A stretch of DNA of 64,000 bases from positions 29,922,740-29,986,739 of the forward strand of contig CAIIXF020000009.1 in the NCBI GenBank assembly GCA_903813345.2. Reading direction: 5' to 3'. This stretch comes from Owenia fusiformis (lineage: Eukaryota > Annelida > Polychaeta > Sabellida > Oweniidae). The first letter of the stretch is position 1, and each line of letters starts with the position of its first letter. A program made the translations under genes and the position numbers. Below the pieces are notes generated by a model that saw only the letters and a program-made list of their open reading frames with translations, did no database searches and was not told the origin of the DNA. Positions 1 through 64,000 of this stretch are shown here, in pieces.

Positions 1-903
1 CACGACGCCGAGTGCGATACATAAGCAATGTTTGTTTTAAGTCCACTAGTTTTTCCTTAGGTAATTCCATAGACATACTGCATGATGATAGCTGGACCCC
101 AAGGAAAATGATTTTTTGTACAGGTCCAATAACTTTTTTCCAACTTATTGCAAAACCTAAGTTACGCAATAACTGGATGAGAACTGTCATTGCTTCTTGA
201 ACTTGTTCAAATGTTTCATATACCACTAGAAAGTCATCGAGATAAACAATAGTGTTATGGTATCCTTTGCGATGCATCATTCGTTTTACTGCCTTGGTGA
301 GTCTATTAAAAATAGAGGGGGCTTTCCTTGAACCAAACATCAAACGAGTGTCAATCATATAAGTTTCATTCATATTTCCAGAAAATTTCCATTTTAGTCC
401 AGCATAAGGATAATCCATTGGATGAATTCCAACTGCGCGAAATGCTTCACTCAAATCAATTTTTCCCATATAGCACCCTGGTGTTATAAGACTTACTGCA
501 TCCTGGAGTTTTTCATAATTACATATGTCTTTTGTTGCATAAGCATTTATCCCCTGGCCTGGAGGTAAGCTACAGTCATGGATTAAGCGAATAGAATCAG
601 AGTTTGGTTTTTCAATTGCACCTAAAGGACTTATAATAACTGGTTTTTTGTCAACTATAACATATCGATTTTCTGCTAGTTCATGTTTGATTTGTTGTTC
701 CACTTTTGAGTGATTGATTACAGTAACGGCAGATTTATGGTTGGGCCATGCAGCTGGGGTCGGTTTTGTATTGCTTGAGTCTATAATTCTAAATCCATTT
801 TTAATTCCTCTTAATAAGAATTCTTTGTCATGATCAGATGATAATTCAATATTCCAGAAGTCATACTTTAAATTTCCTGATGGCGATAATGCAGAGGGGC
901 TTA
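1..903 (-). CDS. Reverse transcriptase ORF2 of a DIRS-like retrotransposon (partial)
   Basis: The minus-strand frame is open from its overlap with the upstream gag-like ORF to the window edge. It shows a reverse transcriptase palm: a segment reading KIDLSEAFRAVGIHP, then FGSRKAPSIFNRL, the catalytic YLDDFLVVYE (YxDD box), and FLGVQL. The preceding stretch DFWNIELSSDHDKEFLL is the usual lead-in of tyrosine-recombinase (DIRS/Ngaro-type) pol proteins, which is why I prefer that class over Ty3 or LINE. RNase H and recombinase would lie left of the window. The ORF begins in a different frame from gag and overlaps its 3' end, so its start is uncertain. No stop interrupts the visible part, suggesting a fairly young copy. 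It sits upstream of, and opposite to, the first visible cadherin exon, probably inside a cadherin intron. Confidence 0.75.
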
Positions 904-1902
904 TTAGTTTTCCTGGGGTGCTTTTTCTGATGAGGGGTGTTTAACTTTAGGGTGTTTACCTTTACAATCTGCGCAGATGTGTGCAAATTTACAGGTAGTG
1001 CGTGAGCACCCTACCTCGCTGTTGTAATCCTTGCAGGGGTATGGGAAAACTTGCGATTTTTGCACAGATACAGATTGTGTTGGGGGCTTATTTGCATACA
1101 TGGTTTGCTTCCTTTTAAGGTGCTTTATATCCAAGTGACTGAGATCTGCTCCCCATGGGAAGCCATGTATATGTTGTGCCTTGCGGTATTCTCTGTCGAG
1201 GGCCAGGACACCTTGCCATTCATACGCAATGGCATGTTGAAATATCTTAACAGTATATGCTTGGTATTCCAGGACACCCTGTGTAGCAAGCTTTCCAGAC
1301 TGCACCAGTTTCGCCATTATCCTTGCATTTGCGACAGCCCATTCAAAGGGTGATATCTTATCTTCTCTCTTCGAGGATTTTGACACAAGAATATTTTGAT
1401 CTCCTCTTTTTGAAATCGATAGCTCCTGGTCGCTATTTATCTCTATTGATTTATCAATAAAATCAATTATTTTTAGCTCACCTACTGCTTTATCCTGTAC
1501 AGGCGTCAGGTAAACCAGTGGGGAGATTGATGCGGCTGCCCCATGTACGGCGGTACTTGTCACGCTGCTATCCGGTGATTGTCCTATTCGAGGCATAGGT
1601 GTACCGGGTGGGCCTTGTAACAGTTTTGAAATGGGTATTTCATTCATGGGCGATACATCCTCATTTACGGAAGGTTGGACTTTTGTTGATGCTATGTGCT
1701 TTTTCAAAATACATATGTCCCCAGCACGCAAGTTTAGACTCATGATAGCGTCAAGGTCCATTGAGTCTAAGGCCTCCTTCGAGGTAAAACATTCACTCCT
1801 CAGAGTTTTAACTGCATTTGATGATAGTCCAATATTATCGCAAAATTGCACAAGAATGTCTTCTCCAATCTCACAATCTTTCTTCCTGGATTTAGGAGGC
1901 AT
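904..1902 (-). CDS. Gag-like ORF1 of the same DIRS-like retrotransposon
   Basis: A complete 332-residue ORF starts MPPKSRKKDCEIGEDI and ends at a stop just before the RT frame. The C-terminus carries a zinc-knuckle-like cluster (CKDYNSEVGCSRTTCKFAH, then a nearby CADCKGKHP), the CCCH-type arrangement seen in gag proteins of tyrosine-recombinase retroelements. The N-terminal 80 residues are acidic and helical-looking, and the middle is low in recognisable motifs. Its role would be to package element RNA into particles with the RT encoded immediately downstream in a shifted, overlapping frame. The class call rests mostly on the linked RT. It is uninterrupted, consistent with recent activity. 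Confidence 0.65.
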   Translation of the reverse strand: MPPKSRKKDCEIGEDILVQFCDNIGLSSNAVKTLRSECFTSKEALDSMDLDAIMSLNLRAGDICILKKHIASTKVQPSVNEDVSPMNEIPISKLLQGPPGTPMPRIGQSPDSSVTSTAVHGAAASISPLVYLTPVQDKAVGELKIIDFIDKSIEINSDQELSISKRGDQNILVSKSSKREDKISPFEWAVANARIMAKLVQSGKLATQGVLEYQAYTVKIFQHAIAYEWQGVLALDREYRKAQHIHGFPWGADLSHLDIKHLKRKQTMYANKPPTQSVSVQKSQVFPYPCKDYNSEVGCSRTTCKFAHICADCKGKHPKVKHPSSEKAPQEN

Positions 1903-2160
1903 TTTGACTCTGCACTTTTATTTTGTTATTCTTATTTAAATTAGCGAGCAAACATTTATCATTACAGCCAGTTAGCAGGCTAAGAAGCAACTGAAGGGAG
2001 CATAGACCAGAACACGTGTCTGGGAATGACATCTGTCATAGATAAGGCCAGCCCCCTTGACAAATGATTTGTAGGTTTAATGTTAGAGGCTGGCCCTATC
2101 TGAGACGATCTGTTGCTGCATAATTTAAATCAAGTTTAATTAATTAAACTTACAAGAAAA
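1903..2160 (-). mobile_element. 5' leader/terminal region of the DIRS-like element, with hairpin
   Basis: Non-coding sequence directly upstream of the gag-like start. It contains an imperfect hairpin at 2041-2100: GATAAGGCCAGCC pairs with GGCTGGCCCTATC about 35 bases later. The outer boundary of the element is not visible; ATTAATTAAAC-type AT-rich sequence near 2140-2155 is a plausible end. I found no second terminal repeat because the other end lies outside the window. Confidence 0.4.
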
Positions 2161-2698
2161 GCATGGTGACAAACCCAGACCGTCCAACTGTCCAACAATT
2201 TTCGCGCCAGTTTTTTTTGCGTGAAAGAATATGTCACGCAAATATGCATTTTACCTGATTATTGCAATCAAAAATATTCCTGTAGAAAAGCTTCAAAAAA
2301 TTGATCGCCGATACAGCACAAAACCAAAAGCCCCCAAAAAACGTATGCATTTCGTTCTGACTTTTTACAAGGATACCGTATATGTCACGCATTTTCCTCG
2401 AAACATTTCGTACCTCCCCCCTTGAACCAAGGTGCTCAAAATGTGGGCCAAGGTGTTCAGATTTTGACCAATGTGTCCAAAATTTTAAGAAAAGTGTTCA
2501 ACATTTGTAAGTCACTCATGTTAGGTATTCCCAAGTTGACAGGCCTGCAAACCCGATTACCCCACCCTATAATTGAACATATATTGTACAAAAAGTGTCA
2601 AATGACATCCAGACGACTTAAAGCACAATCCAAACCACAAAACCATAAATCGAATATTCAGTTATGAGATCAACTTTAATATTCATTTTTTCTTCCAG
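2161..2698. other. Non-coding stretch between retroelement and first cadherin exon
   Basis: Presumed intron. It contains short repeated phrases around AAGGTGTTCA/AATGTGTCC (2430-2480) and ends in a pyrimidine tract plus CAG at 2691-2698, the acceptor of cadherin exon 1. The small ORFs here have no recognisable content. Confidence 0.5.
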
Positions 2699-2881
2699 TT
2701 AAGGGCCAGAGTTACCAATGATGCCTCAGAATCCGCAGATGCAGATGTTACTATTACAATTGTGCGTGATGAAGGGGTACCTGTCTTTCAAAACATTGAT
2801 ACATACAGTGTTACTGTTGGGGTCAGCAAACAGCCTGGCTTTGAGGTGTTTACTGTGCGTGCAACTGATGGTGATCTCGAG
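2699..2881 (+). CDS. Cadherin exon 1 (type A, RD linker)
   Basis: 61 codons between a CAG acceptor and a GTTAGT donor. The first half ends one repeat (DADVTITI), the linker is VRDEGVPVF, and the second half runs to RATDGDLE, the AxDxD calcium box. The upstream B exon is not in the window. Confidence 0.85.
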
Positions 2882-5800
2882 GTTAGTTTAACAAATAATT
2901 GGTTTAAAGATTTAAGCACTCAATACTCTGTTTGTAAAATATCATAGGTGGATTGTACCTTCCTCAAATCAAGACTGAAGGTATAGTTGAAACAGATTTC
3001 AACTGCAGGCAAGCAGACAGGCCATTTTGACATCTGACAGCTTGAAAATTCATTTTCAAGGTATATAACTATCCTAATGGCTTTCAGCATTGCACATTCC
3101 CTCAATCGTTTACTTTAAAGGACTAAAGTTACCTGGTAATCCCATATTCATATTATAGTAATGTTTATCCATGACTTGTGTTTAAACTTAATCTTTGTGA
3201 TATTCCAGGGCCAGATTCACTATGCAATAGTTGGGGTATACCCCATAACCGATTACTTCCAAATAAGGAATGATACAGCTTCCCCAGGATCAGCAGTAAT
3301 ATCAGTCAGCAAGTCTCTATCAGATCTGAACTCATGTGAACATATTGTAAGTAAACTTTTGTTCAATCAAAGGCATTCTGATTTTTAATTCCCTCTTTAT
3401 CTGAAGCTAGAGATACTTTTAGATAGTAGAGAGTGTGGAAACTAAATTGTTTCACAGGTACTGTAGTATCCAAAAATTAGAACTCCTGAAAGTTGTTTCC
3501 CATAATTACCAAGATTTTAGAATTCACAATGTACATAGTACATAAAGTACATAGTTGAGCCATTGGCGCAGCAATCAGAGTGTCACTTTCATTCATTTCA
3601 AACCATATGTATATGTACTGTATTTTCAAAACTCACTCATACAACAAACTTCATTTTTTCAAATAACAAAAAACATAAAATGTAACTGGGGAGACATTCT
3701 CGATCCAAGAACATTTGTGTTAGATGAAGTTTAAAAGTGGTTTTAAACTTTCCATATGAACACTTATAAAAACTAGTACTGTATTTATTAAGAAATGAAA
3801 CATACGAATTCAGCATCCCTGTATTTTGTCTCTTTTCTTCAGTTGAGAATTTCGGCATATGACAGCACTTTTGCTGACCATAAAGCCTTTGCAGACCTGA
3901 AGATCACAATCAATAGAGATGAGAGCATCCCTCGCTTCGAAAAATCCATCTACAACGGAGAGGTCTCGGAGACTGCACAAATTGGAGATTACATTGAGAC
4001 AACAGTCCAGGCTATTGATAGTGATGGGGTAGGACCTCATTTTGATTTTTGAATTCTCTAGATTGATTGTAGTGATTTGGGTCTTATTTGAGACTTATAA
4101 TTTGTTATTTTATATAAGATTAGAAATCTGGATGCAATGTGTATAGCAATGTGACTTTATTCATTGAAAAATACAAAATACAAAAAAAATAAAACAAACA
4201 TTTAATCTTAAAGTTCATAAGTTGAAGCACTGCAAGTTTACATTTGTGTATTTTAAAAAAGCTCTGAAATGCTGTTATAATTATGATTTACTTCGTAAAT
4301 ATCAATTATGTGAGTGCGATCTTAATGGATAAGAATACAATTAGTCTAAATTAATTACATTTCGCTCCTTTGACAGGACTCTCTTAAATATGAAGCAATT
4401 GGTGTCAATGATGCCCCACAGTTTTTCCATGTAGACCCAATATCAGGAAGAATCTATGTAAAGCAACTGTTGTATGGTGGATCCACAGCTAGCTATACAG
4501 TAAGTCTTTAATGGGATTTCACAGAAGATTTGAAATCATCGAGGAATATTATGAAAGCTTATGATTATCATTGAGTTTAAAGACTTCAAAGGATATGTAA
4601 TTACAGACACTTTAGTCTGTTGTTTACATGTTAAATGTGAATTGGAATGCAAGTGCTAAAGCAATACTATTATGCCCCCCCCCCGATATTATAAAAATAA
4701 CTGGTCCAAATAAAACTCACGACATATGCAAAAATCAAGTTATTAATTCATTTTAATTTCTCTAGCTACGAGTACGTGCAACAGAGACACAGACAAGTGA
4801 CAAATCATACACAAATCCTGATGCTGATGTGGTTATAACGGTACAGCGTGACAAGGGTCCCCCTGTGTTTGAACAGGCCACATATACGCCTCCCAGTATC
4901 AGTGCTAATACAGGTACTGGAAGCATTGTAGGAACTGTAAAGGCTGTTGATCCAGACCCAAAGGTAACACATTCTTTAGTCTTTACCATGCATATTATTC
5001 ACTGGTCAGTTACAAGCGAAGGTAACAGCAGTCACCCGTCACCTTTCGTATCAAAGATGGCAGACGGGAAGTGTCAGTTTTGATATTTTTAGTTTTCATC
5101 GAATTAACTACTTTAAAGTTGACGTACTGCTTTGATATTTGAACCAAATCAGACTCATATGACATAGGAACCGTTACCGTATCTTACATTTCCAGTTACC
5201 TTCCCTTAAGTGGAGGAAGATATCCTTGAACTGTGGCGCCTACGCATGGTATATGAACAAATGATCATACCCCAGAGTTTCCATGTCATATAAGTCGGGT
5301 TTAGTTCATATATCAAAGCATTACTTCAGCTATAAAATAGTTTAATTTGATGAAAACTAAAAATATAAAAATCGACAATTTCGTCCACCATCTTTGATAC
5401 GAAGGATATTAACCAGTGATTAGTGAATACTGAATGCTTTAGGATTGTTGCATAAGAAATAGTTGACGTTTTATTTTGATGATGATTAAATGTAGTCCAT
5501 TTCTTATAAGGATAAATACTGATTTCTCTCTCTCTCACTCTCTCTCTCATTTCTACTTCTCTCTCATTTGATGAAATGAGCACAACTTTATACAGATTTA
5601 TTCTTTATGCCCTCTTTTAAACCTAGTACAGTAAAACCAAATGCTACTGGGACTGATTAAAAGTGTTCAGAAAAGCAGTAAGCAGGTGTTCACATTTCAA
5701 GGTTTCATGAACATGGGAGTGAAGGGAGGTTTGAAAATTGAGATTAAGAAAAGGTGTTCATATAAAGAAGTTCATATAAAGCGGTGTTCAGATAAATGTG

Positions 5801-8800
5801 TTTTGTTGTACATATAATTGGTATACAAGAGCTAAATCGATTCTATGAATTTTGTGAAAAAATGAAAGTTCTGTGCTTATCAATCCATGTTGAATACATT
5901 TCAGGGCATTTTGAGGTACAAGGTAGTAGGAGACTATCCTGCCGATGCTTTCTTTACTGTTGGAGAGACCACTGGAACTGTTTCAGTCTCAAGAGACTTA
6001 AGGGAGGATGTCATGAAAAATCTACAGTACTCAGTAAGTTTCGCAAATCTCATACTTTGTGGATAATTTTGAACTTTTGGAATTTGAACATCATATTTGC
6101 AAATCTCATTAGTACTCGAGTAGTTATCTTAGTTATTTTTTCATTTCAAAAATTATATTTAGCTCTTCTAGAAATTAATCATTATTCTTTTGAATTGATA
6201 ATGTAATTTTGGAAATAAATTATGTTGTATCTTACAATGCATACATGAGAATGTTTCTTCCTTTCAGGTCAAAGTTCAAGCATTTGATGATGCAGCTCCA
6301 ATGGCAACTGGAGAGACAACAATGGTTGTCAAGGTAACACGCAACACCAGGGCTCCAACTCTTCAAACTGATGCTTCATCAAACATAGTCCTCAAGGAGA
6401 GTCAGGTTATAGGAGAGGTTTTTATAACAGTTCTAGCAGTAGATAATGATGGGGTAAGCATTGAACATTCTTAAATTATTTTTCATCGCACTTTCAAAGT
6501 GCTATATTGTCTGATGGATGCGCATGTGTCTGTCTGACTGACACATGAATATTGTCATTAAAAGACCAGGAAAATTGCTCAACTGTTCAACTTGAAATTT
6601 TCACAGATGCAAGAGTAGACTAATACTAGTGTCATAATAGACAGGTTCCAATTCAAATAATTCAAGTTTTTGAGGCATTTTTTAGAAAAAGCAACAGACC
6701 TATTTTTACTAGATCAGTTTTTCATGCTGATAAAGATATTAAAAGATGACAGCTCAACGGGGTGGTCACGACACTAAATTTTGGCATTTTTACCCCCCTA
6801 GGAAAATATTCTAGGGGGTACTATGAAACTAGTTCATGACTCCAAGGATATATGAGCTATTGTTCTGAGTTGTACACCATACATTGCTAGTACAAATATG
6901 AATACTATCCTAAATTTATAGGTTGATACCTTTATTGATCTCAGAAAAATACAAAAAACAGGAAAAGGATACGCAATTTTTTTCTTGCCAATTTTATATT
7001 TGTAGCTTCAAGCACAATATGACAGCTTTAACAGCTCATAGTAGTATTCAAAAAACATTTCCAAGCTATGTGTGGTATTGTAATAAATCTAGTTTAGTTA
7101 TGAAGTACTATTTTGTAATTTTAATATGACTTTATAGTGCCATACCCTGGAAAATTGAAGAAAGTGGATGTGGTGAATTTTATCATTTTGCAGCATTAAG
7201 TTAGAAACATGTATTGATAGACACCAAATCAATAAATTCATACCATCATCAAATGTTAGGTGACATTCTAATTCATTTATTACTAGAATATAGGACTTAA
7301 GATATTTTATATGTATGTTTTCAATTTAGTACATGTATCATAATGAAATCTAGTGTAATCACATACTAGAGAGGTTGGCATACAGTCTGGACATTGACAT
7401 AAAGTCTAAACATTATAATCATCAATTGATTTCATTTGAGCAACTAGACTATGGTGGTCATCATGCACAAGTAATGTACAGTAGAACCTGCTAAGTGGAA
7501 CACCTCTGTAAGTGGAACACCTCCCAAGTGGAACGCCTTTTCAAAGTCCCGTTTTAAAAACCCATTGACTTAATGTTAATTGAACCTCTGTAAGTGGAAC
7601 ACCTCCAAACTTGAACAGTGAACACCCCATATTGAAAAATTAACCTGCTAAGTGGAACAGTCAATTTCCATAGATTTCAATATTGATATATGTAAACAGA
7701 ATTAATCTCCTTCAATGATATCTGGGTATGAAAACAGGTAATACTGTGATAATTGGCAAATTAGGACTTTACTAGATTTTAATGGATTACCCTCCTGTAG
7801 AGGTCAACATGTGATGCAACCAATAATTAATTTGATAATCAGCAAATTAGGATTTCATAAGATTATCATTCAGAAAATTGGATTAAACTCCTGTAGAACT
7901 GGACACGTGATGCTACCACTAATTAATATCCCTTGCTGTTTGTTTCAAACTTAATAAGTAAGATTAAAAATGTCAGTTAAAAACAATTGAATTATTAGCA
8001 GTAGGAACAAGTCTTTAAAACTTAATTGCCTAATATTTGTACCCGAGACTGGCACAATTAGGAGGATTAAGAATGTCAGAAAACATTTTTGGCAGAATGA
8101 GGAGGATATATACCTTTATCCCATACTTGGACGTGTTACAGGTACATAAAGCCGGTTTGTAAAAACTTATATTTTAATCAGCGGGCAGATATAGCTTTAC
8201 ATCCCGGTCCAAGCGGGCAGATATAGTATATCTGCCCGCTATGTCATAATCGCCGCTCGCATATTTGTTCATAATTTGTAACATTTGCGTAATGACTGTA
8301 GACGACAATGGAGAAAACACAGACAATCGGGATCTGTTTGATGGTTTTAACCCCCCTATCACACCAAACTAGTTCTTACACGTTCTTGCCAGTCCTACGA
8401 AAATGTCCTAAAACGGGCTTAATCTGGCTGCGGTCGGGATATATGTCTAAAATAATTAGCTACCTCGTTCATAAACAGTCTTCAATACGTCCATCTCATT
8501 CGCAGTTCGTTCAGGTCGCACCACGTCGGTGTGCAACGTAGTATAAACTGTCCATTAGTCTAGAAGGTCATCATGACCTGATTACAGAACAGTATGGTCG
8601 CCATCGAATTTTGAATCGATTCAAAATTCTAAATCACATACCCCGTCCGGGAAAGTCCATGAAGTTCGTAAACAGACCGTAGAACGTTGTAGCTACGTTC
8701 ATTCAGTTCACACACAGTTTAAAACCGATTCGGCAACGTTTTGATGATCACCAGAAAATTTTGAGCATGTTCTAAGTGCTGGAGGACCTACTAGTTCTAG

Positions 8801-11800
8801 TAGTTTCACGAAGTTTGTAAACAGATCCCAAACGGTTCTTAGTGGGTTCTTAGTACGTCAAATCAGTTCTTGCACAGTTTAAGCCCGTTTTCGAGAACGC
8901 AGTGAGAACTAGTTTGGTGTGATAGTAGGGTAAAAAAGGGAAGGAGCATCCAATTAATCAATCAAAAATTCGAGAAAATAAATGTGGGAATATTTGAGAG
9001 AACAGGAAAATCCGCCCACGGCCAAGAAAACAAAACTGGACATGAATATTCTCAAATATTTCCACGATTGAACAATGTGAACCAGATGACCAAGATTGGT
9101 ATGGGATTTGCCCTTGGGCAAATATGTTATATTTGCCTCGGGATAATCCCAATATCTTACACCTCATATAGGATAATCTCTATGTCTTCATGGTCAGAAA
9201 ATAGTCATAATCAAAGATATAACTGTCTGAAATTGTTTGTGATTACTTACCTGAACCTTTCCAGGTCAAATCAGGAGTGACAAAATTATTTCCACCAAAT
9301 TTTTGACATGTCTTCAAATACGATAATATTTTCTTCATAAGATAGAGTGTCACTTTATTGAGTGTCAAATTTATTGATTGACCTGAGATCGTACCACATC
9401 TTTATGACATAGAAGCGAAATAGCCATATTGAACTTTAATAATGTTTGTTTAATTGTTGTTTGCCACTTTTTGACAATTGTCAAAATTTGGGGGTTTTGG
9501 GGAGGGGTACAATTAGGTTAAAGAATTCACCTGATTCAGACTATCCTTAAATGAGCACTGATTCACCCGAGAGCATAACTTTTTCAAAACATGTAAGTGT
9601 TATTTTTGGACCACTCACATTAATGTTTCATCTAATTTTCCCTCAGAGTTTCATCATCATTGTCCGAATCTTAGGCCATATTTGTTGAGATATATGAATG
9701 TTCATTATTAAAATCTTGCCTTCCTTTGCAGTTGGAAAAGATTCGGCATTAGGTGTTATAAGTCCCAGAGCACGATAAATAAATAAAAATAACAACAAAA
9801 TGACATAAAACTGATAGACGTTTTTTCTTGTGCGTGTCAGCCATGGTCTACCAAATTGCTATTCAGTAGGAAGAAACTCATTTTTCAGTTTCCATTTTAA
9901 TTTCCTGACAAATAGAGCGATCATCTCAGGATTTTTTCTATGATCTATGTGTCGCCCTAGCAACTTCTGTTTTAGAGAACAATAGAAAAGATTACTTTAC
10001 CATAATTTTAATCATCCCACATTGTAGACATATTTAGAATCAAATATATGAAGAGAATGACAAAACCTCTTAAAACACATTTCTTAGGAAACAAATAGTG
10101 TCGTATTCTTGTTACTATGGCAACAGAGTTTTTTCTTTTTGTCATTTTTGTCATACAGATTACCTATCATACCAGGACCAAATCCTGAAAATTTGAATTC
10201 AGTATCTTCATTAGTATCTTAGATATATAGGTTTCTTATAGTATCCCCTGCAGATTTTATCGGAGTATAAGGAAAATGCTCTGAAGAGGGTTGCCCAAGG
10301 ATGCCACTGAACAGTATTTTTGAGGTCCCAACCCTCTATTCATGGGAATAGTTAACCATTGTAAAGCTTCTCATGGTTAACTGACAGAATTGATTGTATC
10401 TTCAACTAAGAAGACAATGAAATGTTATAAAACCAGAAGAAAACCACACCAACTTTCTTCTATTTACCAGGGGTAGAGCACTATAAAGTCATATTAAAAT
10501 TACAAAATAGTACTTCATCACTATAATAGATGTATTACAATATCACACATAGCTTGGGAATGTTGTTAGAATACTACTTTGAGCTGTTTAAGTTATCATA
10601 TTTTGCTTGAAGCTACAATATAAAATAAGCAAGAAAAAAATGACAAAAATTGCATATTTTTTTCTAATTAATTGTATTTTTCCGAAACCAACAAAGATAT
10701 CAACCTATTACTTTAGGGTAGTATTCATCTCTGTACTAACAATGTATGCTGTAGAACTCAGAACAATAGTTTATATATCCTTTGAGTTATGAACTAGTTA
10801 CATAGTACCCCCTAGAATATTTTCCTAGGGGGGTAAAAACGCTAAAATTCAGTGTCGTGACCACCCCGTTGAGCTGTCATCTTTTAATATCTTTATCAGC
10901 ATGAAAAACTGATCCAGAAGAAATAGGTCTGTTGCTTTTTCTAAAAAATGCCTCAAAAACCCTTTCCCTTGAGATATTCTGAAATTGGAACCTGTCTATA
11001 ATCTGATTAGGTTTTGGGCATGCTTGGTAAATTACTTGGTCAATCCATTATGAATGTTTCAATACAAAAATGTGATATTCATCACTGCTCACTGCAAATG
11101 TATCATTCAATGTTAAATTCTCTAGTGAGCAGTTGCAATGATTCTTACTCCCTAAGATAACACAAAAACTGATGAACAGTTCAGTGTACAGTGTACTAAA
11201 ATTATATTTATATTATATTTTTCGTTTTAGGGTACAGTTACTTATGGATTGAAAAATACCGACGCTCTGACTAAGTCATTCTTCTATGTGGACCCTTCTA
11301 CTGGTGCCGTATCAACCAGAAAATCTCTCAAGAACTCTGTAGGAAGCACTTTCAATGTAAGTAACTAAACATAACATTTGATTAAGCCTAGAATAATCCA
11401 TTTCTCCTATAAAGATGACCCAAAAAGAGATGTTGGTTAGTAATTAATTATTAGGAATGGTATCGAATTATTAACAGTTGTGAAATAAAGATAGTTTCCT
11501 TGGGGGAAGAGGGTAAATTAAGGTTTTGCTAGCGAGAATATTCGAGTGAAAGAAAAACCAACATTTTAAGATTTCGTTACCATAACAATATTTCAAAAAT
11601 GACTGTTGATAATTGAATACCATCCCTTACATATTTCAAAATTACAAAAACATGAAAAACATGAATTTAAGGTTGTAAAAAATCATTAAAATGTACAACT
11701 TTATACATATTTTACTTCATTTTATAGTTGATTGTTGAGGCCTGCGATGATGGGAACCCCAAGTTATGCACTGATTCCACTATCTCTCTGACTGTGATGC

Positions 11801-14800
11801 AGTCTGAATACAAGCCAAAGTTCTCACAGGCTCAGTATGATCTCTCTGTCAGGGCAGACACATCTACGGGAGTCTCAATTGGCAGAGTGGTTGCTACAGA
11901 TGATGATCTTAAGGTATGGTTAGATTGTAGTTGGGAACAGCCTGATGGTGTTGACTGAGGACAGAATATCTGTTCGTTTTATTAGTCCCCTTTATATCAC
12001 TACTTCTTCCTTTGCATGGAGGCAGACTGTAGTAGTCAAAGTTCTTTCATTACATGCAGCAGTTGGACATTGGAATTATTCATTAGAGTACAATTCAAAT
12101 GACTAATATTTATGATTTGGTATTTTGTATTTCATTTTGAATATCTGCAAGTTTTAACTTAATTTTCAGGTTTAGGTTCAAGATCGTTTTCCAGTTGATG
12201 AAACATTTTCTGTATTTGAAAAATAGTATATTCCTTTCACATGGCAATTTGGTCTGGTATATCACATGTTCCTTTTCACCTACTCCTGTTGAGTTTGTAC
12301 CACTGTTGTGACAGGTCATTTCATCCTAATATTCTATGCTTCAGGGTAATCTAATCTACACAGTGACAGGAAGGGCACCTGGTGATTCTTACTTTGGGGT
12401 GGACATGCTACAAGGCATCATTCGTGTCACTGATGACCTCTCAAAAGATGACAATGAAATGTACATGGTAAGAAATGTAATAATAAAACACTGCCATTTT
12501 TTAATAAAAAAAACATCGCCATTTTATAATAATATAAAAGACTATTATTTTAGATATATATATTAAAGATAGATAAAATATTTTAGATCTTTTCACTAAA
12601 AATCTCACAATGTATTTGAGTTTTAATGAGACATCCATACGCATGAAAAATATTAAAAGATGATCATTAATTTCTTCAAATATTCCAGCTTGATGTCCAA
12701 GTGTATGATGACCAAGACCAGGGAAACAAAGCCACAGCTATTGTTGCAATTACAGTGAACCGTAATCCCAGCACTCCTGTGTTTGAACAGAACCCATACA
12801 CTGTAAGAGTGAGGGAGAAGAGACCTCTGGGAGATGTCCTTGTTCAAGTAGTAGCCTCTGATGCAGATACTAATGTAAGTTTATTACTGATTCCGCCTCT
12901 CATTTACAATTACATGTATGAAAAATGAAAAAAAAATGTTTCTGAATTCCTCACTCCATGTTGAAATCCAACTCTGTTGTTAGTTGAGTTCCTGATCTAA
13001 TCTAGGTACTATTTATTTCATTTTCAATTTTCTATCTGTAATAAAAGTAACATGGACATGAATTCATCACAATTTTCAGTCAATCCCATTGCAAAATGTT
13101 GAAATAAGCTAATTTAGAACATTAAGACCATTTATGTTAAGCGTCAGCATTGTAGAATCATTTGATGTGCTCAGTGCTGAATTTCCATGTAAAAAATGAA
13201 GATTTTTCAACCTCCTAAAGAGGTAAATAAATGTACATGTTGTATACCATTATTTTTTGATTAAATCATTGAGCCAAAACTTAATATCATAAATACTTTT
13301 CATCTTGTTTTAAGGATCGCCTGGCATATACATTGATGGGGAATAGTCTTGCCATTCGGTACTTCTATGTCCATCCTTTCACAGGAGAGGTTGCTCTTAA
13401 GAAACAACTTGCAGAAGGAACATCAGAGACATATGACGCAAGTTTTAGTTGTATTAAAACAGTTAGGCTGAGAGGAAATAATAAATTAGAAATATCCAAG
13501 TTGAATCACCAGTTGAACCAATATTCAAATCTAATAATTCTTAGAGTGCTTAAAAACCATAACTATATTGTAGACAATATTATTATCATTGAATAGATGC
13601 AGATAACATTACATGTACAAGGAGTGATCTAATAATTAATGTTCCTCAAGATTGTATAACTTTTTCAAGGTCATAAGAAATACCAAAATATGTTAATTAG
13701 CTGTAAAATATGTATTTTAATATCCTTAGGGCCATGTATGCATGTGTTTGATCTGTATCATACATGATACATGATCATAATATACAATTAGTGCTCTAGC
13801 TAAATTCTTATTAAATGGACTTTTAAATGACGCAGTTGATACCTCAAAAAACAATACAAAGTAACTAACTGAAAATGAGTTATTTACCTTGAATAGATAT
13901 TCTTGACATAAAGGATTAAGATAAGTTCACACAGTCACGGCGCAAGGTTCAAAATGTTAAATTCAAAGTTAACATTTGCTCCACATCAAATATTTATCCT
14001 GAGTGTCTTTATATTACAGCTGCAGATCATGGTGAGTGACCAGGCTCTTCCAACTGCAAAGACTGCCACAACTCAGGTGTTAGTCAGTGTGGTTCGTGAT
14101 GTGGACCCACCATACTTCATCTCAGACCCATACTATCGTAAAATTCTGGAGACTCATCCTGTTGTTGGTACTGTCACTGAGGTCCTGGCTAGGGATGACG
14201 ATATGTATGAGGTAAGTTACCCTATAATGTGATTCTGCTTTGGGAGTATGATACTGAGCAAAATGCTCTTTATTTTGGAAGAAATATAAATGTAAAAATT
14301 AGTGAATTATTAAAGCCAATGTCAACCCAACTACTAACTTTGCTTTACTTAGAAATAACTACAACAACCTACAATTATTGCTAACGTTAATGCACACTTA
14401 ATAATGTAAATAATAAGCAGTATGTTTCTCCTTCGGAAGCACACTAATGAACAAAAAGTTCACATGGCAGGGTTTTATTAGCAGCAGGCAACAGGAGATT
14501 GTTTTCACAAAATTGCCTGTTGTTTTTAGGGACTTCTCAACTTTTCCATGTTAAATTTATGATTTCCATTAATTTTGCCTGTTGTTTTCATTTATTTAGC
14601 CTGTTGTGGGAAATTCTCGTGAAACCCCTGCAAATTGTCTCATTGAGATGGAATACTTTATTATTTGTTTATGTTACATTATTGACTTACAGGGCAACAA
14701 GATTAAATATGAACTTGATGGAGTCTACCCTGCTCAAGATTTCTTCTATGTGACTCCTACTGGCGTGATCAGAGTTAAGAGGGACCTACGTGATGATCCT

Positions 14801-17800
14801 TCAGAGCTGCCAACATACAAGGTATGTACACACAGTGTGACATTTTCTCCATGTGTAGCATCAGGCAGCTTGAGGCTCACAGACACATGGGCTATGTATT
14901 ATAGTAAGTTAGAGCATTATAAATGGCTTATATTTTATGCAAACAGGAAAAATTTGTTATACTGTAAAACGGGTAATTTTGACACCGCACCGGGAAATTT
15001 TAGCGTTTTTTTCAATTTTGGGCGGTTTTAGCACAGGAAATTTTAGCGAAATAAGATTAATCTTTAAAAAATCAAATTAGCGAAATGCATTAGAAATTTT
15101 ATCATTGGTTGTTGAACCATGTTCAATTAACACCTTTTATCTTTATATTTACTACTTATACTATTTCACTAATGGATGGCTATTTATCCTTCAGATATTG
15201 AAAGAAACATACGATTTAAAAATATTTACCTTTTTCAAATTACAAACCGGAAGTCGAGCACTGAACGAAAAGCTCCTTAAATGCTAGTATTCATGTAGTT
15301 TCCCGGGAATTTGCAAATTTTAGCGTCGGGTTTATTTTAACCCCGGTTTATTTTAGCGAATTGAATTTTTAGCGAAACTATAGCAATCGCTTACAATCGC
15401 TAACAATTTCCCCTCGCTAACAATACCCGTTTTACAGTATACAATATGTATTGTTACATGTGATAATTTTGGTTATTTTTGTGTACATTCTTATTTACAA
15501 AGATATGTTCAAATTGAATTGATGAATTGATAAATGGTTGCCATGGTAACACAAATGAATGATAACATTCTTTATCAGTTTGAATTTCTCATTGTAGTTG
15601 ACAGTTAAAGCCACTGACCCTGACAATCCAGAAAACCCAACATATGGAACAGTCACAGTTGATGTAGATCGTAACCTCAATGGGCCCAAGTTCCACCCTA
15701 CCAATTATGTGAGGTATATCACTGAGAATTTTGTACTTGGAAACACAATCATTAACCTGAATGCAACTGATGAAGACAAAGGGGTGAGTCCATTTTTTAT
15801 TTATATACATATTTATTATTCTGGATGAGATCATTTTTAAATAAGATTAATTATAAAGGTATGTTAATGCATTTCATGAGATAGTTTGCTTTTTACGATC
15901 AGAAAAGGGAAACTTATACTCAAAACAAATCCATCATGTTTCATTTTAGAAAATTTTGTTACTATGACATTGATTAAAGTGCTCACAATATCACAATACA
16001 ATATTATTAAGCTGTCCTGTACATCTATGTGCTTTATAGTGTAAGTAGATTGATGTTGAAGATTCTTATAATACAGCTGAGTTTAAACACTACAACAGCT
16101 TTACAATGCTTAATATGGACGAATTATTAGGTCATATAAATATAAAATGTAAATTTGAATTTAGGATGTTATAACTTTCATTCTGAGAAGTGCTACAGAT
16201 GATGGAAATGACTATTTCTATGTCCATGAAAGGAATGGTGCTGTTATCCTAAAAAAGATCTTGATAGATAACCCTATCAAGAAGTATGAGGTATGTTAAG
16301 AAGATGACATTGTATTATGCACAACTATATACTTAAAAGAATTGTTATTTCTGATTAAATCCCCTTGCAAAAAGTTCGAAGCTATCCGCCTGTCCATACA
16401 TTCATCCCTGGCACAAAACTGATAATTTGAATATTGATTTAGTTCTTGTATTATGCCTTATGTTAACAGAATCTCTTAAGAAGGAGGATTCAATATGGCT
16501 GCTAAATTCAAAATGGCTACCATTTGTGTTAAAATGGATTTCATACTTGTTTTTAAGTATTGTTTTATAAATGATTGAACTTTATCTCACATCTTTTTCA
16601 AAATAAGATCATTCTCCAAAATGGTTGCTATTTTTGTAATTACATTTTTGGTTTAAGCTTCTTTACTAACTTTGGTTATATATATTATGAATGATGGTGC
16701 TGCTTTAGAACCTCTGATCAAGAGAGAAATTCCAAAATGGCTTCCAAATCGTTTTCTTTTAGATGAATACTGTGTTTATTCAAAATGGCTACTCGAGTCA
16801 AAACTACCTCATATTTTTGTTAAGGCTACCACTATAACATGCCCAATTTGAGTATAACAGATATTTCACAGCTGTATTTTGCCAAAAGGAGACACTTCAA
16901 ATGCCTAATTACAAGCTTCAATCTTAGGAGTGATTTGATAAATATATATTTTGTTTGTTTGGATTTGCTACTTTATGGAGTTAAACTTTTCCCAAGTATT
17001 GAATGAAATAACTTGATATGTTTCATTGATTAGTATTTCTTCAATGTAGACTTCAAAATGTAATTGTTAGTAATATATGATTAATAGATGTAAATTTCTG
17101 CCCTCGTTGAACCAATGACTTGACACCTTTTCATTCTTATTCTTAGCCAGAATCCCCCAGATAGCCACGTTGTACTTAATGTTGTTCATAATTAGCTCAT
17201 GTTAGATATATTGTTATCTTTAAGCTTGGCCTATAATGTATTTTGGCAATTGGCGAGCCATCTGATGTAAAATAAGATTTATGAAATAAATAGATTACCA
17301 TATAAAAAATAGATATAAATTATCTAATATTTCACTGCACTTTTCAGTTGATAGTTGATGCAGTAGATGACAGTGGACGTAATGCAACCACTAAGGTCAC
17401 CATTCACATAGTGCCAGATGAAAGTAAACCAGAGTTCAGTCCTACTAACAACACAGTGGACACAGATGAAAACCAACCAATAGGGAAGGTCTTGAAAACT
17501 GTCACAGCAACTGATGGAGATTTAAAGGTATAGTATTATGACACTCTCTTTGTATACACTTCATTTTTGTTTTGTATTGTTATTGTTCACACACTGAGAG
17601 CCTATGGAATCACTTGTCCATCTATCCAAATGAATTTCTGTCTGTCTTTTCATTCATGAACAATTTTTGGACAAATAAAATTCATTTGTGTCATTTCACA
17701 ATACCCAATGTGCGAACTATTTTTTTATTACTATTTTTTTCATGTCACCACCAAAAGTGATGTCATTTTTTTAAAGTCTCCAAGTTTTTAAAAAAATGGT

Positions 17801-20800
17801 TGTTGGCATTTGGTGATTGGTGATCTGTGTCTGTAACAAATTGCAGGTGGTGACATTTTGCATGTTTTTACCTTGTTTTTACTTGCATTCCATTGTTGGC
17901 AGTTTGTATTTGTTGTGACTGTCTATACTTTAGCAGCCATTTACAATAACTTACCAGATGGTGACATTTTGTCATGTCAATGCCTTGTTTAGTTATTAAC
18001 ATACATGTAGTTGATATTTGGATTTTTTTCATTTTCAATTGCATTATGTACATACTAGCTGAGGATTTAAATAAATTGCTTTGCATTTCTAATTTATGTT
18101 TTTTTCTGCTGCTTTAGAAACAATAATTTAATTCACTGTGTCACAAAAAATGATGCTTATTTTCTGCAGAATTCGGGGATCAATTTTACAATGTCTTAAT
18201 TCAAGGTTGTCAGCCTTTTGAACTCTAGGTCATTAATTTTGTACTATTTATTTTGATTCAGAGCATCTGTTTATTCCATGGAAAGGGGACCTACCCTTTT
18301 ACCTATACCCTTGTCACTTTTCTTATGTTTCTTTCAGGGCCGTATGCAGTATGAAATTATTGGACTGTATCCTGCTGAGGATTATTTTAGCATCGATAGG
18401 AACACTGGACAAATCGCTGTGTTAGGCGATCTGAGGGAGGACCCTCTCAAGCTGTTCATGTATACAGTAAGTGGAAACAATTTAAGGGAGAATACTCTCT
18501 TTTTCATTCAAGTAACAATCAAATGGAATCTAGTAACTAACTGCATATCAGTCTACTGAAATACCAGGAAGAAAAATAAAAATCTAGATCATCATGGACA
18601 GTTCATATGTATCTTTCCATCTAATATCAATCTAATTCCAAATCTTGATTTTCTCTCTGCTTTTACACTGTGGAAAGACCAGACATTAACTTATTTTAAT
18701 CATTTTATAAATCTAAATTTTAAATTAAGTGTGTTCAATGAATTTATGCTGGTTATTAATAATGATTATTCACTCTTTTTTAGCTGCGTGTCATTGCCTA
18801 TGATAGCCTCAGTCCAACAGAGCGAGCACAGAGAGATTTCTACTTTTATGTGGCACGTAATCTTCATGGGCCAGAATGGATGTTTGATACATTTTCCCGT
18901 GCTATCAGACTACCAGTGGAGACACCTACTGGCACTTCTGTGGTCAAATTGCAGGCTAAGGATAAAGATGTAAATGTATGATATTTTTGTTCATTTTTCA
19001 CTCGCTGTTTCACTTGCGTTTAATTTTGAAATCAAAATAAAGATGTCCTTGGCTGTTATAAAGAGAGAAATACCAATTTTCTAGCATGTCTAGTGGTGTT
19101 TAGAAATTAATTATCTTAAAAAGGACATTACACGATCACATAAGATCACATTTATTTGAAAGGAATTAAAAAGGATTCCCATGGGCCATTAAAAGAAGAT
19201 ATTTTAATATACCCCTCTTTCCACTTCTAGTTCAAGAGAGATGATTAATCGGATAAAACTGGATTATATGGATTGTAGTTCTCTGTGAATGTCATCCCTA
19301 AGCTCAATCTGATGTAATGATATTTGGTAGTCTATAAAAACAAATGCAATTTTCTGATATTTTTTAGATTAATTTGTTTTATATTTCAGGTTTGGTATTT
19401 AACCTCTTGACTACCTGGAGTGACGAGATTTCTCGCCACCTCAGAAATGACCTTGAAACAAAGAGTGACGAAAAATCTGTCACTAAAATTGCTCTTGTTT
19501 GAAGAATTTTCATCCAATTTACACAAAAATTGTTTTCAAATGTGCAGAAATGATCTCTGCCGTCTAATTTTACTATGTTAAGCATCCAAAGTTGTATAGG
19601 TATGTAGTAAAATGTCAAAAGGTGGCTAAAATGAAAAATCCTCTGGTTTCAACCAATTTTAGAGCCTGGGGTTCAAGAGGTTAATAATTCCTTCACTTAC
19701 TATAACGGATGTGTTTCTAGTTTAAGAGCTTGCCATTTTACCAAAAGCAAATTGAACATTTCAGGATGTCATACGCTATGATGTGAAGGATGACAACTCA
19801 GGAAGGAGTGCATTGGAATATTTCTGGTTAAACAAGGACACTGGAGATTTGATACTGAGGAAAAATCTTCCACAAAGTCTCAGATTCTTCTATGTAAGTA
19901 TTATAACATTTGTTTTCTTTCCAAAAAAAGATGGAGATATATTATCATGACATGTTGGATATTTTTAGATTTTAGATACCTTCTAAAATTATGCTGTATA
20001 AATTGCATGTGCAACTGATGTCTGCATCTCTGGTAGTAATACTTTAGTTTTGGTCTAGGTGAATTTAAGTTAGGCAGAATGAGTAAGTGAACTATAAATG
20101 CAAACTTGTACATCGACACGATAAGATATATGTAAAAGGTTATCCTACCATATTGGAAGAAATCAATTTCCTATCTATTAGAAATATAGAGACTGTATGA
20201 CTCAAACTACATTGTTGTTCAGCTTGGGTTTAGAGGACATTAAGCTGCTTCCAATGTTTTGTTTGAATGGCTTGGCGTTTATTATACTTTAATTCAAACC
20301 ACTGACTCATAATGTTCACACAAAGAAATGTTGTTTTGGAATAAAAATGGATTTTATTTTTCACAAATAGATTTCATTTTCACTATGAGAACTGCAATAT
20401 TAATACAATTTTATGAAGTAAAATATAAAGTATTTTAAAATAGAACCTTTCAATAAAATAGAATGCAAAATCTATATAATTATCAGGTTGTACACATTTC
20501 AATTTTTCCACAGACCTGATATTTGGTCTGTCATGAAATTTGAAATTGTTCTCTTCTCTGAACAGAATATATATGTACAGGGTGTCCAAAAAAAAACAGG
20601 ACTGTAAGAAAGTTGAATAACTCAGTCAATTTTGGATATTTTGCCTTGAAATTTAAAAATTATCTAGTTCATTCAATGTGAATTTTGTTCTGAAAGTTTG
20701 ATGATAAACTGTTTATTGTGTCAAAAACTACAGTCCTTTACAAAACATGCTCAAAGTGGGCACTTCTCCTCTCTATGCACAAACGAATCCTGCGAACAAA

Positions 20801-23800
20801 GTTGCTAATGACCCTTACCTATACACATTAATGTGGATGGTAAATATTGGGGTAGTTATTGCCCTCTTAAGATTGTTAGGGGCCTGTCAGTATACACATT
20901 GGCTTTGAGAAATCCTCAAAGATAAAAATTTGGGGGATTTAGATCAGGCGAATGAGCTGCCCATATGGTTTGCGTTCTGCAACTGATGAGCTGACCACCA
21001 AAGCATTGCCTAAACCATTTCGGCATATCATTTGCAGTGTTGGGGTGGTATTGGCTTGTTGAAACCACTGCTTAATTATCTCCTTAGATGTCTCTTCTGG
21101 TGCTTAGTGACCTCCAAAACTTGGTGAGAACTTACTGGTCCTTGTTCATGGTGATAGCAAGTCTCCAGTCACCTTCGAACCAAAAGGGACTGATGAATCC
21201 ACGTTTCCTCATTGTCACCCAGAGAGTGCATTGTTCAGAATGCAATGGATGCTGTAACACTTCATCAGGAGGATTTAAGCCCCAGTAGCAATTGTTCTTG
21301 GAACAAACTTGTCCATTCAGAAAGACATGTGTGTAGGAGGATCATCAACAGCTTTGTTCGCCAGATTGAATTGTGCATAGAGATGAGATTTGCACATTTG
21401 GGGCATGTTTTGTAAGGAGCTGTAGTTTTTGACTCAATTCGTAGATTATTATCAAACTTTCACAGCAAAATTCACATTGAATTGACTAAATAATTCTGGA
21501 ATTTCAAGGCAAAATATCCAAAATTGACCGAGTTATTCAACTTTCTTACGGTCCTGTTTTTTTTGGACACCCTGTATATACAGCAATATTTACCATATAT
21601 ATTTTTAACTATTTACAATGGTTGCATATTCTTAAATGCCTTGGACTAGATTTTTAACTTCTGGTTTCTGTTTGCAAATTGATGAAGCAATTTACATCGA
21701 GACACCTGTTTTATATTGTTTTCAAGTTGCCTATTGGAGATAGATCATCTCTCAATCTTTTGAGAAACATATTCTTCAAATCCAAGAGTCAGCTAGGGTT
21801 TTCCCAGTAATTTAAGACAATATGCTACATTATATTTTTGGACATTATTCATTCTATTTTAGTAAATGTTATAGGAAGGAATACAAGATGAAATATGTAG
21901 TGTCTTAAAGGGGCAACAAAAGACTATAGATATGGGATGAGAGTAACTTATAGTACTACATTATTTCCTGCTAACAATATCCCATTTTGTACACTCTGTT
22001 CTTTGCTGCCACTTTATGTATTCCAACCTTGACAATGGCAAATTGTGCCCATGTAATATTGTCAGCTATTATAAGATTCAGGGTGATACTCTGTCTACTT
22101 GATGAAGCTAATGCTGAACTGTTTTAAGTGTTTACTATCTGCATAGATTTATAGACCTATTTTGGTCACCTTTTCAGAAAGGAATACATGATAAAATACA
22201 TGAAGTGCCTTAAAGGGGCAACAAAGACTATAGGAATGAGTGAGACTTCCTGTTTGGGTACAATATTTTTGCACACAATGTCTCATTTCTTGTCATTCCT
22301 ATTTTTTGTTTCAAGATTACTTTCTATATTTTACACTAAGATCTGTACATTCTGTTCCTTGCTGCCACTTTATGTATTCCATCCTGGACACTGGCAGATT
22401 TGTCAGCTACCTAGGCTATTCAAGCAGATGCTCTATCACTTGATAAAGCTAATGCTAAACCTTTTTTCTCAGTGCAATGATTTATAGACCCATTTTGGTC
22501 ACCTTTTTAGAAAGGAATACATGATAAAATACCTGTTGTACCTTTAAAGGGGCAACAAAGACTATAGAGATGAGTTGAGTTGCTTACTTTACTTTTAAAC
22601 ATTACTTATCATTCTTATTATTCCCAACACTTTCAATTTTTCCCAACATTTTACACCCAACTCTTTGTAATTGTGTTCTTTGTTGCCACTTTATATATAC
22701 AAGCCTCAACAATAGCAATTCATGCTTGGGCAATATTGTCAGCTATATTATTTTTATTGGTTGTTTAACTGATAAATCAGGGTCATGTAAAGAGTTCTGT
22801 CTGTAACATGATAAAATACATATATTGTCTTATAAAGGGGCAACAAAGACTTTAGAGATGAGCTGAGTTGCTTATAATGCTTTACATTTAAACATTACTT
22901 GTTCTTATCACTCCTTGTTATTCCTATTTTCCTACACTTTCAATTTTTCCCAACATTTTACACCCAACTCTTTGTAATTGTGTTCTTTGTTGCCACTTTA
23001 TATATACAAGCCTCAATAATAGCAATTCATGCTTGGGCAATATTGTCGGCTATATTATTTTTATTGGTTGTTTAACTGATAAATCAGGGTCATATAAGGA
23101 GTTCTGTAACAGCTTTTAAAAGCAGTATTTTGAACAGGTATTCCTCTAAGAAATCTATTCACATATAACCAGTATAAGTATGAATAAAAAAGACATACCA
23201 GTTTTGGGGAGCATAAAAGGTCCCTTAGTTTCATGTAAATAACAATTTTCTATATTTTTAACTACATGTATTTACAATTGTTGCATATTCTTAGGTGCCT
23301 TGGTTTACAGTTTTATTATCCAGTTTCAGTTACTCAGATGCGAGTAGGTCAATAGGTAGTTACCAGATTAACCACCAGGTGTCTAATTGGCAGGGTATCA
23401 GAAAATTCCCTTAAACTTGAATATTCATCAGTTTTACTGGTTCAGTTTTCATATTACCCATATGTTTCTGATAGTTATACAAATTAAAATATGTCCAGTG
23501 AAAGAAAATAGCTTTCCAATAAGATATTTCACTTTTTGTGATTTTACAACTTGGGGTCTATGGGGAATCTCCCTGACCTAGAACTCACATTTTCAAAGAA
23601 AATTAAATTTTCAAAGCTGATTAACACTTTTTAAAACCACATATACAGATGTGATTTTACATGTAGATTTCAAATATGATATCACTAAGATTGAATTTTT
23701 AATGATGTAAATCAAGCTTATTTCTTCTACCATCTTAAGTCTATTGGCAAACTGGCAAAGTTTTACACATTACATATACATAGATGCCAGTGTTATGTCT

Positions 23801-26800
23801 GCTTATTTGACAGGTAGATCATTTCTCGATCTTTTGAGAAATGTTTGGTTCAATGCAAATAAGATAAAGGCAGAGGCTGTCTATAACATGATGATAATAG
23901 CATTCTATAGAAATGCATTCATTCTGTTCATGGTTTTTATTAAATTTTTAAACCATTTGCACACATAAGTTGCATTATACTTTAAATGACTTCATTTGTT
24001 GTTATAATCTTGCATCAAATCACTCTACTCATTTTCCTATTTAAACAGAGGATGAAAATAGTCTATGAGAGAGAGCGATTATTGCAAGTTAATAGCGTTT
24101 CTAAATTAGTCAGTTTCCAATTATTCTTAAATTCTAGGGTTTTATCAGATTTTTTTGCAAATTAATTTTGAACTTATTTGATTTGGAATACTGAAATTAC
24201 CTTCTGAATATTGATAATATGTATGCTTTCTAGCTTTCTGTTTGGATCAATTAATATAAAAAGGGATAAAATCATAATTAATCTCATGTGAAAAGATACA
24301 TTTTGGACACTAATTCAAAATTTAGTTTGAAAGTAAGTTTTAGAACAATTTACTTACAATTATGATTTTAATTATCCTAGAATATATCCAAGTGTTATCA
24401 TTATATCCATTTGTATCTTTTTAGTCATTTTAATGAATTCAAATCAACTTTTATGAAGTCAGTCTTCAATTTTCAGCAAATATAATAATCATTTTGGTTC
24501 ATAATTGCTTTCGCATTGTTGTTTTATAGCTCAGTGTTGTAGTTCTTGGCATTGTTGTAATATTTGTTGGTGTTGTTATCGTCATTGTATTGTTTGTCTT
24601 TGAGTTGTTGTTGTTGTAATTGTCAGTGTTGTTGTAGTATCAGTGTTGTAATTGTCACTGTATTGTTTGTCTTTGAGTTGTTGTTGTAATTGTCATTGTT
24701 GTAATATCAGTGTTGTAATAGTCAGTGTTGTTGTTTCTCACTTGTATCAGGATGCTGGGCTGAAACATAATTTTGACAATTAGATGTAATTTATTTCATT
24801 ATTATCTACAATTTTAAAGAACAATTATAGTTTTATAAGTTTCCTTTAGTGAGAAGAAATGAAGAAAATACTTTAATTCCTCAAAAATGTTCATCAGCAT
24901 AGCAGAATTTGATAGAAACAGTTTATTTTACTATAATTGTTTACTTCTATTGTTTACAATCTGCAGTTCTACTAGATTATTTTCTATTTCAGCAATAATT
25001 TAACATATTTGATCATTTGTTTCAATTTAAAATCATTTATCATCATAAATTAATGTATTTTAAAGCATTATATTCATGTAATAATGCAGTATTAGATGAT
25101 ATTTACTAATTGTTTTAATGTTTTGTTTTCTATTTACCTCACTTCCTGTATGAGACAGTGAAGATGTTGCCATCCCTGTCTCCCACCACCAGCTGCCCCT
25201 CCTGGTTGATGGCAACAGAGTTAGGGCCTCTCACACCATCTTCCTTGGTCAGCAGGAAGCGCACAAATTCACCCCCAGGGGTCAGGAGATGTACCCTGTC
25301 GTTGTCAGTGTCTGCAACAATGATGTGATTGCAACTATCAATGCAGACACCACAGGGTTCCTTGAACTCTCCCTGACCACTGCCACGCTTCCCATATGAC
25401 AACACTTCATGGCCATCTTTGTCCAAGCCTTTGATACAATCAACCTGAAAGTCACTGACTATGATGACATCAGTGGTTGATGCCACATAGTGAGGGCCCT
25501 GGAATGTACCAGGCTTGGAGAGCGGTGTTGTGTCTCCAGTGGATGGATCCACACGGTACACTGTCTTGGTGGTGATATCACACACCAGTAGCTCACCTGC
25601 AGGGGTTGATGTTATACCCCATAGCTTTAGTTCAGCTTCAGGTCCTCTGCAGGTGATGTCCCGTTTGTGGGTCCCGTCTACACTGTAGACACTTATGATG
25701 TTGTTGTAGTTTGTCAATGCTAGATGGCCATTAGAAGCTAGTGTGACGTGTGAGAAGTTCTTTCCAAGATCTTTCACAAGGTTGTTCATTCTATTATATA
25801 TCTTTGTAGTTGAAGAGAAACTTGTTACTGCAAAATTGCCATTGGGAATGAGAGTTAGATCGAATATCCCATCTGATCGTAGATTCTTCTTCACCACTCT
25901 TGGCTCACAGAGTTCCAATTCCCTAAGCTTTCTGACCTGCAATCACATCAAATCAAAACATTAATTTATAAGTTAGCATCATTATTTTAAGTTCAAAATA
26001 ATAATTTGATTTTATCGAAACAAATATTATATTATTATTATAAATGAGTTTTGTTTGAATTTTCTAGACTAATTTTGTAGGAATTTGAATTGCAGATAAT
26101 CTGATAAGTTATTAGAAGGATAAAGATTTGCAGTTTACATAAGTTTTTACATTTAGACTATTATGCATTTGTATTAATTACATTTTATAATGAATTATAG
26201 TACATGTTTAAGTGCAAATGCAAATAAACAAATACAATTAAATAATTATGTTTTATATTACCTGATATTGGTTATAGCAGCACAAAATAATGTTATGTGT
26301 TACTGAATGGAATGTGCAGACGTAATGATGAGTTGAAAAAGTTGTTTGATAGCAAATTTTGGCGGCAAAATCATAATTTTAGGAAAAGGGATGAAAACAA
26401 AGTTTTGTTTACATTTTGTTGTATTGAATCTGTGTTGATTTTTTTAGCTGACAACCCTTACTAAAAAATAAGCTGGTCCAACCAGGGATTGCTGTCAATC
26501 AAACTAGGATAATATTGCTTTCTATATTTAGATTTTTGCAGACATTGGCCACCTGTTTATCTTATTAAAAATACATTCCCTTGCAAAAAATACTGAAAAA
26601 ACGAAAATTTGATTTTTTATAGTGATGGAGTATTGAGTAAATAATTGCAAATGAGCTCAAAACTTAATTTTGGATTTTACATCTGAATTACATTTAATCT
26701 CAAGATTATGCTTAATCAGGCATTAGTAAAGATTAATAATTATTAAATGTAGTGATTTTTGTAAGGGCAAATGTGCTTTGACTCTCCCATTATTAGTGTA

Positions 26801-29800
26801 GAAGTTGGCTTCAAGTCAAATCTTAAAACGCCTATAACTTTCTAAATACTTGAGCTAGAATGTTAAAATAAAAAGCATTTTGAAGCTGACAACATTACGC
26901 AAATTTTGTTTATTATTTCATTTTTCAGTTAATGTGACAATTGAGTGAAATTCCAAGTTATAATAGATCATTTTGCTTGCAGTTTTATAGGATCTGCATG
27001 TTGCTCAATATGTACTTGGATACTGTGGGTATGATTAGAAATTCTATTTAGAACTATCATAAAAAATTTAATGTAGAAATTGCTTGCTATGATATTTTTT
27101 TAATGAAAATGTGTCATTCACTTATTGTACAGTACATTTTTATTGTTAGCTTTATTTATTTATTTATTGTACTTCAAAAACTGAACTTTGGTTTGCCAAA
27201 GAAAGGATGGCCCATGTGTTTTGACAGGTACACCCCAGTTGTCTGAAATCCAGTTGTCCGAAACCCATGACTCCGAAAAATAAAGTCATAATTTACAGAG
27301 AAAGGGGGGACGTACTTAAGCTTAGGCCAGTTCCATGCCATGTATTTGGCCAAATTAATGGCATGGACGCATTCTGATGTTCATAGATCCCTCACTTTGA
27401 ATTGCATCCATTGCATGGCGTTACCAGAATGGCAGGAACGGGGGATTTATTTTACATTGAGATTCTTAAAAAGGTTAAATCAAAACACAATACATGTATA
27501 TATTACGGAACGGTTTATCTATCTTCTTCAATATCTTTTATATGGGCAAAATAAAATGAAACATTTTGAAACAGATAAAATAATTTAACGCATAGAACTT
27601 AAAATAAAACAGTATACATATTACATTGTCAAAATATTTAGTTGCATTTAATTTCTTAGTCTCTGTCTCTCATCAAATCGTAAAAGAACAAAAGATTCTA
27701 AACTTTATCAATTGGGATCAACTGGAAATGAAGACAGGCTGTCGCCATCACTTTATCCTTTTGAACTTAATCTCTATTTCTCGAACAGAGTACGTAAGTG
27801 AAGAATACGTTTTGGTTTCAAAAGATGTACACATCAACTTTACTAAATAAATGCCCACTGGCTTGGGAAAGCTATTTTCCCTTTTATGAACGCCCATCAC
27901 CCATTGGAAAAATGTTGTTCCCTCTCAAAAAAGGCCTATGGGCCATAAAGAAAATTGGTTTAAAAATTGTAGACCCCTATGTATGTTATGTAAACACCAC
28001 TTTGCAATGAGAATAACACAATTTTACTTTGTTTGTTTGAACATCTATATCTCCTGTATATGCATTTGTACTTTCATCTTTTGACAGTTTTATTAAATAC
28101 CAGCCCATAAAGGAATCGTTCAGTTGATGAAATTTACTCTCAAATGCACCCTTCACCAATGAAAGAGTGCTCGTTCATAGAGCTGTAAGCTGTACTTTTC
28201 GGATAACTGGGTTTCGGAGAATTGGGTTTCGGACAACTGGGTTGACCCCGTTTTGACACTATTAATCTAGAAAATCTGTTTTAATTTGGATCTACAAACT
28301 GGATGTAATCTACATAAGATGGATACATTCTAAAAGACTGCACAATTTGAGTCAAAATTCTCTTTTCAAGTACAATAGTATTGTATGACACACAGGGCAT
28401 ATTTTGTATGTTCCATGATGTGGAACATTGGAAATAGGTTAATATGAAATTAAACCAAGAGTTTATAATGCATTTAAGAAAGAAGGTCATTCATGGTTCT
28501 GAGAAAGTTGCAAAATCTCTGCACATGTTATTTACTGAGTACTCAAATAGAATATTCCAAACTGAAACAATTTGATTCCAGATGTGATATCACAAAAATT
28601 CAGATTTTAGATTGGTAAGACATGTTTTGATTACATTTATGTGTTTCACAATTTCTATTTATTTTTATTTATTTCTCTAAGACATGTTTACATTACATTG
28701 ATCTGTTTTACGATTTATATTTATTTTTACGAGGTGTCAAAAAACCATTGTCTAATTTCGAATTCTTTGAAGTCCATGCTAATTTATGTATACTGAACTA
28801 TTTCAATAATGAAAACACTTTTTGTGTTACCCACATATATTAAACTACATCTTTACCTTTGCTGGCTGCTGTAATGTATTTACTAATTCTTGAGATTGAG
28901 CTAGATCATTTTGAAGTTTCTGTACCTGCAATATAAAATCAAGGGATGAAAACTTGATGTAGCATTTTTCTATAATGTATATCTGTTTGATGAAAAACTA
29001 TTATTTTTGCAATACATGTCATTGAACCTGAAATCAAATGATTGATTACCTTGTTCTGTGGAGAGCCAAATTTATTATTAGATGATTGCAAGCTAATTTT
29101 TTTAAATCTCAAGTAGGTTCAGTGCCAACTTGCTTCAATTCTGGGGAGATCGTATCACTATGATGAAATGAATATGTTATGATTCTAATGATATATCATT
29201 TAGGGGCCGGGTCAATATTTCAGTTTCCATCAAAAAAATGTAATTAATTTTTGTAAAATCTTAACCCCCCCCCCCTTCCTCATCTAACGAAAGTCAAAAT
29301 GTTTATTCACTCCCATTGTGAGTCAAGTCAAAATGTTGATTTGCATTCAGTGTAATATTAAGTACAACCTAAGCATACAATATCTGCTACATATCAATTT
29401 CTCTTACATATCTAATAGTATACTGGTATTTAATGATCATACCATTTCAGAAGACGAAACTCCAGGAAACTAAAAATCAATGTCTGTCACCTAATTTTTT
29501 AATTCCATTTTACACCCTCCCCTTAACATAATTGATTATGTTTTTTGATGGACATTGAAATGTTGACCTGGCCCCTTATGGTCTAAGGGAATATCCAGAA
29601 AACATTTTATAAATTAAACTTCTGTGATGAATAAATGCAAGGAATAGATAGACCATTCAGTTATTATTTTCTAATAGTAGCTCATTTTAGAGGGATTTCA
29701 CATTAAATGAAAGGTCTAGGTCCTTTGATAAAATACTTATTATCAAACTGATCATATTTCAATGTAGAGATATGATATATGGAAGGCATTCATTGATCAG

Positions 29801-32800
29801 TTCATTCAATTGTCCATCTATCATCCATTCATCTTTATGGGCAATAGCAGCAATACCCATTGATAGATTTGCCTTAACATTTTATAAGTTGCTGGTTTAA
29901 AAATGACTGACATTTTAGTGTCAATTTTACAATATTTTATGTATAACATATACGACTGTAAAAATATGTTTTAAATGTAAAAACATTATATAAGATAATG
30001 ATTAAGGTAGAGCTTCAATGTTGACTGATTTATTTCTAAGAGTCAGATTTTCTTGAAAAAAATCAAGGTGAAAGCTACTGTATAATGATAAAACATGTGA
30101 AAATTAGAAAGATTGACCATTTAGTTATTTCTAAAAAAATGTTTTAATTTTACATTGGTCTCAATGGGAAATTCTTTTTTATCTCATAATTTTTTTTTAT
30201 TTCATAAAAAATTGCATAATTCAGATTTTCGTCAAAAATTGTGATTATTCTATGAGAATACAAAAGTGTTTAAAAAAGTATTTATATTTATTATGAAAAT
30301 TCACCATCCAGATCTTGAGAAAAAATAAAATAACTTATAACTGAATATTATGAATCAGTGGAACAATATTATTATTCTATCGTATTACACGGTGCCAAGA
30401 ACCAAGAACCAGGCATAATATGACCGTCCAAAATCTATTGCAATACTTTCCCCTCCTCCTTTTGCATTTGTTGATATTTTTCTACATTTTTTAGGTTATT
30501 ATTTGCCATTAACAGCTTATCACCTTAGTTTTCGCCTTAGAGTAATGATCAAGAGCATACCAATAAAGAATGTTTGAAGTACTGTTGTGACAATGTGAAT
30601 TGAATGAGGCTCAAATGGCACATCTAAATACAAAAGATATTGTAAACATTTCATAAAATACCTCTGCCTCTGATTTTTGCTTTAATTCTGTCAGCTCATC
30701 TTGCAGAGTTTTCATCTTGGAGGAATGATCAAGAGCCTGCAATTAAAGAACGATTTGAAATATTTCAGAAATCATTCATATATGTTGAGGCTGAAACACA
30801 AACATTTATATGCAAGACAGAAACTATTCTAAAACATTATATTTAATACCTCTAACTCTGATCTTTGCCTTTCTTCTGTCAGGTTATTATTTGCTGCTAA
30901 CAGCTCTTCCTGTCGAGTTTTCATCTTCGAGGAATGATCGAGAGCCTGCAATTAAAGAACATTTTGAAATATTTCAGGAAATATTCATAGTGTTGAGGCT
31001 GAAACACAACATTTATATGCAAGATAGAAACTATTCTTTAACATTTTATTAAATAACTCTGCCTCTGATCTCTTTTTGACGTCTGTCAGTTATTATTTAC
31101 TGTAAACAGCTCATCCTGTAGAGTTTTCATCTTGGAGGAATGATCCAGAGCCTGCAATGAAAGAATGATTGGAAATATTGTAGAAATCATATGAATGCAT
31201 TGTGTTGGAGCTCAAATTGATCATGTGGATAGAAACTATTCTAGAACTTTTCATTGAACACCTCTGCCTCTGATCTTTGCTTTTCTTCTGTCAGGTTATT
31301 AGTTGCTGTTAACAGCTCATCTTGCAGAGTTTTCACCTGGGAGGAAAGATCAAGAGCCTGTAATTAAAGAATGATTTGAAATATTGTAGAAATCATATGA
31401 ATGCATTGTGTTGGAGCCCAAATAGATCATTTTGATGTAAATCATTATATATTTCATTAAATACCTCTGTCTCTGATCTTTGCTTTACTTCAGTCAGGTT
31501 ATTATTTGCTGTTAACAGCTCTTCCTGTAGAGTTTTCACCTGGGAGGAAAGATCCAGAGCCTGCAATTAAAGAATGATTTGATATTTTGTAGAAATCATA
31601 TGAATGCATTGTGTTGGAGCTCAAATTGATCATTTAGATGGAAACTACTCTAGAACATTTCATTAAATACCTCTGTCTCTGATCTTTGCTTTTCTTCTGT
31701 CAGGTTATTCTTTGCTGTTAACAGCTCTTCCTGTAGAGTTCTCACCTGGGAGGAAAGATCCAGAGCCTGCAATTAAAGAATGATTTGAAATATTGTAGAA
31801 ATAATATGAATGCATTGTGTTTGAGTTCAAATGGATCATGTAGATAGAAACTATTCTAGAACATTTCATTAAATACCTCTGCCTCTGTTCTATGCTTTAC
31901 TTCTGTCAAGTTATTAGTTGCTGTTAACAGCTCTTCCTGTAGAGTTTTCATCTTGGAGGAATGATCTAGAGCCTGCAATTAAAGAATGATTTGAAATATT
32001 GTAGAAATCATATGAATGCACAGTGTTGGAGCCCAAATAGATCATTTAGATGGAAGCCATTGTATATTTCATTAAATACCTCTGTCTCTGATCTTTGCTT
32101 TTCTTCTGTCAGGTTATTAGTTGCTGTTAACAGCTCTTTCTGTAGAGTTTTCATCTTGGAGGAAAGATCCAGTGCCTGCAATTAAAGAATGATTTGAAAT
32201 ATTGTAGAAATCATATGAATGCATTGTGTTGGAGCCCAAATGGATCATGTCAAAACTATACTAGAACATTCCATTAAATACCTCTGCCTCTGATCTTTGC
32301 TTTACTTCAGTCAGGTTATTATTTGCTGTTAACAGCTCTTCCTGTAGAGTTTTCACTTTAGAGGAAAGATCCAGTGCCTGCAATTAAAGAATGATTTGAA
32401 ATATTGTAGAAATCATATGAATGCATTGTATTGGAGCTCAAATTGATCATGTCGATAGAAACTACTCTAGAACATTTCATCGAATACCTCTGCCTCTGAT
32501 CTTTGCTTTTCTTCTGTCAAGTTATTATTTGCTGTTAACAGCTCTTCCTGTAGAGTTTTCACCTGGGAGAAAAGATCCAGAGCCTGCAATTAAAGAATGA
32601 TTTGAAATATTGTAGAAATCATATGAATGCATTGTATTGGAGCTCAAATGGATCATTTAGATGGAAACTACTCTAGAACATTTCATTGAATACCTCTGCC
32701 TCTGATCTTTGCTTTTCTTCTGTCAAGTTATTATTTGCTGTTAACAGCTCTTCCTGTAGAGTTTTCATCTTGGAGGAAAGATCCAGTGCCTGTAATTAAA

Positions 32801-35800
32801 GAATGATTTGAAATATTGTAGAAATCATATAAATGCACAGTGTTGGAGCCCAAATAGATCATTTAGATGTAAGTCATTATATATTGATAGAAATTATTCT
32901 AGAACATTCCATTAAATACCTCTGTCTCTGATCTTTGCTTTTCTTCTGTCAAGTTATTATTTGCTGTTAACAGCTCTTCCTGTAGAGTTTTCACCTGGGA
33001 GGAAAGATCCAGAGCCTGCAATTAAAGAATGATTGGAAATATTGTAAAAATCATATGAATGGATTGTGTTGGAGCTCAAATTGATCATGTCGATAGAAAC
33101 TATTCTAGAACATTTCATTAGATACCTCTGCCTCTGATCTTTGCTTTTCTTCTGTCAGGCTATTATTTGCTGTTAACATGTCATCTTGCAGAGTTCTAAT
33201 CTTGGAGGAATGATCAAGAGCCTGCAATTAAAGAATGATTGGAAATATTGTAGAAATCATATGAATGCATGGTGTTGGAGCTCAAATGGATCATTTAGAT
33301 GGAAACTATTCTAGAACATTTCATTAAATACCTCTGTCTCTGATCTGTGCTTTTCTTCTGTCAGGTTATTATTTGCTGTTAACAGCTCTTCTTGTAGAGT
33401 TTTCACCTGGTAGGAAAGATCCAGAGCCTGCAATTAAAGAATGATTTGAAATATTGTAGAAATCATATGAATGCATAGTGTTGGAGCTCGTGTGGATCAT
33501 TTAGATGGAAACCATTGTATATTTCATTAAATACCTCTGTCTCTGATCTTTGCTTTTCTTCTGTCAGGTTATTATTTGCTGTTAACAGCTCATCTTGCAG
33601 AGTTTTCATCTTGGAGGAATGATCAAGAGCCTGCAATGTAAGAATGATTGGAAATATTGTAGAAATCCTATGAATGCATTGTATTGGAGCTCAAATGGAT
33701 CATGTAGATAGAAACTATTCTAGAACATTTCATTGAATACCTCTGCCTCTGATCTTTGCTTTTCTTCTGTCAGGTTATTATTTGCTGTTAACAGCTCTTC
33801 CTGTAAAGTTTTCACCTGGGAGGAAAGATCAAGAGCCTGCAATTAAAGAAAAAGAATGATTTGAAATATTGAAGAAATCATATGAATGCACAGTGTTGAA
33901 GCCCAAATAGATCATTTAGATGTAAAGCATTATATATTTCGTTAAATACCCCTGTCTCTGATCTTTGCTTTTCTTCTGTCAGGTTATTATTTGCTGTTAA
34001 CAGCTCTTCCTGTAGAGTTTTCACCTGGGAGGAAAGATCCAGAGCCTGCAATTAAAGAATGATTTGAAATATTTTAGAAATCATATGAATGCATTGTGTT
34101 GGAGCTCAAATTGATCATTTAGATGGAAACTACTCTAGAACATTTCATCGAATACCTCTGCCTCTGATCTTTGCTTTTCTTCTGTCAGGTTATTATTTGC
34201 TGTTAATAGCTCTTCCTGTAGAGTTTTCATCTTGGAGGAATGATCAAGAGCCTGCAATTAAAGAATGATTTGAAATATTGTAGAAATCATATGAATGCAT
34301 TGTGTTGGAGATAAAATTGATCATATCGATAGAAACTATTCTAGAACATTTCATTGAATACCTCTGCCTCTGATCTTTGATTTTCTTCTTTCAAGTTATT
34401 ATTAGCTGTTAACAGCTCTTCCTGTAGAGTTTTCACTTGCGAGGAAAGATCTAGAGCCTGCAATTAAAGAATGATTTGAAATATTGTAGAAATCATATGA
34501 ATGCATTGTATTGGAGCCCAAATGGATCATTTAGATCGAAACTACTCTAGAACATTTCATCAAATACCTCTGCCTCTGATCTTTGCTTTTCTTTTGTCAG
34601 GTTATTATTTGCTGTTAATAGCTCATCTTGCAGAGTTTTCATCTTGGAGGAATGATCAAGAGCCTGCAATTAAAGAATGATGGGAAATATTGTAGAAATC
34701 ATATGAATGCATCATGTTGGAGCTCAAATTGATCATTTAGATGGAAACTATTCTAGAACATTTCATTAAATACCTCTGCCTCTGATCTTTGCTTTTCTTC
34801 TGTCAGGTTATTATTTGCTGTTAACAGCTCATCTTGCAGAGTTTTCACCTGGGAGGAAAGATCCAGAGCCTGAAATTAAAGAATGATTTGAAATATTGTA
34901 GAAATCATATGAATGCATTGTGTTGGAGCCCAAATAGATCATTTTGATGTAAATCATTATATATTTCATTAAATACCTCTGTCTCTGATCTTTGCTTTTC
35001 CTCTGTCAGGTTATTATTTGCTGTTAGCAGCTTTTCATGTAGAGTTCTCACCTGGGAGGAAAGATCAAGAGCCTGCAATTAAAGAATAATTTGAAATATT
35101 GTAGAAATCATATGAATGCATTGTGTTGGAGCTCAAATGGATTATTTAGATGAAAACTATTCTAGAACATTTCATTGCATACCTCTGCCTCTGATCTTTG
35201 CTTTACTTCAGTCAGGTTATTATTTGCATTTAACAGCTCTTCCTGTAGAGTTTTCACCCGGGATGAAAGATCCAGAGCCTGAAATTAAAGAATGATTTGA
35301 AATATTGTAGAAATCATATGAATGCATTGTGTTGGAGCCCAAATAGATCATTTTGATGTAAATCATTATATATTTCATTAAATACCTCTGTCTCTGATCT
35401 TTGCTTTTCCTCTGTCAGGTTATTATTTGCTGTTAACAGCTTTTCATGTAGAGTTTTCACCTTGGAGGAAAGATCCAGAGCCTGCAATTAAAGAATGATT
35501 TGAAATATTATAGAAATCATATGAATGCATTGTGTTGGAGCTCAAATGGATCATTTAGATTGAAACTATTCTAGAACATTTCATTGCATACCTCTGCCTC
35601 TGATCTTTGCTTTACTTCTGTCAGGTTATTATTTGCTGTTAACAGCTCTTCTTGTAGAGTTTTCACCTGGGAGGAATGATCCGGAGCCTGCAATTAAAGA
35701 ATGATTTGAAATATTGTAGAAATCATATGAGTGCATTGTATTGGAGCTCAAATTGATCATTTAGATGGAAACTACTCTAGAACATTTCATTGAATACCTC

Positions 35801-38800
35801 TGCCTCTGATCTTTGCAATTAAAGAATGATTTGAAATATTGTAGAAATCATATGAATGCATTGTGTTGGAGCTCATGTGGATCATGTAGATAGAAACTAT
35901 TTAGAACATTTCATTGAATGCCTCTGCCTCTGATCTTTGCTTTTCTTCTGTCAGGGTATTATTCACCTGTTGACTTTTCAACTGATTAGTGTTAGGCATT
36001 CAGGATGAAAAATTTGCAGTATATAGGATCACCCATTGGTGGGGACATGTTGTACACATTTGTGTTCTTGTTAAAGAAATAATTGTACAAACTACAATCA
36101 TGTGATCAGGCTCAATCTGTAACATTTAAATTAATGAATCTATTCTAAAGCATTTTGTATGAATATACCTTTTCCTCTGATCTCAACTTTTCTTCTTTCA
36201 AGTTACTATTAGCAATTAACAGCTCACTCTGTAGATTTTTCTTCTCAGCAGAATGATCCAGAGCCTACAATGGATTCTAATATGATACATGACGTCACAC
36301 TAGCTAAAACAATTGATTTACTGGTCTATATTGGAGTATGTATGACCAATAAAATTCATAGATGCAAAAAATCATGTTTCTTGTCTGTTTTATCATATTA
36401 GAATTGTAACAAAGACCTCGATTTTATGATTTATGTCAAATATATGACCTCAAAATTTATTCTGGCCATTGCCAAAGACCTCAATCGCTACGCGATTTCG
36501 GTATTTTAACAATGACCAGAATAAAATTTTCAGTCATATATTACGCCATAAATCATAAAATCTCGGTCTTTATTCCTTAAATAATGATTTGAAATATTGT
36601 AAAAACCAAACTTGTGTGGATTAAGGCTCAAACTACAATATTTAAAAGCATAAGACTTCCTATATATTTTCGAACATTTTGCTAAATACTCCTCCCTCTA
36701 ATCTTCTATTCTTTCGTTTACTTCTGTCAGACTGTTATTAACTATCAATAGCTCATCATGTAGAGTTTAAGAAATTGCTTAAATAGAAGAAATGTCATTG
36801 TCAAATATTCCATACCTTTGCCTCAGATTTTTCTTCTAAATCCTTCAGTTTTTTATGCCCATAAAGTAACTGATAAGTATAATGTGGTGGATGACGTACC
36901 ATTCAAATTAGAGTGATGGGCTAACATTGCAATGAAATGAGTAGAAATATTAAGTTTAAACCTCTAATTTTTTGTCTTCCAGCATCTGTCGGGACCTTGA
37001 TAGTTGCTGTGTAAGATCATCAATGTTTGATGCCTTCTTTTGAACCTGGAAAAAATGCTTCATATGTCATGCATTTATTTCATAAATTTTTTGAGAGAAA
37101 TAACATAAACCCATTGTCATGTCGATACATTGTACTATATTAGAAAGCTATGCTTAAAGCAAACTTTTTGGCAGCCCTTTAACTGTATTTAGAGCTTGAT
37201 ACTGCATGCTGAAAGGTACATTTAAAAAAAATTAAAAAAGTAGGCTACATTTAAAAATAGACTTTTAATGTTTTTATTTATTTTATTCATTTTTTAACGT
37301 GTAATGCCTATATTATTAACCTTTTCATTGGCAACTTCCAGTAATTTCTTTGTTTCTTCAAGGTTATTCCTAAGTCTGTCAATCTGAAATAATAATCACA
37401 TATAGTGTTTAGGTTTCCAATAGAAGGATTTGTTCGAATTAAAGTTTAATTTTTGACACTTAAAACAGTATACCTTACCTGAAATCTAAATCTAAATCGG
37501 GTACTCAGTATTGCGTTTCTAGTTATAAACTTAGAAGTATGATATTTGTATTTGGTAATTGAAATTTAATTTTTATCAGTGTGAGACGACATACAGAGAG
37601 GACAGCTAAAGATGAGTTTAAAACTTAAAAAGATATTAAACTTACTGTATTTGCCTTTAATTTGGCAAGCGCTTAATTTCAATAATTTGGCAGATCAAAT
37701 TAAATTGCCAATTCGAATTGTTACTCGGCACAGTATGCATATTCAGTGTATTTCTGTAATTTACTTGAAGAACCTAAATTCAATTGATGCCAATATAAAT
37801 TAGTGTGCTCACCTCCTCCAATGCTGGGTGAGTCCTTAGAAGATTTTCATATTCTGCTGTCATCCCTTCCTTTTTATATGCTAACAGCAAAAGTGTTAAC
37901 GTAGTAACGTCGTTTGGTGATTCATCAACACTCTTTTCTAGAACCTTAATTGCTTCTTTATTGTCACCAGTCTTTTGGAGGGCATATCCAAATGTATTCA
38001 TAGCGTCTATGTTCTTACTGTCAAGCACTCTGTTCTTCAAATTATCCAAAAAGGGCTTGCTGATACCTTCATCTTTGATGTATATATTGCACAGAATGTG
38101 CAATATCAATTGCATTGGCTCGGAGGTTATGTATGTTTCATTTGCTTTTTTCAAGTGTTCCTTTGCCTTTTCTTGATTTTTCATCAGTATATAGGCGATC
38201 GCATTGTTGAGATCAGATGGATCATATAGTGATGTCTGTCCTATCCTCTGTTCCACTATTTCTTGTGAATTTTCTACTTCAATAGCGTAAACAAGTGGTA
38301 TAGCAGTTTGGTAGTAGCGCAGAATAAGCTCTGAACTGAAGGTTTCAGGATCAGTGCCATCTTTGACAAGGAAGCTTGGTAATAATTGACCCTTTGACTC
38401 ATCTACTTGTCCATTGTTCTCTGTGTAACATCTTAGTCTCAGTTCTGTTGCATTGGATAGTATCATCTTCAGGTGGTGAAGCGCGTCATCCCCCACAACA
38501 TCTAACATCCTAACGTCCCATATGCAATCTTCACTGCTGTTTAACAAATGAAGTAGGTTATTGACTATAACACTTGGCAAGCGGTATATCTCTTTCTTGA
38601 CATGAAGAGATGCTTTTTCTATTATGTCCCTTTTATACTTGCCATCATACAATTTCTTTATACAGGAGTGCTTAACAAAGTCTTCTTGCAGCTGCTTTTT
38701 TATAAGCTTTAAAATTGTTTTTCTTTGAGCTTCATTCTCTTTGAATCCTTTCTTCAATTCCTTTTCAACAGATTCATCTCCAAATAGTGTTGTAAAGTCT

Positions 38801-41800
38801 CCTTTGAAGAAATATAATTCCTTTTCCAGATCATTTTCTTTCATTTCACGATAGTTTTCAATGAATGCAGCTTTTGTGTTTGTCAGTCGGAAACTGTTAT
38901 TTTGAGGACTGACATAATAGGGTGTTTTGTTGGCATTTGGCATCAGTCCATCAAATGAGATTCCCTGTTTTATATTTACGTAACTTCTTAAATCAAGGTA
39001 CCAGTCCTTTGTTTTGTCATTAAGGTCAGATTCATTTAATGTATCTATAGACATAGCTGGGAGGACAGTTTCGCCAAATGCTAGGAATTTGAGGTGAAGG
39101 ATCATAACCATCTTGGTTATGGTTTCTTTGTATTCAGGCTGCATTTCCAAATCATCTGAGTTCTGCACCACAGCAAATTCTACATCAGAGAAAGGTGTTG
39201 TTTCTTTTCTTGAGAATGACCCAAACGCAATTAGGGCAAAGTCATCCTTATGGAAATCGAGGAGATCCAAACTCTGCTGTACCAAACTTGATATGAATGT
39301 TTTCATTTCTTGAAGGATCCACTTAAAAATTTCTCCAATTTGTTTTATTCTCTCTGCTTCGCGTTCTTTCCTTTCTTCTTTTGAGATTCCAGATTCGTAA
39401 CAGTTACAGGACTCGTTTCTGTCGATCTTTTTTAAGATTTTTTTCTTTAATTTACTTCGTATTGCTTGAAGTTCATTTTTATTCTTTTTCTCATCTTCCA
39501 AGTACTTAATTGGAATGTCTGTTTTAAGACAATGCTTGAAGAAAAGTTTGAGAGCAGATCTTTTTTTCTTTCCATATTTAGATAACTCATCATTCAGTTC
39601 ACCTCCACACTGAACTATTCCAGTTTCATAGATGCTAACAGCTTTCACATATTCCATTGGGTTCATTTCTACTTCACCAATCTCTTTATGGAGATTACCA
39701 AGTTCCCTCAGCAGCTGCACATGTGTTTGTCTATTACTTCGCCATTCCTCTTCAGATACCTCCCCTGGATTCTTTTGTAAATTTTTGTTTATTGATGGGA
39801 TTTCTTTAAGTGACTTGGTTATGTCAAGTTCTCTTTTCTTGAGTTGGTCAAGCTTTAGTGTTATGTCTGGATATTGTTTCCTTAACATTTGGATGTATGT
39901 TTGTAATTGGTTGATTGTAGATACATTTTGAGACACCTGCAATACATGCAGTATGTTTTACACAGCTTTCAATTGAAATGCATGTCATAATACAATGATA
40001 TAATAATTAACCTATTCAGTTTTGCTAAAATGAGGCAACACTGTATTACTACCTGTTTATGTCTCATAATGTTCAAACTGACTAGTGCGGGGGACTTATA
40101 GTGTTAAGTTAAAACATATGTTTCAGTAGTATTTGCTTCTCTAATGTTTATGTCAATGCATTAGGAATGAGCATTTTTTGCTATAATTTGCAATAAATTT
40201 TATGCACAAAACAGCAATATCTTGCAAACGGAATGCCTCTGTCCAAAATAAATTTGTGATTCAATAATTTTTTCTTTAGTTGATTTAATTTTCAAAGCTA
40301 GAAAACAAAATTCCAATGTAAATTTAACATGGCACAATCTATTAAATTTTTCCATCTGAAAATATTTCAGTGGGTGATGCAGGATGCTACTGGGTCAGCA
40401 TAACTTAAGTTCCAGACATTAGATTTTAGTCATATTTTTTATACTGTATCACTATGATGTTATCATTATCCATGTGCGATATGAAGAGGATTGAGCGACT
40501 GGTTATTACAAGATAAAAAATTTCTCTTACCAACCCAAAATGTTCTTTTTAGCTCACATGGTGAGCTTTTGTCCGTCCGTCTGTCCATCAACAATAGTGG
40601 CACGTTTTAAAACCTCTGTCGATAGGATTCCTGTTTTAAGTTATTTCTGTTCAACATCAATACAGAAAACTCCCCTATGACTCCTGGTTCAAAAGCTCGC
40701 CTATTTTCAAAATGGCCGCCATTTTTGTCTCTCGAAATTCACTTTTGACTGGCACGTTTTAAAACCTCTGTCGATAGGATTCCTGTTTTAAGTTATTTCT
40801 GTTTAACATCAATACTGAAAACTCCCCTATGACCCCTGGTTCAAAAGCTCGCCTATTTTCAAAATGGCCGCCATTTTTGTCTTGCGAAATTCACTTTTGA
40901 CCCATTTCCTAGCTTTACAAATAATTTCAGGTGTCCTACATTGTAAAAATCTGTGTCAATGTAAAGAGTAGATATATGAAATAATTTTGTTACAAAAAAT
41001 CAGCGAAAAATTATATCTATTTTTTTATTTTCAGCCATTTTAGTTAACATTGATTTGTCCATCTGACTTGTGAAATCCACTTTTCCGTCAACAACAGTGG
41101 CACATTTTAAAAACTCTGTCGATAGGATTCCTGTTTTAAGTTATTTCTGTTCAACATCAATACAGAAATTTCCCCTATGACTCCTGGCTCAAAAGCTCGC
41201 CTATTTTCAAAATGGCCACCATTTTTGTCCCGCGAAATTCACTTTTGACCTATTTCCTAGCTTTACAAATAATTTCAAGTGTCCTACATTGTAAAAATCC
41301 ATGTCGATGTAAAGAGTAGATGTATGAAATAATTTTGTTACGAATAATCAGCAAAAAATTATATCCATTTTTTTTATTTTCAGCCATTTTAGTTAACATT
41401 GATTTGTCCATCTGTCTCGCAAAATCCACTTTTGGACCATTTGCCTTAAACCCTCTGTCGATAGGATTCCTGTTTTAAGTTAATTTTGTTCAACATCAGA
41501 GAGATTTCGCACATAAGTGAAAGTACAACTTATACGTATACGTATAGTTTAAAGGGTCATGTCGAACTATTATATTTACTAAAATCAATTTTAAATTGTA
41601 CTTAATGGAACATAACAATTCCCGATATAGAAAAGCTCCATCAACTAGAGACTGTGAATACACTGTCATCTGCACGTGTAGATTATGCACATTATAATTA
41701 AATGCTTGCTTCCGTGTCCTAGTAGTTGTAGTGTATTATAAACACGACCCTTTAAAGTGAGTCATGATCCTTTAAAGTGAGTCGTTACATAAACAAGTTG

Positions 41801-44800
41801 ATTATTTCAAAGTTTTCATGATCAGTATAAGTTCAATGAACTTACAAAATTGTATATACACGTAGATGATAAACTTATACAGTTGGATCTCCGTATAAAG
41901 CTTTACCTACATGTGTGTGGAACAATTGACCGCAAGCATTTTTTAAAACTAATTGGCTGAGTAGGAACAGTATCCAATCAAATACTTTAACCATCAATTT
42001 GAAACACCAATCAAACCAGTAGGTTCTAGCAATTCCTAGAAACGATCAATTCAGTAGCTCAACAAATGACATACAGGGTGTTTCATAACGAGCATCTCCA
42101 AAAAGTCAATTTGAGAAGAGATGGGTCTACAACATATGTACTATATATGAGCCTATGTTATTCTAGACAAAAACATTTGGATCAACTAAACATGCTACAA
42201 TTCAAGAAAGTACAAATGGCATCCCTTTGACCTTTATTTATTACAGTCCGGGAAGATCTTTCCTGACGAAAAGCCCACATTATGAAACACCTTGTACCTT
42301 TTCTTATAAGTAAAAGTATACATTATAAGTTGTATTTTACGTATGTGCGAAATCTCTCTATCAATACAAAAAACTCTCTTATGACTCTTGGTTCAAAAGC
42401 TCGCCTATTTTCAAAATGGTCACCATTCTTGTCTCGCGAAATTCACTTTTGGCCCATTTTCTAGCTTTACAAATAATTTCAGCTGTCCTGCATTGTAAAA
42501 AGCCATGTCACTGTAAAGAGTAGTTGTATGAAATAATTTTGTTACAAAAAATCGGCAAAATATTATATCAGGTTTTTTTATTTTCAGCCATTTTAGTTAA
42601 CATTGATTCGTCCATCTGTCTCTCAGTCAGTCCAAAAAAGTGGCAAGTTTTAAACCTCTGTCAACACTTTTTAAATCCTCTGTAGATTTGATTCCCGATT
42701 TAAAATAATTTTGTTCAACATCAATAAAGAAAAAAACCCTGTGACTCCTGCTTCGAAATCTCGTCTTTGTAAAGAGTAGTTGTATGAAATAATTTCTGCA
42801 AAAAATTATACCTGTCTTTTTTATTTTCACTTTTGAGCAACACCATGTGAGCCCAGTACCCACGGTACTAATATTTTACATGTAAATCTATCAGAATGCT
42901 ATCCTAATATGAAAATCCTCCTACATGAACAGTCATGTAATGAATATAATTTGTTACACAAGATTACAGTTAACAATATATGTTTTGCTGTCTTATCTAT
43001 TGTTACCCCATGCACCATTTTTCAAAGTTGTGAGTCCTGTTGCCATGGTAACTGTAACCAAAACCTAATCAAACTGACAGGAGCTTGGTTTTCGTATCTA
43101 TTAATTTGGTCTCCAGAACAAGTTTTAAGGATAAATTATGCTTGATAATATATTTGCAATAAAGTTTTTTTCTGGAAACACCATTATCGAAATAAACCAT
43201 AAGTTTTGAATAAGACTAAAAGCGAAACTGACGTTCTTGGGAGCTAGCTTTACTCAAAGCTGCGCAAACAGAGGTGAAAATCAACCCGGTACTGCATCCT
43301 TAATTTAAGTGAACAACCAATGTCAAATCATAAACCAATGAAAATAATCATTATGCATTGAGTGACCACTGTGGTTTTCTTAAGCAATGCAATCATGCAA
43401 TTTTCTAGCCAGTAGTGATATACATGTACATATTCTCAGGGATAATTTCAAATCCAGTTGTATTCAGTTTACTTAGATATGGGTAAGAGAAAAGATCTAT
43501 CTTATTGAGGAAATGGACCCTGCAATCATCAATCTTGAAACAGATTCAAGTAGTGGTAGTGATGGGATTAGGACTTTCTAGTTGAATACTTATAAGCTTA
43601 AGTTGTATCTTTGAGATGATCCCTTGTAGAACATACCCCCATACCTTTAATGCATATGAAGTGCAACTGCAATAAATACTTATAAGCTTAAGTTGTATTT
43701 GTGAGATGACCCCTTGTAGTACATACCCCCAGACCTTTAATGCATATGAAGTGCAACTGCAATAAATACTTATAAGCTTAAGGTGTATCTTTGAGATGAT
43801 CCCTTGTAGCCCATACCCCCATACCTTTAATGCATATGAAGTGCAACTGCAATAAATACTTATAAGCTTAAGTTGTATTTTTGAGATGATCCCTTGTAGT
43901 ACATACCCCCAGACCTTTTATGCATATGAAGTGCAACTGCAATAAATACATATAAGCTTAAGTTGTATTTTTGAGATGACCCCTTGTAGTACATACCCCC
44001 AGACCTTTAATGCATATGAAGTGCAACTGCAATAAATACTTATAAGCTTAAGGTGTATCTTTGAGATGATCCCTTGTAGCCCATACCCCCATACCTTTAA
44101 TGCATATGAAGTGCAACTGCAATAAATACTTATAAGCTTAAGTTGTATTTTTGAGATGATCCCTTGTAGTACATACCCCCAGACCTTTTATGCATATGAA
44201 GTGCAACTGCAATAAATACTTATAAGCTTAAGTTGTATCTTTGAGATGATCCCTTGTAGCCCATACCCCCATACCTTTAATGCATATGAAGTGCAACTGC
44301 AATAAATACTTATAAGCTTAAGTTGTATTTTTGAGATGATCCCTTGTAGTACATACCCCCATACCTTTAATGCATATGAAGTGCAACTGCAATAAATACT
44401 TATAAGCTTAAGTTGTATCTTTGAGATGATTCCTTGTAGTACATACCCCCATACCTTTAATGCATATGAAGTGCAACTGCAATAAATACTTATAAGCTTA
44501 AGTTTTATCTTTGAGATGATCCCTTGTAGTACATACCCCCATACCTTTAATGCATATGAAGTGCAACTGCAATAAATACTTATAAGCTTAAGTTGTATCT
44601 TTGAGATGATCCCTTGTAGTACACACCCCTATACCTTTAATGCATGTGAAGTGCAACTGAATAAATATACTTACTCCCTGATTTGCATTTTTTGATTTTT
44701 GTTCACAATGTGTTAAATTCTCTTCAGAATTTTGTTTTCTTGGTTTAAAAATTAAATCAACTGAAGAAAAATTCATTTGGGACAGAGGCATTCAGTTTTT

Positions 44801-47800
44801 AACATAGCTGTTTTGGGGATAATTTTTTTATTGCAAATTAAAGCAAAAATGCTCATTGACATAGACTTTAGTTGCTGTTTTCTAGTTTGGTATCAAATTA
44901 AAATGAAGTATAAGCATAATTTTGATAAGAAAATATGAACTCCCCATGCAGACAGATCGCATTAAATTACATTTGTATGATGCGAGACTTGACATTCAAC
45001 GGAAAACTAGGAACATTTTGTCACCCATATAGCAAATTATTTTTTTTACTGCTTAATGAATGGCGAATGACAATACTTGAAACACAACTATTCTTCGAAC
45101 TTATGATTGGACATAAGTATGATGTGTACTTTAATGTAGTAAAGTAAAAGTAACATCATACTTATGTTTGATCATAAGTTCAAATAATAGTTGTGAGAGT
45201 CATCGATAATCAAGGCTTTTGAATAATATAAATGCTGTTTTAAGTAGGTTTCATGTATGCCAATAATTTCTCAAACTGTGTAAACTGAAAACAATCTTTA
45301 ATCCTTAGAATATTCTCTTGGAGGAATTTGCCATGTAAATCCAATGGTGTGGTTCCAAGCAGATTTTGAGATAACAGGAAGGTAAATCTTTAAAACTCAC
45401 CTTATTGGGTTGTTTTTGTTTTTATGGCCAATAAGGTTTGCATTAAAACTTTACCTTCCTGTTATTGTATGATTATCAATGATTTATTTCCAGCCCTCTG
45501 AAGTTTGAAAAATAAAAATACCTGGCTGTTAATCCATCCATCCTTCAAATTGAGAAATATTTTTAGGGGATTATATGGTGCAATCTTATAGTCAATAAAA
45601 TGTTTTAAAGTGTATTTATGTTTTTTAGATGAAAAACATAAGCGAAATGTATTTAAAAACTCCCCCAATTCATTCTACAAACAACTCCTCCTCCTTTCTC
45701 ATCTACATGTAGCAAGTTAAGACTAACTTAGAGATGACAGGCATGTGTGGCTATAATCATTCAAAATGTCTCCTAATAGACTAGATGCGAGTAGAAATGA
45801 TCTTGATTTACATCATTAAATATTCAAAATTCAGTCAAAGTGATGTCATATTTGAAATGTACATGTAAAAATACATCTAAAAATATGGTTACGAAAATTG
45901 TTTATCAAATTTGAAAATTTAATATTTTTTGAAAATGTGACTTCTTATTTGGGTTGATTCCCCATAGACTCCATATTACAAAATCACAAATAGTGAAATA
46001 TCTTTTCTTGTATTGGACGTATAACATTTTCTTTTACTGGATATATAAGCACAAATGCCAAAGGGAAGGGTGACTAAAATCTTTAAAGAAACCCAACAAG
46101 AAAAGCAAACTGTAAGTGTAAATCTGTCATAAGAAAAGTAGACCCTATATATCCCAAAACCATAATCTAACGTGAAAAGAAACATTGTCTAACATCCCCC
46201 TCCCCCCTCCAATCGAGAACCAATATCACAATCCAGGACCAGAACACCAAGGGACATTTCATTCATACTGAAGTCATTACAATACATGTTGAAGAAAAAT
46301 TGAAAAAATTGATAGTCAATACTCATAACATCAAAAATAGTTGTAGATACTAGTACTAATAAAAGATAGAGTATTCAGTCTAAAATGATGTGGGATAGAT
46401 AAAATCCAGTCTCGAAGTCCATAGGCATACTTTAATTTGCATATCTATTCGATACATAATGGCTACATGTATATGAAAATTGAACCACTAAAACCTATGT
46501 AATTTAAGTAATTAAAGGGAACTTTCTACTATACCCGCCATGCTATCTGACCCGAGCGAGACACCTGGTGGTGAAACTGGTAACTACCTACTCGCATTTG
46601 CGTTATTATCAAAATTTTAAATGATGTGTTTTCAAGCTCAATGAATATTAAATCTGACAAAATTGATGGATGTGAATTTGGTTAAGCTTGATTCAATAAC
46701 AATTCACTATAGCTCTTGGAACTTTTAAAAGATAATTCAAAGGGAGTTCTTACATCATTCTGTGCTCTTTTTTCATTATCTTCAATGCATCTCTTGTGTT
46801 CCTCTGCTAGTAGCCTCAGTTCCTCCTCCTGTTTTTTGGCCTCCTCTACCCTCTTTGTTGCTTCTTCTATCCTTTGTTTTTCGTCCTCTACCCTTTGTCT
46901 TTCCTTTTCTGCTATCTTTTTTGCTTCATCAGCCTTTTTTCTTTCTGTCTGGAAATGTATTTCATCTTCTTTTGATTGATCCTTCACGTTCTGTAGTAAC
47001 TGTGATACCTCTTCATCCAAAGTCTTGAGAGAAAGGAGCTGAAGGTAAAATAGCATATTGTTTGATTAGAAAGGCAACACATTCACATATATAAAAACAT
47101 CATACATCTAATCTAAACTCAGAATTTTTGCATAATTTTTCTTTTTTTCATTCATAGAATTTATTTTACAAATATATAAAGTACATTAACATTATACACT
47201 TGTAGTGGCTTTGCTGAAGGCATCATCAGCCACTTGATTAATAATTGCAGGGTGAAGAAAAAATTAAATATGGACTCAAGAGTGAAGTGAGTGGTAGCAG
47301 GGAAACCTACACATTTGCACATTTTTCTAAAAGTGATGCAGTGAGCTTGAGAATTTTCAAATTCATGGATTTAGTTAGGTTTGAAATCTTTATAAAGAAA
47401 TAATTCTACTTTGCCCTTCTTGTGTTTAAATTAAGAATAACCAAAATTAAGAAAGGCTTAATTGTTTTTAAACTCTTCTAAGAATGGAGCAAGAAGTATA
47501 CAGGAACAAATAACATGAATTGTTGTTTCAGTTGCATGGCCATAAGAACATGCAGGTGAAGTAACGTTTGTAAAATTGAGGGAGTGTAGGTGTGACTTAG
47601 AAATTAAGTCACAACGAATATTGTTAAAGATAATTTCTTGATTTCTTGAAATATTAAGTTCAGAGGATCGAATAATTGAATTGGATGAATCTTTCTTTGC
47701 CCTTGACTTAAATATACTTAAATTTTCAGCTTCTTTGAGGGGCTTTGAAAGGGTATTCCAATCCATCATTGATTGTAAAATACAGGATCGATGTAAAAAT

Positions 47801-50800
47801 GATGTAATTATCCCATTGAACGCAGTTCGGAGGGATATAGGGAACGCCTACATCTGTCCATACGTACATCACTCCGTCCGTCTGTCCCGCCATCCGGGCA
47901 ATAACTCGAATACCGTTGGCCCGATTTTGTTCATATTTTGTACAAATATACCCAATAGGGGTAGAAGTTCTGTTGAAAAACCGATTTTCAAAATAGCCGC
48001 TCATTTAAAAATGGTGGTCATTTTAGTGCTGATTTTACAGTAATTTAGGTACTGCATATAAAACTTTAATAGCAATATGTTTTAATTGTAAAAAAGTTAT
48101 ATAGGACATTGATTAAGCTAGTAATGTAAATACAGAAGAAATACATGGCAACCATCTTGAAAAATGGCTGGATTTTGTTCATACTTGATATGTGAATTGT
48201 CGTAAGGATTGCATACTGTCTAATGACATTTTGGGTAGTAGGCAGCTATTTAAAAAATGTCTAGCAGTTAGATGTATGCGTGGGCGATTTTTTAAAAATT
48301 TTATATGTGGCTACTTAAAAGCACATTACTTCTTCTGATGACAACTTGGCTAGTGAGCAACCATTTTGAAAATGGTGGCCTTTCTTATGGGTGTTATTTT
48401 ACGATATTTGCTATATATTTTGTTTGTAAAATGCCAGCCATTTTTGTTCGATGGGATTCGCTACACTTTGGCGTTGCAGTTGTTCTGGTTTTTGTTGGGA
48501 TTTGGAAAGGAGCAATTCATCGAACGTTAACTGTAAGATGTCTCCGAAATCTTTGGAAAATACTTGAAACATATGTTGGTACCAAATTATTCTGTGATCT
48601 AAATACAAGAATATTGCGGTGATATTTGCGTCTTTCTGCTAATGATGTCAAATTTAAATAGTTCAAAACTTTAGTCCATGATGTACCATGAATGACTCCA
48701 GAGCATATATATGCAGGCTGCCTTATAATAAGTTTGCACACGAGTAGAGAATATCACAATGGTCAAAAATCGGAAGCACAGAATGCATAATAACAGTTAT
48801 ATAAAAAGAAAATTGGTTTCTAATGCTGTTTTTGAAAAATATTTTAATGGCTAAGATTAAGGCCAAGGTAATCACCTTCAGTTATGGTTAACATAAGTTA
48901 TCAGATTAGACATACCAGCATATGTATGCCATTATATTTTAAGGATTTTCTCAAAGTAGTCAATCTTTGATAAATATAATTGAAATCCTAATTTGTCATC
49001 TGAATTTCTACTTGAGAAAGAGATAGGGGTATCATTAAAAGAAAATATATTGCAACTGCTGCTAATGTTAAGATTAATCAGGACTAAAGCATGATAGTAC
49101 ACAAATACTTTTTTATCAATGTCATACTGTCTGTCATTAATTAGTATGATTACATGTATGGTATTCAATTATATTGATTGTTTTGCTTCATTTTAAAAAT
49201 GGCTTGCTCTGTAATTTGGTTTTAATTATTTTGAAGAACTGATCCTTTTATAAATCTGTATAATTAAGAGATTGAACTTAAGGTTGCTCTTATTATTTGA
49301 TATTGTTTGATGTTTTTTGCAGGTACATTGTGTGTTGTGATTTATCATTAAGGTTATCTAGGCAAGTCTCTTTTTCTAAGGGTAGGCATCAAAAGTTCGA
49401 TATCGGATTGAAAACTTAATAATTCTACTTTTGAGTTTGACCCCCTCAAAAATAAATACTATAAAAGTTGATTGAGGACAAAATGTGTTCATGTTGGATC
49501 AATTCCATGGATACAAAGAAAAAAACATTTATTTCCCCTAGCCAGCTCTTACCAAGGGTTGGGGTGCTTTTGCCAAGTTGGATGAAACTTTTTAACAGCT
49601 GTACAAAAAATCATGCAAAAAGTGCTTGGAATGGTGAATTTTTAAACTTTTCTTTGATGTTTTAGTGAAATACTCCGAGATATGTACTTCAAGTTTTTCC
49701 ATCTGTTAATTTTATGATCATTTGATGAATGTCACTTAAAATATAAGTGCAGATGATCACATGATCACGTCTACAAGGTCACATGCGAATAAGGAGGGGC
49801 CAAAAGTATTAGAAATACAGTTTGGAAAAGAAAGAGCATAAGCTGAAGGGTATAACTCTACTGCTACCGCAGCTCTCCCTTTGCTATGGGCCTTAACACT
49901 GACACCTAGGTAATTGGACAATCGTAATAAGTAAACTCATGAAATGCTTTGGAATATCAAGATATATTTTTTTAAACTTTTGTATGATGTTTTGGCAAAA
50001 TACTTCAAGATCAATATATGTACTTCAAGTTTTTTTATCTGTTTATGTTATGATCACTTAATGAATGTCGCTTATGATAAAGGTGCAGACGATCACATGA
50101 GCACGTCTACAAGGTCACGTGAAATAAAACAACCTAGTCATTTGGGGAACAGACATGTTCTAATCTCAAAGTATATGAGAGTGTCAATAGGCCAACAATT
50201 GTTCACAAACCTGCCACCATAGTTGATAAAATACCATAATTCATGAAAACGTCAAATAAAACTTTTAAAAGCAAATTAAAGCCCTAATTACAATGAAAGA
50301 AATACAAATATAAATGAAATTTTATAGATCTGAAGATGCTGGCAAAGTTGTTTATACTGTGTATATACTGTATGAGATACTCCAGGAATGCTCTCTACAA
50401 CATGTATCTTTATCTCTTTTTAATCTTAATTTCCTTCATAGCCTATTTTAAAAGTTGCAAAACAAAAGATTGTACAACATTTGTTTCTCCTTCAAAGAAT
50501 GACTTGGTGGCCAGTTGGGTTATATATATTTTACAAGTGGATCTAAGAGACCAAGTGGCCGAGTCCATTATTTTGCAGGGGTGGCACACAGATTTGCGCT
50601 AACATACTTTCCTATTTACAGAGGGTCCTTTTATTGCTTTATTGCCAGTATATTGCTGCCTTATGGGTATGAAAATTGCCTGTGCCCAATTGCATTATGG
50701 CCCTGAACCTCCTTCACGGCTGGTGAGAAAATTAGTCAAAGACTCCTCATCGCTGATTAGGATCTTTTGATGTTCCCCGCCACATCATGAACATCCGCTG

Positions 50801-53800
50801 GCCTACGTGACCAGTAACTCGAAGTATTGGCAGATTATAGTTCATGGTCCAATGAGGAAACCCCAAAATCTCCGAGATATGACTGATAGTGTCACTCTAA
50901 TATTTGCCCAATAATTGAATCTCCCCAATTTCACACGGTACTAACTCTCTGGGACGTATCGAAACCAAAACACCCCGCAAAAATGTTAATTTGAATTTCA
51001 AATCTACCCTGTCTTTGGAAAATCGATGATTGTGAGTCCCATACTACACCCTTTTTTCTTCAAACTTGTTCCATTAAAACCTTCACAGAAATACCTTTCA
51101 GTCGAGACATTGCTTTTGTTTACAAAGTCCCTCGTTTTAGCGGCGCTTTGGTCCCCAGATGTGAGAAGTTGCAATTTTTCAGAGATTTCAACCAAAAGCC
51201 TTGATATATAACCAGTTCTTTTATTATTCACTTTTTCAGAACACTGTGTGGAGGGTAGGTGAACTGCCAAGATAGGAAAATATACAGTCCAATCTAACAT
51301 ACAGTATAGCAATATTAGCAATTAGTGATCCATTTGCTATATTTCATTTACTTTGGACTGGACAAATGTCTTGTTACCATATTGTCAAAATACATATTTA
51401 GAGGCAGACAATCGATTTATAGAAATTGGAATGTGTATGCCACCTGCCAGTTGGTTTATTGGTAGATTAGTTAGTTGCTTGATTGGTTGGTTGTATAACT
51501 GGTACATTGAGTTGGAGGTCAGTTGGGCATTTTGAGGTATAAAATGAAAAAATCAAATTCTTAACCCTGGTAGGAACGTTAGGTACCCAGTCACCAGGCT
51601 ACTCAATTACGCAGTCACTCGTTGTTTTTTTAAATCTCCTTCATGAAAATAATAATTTTTAAGTGATTAAAAACAATTAATAGCTTTTATGAGACAATAA
51701 TTTTAAACAATATTCATTTAGTTTGATAAGCAACAGAAATGTTGAACAATGAAATAGTCTTATGTTTAAATGAATTTTCTCTTGGTACTCACCTTCAACT
51801 GCTCCACCCCTTCAGGCACTTGACTTTCGTTTTTGCATTCGGGACAGCTGACAAGTCCATTTAATGATTTATTTTCTTTAATGAGATCTTGAATGCACCC
51901 CAAACAGCAAATATGCCCACAATCTAATGACTTTGGTATTTTTGCAGTGTTTTTACACGACACACAACAAATACCTCCTTCTTCCATGGTGTTATTTCTT
52001 GTACTGCGCTATCTCAAATTATATCATATGACTTTCAATCCAAAGTCCAGTATTGTTTTTGCTAAGTTTCTTATCTAAAAACGTGTCAATAAGAAGGTTT
52101 GTCTCAACATGGGCTTTCAACCCATGGTCTCAACAATCAATTTTAATGATTGATAAACATGAATAGTAAATTGCTAATTATTACTATTGTAGCGATTGAA
52201 GTACATGTACTGTACCTGACCATGATCTAAAATGTTCCAGACACAATGCAATATGAAAAGTTGTTACTTCTTTATATTTAATGACTCGATTTAGAAGAAA
52301 AGTTCAAGGTTTCATTTGTCAGGGCAGTTTTATATTTTAAGACTTGATTTTATGACAGATGGGTACAGTATGTTTCAAAAAATTCAATGTATGATCCAAC
52401 TGAGATAAGCTTCATTTTCAATAATTGTATAATTTATTTAGCTCAGGAGAATTTAAATGCTGCACTCGTGCAAAATCTGGAAACAATGCATACATTGTTA
52501 AATCACCCTACAATTCATTGATTCCTTGGGTAATCCTTTAATGAACCAAATATTAAAGGCTCATATTTTATCTTACACTTACAGTTCAGTGTGATAGCAA
52601 GTGACCAATCCAATCCAGAGAGAACAAATGAGACAACAATCCAAATAACTACAAGGTTGGATGATGAGGCACCCAAGTTTGACTCAAGTCGATATGTTGT
52701 TAATATAAATGAGGACCATGATGTCAATGGAACTTCCATAGAGACCGTAACAGCTACTGATGAGGATGGCACAATTGTAAGAGCTTAACACATATATTTC
52801 TTAATTTTCATAATAAATGATAAATTTAACTGATAAATGACTTGGAGCCTTTTCCCCCTTCTATAAAGTAAAACCAAATTCTGCTTGGCTGATTTGTGTT
52901 ATGCAATGAAGACATCATTTTTTGAAGGTTTCAGTAATACACAATACAGGCATCACATCATGTTCATAGTCAAAAATGAGATGAAATGGCTATCTGAATA
53001 ATGCTACTGGCATCCATATACATGTACATGTAGAATGTAACATCCATGTGTTATTTCCAGGGCAATCTAGTGTATGAAGTGGTTGGGGATGTACCAGCGC
53101 CATCTTTCTTCTGGGTGACCCAAGGTGGCCTTGTTTATATCAGCCAGCCCCTTAAGGGGCATTACATTGACAAATACTATGTAAGTACAATGAGTTATCC
53201 ATCTTATATCTGTACAGCTCCCTACCCATTACATGCATCACAGTTGGGGAAGTAAAGGCATACTTTTGATGTGAGACTAACCTGTACCAAGATCCTGGGA
53301 CCAAGATGACCTGTGAAATCGCTGTTATTAGCCCTCTTCTACTTTGAAAAATATTTTTGTCTGAAGCAGTTATATATCAGCTTTTAATAGCCATAAGGGT
53401 CAAGTTGTTTAACAAGACTTATTTCACACCATGCACTACCTCTATTATATTGTTTATGGGTTTAAAATTATAACTCTTGACATGCCAAAATTAGTCTTGT
53501 CATACTGACAGTTACTGAACTATTTAAAGGTTGACTGGTAAAATTATGTCCTTAAAATATAGGTTACATGTCTTAATGACTTGAAAAACATAAGTCGATA
53601 TTAATTTCATCACATATTTTGCTGCCTTTCCCTCTGATTTTATTATTCGATGATGTCATACAGGGCAGTTTCCAAATAATATTGACTAACCATTCATTTT
53701 ATTTCATTGCTCTTTAATCAAGTATGATTAGTACTGTAAACCAATCATTATATATATATATGGTATACTGTCTCATAATATATTTATTTCTTCACTTAGC

Positions 53801-56800
53801 TACGTATCCATGCATACGATGATGCCAAACCTACTTTTAAGTCTGAAGCCATAGTTGAGATCAATGTTGCACGTAATCCTAACAAGCCAGAATTTACTGG
53901 TCTCACAGGAGGTAAAATTGTAGCTGTTCTTCCCACTAGTACGCCATTGGGACAAGTAGTTGGTGACTTTAATGCTACAGATGCTGATAATGAGGTATGC
54001 CCATTGCAGTGATTTTGTGGAACTTAATGCATGGACCACATATGTACACATACACAAACACGCACAAATATACATGAGCATCTATTATGCATATATCAGT
54101 ACAAGTAATATGACAACCCAGATAGTGAAAATGATACATTAAGCTATGTTCACACCAATGGCGAATGCCACGCTTTAAATCGTCGAGCAAAGTGCCATCA
54201 TTTTTGTGTACTTTTCAAAAATATCACGATCTCCTAAGTAATGTTACACTCTGATAAGCTCTGATTTCCCGACTTGTTACAGTTCCTCATGCTTTGATCC
54301 CGCTTTGATAAGGCTTTGTTACGCTTGAAATCACGCTTTGATAAGGTTTATTACACTTTGATGCTATTACGACGCTTTAAATCAGGCTCTGATACGATTG
54401 CCAAGCTCTGTTGTGCATTGTTACGCTCTGTTAAACTCTGTCATGCATTTGAAAATGTCGAGATCGTAGATTTCATGCTGCTTTTGATCCAATGACTATT
54501 TGTTAATAGCTTTGATACGCTCTCGGCGCTTTCATCAATTTGTAACAGAGCGCCCAAAATTTTTAAACAGTTTAAAAAATTTTGCCGCTCTTTCCGAATA
54601 TCCCGCTTTGCTCCGAGCTTTTCTACGACCTATTACGACCCCGACGCTTTAATCAAGCTTTGTTACGCTTTGGTGCCGCTTTACAAGCCGCTTTAAATCG
54701 CCATCAAAGCGCCGTTGGTGTGAACATGGCTTTAGCAAGTCGTTAAATGTCCACTCTTGTATTACATGTACTAAATTCTCTCTTGAATGCCCATGATCAA
54801 ACCAATTTTAAAATACACATTGTACCTGATACTGGCAAGATAACTTGACATTAAACTTTCCAAATATATGAATGTTTTATATTTTGAAAATACACTATAA
54901 AAACTTTTATTCCATAGTTAGCATGATATTCATAGGATAACATGTGAGAATAAAAACGGTATTTTTGTAATCAGTGGTAAAATATGATATTTTTGACAAA
55001 TTTTCACTTAACGATAGCATACGGTTTTTTAGCCATGACATACGACGTCGTATGCGATGGTTTATGGATTTTTGCTACTTCAGACTCAAAACGAGGCTAA
55101 GTGTCAACATCGCCGGATCGTTTGGAAAATTCGAATTAAATGACTTAATTTCCGAAGATTCTGATGATGACTTTAACTATGGAATAAAAAGAACATCCTA
55201 TGATTTACTCGTGATATGATTTTAATCCACTCATGGTTATTGAAATCTGCACTCTCTCGCTACGCTCACTCGTGCAGATACCATATCCATTCGTGGATAA
55301 AAATCATATCACTCATAAATCATAGGATATCCTCTATATATCTTTGCCTTAATAGGATGTACTACGCTACAGCTGGAAGAACATCTATGGTCCTGGAACT
55401 GACTTATTCTTCCTCAATCCTAGCACTGGTGTTGTAACATTAAAGAAATCTCTCAAAGAAACAAATGTCAACAATTTCACAGTAAGTACTATTTTCAGCT
55501 CTACCAAATACCATACACATGTACTGTATCCACCTTGGTTTGTATTAAGGACTGTATAATACAAAAATGTATATGGTTTTTTGTGAGACAGTGGGCCATC
55601 TGTCAACATTTACCAGACAAATGATTACTGCCATTCTGAACTTTATGCTTAGAACTTTCTGAGGTCTGTGCTGGAACATTTAATTCACACAGGCCCGTAG
55701 CCAGGGGGGGGGGTTCACAGGGTTCGGCGAAACCCCCCCCCCCCCTGGCCAAAAATTCTTTCAAAATCATGCAGTTTTTCACCATTTTGAGCACTTCTCA
55801 AGTGATTTTCACCATATTTGGGCCAAAATTGTCAAATGTGAACCCCCCTGGAAATTTTTGAAAACTGAACCCCCCCTTGGCAAATCCTGGCTACTGGCCT
55901 GTCACACCTACTGCGTCCTACATGTACTTACTACTAATGCCTCATTTTGTAGAAATCTGCTTTTATAATCCACGCCCTGTATGCACCAAATGGTGCCATT
56001 TTTATTCAAATCAATTTATATGCTATTTAAATTGCACCCACTTCTGCATTTCAGATCCCAGTCATTGTGTCTGACAATGGCTATCCCTCCAAGAGTGCAG
56101 AGGCCATACTTGAAGTGAAAATCATAGGAGATCGTGATGCACCTTATTTCACCAATTCAGGGCCATTCAATGGAACAGTATCTGAGAATGAACCTGAGGG
56201 ACATGTCTTCTTCACTGAGCTTGATGCCAAAGACCCTGATGCTCAGGTATATATATTCTGTTCCTATATGTTATTTAATTTGCAAATTAGTTGATTAGAA
56301 TCTACATTTATTATATTAATTATTCCAGAACATACTTTAGTGTAATCTAAAATAAAGCATATCCATAATTAACTCAATAAGCTTAATCCTTCTTTCTAAA
56401 GCCTGTCCTTACAATGCCATGTGAACATTGCTTTAACAAATTCATGTTCAATTGTGCCAGATATCAACTTTATTGACACATCATTATTATATATTTATAT
56501 ATATATTCATAGGGTAAACTGGTGTATGAGTTGATAGGTGTACCACCAACAGGGCAGTACTTCGCAGTTGATCCTAACAATGGAGATATCTCTGTTAAGA
56601 CAGACTTAACAAGAGATGATCAAAGCCCATACATTGTAAGTAAACCATATATATGTACAGAATATCCATCATCAGCAGGTCAAGGAAAATGCAGTCATAT
56701 CAATCTAGAAACAGAAAAAGGGTGTCAAGGAATGAGAATAGATCCATGCTTAAGTGATTTGATTTCTTACTTTAGACAGGATTAACCAAAAGCTTAACTT

Positions 56801-59800
56801 AATTGAGGGGGTTTTCTTTGTAAAATTATCCATGTACATAATATTCCATGTTACTGAATGCTTAGTAAGATAATTATAAATTCACAATGTTCTCTATAAA
56901 TTCACAATTTCAGGCTGAAGTAGTTGCTTATGATGACTTGAACCCAGAAGTACGTGCTACAGCCACTGTTACAATCATTGTGTCTAGGAATGAGCATGGA
57001 CCTGTGTTTAGTGAGAACCCATACCTGGCGGATGCATCTGAGAACACACCTCTTGGTCAAGAACTCAAGAACATCACAGCCACAGATGAAGATGATGTAA
57101 GTGTTATTCAATTGCAATCCTCCCAATAAGTTAACCACTGTTTAAAACGTTTGATTCCAAATTTTCTTCATATCACTTATAATGGTTATTTGAGCTTACC
57201 ATTGATCAAAATCACAATTAAACACATGTAAGTTGTAAGTCTGGTCCCGAGTATTCCAATAAAACTGGCATTTCTCTGGTGTCTCAAGTGTACAGGTCTA
57301 AACAGAACACAATGAAAACGAGCAGTTCATAGGTGCAAATCCAGAAAATCCCAATCTGCTCATGAAGTTTACTGTGACTAAGTATTTTTAGTAAATGGAA
57401 AAATAAAGAAATTGATACACTCTTATACATACAGTTTGTTGTGTATGTTTATTAGGATGTAATCAGCTACAGAATTGTTGGAGGGGAAGAAGAATTGAAA
57501 TATTTCTACCTCAACCCTGACAATGGCAAGCTTATACTGAGACGATCATTGCATCCAGGAACACAGACTCTCTACAATGTAAGTATCCAATACTTTGAAT
57601 GAAATTGTTGTTTGGTGCATTGTATGGTGATCTAATCCATGATCTCCTGGTGTCTGGGCAATGGGAACCATAGTTTCAATGCTATACTATATGTCATATA
57701 GTGCGCCTCTGAATTTTATATGTAATATAATCTCCATTTATTCAATTCTGAATGTGTTACTGGTGTATTCTTACGATAAATGCATTACAGTCTTTAACAT
57801 TTGAGCTGGATTTAAAATACATGCATACAGTCCATATGTATGCTTTAACTGAAAATTCAAGAAATTGGTCTGAATTGTTTTCAATAATTGTTAACTGAAT
57901 GATTGGAAAAATTCATCTGAGAAAAATACTGTTGTAGATTACTGTTGAAGCAAGTGACAACAGCTCACCAGAGAGATTTGCTAGAAGCCAAGTGTTAGTG
58001 AAAGTTGATCGTGATACGCATCTCCCCGTGTGGACCAAAGATCCAGAGGATCCAACCATTGATGAAAATAGACCTGAGGATCCTACTGATCCTATCACTC
58101 ATGTCAATGCAACTGATCCTAACCTCAAGGTTAGTTTTTACTTACACATACTTTTAATAAAACCTTAATCACATTGCAATATACAAAGCATACATAGCAT
58201 GGTTATGGTATAACATGACATTTGTCTATTTATGATCAATTTAGCAACTGTTTTTACAATTTCTCCACTTTGATTGTAGGGTGAACTTGTGTATGAGCTC
58301 AATGGAGTTTATCCATCAGAGGAATTCTTTGGTGTAAACAGGAAGACTGGCGCCATCTATGTGAAAAAGTCTCCACGCCTTGACCCTGCCAAGAGAGACC
58401 GCTATTCAGTATGAAAATAATAATTGTACATTAATCATGATAAAAATTCCTTTTGACCACATTATTTCATGAAAAATTGGTATATGACTGTTATTTAAAA
58501 GAAGCAAAAATTATATAGAATGAGAAAATCTCCAATAAGTTTACAGTTCATGTTTAAATGCAAAGCAAGAATTCAGACTTTCAATTATAATTTCAGTTGA
58601 AAATTGATGCCTATGATACAGCCTACCCCAAGAATGTTATCACCACCTACATCACTGTGTATGTCACAAGAAATCCTTCACGCCCTGTGTTTCCCGTTGA
58701 TCCTGAGCAACCCAAGATTCCTGAAGATATTGATCCTGGAACAGAAGTTAAGCCACATGTAACTGCAGAGGACCCTGATGGGGTAGGTGTCTTATTAGAA
58801 CAGCAAATTGAATTCCAATGTCAATCCATTGATATCTTAATGAAATATATAGGGGTTATACCAGTATTCAAGCTGATATAGGATAAAGAGTTTATCCTGA
58901 GGGATTAACATATATCTTTCCAAGGAGACTGAAGACCAAGGGACCGAGGGAATATTTCCTGAGTGATAAACTTTATCCAAAACTGACTATACGACATAAC
59001 CTGTGTAGATCAAACTTGAAGGCTTCCCAACATGATGGCATTCGTTTAGTATGTTTCTTGTTCATCATTTTCATCACAAAGTTCCATAAATGTCCTTTAA
59101 CTCACAGTTTGCTAACATTTAAATAAATAATTTATTATTATCCAGAAATGATGATATATATGTAATGAATACATAACTCATGAGACTCTTTTGTTATAGG
59201 ATGAGGTTACTTATGAACTAGTGGGTGATGAACTGGCTAAGGAACATTTCTATGTTGATCCTAGCACAGGACAGATCTATGTAAAGAAACCTCTCACTGA
59301 GGGGGAGAAACCACTGCCAGACTTCTATAATGTAAGAGCATCTATTATATTAACTCAACATAATAGTGATATGTTCAAAGTTACCTATATGCAATAAAGC
59401 ATGGTCATAATTTGTCATATTTAAAATATCTGGCTCATAATTTTAGCATGAAACCATATTCCTTAGAAATGCCAAATAGGTTAAGAAGCTTTAAACTGCA
59501 GTGAACGTTCGTTGATCGAGGTGACCTGCAATTGTAGATGTAATTGGACATTCCATTAATTAACTATCATTTACTCCAGTTACAGTGACAGAGCTTGGAC
59601 CCCAAAAATAAAAATCAATACTGTTGTGAACTTTGTATAATTTTATTTTGGGTAACACTTGCCTTATATTATATATTATTATGACTGTGATCTTCAGTGT
59701 GTTCTTACATTTAGTTACACCAGCAGAGTACTGAATGTAACTAAATGTCTCACAATTTGACAATTTATAGGCACTGTAGTTTCAAGTTAAATTTTATTCA

Positions 59801-62300
59801 ACAGTTCAATATTCAATTTCTTTTGAATGCAATATGATTCCCTTATAGACATTGAAATCTGTTTTGTATTTGATATTATTATGCACCTCATTAAAATACC
59901 CAAATCTGACTGGTTAAGAGCTGCAGGGTCTATTGCCATACGTGGCTTGCCTCGCCTAGTATTTTTTCCTCGAATAAGTATTCTGGCATATCCACCTCAT
60001 GGTCATCCAGTATTTGTTTATTATTGAAAGCCCCTCTTATTTGGTAAATTAATATTTTTTCCCAGTTAACAATCAAGGCTACAGATAATGGTGAACCACC
60101 TAAGTCTTCCTATACCAATGTTATTGTGAACGTCGATCGTGACAAGTTTGCCCCAGAATTCACTGGGACACCATACAACAAAACTCTGGATGAGGATGTC
60201 CCAATAACCACTCCTGTTGTCACGGTAACAGCAACAGATGCTGACCAATGGGTGAGTATAATTGTATTTGTCTATCTCTTCTTATATTCATAGTCATGAG
60301 TAAAAGTTAATACTATTATGTTTGTGACCTTGTGTAATGTAACATAATGATTAAATCTAGATTTCCATCAACAGACTCTAATATATCGACATTGTCACAT
60401 TGTTGAGCATAATATCAAGCTATCTTGCTACAGGGTGATCTTCTGCAATAATATAGTAACTACATAAATTCAACCAACAATAAATTTCATTTACAGGGTG
60501 ATCTTGTGTATGAGATAGAGAGTGTGTCTCCCCCTGCAGAACTATTCTCTATCAACCCATCTACAGGTGCTATAACAGTTTCTAAGTCCCTGGAGAGTGG
60601 CAGTCAACCTATGTATAAAGTAAGTAGTCTTTGATGGACTATCAGATAGTAATAAATTGCATGTCATATTTCAAAAAGTAATGCCTGGACAAATAAAATA
60701 TAAAATAAGAGATTTTTTTATTTGATATATTTCTTGCCTTATCTACACTCATATTTGGATTTTGATGCATATCCATAGTTTTTGAGATCGTCCTCCGATA
60801 CCTATAGGAAAATTTAACATGCATGTCATTTATTTCAAGATTACATTGTGCGTGAATCTTTTGTTCCATTCATCAGGCTGGGTCATTAATTTCTCCATGT
60901 TTTATAACATTGCAGCTCGCGGTTGCTGCCTTCAGCTCGAGGTACCCTAACAACAAGGGACATGCAGATGTTACAGTGTATATCACACGTAACCTGAATG
61001 GGCCTAAATTCCCCGATGGTGGATTCAAGGCAAAGGTTGGGGAGACCATCCCTAATGGTGACCATGTTACAACAGTCACAGCAACGGATGATGATAACGT
61101 AAGGACATTGACTGCTTTAGATCAAAGCTTTGTCTCACTGTCCATTCCTCACCTTTATTTAAAAAAGATTGTTCCAATGCAATGAGGCATTTTCATTTGA
61201 TTGAATTTATCATACAATTTTGCTAACTTTTGAATGGTTGAATTCTTAAAATCGCGGATTCGGTAGTATTGAATCTCTAATAAAGATGGCGCGAAAGTTT
61301 TTCCTTATAAGGTCAAAATATTTCCCATGATGCAGTTCGCGGGGGAACAAAATTTTTCTACCTTGTTTTTCCCCGTTGGTTTAACATGGGGATTTTCATA
61401 CCCATTTTTCAAGCGATATTTTCGATCGAATCTCCATGCGATCGGAGAAAACAAACTATCAGAAACAATTAGTCTTTTAATAATCTTTATATAACATATA
61501 TTTTTTTTCATTTTATTGGCTCCTAACGGGGTGAAAACAATGATTGAAAATGGGAGTATATTCCGGAAGAGAAGAAGTCACGTGACTAGTCGCCATATTG
61601 GAAAAAGCAATTCCATTCGACTTTCAACACGTTCATGCCAATATTACCGCACTACAAACTGTAACATCGATGCAACAACTGAATAAAAGTACTCATCTTC
61701 ATATTACATTATAGAGTTACGTTGAAAACCCACAAACAACTGAGCATTTGACCAAAGAAGACACGTCGCTATTATCTAGGTCAAGTTTAGTGGTTCGAAA
61801 GCAAATCTTACATACTCGTTTCCGAATTTTGTTGTTAATTGTATAATCTTTTATTGATTAAATCTGGTATACTGACTATTAATTCAATGACAAAGAAGAA
61901 GAATTCCGATGGTGTCATTTTTTTATTTAGCTTGCGGGTGTAAAAACAAAATTGCGTAATTAATTTGATTTAGAACTTTCGGGTCTCACAAATAGCTACA
62001 CGAAATGCATCATTGAAAAATATTGACCAATCAAATTTTGTCCTTTTTGAGTACATATATGCACCATATATGCGAACGTTCTGATTCAAAGAGCGAACAG
62101 CGAAATGGAGAATTAAGTTTATCACCACTTTTTAATGTCAAAACTATAAGTATGTAGTGTTTACCTTGTTATTTAAGGACCTATTATACTACACATTGGA
62201 GGGAGATTCCAACTGCACAGAATATTTCTATATTGATAGTTCAACAGGGAAGGTTAACCTCAAGAAACTTCTTACTGAGACCACAATATTGCAGTTCCAG
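2699..62300 (+). CDS. Giant multi-exon cadherin-repeat protein gene (both ends missing)
   Basis: Thirty-six exons join in phase 0 to give about 1,886 codons of back-to-back cadherin repeats (about 18). Exons: 2699-2881, 3209-3346, 3843-4028, 4377-4499, 4766-4963, 5905-6033, 6268-6453, 11231-11356, 11728-11913, 12345-12467, 12689-12874, 13315-13437, 14020-14211, 14693-14821, 15598-15783, 16165-16290, 17348-17527, 18338-18466, 18784-18975, 19765-19893, 52585-52776, 53061-53180, 53800-53994, 55356-55481, 56055-56246, 56513-56635, 56914-57096, 57456-57578, 57938-58129, 58280-58408, 58597-58782, 59200-59331, 60066-60251, 60497-60619, 60916-61098, 62178-62300. The AxDxD box, YxI/L...G core, FxVDPxTGxIxV strand and LxVxAxD strand are cadherin hallmarks. 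The classical DxNDNxPxF linker is replaced by RDxxxPxF or RNxxxPxF, so calcium binding may differ. No signal peptide, membrane span, EGF or LamG domain is visible. It is likely a large extracellular adhesion or matrix protein. The family within the cadherin superfamily is not resolved. Confidence 0.9.
3209..3346 (+). CDS. Cadherin exon 2 (type B, G start)
   Basis: 46 codons, the longest B exon: GQIHYAIVGVYPITDYFQI then an extra-long loop (NDTASPGSA) before VISVSKSL. Flanked by CCAG and GTAAGT. Confidence 0.85.
3843..4028 (+). CDS. Cadherin exon 3 (type A)
   Basis: 62 codons. LRISAYDSTFADHK opens and the linker is INRDESIPRF, the only RD linker at a position that is otherwise RN. Ends QAIDSDG before GTAGGA. 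Confidence 0.85.
4377..4499 (+). CDS. Cadherin exon 4 (type B, D start)
   Basis: 41 codons: DSLKYEAIGVNDAPQFFHVD, then SGRIYVKQL. Donor GTAAGT. Confidence 0.85.
4766..4963 (+). CDS. Cadherin exon 5 (type A, RD linker)
   Basis: 66 codons, the longest A exon. An enlarged loop (ETQTSDKSYTNPDA) precedes VVITVQRDKGPPVF. Ends KAVDPDPK before GTAACA. Confidence 0.85.
4994..5430. repeat. Foldback/MITE-like inverted repeat in cadherin intron 5
   Basis: The left arm (about 4997-5115) carries CGTATCAAAGATGGCAGACG and TTTTTAGTTTTCATCGAATT. The right arm (about 5325-5430) carries the reverse complement of CGTATCAAAGATGGTGGACG and TTTTTAGTTTTCATCAAATT. Non-coding, consistent with a non-autonomous DNA transposon. 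Confidence 0.7.
5523..5572. repeat. CT-rich microsatellite
   Basis: A run of TCTCTCTCTC interrupted by A and TTC triplets. Confidence 0.8.
5905..6033 (+). CDS. Cadherin exon 6 (type B, G start)
   Basis: 43 codons: GILRYKVVGDYPADAFFTV, TTGTVSVSRDLRED, ending QYS at GTAAGT. An ATG ORF that overruns both splice sites is a shadow of this exon. Confidence 0.85.
6268..6453 (+). CDS. Cadherin exon 7 (type A, RN linker)
   Basis: 62 codons: VKVQAFDDAAPM, linker VTRNTRAPTL (the usual F is replaced by L), ending LAVDNDG before GTAAGC. Confidence 0.85.
7478..7690. repeat. AAGTGGAACACCT tandem phrases
   Basis: The phrase CTAAGTGGAACACCTCTGT recurs with variation about six times, including GTAAGTGGAACACCTCC and GCTAAGTGGAACAG. 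Non-coding. A looser 'GTGTTCA' relative occurs at 5660-5800. Confidence 0.6.
8181..8240. repeat. GCGGGCAGATATA palindrome with extra arm
   Basis: GCGGGCAGATATA occurs at 8181-8193 and again at 8213, where it forms a near-perfect palindrome with TATATCTGCCCGCT ending at 8240. It would extrude as a stem of 14 base pairs with a single-base loop. Unusually GC-rich stems for this window. Confidence 0.8.
8354..8929. mobile_element. MITE nested in the intron 7 element
   Basis: Terminal inverted repeats TATCACACCAAACTAGTTCT (8357-8376) and its exact complement (8907-8926). A subterminal AAACGGGCTTAA is also inverted between the ends. About 570 bases with no coding capacity and higher GC than its surroundings. 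Confidence 0.75.
9280..10404. other. Intronic DNA without recognisable features
   Basis: Interior of the foldback element between the nested MITE and the right arm. I see only short ORFs and AT-rich unique sequence. Confidence 0.5.
11231..11356 (+). CDS. Cadherin exon 8 (type B)
   Basis: 42 codons: GTVTYGLKNTDALTKSFFYV, STGAVSTRKSL. It begins with G where its position in the alternation predicts D, the single exception among B exons. Confidence 0.85.
11728..11913 (+). CDS. Cadherin exon 9 (type A)
   Basis: 62 codons. LIVEACDDGNPKLCT is close to a classical DxGxP strand and has two cysteines. The linker VMQSEYKPKF has lost both R and D. Ends VATDDDLK. Confidence 0.85.
12345..12467 (+). CDS. 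Cadherin exon 10 (type B, G start)
   Basis: 41 codons: GNLIYTVTGRAPGDSYFGVD, QGIIRVTDDLSKDD. Donor GTAAGA. Confidence 0.85.
12689..12874 (+). CDS. Cadherin exon 11 (type A, RN linker)
   Basis: 62 codons: LDVQVYDDQDQGNKAT, linker VNRNPSTPVF, ending VASDADTN at GTAAGT. Confidence 0.88.
13315..13437 (+). CDS. Cadherin exon 12 (type B, D start), GC donor
   Basis: 41 codons: DRLAYTLMGNSLAIRYFYV, TGEVALKKQL, ending ETYD. The exon must stop at 13437 to keep phase and length, and the following bases are GCAAGT, so this is a non-canonical GC-AG intron. Confidence 0.82.
14020..14211 (+). CDS. Cadherin exon 13 (type A, RD linker)
   Basis: 64 codons: LQIMVSDQALPTAKTAT, linker VVRDVDPPYF, ending RDDDMYE at GTAAGT. 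Confidence 0.88.
14693..14821 (+). CDS. Cadherin exon 14 (type B, G start)
   Basis: 43 codons: GNKIKYELDGVYPAQDFFYV, GVIRVKRDLRDDP. Donor GTATGT. Confidence 0.88.
14957..15441. mobile_element. MITE with TATACTGTAAAACGGGTA termini
   Basis: The left end TATACTGTAAAACGGGTAA and the right end TACCCGTTTTACAGTATA are inverted complements, starting in TA as for Tc1/mariner-type targets. The interior repeats TTTTAGCG phrases in both orientations. About 485 bases, in cadherin intron 14. Confidence 0.75.
15598..15783 (+). CDS. Cadherin exon 15 (type A, RN linker)
   Basis: 62 codons: LTVKATDPDNPENPT, linker VDRNLNGPKF, ending NATDEDKG at GTGAGT. Confidence 0.88.
16165..16290 (+). CDS. Cadherin exon 16 (type B, D start)
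   Basis: 42 codons: DVITFILRSATDDGNDYFYV, NGAVILKKIL. Donor GTATGT. Confidence 0.86.
17348..17527 (+). CDS. Cadherin exon 17 (type A)
   Basis: 60 codons: LIVDAVDDSGRNAT, linker IVPDESKPEF, then ENQPIGKVL and TATDGDLK. NNT in the linker region is a possible N-glycosylation site. Confidence 0.86.
18338..18466 (+). CDS. Cadherin exon 18 (type B, G start)
   Basis: 43 codons: GRMQYEIIGLYPAEDYFSID, TGQIAVLGDLREDP. Donor GTAAGT. Confidence 0.88.
18784..18975 (+). CDS. Cadherin exon 19 (type A, RN linker)
   Basis: 64 codons: LRVIAYDSLSPTERAQ, linker VARNLHGPEW (W in place of F), ending KDKDVN at GTATGA. Confidence 0.86.
19399..19684. mobile_element. Short MITE in cadherin intron 19
   Basis: Ends TTAACCTCTTGA and TCAAGAGGTTAA are perfect inverted complements flanking about 260 bases of non-coding DNA. 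Confidence 0.65.
19765..19893 (+). CDS. Cadherin exon 20 (type B, D start), last before giant intron
   Basis: 43 codons: DVIRYDVKDDNSGRSALEYF, TGDLILRKNL, ending RFFY at GTAAGT. The next cadherin exon is 32.7 kb away, and it continues the A/B order and phase. Confidence 0.86.
20576..21576 (-). pseudogene. Decayed mariner/IS630-family transposon
   Basis: The ends read TACAGGGTGTCCAAAAAA and its complement, extended by about 150 bases of imperfect inverted repeat (GTTGAATAACTCAGTCAATT and its mirror), and the insert is flanked by TA. On the minus strand near 20890-21060 a relic transposase frame reads NTANDMPKWFRQCFGG, then WAAHSPDLNPPNFYL and GFLKANVYTDRP, the SPDLNPxxF(Y/F)LWG block of mariner-type transposases that carries a catalytic Asp. 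The tryptophan codon of LWG is TGA at 20916-20918. No complete ORF remains, so it is dead. Confidence 0.8.
21870..23110. repeat. About four degenerate copies of a 300-bp repeat
   Basis: Each unit carries AAAGGGGCAACAAAGACTAT followed by GCTGCCACTTTATGTATTCC-like text. Starts fall near 21884, 22170, 22504 and 22806. The last two are nearly identical over 250 bases (TTTCCCAACATTTTACACCC), so they are the youngest. Non-coding. Confidence 0.7.
23330..23735. repeat. Dispersed repeat, copy 1
   Basis: Matches 45785-46680 in reverse orientation: shared blocks include CACCAGGTGTC, GTCTATGGGGAATC and TTACATGTAGATTTCAAATA (complement near 45850). No coding capacity was recognised. Confidence 0.6.
23736..25138. 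other. Non-coding DNA downstream of the minus-strand gene, with GTT microsatellite
   Basis: 24535-24745 is rich in TTGTTGTTG/GTTGTAATTGTCA phrases. AATAAA on the minus strand occurs at 24922-24927, about 210 bases past the stop of the NHL exon, and is the likeliest poly(A) signal; another is at 24790-24795. Nothing else is recognised. Confidence 0.4.
25139..25936 (-). CDS. Terminal exon: NHL beta-propeller
   Basis: 265 codons plus stop, starting VRKLRELELCEP after a TTGCAG acceptor. It contains degenerate NHL/beta-propeller blades; the clearest is GEFKEPCGVCIDSCNHIIVA followed by DTDNDRVHLL, then GPNSVAINQEGQLVVGDRDG. Length fits a six-bladed propeller as in TRIM2/3/71/32-type proteins. It ends directly after the last blade (TVSYRK), as usual for TRIM-NHL C-termini. 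The first six residues continue the coiled-coil style of the preceding exon. Confidence 0.88.
   Translation of the reverse strand, partial: VRKLRELELCEPRVVKKNLRSDGIFDLTLIPNGNFAVTSFSSTTKIYNRMNNLVKDLGKNFSHVTLASNGHLALTNYNNIISVYSVDGTHKRDITCRGPEAELKLWGITSTPAGELLVCDITTKTVYRVDPSTGDTTPLSKPGTFQGPHYVASTTDVIIVSDFQVDCIKGLDKDGHEVLSYGKRGSGQGEFKEPCGVCIDSCNHIIVADTDNDRVHLLTPGGEFVRFLLTKEDGVRGPNSVAINQEGQLVVGDRDGNIFTVSYRK
25139..51987 (-). CDS. RING - coiled coil - nucleotidyltransferase-like/TPR - coiled-coil array - NHL gene, antisense inside cadherin intron
   Basis: Exons in transcript order: 51793-51987 (RING), 46754-47038 (coiled coil), 37813-39936 (NTase/TPR), 37321-37383, 36962-37045, 36816-36869, 36169-36264, a 24-exon array between 35687 and 30662, 28857-28925, and 25139-25936 (NHL, stop). 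Every exon is a multiple of three with phase 0 boundaries and GT-AG sites; joined length is about 2,016 residues. RING plus coiled coil plus NHL is the TRIM-NHL plan of ubiquitin ligases, in which NHL recognises RNA or protein. Here no B-box was found, and a DUF294/GlnD-like nucleotidyltransferase domain with TPR is inserted. A ubiquitin-ligase role is inferred from RING; substrate and enzymatic product are unknown. Splitting into two or three genes cannot be excluded without RNA data, but no internal stop, start or promoter forces it. Confidence 0.72.
26000..28856. other. Intron between coiled-coil exon and NHL exon, with a 1-kb TIR element
   Basis: Mostly AT-rich unique sequence. 27231-28250 is bounded by CCAGTTGTCCGAAACCCA and its complement TGGGTTTCGGACAACTGG, with a second imperfect copy at each end, indicating a non-autonomous transposon. 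No credible ORF. Confidence 0.6.
28857..28925 (-). CDS. Coiled-coil exon joining array to NHL
   Basis: 23 codons: VQKLQNDLAQSQELVNTL then QQPAK, with a TTGCAG acceptor and GTAAAG donor, phase 0. Glutamine/leucine pattern fits a short helix ending at the proline. Confidence 0.65.
29201..29579. mobile_element. MITE between array and NHL exon
   Basis: Left end TAGGGGCCGGGTCAATATTT and right end (complement) ATAAGGGGCCAGGTCAACAT pair imperfectly for about 40 bases (shared TCCATCAAAAAA). About 380 bases. Confidence 0.65.
30493..30556 (-). pseudogene. Degenerate array-exon remnant, 3' edge
   Basis: Plus-strand text GGTTATTATTTGCCATTAAC then AGTAATGATCAAGAGC matches the array exon core but lacks the donor half and has a CATACC in place of the CTGCAAT acceptor. 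Not usable as an exon. Confidence 0.6.
30662..30736 (-). CDS. Array exon with 21-nt in-frame deletion
   Basis: 25 codons, ALDHSSKMKTLQDELTELKQ then KSEAE. The central LLTANNN segment is missing, exactly seven codons, one heptad. Splice sites are intact (TTGCAG, GTATTT). Confidence 0.75.
30662..35687 (-). CDS. Tandem array of 24 intact coiled-coil exons
   Basis: Exons (transcript order is right to left): 30662-30736 (75 nt), 30850-30945, 31262-31357, 31465-31560, 31671-31766, 31877-31972, 32080-32175, 32282-32377, 32488-32583, 32694-32789, 32920-33015, 33126-33221, 33332-33427, 33535-33630, 33741-33836, 33950-34045, 34156-34251, 34362-34457, 34568-34663, 34774-34869, 34977-35072, 35183-35278, 35386-35481, 35592-35687. 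All but the first are 96 nt. The 32-residue unit begins ALDLSSQVKTLQEELL and ends NNLTEEKQRSEAE. Introns of about 110 nt are as similar as exons (AATGATTTGAAATATTGTAG), acceptor TTGCAG, donor GTATTT. Total about 761 residues of alpha-helical coiled coil. Any number of exons can be added or skipped without a frameshift. Confidence 0.85.
31057..31151 (-). pseudogene. Dead array exon (lost donor, frameshift, stop)
   Basis: The donor GAG|GTATTT has become GAG|TTATTT by one substitution. A base is missing in the AACCTGAC region, giving 95 nt and an immediate in-frame TGA. The acceptor side is intact. It is presumably skipped, joining the 30945 and 31262 exons. Confidence 0.8.
35798..35816 (-). pseudogene. 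Truncated array exon (internal deletion)
   Basis: Only the donor-proximal 19 nt (CTCTGCCTCTGATCTTTGC on the plus strand) remain, fused directly to AATTAAAGAATGATTTG of the next intron. Deletion between two TTGC(A) sites is the likely origin. Confidence 0.7.
35921..35965 (-). pseudogene. Truncated array exon at 5' end of array
   Basis: Plus-strand TGCCTCTGCCTCTGATCTTT to CTGTCAGGGTATTATT is array-like, then diverges. The donor is GC (GAG|GCATTC) and the acceptor half is gone, so it marks the array boundary. Confidence 0.6.
36169..36264 (-). CDS. Divergent founder-like array exon
   Basis: 96 nt, 32 codons: ALDHSAEKKNLQSELLIANS then NLKEEKLRSEEK. Same length and frame as the array exons, but its introns are unrelated to the array unit, so it is outside the homogenised block and may reflect the ancestral exon. 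Confidence 0.75.
36405..36580. repeat. Foldback repeat centred on TCGCTACGC
   Basis: AAAGACCTCGATTTTATGAT on the left pairs with the complement of AAAGACCGAGATTTTATGAT on the right. The stem includes TTATTCTGGxCATTG. Non-coding. Confidence 0.7.
36687..36770 (-). pseudogene. Degenerate array-like exon
   Basis: Plus-strand CTTCTGTCAGACTGTTATTA and AGCTCATCATGTAGAGTTTA match the array exon but the end that would carry the acceptor is missing and the donor reads AGTATT. Between the 36816 and 36169 exons. Confidence 0.6.
36816..36869 (-). CDS. Small coiled-coil exon
   Basis: 18 codons, LLYGHKKLKDLEEKSEAK, acceptor TATCAG, donor GTATGG, phase 0. Ends in SEAK like the array units' SEAE. Confidence 0.6.
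36962..37045 (-). CDS. Small coiled-coil exon
   Basis: 28 codons (four heptads), VQKKASNIDDLTQQLSRSRQ then MLEDKKLE. Acceptor TTCCAG, donor GTTTAA (weak), phase 0. Confidence 0.65.
37321..37383 (-). CDS. Small coiled-coil exon next to NTase exon
   Basis: 21 codons (three heptads), IDRLRNNLEETKKLLEVANE then K. Acceptor TTTCAG, donor GTTAAT, phase 0. Confidence 0.65.
37813..39936 (-). CDS. Large exon: nucleotidyltransferase-like domain plus TPR
   Basis: 708 codons between a TTGCAG acceptor and a GTGAGC donor. Exon residues 1-110 are helical (LKKRELDITKSLKEI). Around residues 233-258 is ALIAFGSFSRKETTPFSDVE, a GS motif followed by D-x-E as in Pol-beta-fold nucleotidyltransferases of the DUF294/GlnD-like type; both acidic residues are present, so catalysis is possible. 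TVLPAMSID and ISFDGLMP further on fit the same family. Residues about 580-705 carry helix pairs ending in a clear TPR (NTFGYALQKTGDNKEAIKVL, then ESPNDVTTLTLLLLAY). The ATG two codons before the acceptor junction is intronic, so an independent start is unlikely. Substrate unknown. Confidence 0.82.
41499..42359. mobile_element. TIR element inserted into the composite repeat
   Basis: Ends GAGAGATTTCGCACATA and its complement; subterminal ACAACTTATA is also inverted. It is flanked by ATCA on both sides (41495-41498 and 42360-42363), and other copies of the host repeat read CAACATCAATACA uninterrupted, giving the empty site. Confidence 0.8.
42072..42296. mobile_element. Small MITE nested in the TIR element
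   Basis: TACAGGGTGTTTCATAA at the left is complemented by TTATGAAACACCTTGTA at the right, with about 190 bases between. Confidence 0.75.
43585..44665. repeat. 90-bp minisatellite, 12 copies
   Basis: CCCTTGTAG recurs at 43621, 43711, 43801, 43891, 43981, 44071, 44161, 44251, 44341, 44431 (one mismatch), 44521 and 44611, exactly every 90 bases. The unit includes ATACTTATAAGCTTAAGTTG and TTTAATGCATATGAAGTGCA. It shows higher-order triplets. Non-coding, intronic to the minus-strand gene. Confidence 0.92.
45080..45205. repeat. Hairpin MITE
   Basis: CAACTATTCTTCGAACTTAT and CATAAGTATGATG on the left are complemented on the right (CATCATACTTATG, ATAAGTTCAAATAATAGTTG). Confidence 0.7.
45371..45466. 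repeat. Hairpin repeat
   Basis: ATAACAGGAAGGTAAA at the left and TTTACCTTCCTGTTAT at the right are perfect complements. CCTTATTGG/CCAATAAGG continue the stem. Confidence 0.75.
45785..46680. repeat. Dispersed repeat, copy 2 (inverted)
   Basis: Reverse-complement relative of 23330-23735. Shared blocks: GATTCCCCATAGAC near 45957, CAAAATCACAAATAGTGAAA near 45980, and GACACCTGGTGGTGAAACTG near 46560. Confidence 0.6.
46754..47038 (-). CDS. Charged coiled-coil exon following RING
   Basis: 95 codons: LLSLKTLDEEVSQLLQNVKD, then a very charged helix (ERKKADEAKKIAEKERQRVE and onward to ENDEKRAQ-like sequence ending RAQND). Acceptor TTTCAG-like CTTCAG, donor GTAAGA, phase 0. It would provide the dimerisation helix expected after RING in TRIM-like ligases. 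Plus-strand ORFs over it, rich in Ser and Leu, are shadows. Confidence 0.8.
47458..48741 (-). pseudogene. 3' end of a LINE (non-LTR retrotransposon), interrupted
   Basis: The minus-strand fragment at 48517-48741 reads WTKVLNYLNLTSLAERRKYH, then NLVPTYVSSIFQRF, the C-terminal region typical of LINE reverse transcriptases. It shifts frame near 48540. The reading resumes at 47810 with RSCILQSMMDWNTLSKPLKE then ENLSIFKSRAKK, and ends in a cysteine/histidine cluster (CSYGHATETTIHVICSC). A 645-bp repeat splits the two parts. Dead copy in the RING-to-coiled-coil intron. Confidence 0.7.
47811..48455. mobile_element. TCCCATCGAAC element inserted in the LINE
   Basis: The left end TCCCATTGAACGCAGTTCGG and right end GTTCGATGGGA are inverted. 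The interior contains GTCCGTCTGTCC and AATACCGTTGGCCCGATTTT, shared with the element at 63122 onward. It splits the LINE reading frame. Confidence 0.7.
49645..50125. repeat. Direct repeat pair
   Basis: 49645-49790 and 49974-50125 share TATGTACTTCAAGTTTTT, CACGTCTACAAGGTCAC and AATGAATGTC in the same order and orientation, about 330 bases apart. Non-coding. Confidence 0.65.
50126..51792. other. First intron of the minus-strand gene, no recognised features
   Basis: AT-rich unique sequence with short ORFs lacking known motifs. No cysteine/histidine-rich B-box exon is visible here or in the rest of the intron. Confidence 0.5.
51793..51987 (-). CDS. First coding exon: RING finger
   Basis: 65 codons from MEEGGICCVSCKN. 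C3HC4 ligands are C8, C11, C23, H25, C28, C31, C48 and C51 (CVSC, LDCGHICCLGC, SCPEC), with hydrophobic I26 and the proline P49 expected of E2-binding RINGs. The start is supported by a strong context (ACACCATGG on the minus strand). Donor is AAG|GTGAGT, phase 0. The N-terminal position of RING is as in TRIM proteins. Confidence 0.88.
51988..52584. other. Presumed promoter/5' region of the minus-strand gene
   Basis: Only 597 bases separate the RING start codon from cadherin exon 21, so the promoter of the nested gene must overlap the 3' end of the cadherin intron. I see no clear TATA box or CpG-rich stretch. Confidence 0.35.
52585..52776 (+). CDS. Cadherin exon 21 (type A, RD-like linker)
   Basis: 64 codons: FSVIASDQSNPERTNETT, linker TRLDDEAPKF, ending TATDEDGTI at GTAAGA. 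First exon after the giant intron. Confidence 0.88.
53061..53180 (+). CDS. Cadherin exon 22 (type B, G start)
   Basis: 40 codons, the shortest B exon: GNLVYEVVGDVPAPSFFWVT, GGLVYISQPL. Donor GTAAGT. Confidence 0.87.
53800..53994 (+). CDS. Cadherin exon 23 (type A, RN linker)
   Basis: 65 codons: LRIHAYDDAKPTFKSEA, linker VARNPNKPEF, ending NATDADNE at GTATGC. Confidence 0.88.
54139..54734. mobile_element. MITE with TTCACACCAA termini
   Basis: AAGCTATGTTCACACCAA at the left and TTGGTGTGAACATGGCTT at the right are near-perfect inverted repeats. The interior repeats GCTTTGTTACGCTTTG-like phrases and is GC-richer than its surroundings. Confidence 0.75.
55192..55330. repeat. Foldback repeat centred on TCGCTACGC
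   Basis: ATCCTATGATTTACTCGTGA and TATGATTTTAATCCAC on the left are complemented on the right. The loop side carries CTCTCGCTACGCTCACTCG. It lies 26 bases before cadherin exon 24. Confidence 0.7.
55356..55481 (+). CDS. Cadherin exon 24 (type B, D start)
   Basis: 42 codons: DVLRYSWKNIYGPGTDLFFL, STGVVTLKKSL, ending NNFT. Donor GTAAGT. Confidence 0.87.
55691..55903. mobile_element. AGGCC-GTAGCCAGG element with poly-C/poly-G tracts
   Basis: Left CAGGCCCGTAGCCAGG and right CCTGGCTACTGGCCTG are inverted. The interior has long C runs (GAACCCCCC). About 210 bases. Confidence 0.75.
56055..56246 (+). CDS. Cadherin exon 25 (type A, RD linker)
   Basis: 64 codons: IPVIVSDNGYPSKSAEA (closest to classical DxGxP), linker IIGDRDAPYF, ending KDPDAQ at GTATAT. 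Confidence 0.88.
56513..56635 (+). CDS. Cadherin exon 26 (type B, G start)
   Basis: 41 codons: GKLVYELIGVPPTGQYFAVD, NGDISVKTDLTRDD. Donor GTAAGT. Confidence 0.88.
56914..57096 (+). CDS. Cadherin exon 27 (type A, RN linker)
   Basis: 61 codons: AEVVAYDDLNPEVRATA, linker VSRNEHGPVF, ending TATDEDD at GTAAGT. Confidence 0.88.
57456..57578 (+). CDS. Cadherin exon 28 (type B, D start)
   Basis: 41 codons: DVISYRIVGGEEELKYFYL, NGKLILRRSL, ending TLYN. Donor GTAAGT. Confidence 0.87.
57938..58129 (+). CDS. Cadherin exon 29 (type A, RD linker)
   Basis: 64 codons: ITVEASDNSSPERFAR, linker VDRDTHLPVW, then a proline/aspartate-rich stretch (PEDPTIDENRPEDPTDP) unlike the other repeats. Ends NATDPNLK. 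Confidence 0.87.
58280..58408 (+). CDS. Cadherin exon 30 (type B, G start)
   Basis: 43 codons: GELVYELNGVYPSEEFFGVN, TGAIYVKKSPRLDP. Donor GTATGA. Confidence 0.87.
58597..58782 (+). CDS. Cadherin exon 31 (type A, RN linker)
   Basis: 62 codons: LKIDAYDTAYPKNVITT, linker VTRNPSRPVF, ending AEDPDG at GTAGGT. Confidence 0.88.
59200..59331 (+). CDS. Cadherin exon 32 (type B, D start)
   Basis: 44 codons: DEVTYELVGDELAKEHFYVD, TGQIYVKKPL, ending DFYN. Donor GTAAGA. Confidence 0.87.
60066..60251 (+). CDS. Cadherin exon 33 (type A, RD linker)
   Basis: 62 codons: LTIKATDNGEPPKSSYT, a classical DNGxPP strand, linker VDRDKFAPEF, ending TATDADQW at GTGAGT. Confidence 0.88.
60497..60619 (+). CDS. Cadherin exon 34 (type B, G start)
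   Basis: 41 codons: GDLVYEIESVSPPAELFSIN, TGAITVSKSL. Donor GTAAGT. Confidence 0.87.
60916..61098 (+). CDS. Cadherin exon 35 (type A, RN linker)
   Basis: 61 codons: LAVAAFSSRYPNNKGHA, linker ITRNLNGPKF, ending TATDDDN at GTAAGG. Confidence 0.87.
61099..62177 (+). other. Cadherin intron 35
   Basis: 1.08 kb of AT-rich unique sequence. No repeat with visible inverted ends and no ORF of note. Confidence 0.5.
62178..62300 (+). CDS. Cadherin exon 36 (type B, D start), last in window
   Basis: 41 codons: DLLYYTLEGDSNCTEYFYID, TGKVNLKKLL, ending LQFQ at GTAAAA. NCT is a possible N-glycosylation site. The next A exon is beyond 64000. Confidence 0.87.
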
Positions 62301-63121
62301 GTAAAACATATTATACCATGAGCAATATAAAAATATCATTTAATCAGTCACCTTTGTCCACGGTGACCAAGAGTTAACAGTGCAAATTGGCCCGGTCGTG
62401 TTTTCTCAGACTCTTAAGTCGTGTTTTTTGGAAAATTTGAGAGGTAGGTTGATAAATTTGGTCATGAAATTGCTGTCACTTGACTTTATGTAAAAGTAAG
62501 TAATTTATATTCCTTTCCATACTATATAGTTTAACTTCAGGTATCCGTAAACGTGTTATTTGCACGAATCGTATGCTATAGTCGTGTTATATCGGAAAGT
62601 GAGCAAATCTGTCAGTCTTATACATATTTTTGCCTGAAAACCACTAGCCTGACTTGTATTCAATAAATACATCGATTCATAAGGAAAGCATCCACAATAT
62701 GTGTGAAAACCACAAGTTAGAAGAGCTTAAATAAGTAGCAATTGACCGAATAATATTTTTTAGATTAAACTCTTTGGACATGTTCAAAAGATTGCGATTA
62801 ATGACGTTGACTTGTTACTGGAAACATTTAGACGTGTAGAGACATTGAGGTTTAACGCTTTGGAAGTGGGAAACAGCACAATTAACATTATGTATCTCCC
62901 AAAAAATGGAAGAAGTTGTTGTCTGAGTAATACTATCTTAATTATAAATGATTAACAATAATCAATTGTACGACATAATTTGTCAAGATTGATCTATGGA
63001 ATCATTACAGAATTTGATACTTATTCGTAAATCAAAATGGTTAGAATCAGACACGCAAGGTTAATGCAAGCGAGCTTTGCCTCGTTGCTCGTCGTTTTGA
63101 AAATTTGAGTAGTCATATTTA

Positions 63122-64000
63122 TCCCATCGAACAAAGTTCGGAGGGATATAGGGAACGCCTCCGTCCGTCCGTCCGTCCGTCCGTACGTACGTACGTCCGT
63201 CCGTCCGTCCGTCCGTCCGTCCGTCCGTCCGTCCGTCTGTCCGTCCGTCCGTCCGGGCAATAACTCAAATACCGTTGGCCCGATTTTGTTCATATTTTGT
63301 ACACATATACCCTATGGGAGTAGAAGTTCTGCTCAAAAGCCGATTTTCAAAATGGCCGCTCATTTCAAAATGGCGGCCATTTTAGTGCCGATTTTACAGT
63401 AATTTAGGTGTAATATGTAAAACTGTAATAGCAATATGTTTTAAATGTAAAAAAATTATAAAGGACATTAATAATGCTACAAATGTAGATTAAAGAAGCA
63501 CATGGCAGCCATCTTGAAAAATGGCGGCCTTTACTCGTCATTTTACGATTTTTGCTGTAACTCAAAAAATAGTGGAGCGATTTTGTTCATATTTGGTATG
63601 TGAATACTATAAGCATTGCACACTGTCTAAAGACACTTTTGGTAGAAGGTGGCCATTTTTCAAAATGGCCGCCATTTTAACATATTTTACTATAACTCGA
63701 AAAGTAGTGGAGCGATTTTGTTCATATTTGGTATGTGAATACTATAAGCATGGCACACTGTCCTATGACACTTTGGGTAGAAGGTAGACATTTTGAAAAT
63801 AAAATTGAAAAATGGCCGCCATTTTAACGTATTTTACTATAACTCGAAAAGTAGTTGAGCGATTTTGTTCATATTTGGTATGTGAATACTATAAGCATGG
63901 CACACTGTCCTATGACACTTTTGGTAGAAGGCGGCCATTTTGGAAATTTTTTTGAAAAGACCGCCATTTTAACGTATTTTACTATAACTCGAAAAGTAGT
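63122..64000. mobile_element. TCCCATCGAAC element, second copy, running off the window
   Basis: Begins TCCCATCGAACAAAGTTCGG, as at 47811. It contains a (GTCC)n microsatellite at 63160-63256, then repeated units of about 150 bases with AATGGCCGCCATTTTAAC and AACTCGAAAAGTAGTGGAGC (about 63550, 63690, 63840, 63985). ORFs through it are repeat shadows. Confidence 0.75.

Follow-up and report, generated by a model that had tools for sequence, protein, structure and literature searches.

Frame-preserving arrays of mini-exons are known from the LRR genes of ciliates and the BG genes of chicken, and here we describe such an array in an animal RING/NHL protein. The LRR genes of Tetrahymena carry tandem arrays of 90-bp exons (PMC6564038). 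In the account given there, exon and intron are repeated together as one unit with fixed exon length and phase, the exon number varies between inparalogs, for which unequal crossing over was proposed, and the units of one gene are mixed with those of others (PMC6564038). In the chicken BG genes, as described in PMC4046983, many small repeat exons encode a heptad coiled-coil region and the multigene family is shaped by recombination; the reference list of that paper also names size polymorphism that arises because the heptad region varies in length. In Podospora, the HNWD genes het-d and het-e are reported to show concerted evolution of repeats whose number varies, together with positive selection on two loop classes (d-a and b-c) of a single beta-propeller face (PMC1805685). 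TRIM-NHL proteins (TRIM2, TRIM3, TRIM71 and Brat) consist of a RING, a helical segment and a C-terminal NHL propeller. The locus of this study is like each of these systems in the respects just named.

The window, a stretch of 64,000 nucleotides from the genome of Owenia fusiformis, holds the array within a minus-strand gene of about 2,016 codons, which encodes in order a RING, a helical segment, a nucleotidyltransferase (NTase) with TPR, a rod and an NHL propeller. The gene is in phase 0 throughout, with AG and GT at all exons but one unit of the array (u23). Exon 1 (51793-51987, 65 codons) contains the start codon and the RING finger (Pfam zf-C3HC4, 26.8 bits, cut-off 21). Exon 2 (46754-47038, 95 codons) encodes a charged segment, presumably helical or coiled-coil, in which no Pfam family was found, and exon 3 (37813-39936, 708 codons) encodes the DUF294-like NTase of predicted GS-ATase/DrrA fold and the TPR. 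Three small phase 0 exons of 63, 84 and 54 nt (37321-37383, 36962-37045 and 36816-36869) belong to the rod. After the array there is a small phase 0 exon of 69 nt (28857-28925), and the last exon (25139-25936) encodes the six-bladed NHL propeller (265 codons) and the stop codon. Pfam gave no B-box match in the three minus frames of 47039-51792 and 39937-46753, with stops read as X, a search that a strongly diverged B-box could escape; the only match in these intervals was one unrelated family below threshold.

TRF detected a period of 206 nt with 24.8 copies and 87% matches at 30692-35816. On the minus strand, 25 head-to-tail units extend from 35687 to 30662, and in 24 of them the frame is open and the splice sites are retained; the exon measures 96 nt in 23 of these and 75 nt in one. 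In units u1-u22 (31262-35687), 22 intact phase 0 exons of 96 nt follow one another, separated by introns of about 110 nt; each exon is open, with AG before and GT after, and the same is true of the 96-nt exon of u24 (30850-30945). Unit u25 (30662-30736) is an intact in-frame exon of 75 nt, which is 21 nt (one heptad) below full length, and the C9:30.09 Mb and C9:28.22 Mb arrays likewise have such a short unit at their 3' edge. At the 5' edge, one further intact 96-nt exon, the diverged unit u0 (36264-36169), stands immediately outside the 25-unit array. The broken unit u23 (31056-31151) carries a deletion of 1 nt and a stop and has lost its GT donor; the C9:30.09 Mb paralog has a broken unit of this kind at the corresponding position. 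The initial annotation had described 24 intact, near-identical phase 0 exons; phase 0 coding exons are supported, and the count agrees with 24 of 25 intact (23 of full length), while "near-identical" was a generous term for about 90% identity.

Exons of u1-u22 differ by 8.8% on average and their introns by 10.5%, so the introns are nearly as alike as the exons. Within these exons, the difference is 15.1% at silent sites and 6.9% at replacement sites, and the window array exons contain 0 stops, where the rate seen in the introns would predict 5.4 (P 0.025). The array exons show weak purifying selection: 18 of 45 variant events were silent, against an expected 29.8% of non-stop events (one-sided P 0.09). 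The near equality of introns and exons, this weak selection and the persistence of u23 would all fit an intronic minisatellite, whose units are unused relics of one duplicated exon. We consider such an origin very unlikely, because exon length is constant (22 of 22 are 96 nt in u1-u22) while the 21 introns between have five different lengths, and because the array sits inside a gene with conserved ends. It also disagrees with the intactness of 237 of the 255 full-length copies scored in 13 stretches of the genome, and with an exon length and phase that are common to arrays differing at about half of their exon bases. Among the 255 copies, 244 are exactly 96 nt, seven have an in-frame change and four a frame-breaking change of length (27 partial copies were excluded from the scoring).

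An assembler might in principle have inflated or collapsed the unit number. The window array is one of several similar loci, and exact large duplicates do occur in paralog loci, as at C9:28.23 Mb with two identical blocks about 2.5 kb apart. In the window, however, no two intact units are identical and the smallest exon distance is 2%, so the units are not simple stutter, and the same design is repeated in 13 stretches; an artefact of this type is therefore highly improbable. The pairwise distance of window units is unrelated to their separation along the array. A two-unit higher-order repeat was considered and rejected on the ground that unit distance is independent of lag, despite a TRF score for 409 bp slightly above that for 206 bp.

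The exon module encodes 32 residues from one 96-nt phase 0 exon, and the rod has some 760 residues. Exon 2 and the array look helical by composition only. The hydropathy moment at 9/32 gave a permutation P of 0.10-0.13, with other harmonics equal or stronger, and the only PDB sequence match was SAS-6 (E 0.29); both are weak tests of a coiled coil. The initial annotation had proposed a coiled-coil stalk; a rod-like product agrees with this, and the rod is probably a coiled coil, a part of the proposal that depends on the pattern just described. The 32 residues would correspond to nine core positions (three heptads and one hendecad), so the helix could continue across module borders. From the rise of a helix, each unit would add nearly 5 nm to the rod. 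Each unit is at the same time a symmetric exon which could be skipped freely, and u23 must be skipped, otherwise the protein ends; both points could speak for a Dscam-like array, in which splicing selects one or few units per transcript and produces isoforms rather than length. This is unlikely, since units with a mean exon difference of 8.8% are too alike for clearly different isoforms. We infer that the array would be spliced in full.

Arrays of this type are present in 13 stretches of the genome. RING, NTase, array and NHL were found in order on a single strand in eight places; three further arrays were without a detected RING only, and two were without an assigned NTase or NHL. A distant paralog, with an NTase exon 55% identical, has about 31 units with the same length and phase and another sequence. 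For three still more remote NTase paralogs (L028, L029 and L030, 42-45% identical), the 7.2-7.5 kb downstream of each contained no 190-210-bp array, which does not mean that the genes lack one.

Units resemble the other units of their own array: 144.4 of 224 units had their nearest neighbour in their own array, against 21.7 expected, and exon bases differ by 6-14% within one array and by 46-52% between type A and type B arrays. In this comparison, the pooled event count took in arrays of six or more units. Locus-specific homogenisation is not uniform: in four arrays of the C7 group (C39, C7:36.81, C7:36.63 and C29), the units have their nearest relative mostly in another C7-group array. Between the window and its nearest C9 paralog, dS is 0.37 for the core units and 0.53 for the NTase exons. 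Homogenisation of the arrays by exchange is supported. The initial annotation held that the array was recently made or homogenised by exchange; homogenisation is recent, but the design is old, because distant paralogs (NTase 55% identical) share exon length and phase and not sequence. Judged by these shared features, the array itself is not a recent invention.

It was also claimed that unit number could change without breaking the protein. Related loci do differ in unit number with the frame unbroken, and recent duplicates differ by whole units: C7:37.07 and C7:36.81 Mb, with NTase exons at dS 0.019, differ by one missing unit. Since exon and intron repeat together in phase 0, gain or loss of a module leaves the frame unharmed, and unequal exchange would add or drop whole modules and homogenise the arrays. 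A larger difference separates C39 from C7:36.15 Mb, where 13 of the 14 units of C39 match, in the same order, units of the 34-unit C7 set, and 14 C7 units fall between two neighbours of the paired series. A 1.95-kb stretch from the last units into the 3' flank is 97.9% identical, while the C39 array is interrupted by a 14-kb insert and the sequence beyond 21 kb is without match to C7:36.15 Mb. Given the insert and the unmatched sequence, we did not accept this pair as proof that array length varies between alleles; C39 could represent the C7:36.15 Mb array on another haplotype, with a smaller number of units, or equally a paralog.

The structure model of the NTase aligned with DrrA (6yx5) over 312 residues (Z 23.6), with 1v4a over 303 residues (Z 20.6) and with 3k7d (Z 18.8), the three alignments spanning 293-312 residues, and the next match had Z 11.7. 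In the ranking of Foldseek itself, TPR proteins came first and DrrA fourth (E 1.4e-3), and the DUF294 score of the window NTase (19.8 bits) is below the cut-off of 21. The motif of this fold is G-X11-D/E-X-D/E as given in PMC8097203, and in our alignment G-X11-D-X-E (G239, D251, E253) is invariant in 18 of 18 paralogs (L013, with one stop, was left out). The domain is constrained, with dN/dS of 0.13-0.37 within the C7 group. As modelled, it has the GS-ATase/DrrA fold, and its activity is perhaps AMP transfer to protein, with uridylyl or RNA transfer as alternatives. According to PMC8097203 (2021), the animal AMPylases known are Fic and SelO only; if the NTase transfers AMP, it would be an animal AMPylase beyond these two.

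The NHL exon matches PF01436 with 44.2 bits (Pfam cut-off 20), and its model (24 predicted strands, pLDDT 91.5) has the TRIM2 NHL domain as best structural match (TM 0.81) among NHL domains of TRIM2/3/71, Thin and Brat. Broken NHL fragments lie at C8:2.234-2.244 Mb, and may be donors of variation or mere relics. Because some of the matched domains were solved with RNA, the protein could be an ordinary regulator of the TRIM-NHL type, such as an RNA binder, in which silent divergence lowered by conversion and relaxed constraint together imitate selection. In a given gene pair, dS is much lower for the NHL than for the NTase, which fits conversion, and incompatible sites are clustered as recombination predicts (P 0.013 and 0.048).

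Relaxed constraint, however, would not explain why dN exceeds dS in 24 of the 25 pairs within groups, which are pairs of paralogs and not of alleles; of 400 neutral star-tree simulations for each of two groups, one reached the observed ratio in each case. Nor would it confine variability to one face. With columns of fewer than 8 of 10 residues dropped, the 23 most variable codons all lie in or next to loops on a single face of the propeller, and by loop classes that the analyst drew from predicted secondary structure, 19 of 23 are in D-A or B-C loops and four at the second residue of strand A, against none of the 52 positions that belong to the loops of the other side (Fisher P 1.6e-5). Meanwhile, 152 of 265 NHL codons have one residue in all ten paralogs, which also argues against relaxation, so we regard the ordinary regulator as rather unlikely. 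One pair of recent duplicates has 4 differences in 714 aligned positions of the NTase and 38 in 266 of the NHL.

Taken together, it is fairly probable that the array is a coding stretch in a RING/helical/NTase-TPR/rod/NHL family, with a rod of 96-nt-exon modules and one-faced diversification of the NHL. The best reading is a family resembling RING ligases, whose stalk would be adjustable in length and whose tip diversifies, one face of the tip changing quickly on a nearly uniform framework. Under it the NHL face may bind diverse ligands, the RING and NTase could act on the bound ligand by ubiquitylation and perhaps nucleotide transfer, and stalk length would matter; an immune or self-recognition role can be suggested by inference only. 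By analogy, the one-sided fast change of the NHL resembles that of the fungal HNWD recognition genes, where the same pair of loop classes is affected. We tentatively speculate on an animal intracellular recognition repertoire parallel to HNWD, in which a hypervariable ring on the NHL face would bind foreign or allelic ligands and the RING and the GS-ATase/DrrA-fold transferase would mark the target. Gene conversion among paralogs would then keep the NHL framework uniform and reshuffle the face, the exon array would set the reach of the rod joining tip to enzymes and vary by unequal exchange, and the NTase would add a third class to the animal AMPylases. Should the NHL face serve in recognition, the family would be an unrecognised repertoire. 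The stalk length of a probable E3 ligase also becomes measurable by population long reads.

In open-access full-text literature, with subscription papers outside the scope, no RING/NTase/NHL gene with an exon array was found. Compared with the Tetrahymena LRR genes of PMC6564038, the present arrays are from an animal, have 96-nt phase 0 exons encoding a helical module, and occupy about a dozen loci of one multidomain gene type. The chicken BG exons described in PMC4046983 are of 21 nt, one heptad each, and encode the cytoplasmic tail of a membrane protein, whereas here 32-residue modules are part of a RING/NTase/NHL protein. DrrA/SidM and glutamine-synthetase adenylyltransferase have a fold like the window NTase (Z 23.6, 20.6 and 18.8), but they are bacterial and without RING or NHL, while the window NTase is joined to both. 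Unlike the TRIM-NHL proteins, this gene has no B-box found, an inserted NTase-TPR block and the long rod. In HNWD, as reported in PMC1805685, the same WD repeat array behind a NACHT domain is both homogenised and diversified; here, homogenisation concerns the stalk array, and it is a distinct NHL propeller that varies from one paralog to the next. One gene combines three evolutionary modes: constraint in the NTase, concerted evolution in the array and fast replacement on the NHL face.

The window comes from contig 9 of the 498-Mb genome and contains a tandem repeat of period 206 bp (24.8 copies, 30692-35816; TRF). On the minus strand, 25 units, each an exon plus an intron, were counted between 35687 and 30662. 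Units u1-u22 (35687-31262) are consecutive, each exactly 96 nt, open, in phase 0 and with AG/GT borders; u23 (31151-31056) is broken, u24 (30945-30850) is intact, and u25 (30736-30662) is an intact 75-nt unit, 21 nt (one heptad) shorter. The initial annotation had described 24 near-identical exons, all intact; the observation is confirmed, with 24 of 25 units intact rather than 24 of 24, because u23 is broken.

Flanking splice sites and open frames predict one minus-strand gene, in which all exons are multiples of three: a RING exon (51987-51793), a charged exon (47038-46754), a 708-codon exon with a DUF294-like nucleotidyltransferase (NTase) and TPR (39936-37813), three small exons between this exon and the diverged unit u0 (36264-36169), the array, a single small exon 3' of it (28925-28857) and the last exon, encoding an NHL propeller (25936-25139). 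The predicted protein has about 2,016 residues with u23 left out. RING, TPR and NHL exceeded the curated Pfam cut-offs and DUF294 fell slightly below. Pfam found no B-box between RING and NTase, so the predicted protein is TRIM-NHL-like and not TRIM by the classical definition. The intron between exons 2 and 3 contains another tandem repeat (43585-44667, period 90, 12 copies, 94% matches; TRF), and a TCCG microsatellite of 24 copies lies at 63160-63255 (TRF). Cadherin-like coding pieces occur on the plus strand, opposite to the array gene, at about 14.5-20 kb and 52.6-55.5 kb; the first stretch had a sub-threshold Pfam match at 22 bits and the second had none. From their placement, the array gene may sit within introns of a cadherin gene.

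The 708-residue exon was modelled with AlphaFold2 from 18 paralogs (mean pLDDT 82.8). With VIA-align 2, the NTase model matched DrrA (6yx5) with Z 23.6 over 312 residues at 3.9 A, and E. coli GS adenylyltransferase (1v4a and 3k7d) with Z 20.6 and 18.8, the next match being 11.7; Foldseek ranked TPR proteins at the top and DrrA fourth (E 1.4e-3). The motif G-X11-D-X-E (G239, D251, E253) is unchanged in 18/18 paralogs of this putative nucleotidyltransferase. At least 68 pieces of the genome match this exon, a DUF294-like NTase of GS-ATase/DrrA fold fused to TPR (window 37813-39936; E up to 0.001), many at 25-30% identity.

The same genome was searched with the module, NTase, NHL and RING exons, and all locus counts are lower bounds. 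The order RING-NTase-array-NHL on one strand was present at at least eight places among the matches listed: the window, C9:30.09, C9:18.40, C7:36.67, C7:36.81, C7:36.95 and C7:37.06 (contig and Mb), and unplaced contig C413. Among the same matches, a close RING was absent for C7:36.16, C9:28.22 and contig C29, which starts just before the NTase, and arrays alone were found at C7:36.44 and contig C39. From 13 stretches, 255 full-length module copies were scored and 27 partial copies excluded. Exactly 96 nt were kept in 244 of the 255, with an in-frame length change in seven and a frame-breaking one in four; AG plus GT or GC borders were found in 239, a stop in six, and 237 were intact. Intact units numbered 6 to 36 per stretch, several stretches being covered in part and three being unplaced contigs, which could be second haplotypes. 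In C39 (L014, L016, L017, L019-L021) a 14-kb insert with about 5 bp overlap at its ends splits the array, and near 22.4 kb another repeat starts, with 97-99% identical copies at many genome places. At L011 (C9:28.23 Mb) six protein-identical units in the same order occur in two blocks about 2.5 kb apart, which are a recent segmental duplication or an assembly duplicate.

The C9:18.40 gene shares 55% NTase exon identity with the window gene, and its array has 31 intact units with a period of 192. Most of these units read AAEHSSKVQSMENELAKSHEDMEKMRNQHAAE or a near variant of it, where the window array has ALDLSSQVKTLQEELLTANNNLTEEKQRSEAE; the C413 array is of the C9:18.40 type. Although 46-52% of exon bases differ between these types, compared with 6-14% inside single arrays, length and phase are equal. 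Of the initial claim that the array was made or homogenised recently, recent homogenisation stands, while the design is old, since paralog arrays share length and phase. Of 224 units, 144.4 had their nearest relative within the same array, where 21.7 were expected. The counts were 18.3/24 in the window, 32.5/33 in C9:28.22, 30/31 in C9:18.40, 12/12 in C413 and 9/10 in C7:36.44, and these five behave as separately homogenised arrays. Units of C39, C7:36.81, C7:36.63 and C29 were mostly closest to another C7-group member, a likeness that recent duplication or inter-locus exchange would give. Within the window array, distance is independent of the separation between units.

Units u18-u22 pair in order with the five 3'-edge units of C9:30.09 (distance 2.0-5.5%), and in each array a similarly broken unit and one of 75 nt come next. 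Core units of the window array had zero reciprocal pairs with C9:30.09 units. Because the edge pairs in order and the inner units are unpaired, the edge is common to both loci and the core shows turnover, a pattern that unequal exchange would produce. Between the two loci, edge units diverge less (dS 0.085, introns 3.0%) than NTase exons do (dS 0.53), which suggests that the loci exchanged sequence later. Change of copy number without loss of frame, as the initial annotation had proposed, was found between C7:37.07 and C7:36.81 (NTase dS 0.019), where a complete unit is absent and the frame is kept.

Introns, said earlier to be as similar as the exons, diverge by 10.5% in the window array, between silent sites (15.1%) and replacement sites (6.9%). 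With each variant counted once, silent variants numbered 18 (18.8 expected from the intron rate), replacement variants 27 (44.5) and stop variants 0 (5.4). The absence of stops had P 0.025; the silent share by itself was not significant (P 0.09). Twelve pooled arrays, their units pre-filtered for open frames, gave 384 replacement, 205 silent and 2 stop variants. These counts indicate that the array exons are under coding constraint, though mild.

The 32 residues of a module would fit nine core positions spaced 4-3-4-3-4-3-4-4-3. The hydropathy spectrum of the window array peaks in the helical band at 3.556 (32/9), with other harmonics also strong, and the permutation test of this period gave P 0.10-0.13 for three consensus modules; the C9:18.40 array, unlike that of the window, peaks at 3.2. 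Against the PDB, the rod sequence had a single match, SAS-6 (E 0.29). Judged by sequence, the rod is likely a coiled coil.

Twelve NHL exons (window 25139-25936, L044, L047-L056) were compared in three groups: the C9 trio, seven members of the C7 group, of which one lies on contig C29, and C413 with C9:18.39 as a pair. Within groups dS was 0.048-0.111 and dN 0.078-0.128, and dN/dS exceeded 1 in 24 of 25 pairs (0.93-2.00), against 0.37-0.64 between groups. The pN/pS of 1.68 in the C9 trio (simulated mean 0.87) and of 1.26 in the C7 seven (0.85) were each reached in 1 of 400 neutral star-tree simulations. Hypervariable codons numbered 23 in the C7 seven (simulated mean 5.4; reached in 0/400), and the C9 trio had no clear excess (9 vs 5.1; 26/400 reach 9). 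Across ten paralogs, 23 of 265 codons had at least five residues and 152 were invariant; pN was 0.49-0.55 and pS 0.21-0.28 at the 23, and both were 0.04-0.06 at the remaining codons. On the model (pLDDT 91.5; six blades, 24 strands), 19 of the 23 are placed in D-A or B-C loops, on a common propeller face, and the other four at the second residue of strand A, directly after the D-A loop; the opposite loops have 0 of 52 predicted positions hypervariable (Fisher P 1.6e-5). For the seven genes shared by the NHL and NTase sets, which served as control, at least five residues occurred in 12/251 NHL columns vs 12/681 NTase columns. The recent pair C7:37.06/36.81 differs at 4/714 NTase and 38/266 NHL positions, and because NHL dS (0.066) is above NTase dS (0.019), the NHL exon was probably replaced or converted. 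NHL site incompatibilities cluster with distance (P 0.013 and 0.048). In L057 (C8:2234200-2244100), numerous NHL fragments follow one another head to tail over about 10 kb. Several of them have stops or a broken frame, and the fragments are a pseudogene cluster or possible conversion donors.

The multidomain gene thus has a tandem exon module of kept length and phase, in which exchange homogenises and whole units change, and it ends in a propeller varying on one face only. In the proposed mechanism the array would be spliced in full, the rod would form a coiled coil, the variable NHL face would bind ligands, and RING and NTase would serve as effectors. The initial interpretation overall, a stalk of variable length, is supported in part. 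Searches of open-access full texts turned up no RING/NTase/NHL family carrying such an array and a propeller hypervariable on one side; an array of this kind is already known. The closest structural parallels of the array are the Tetrahymena LRR genes of 90-bp exons (PMC6564038) and the chicken BG heptad exons (PMC4046983), and the closest functional parallel of the array/NHL gene is Podospora HNWD, whose WD repeats reportedly undergo concerted evolution and differ in number, with positive selection on the propeller d-a and b-c loops (PMC1805685).
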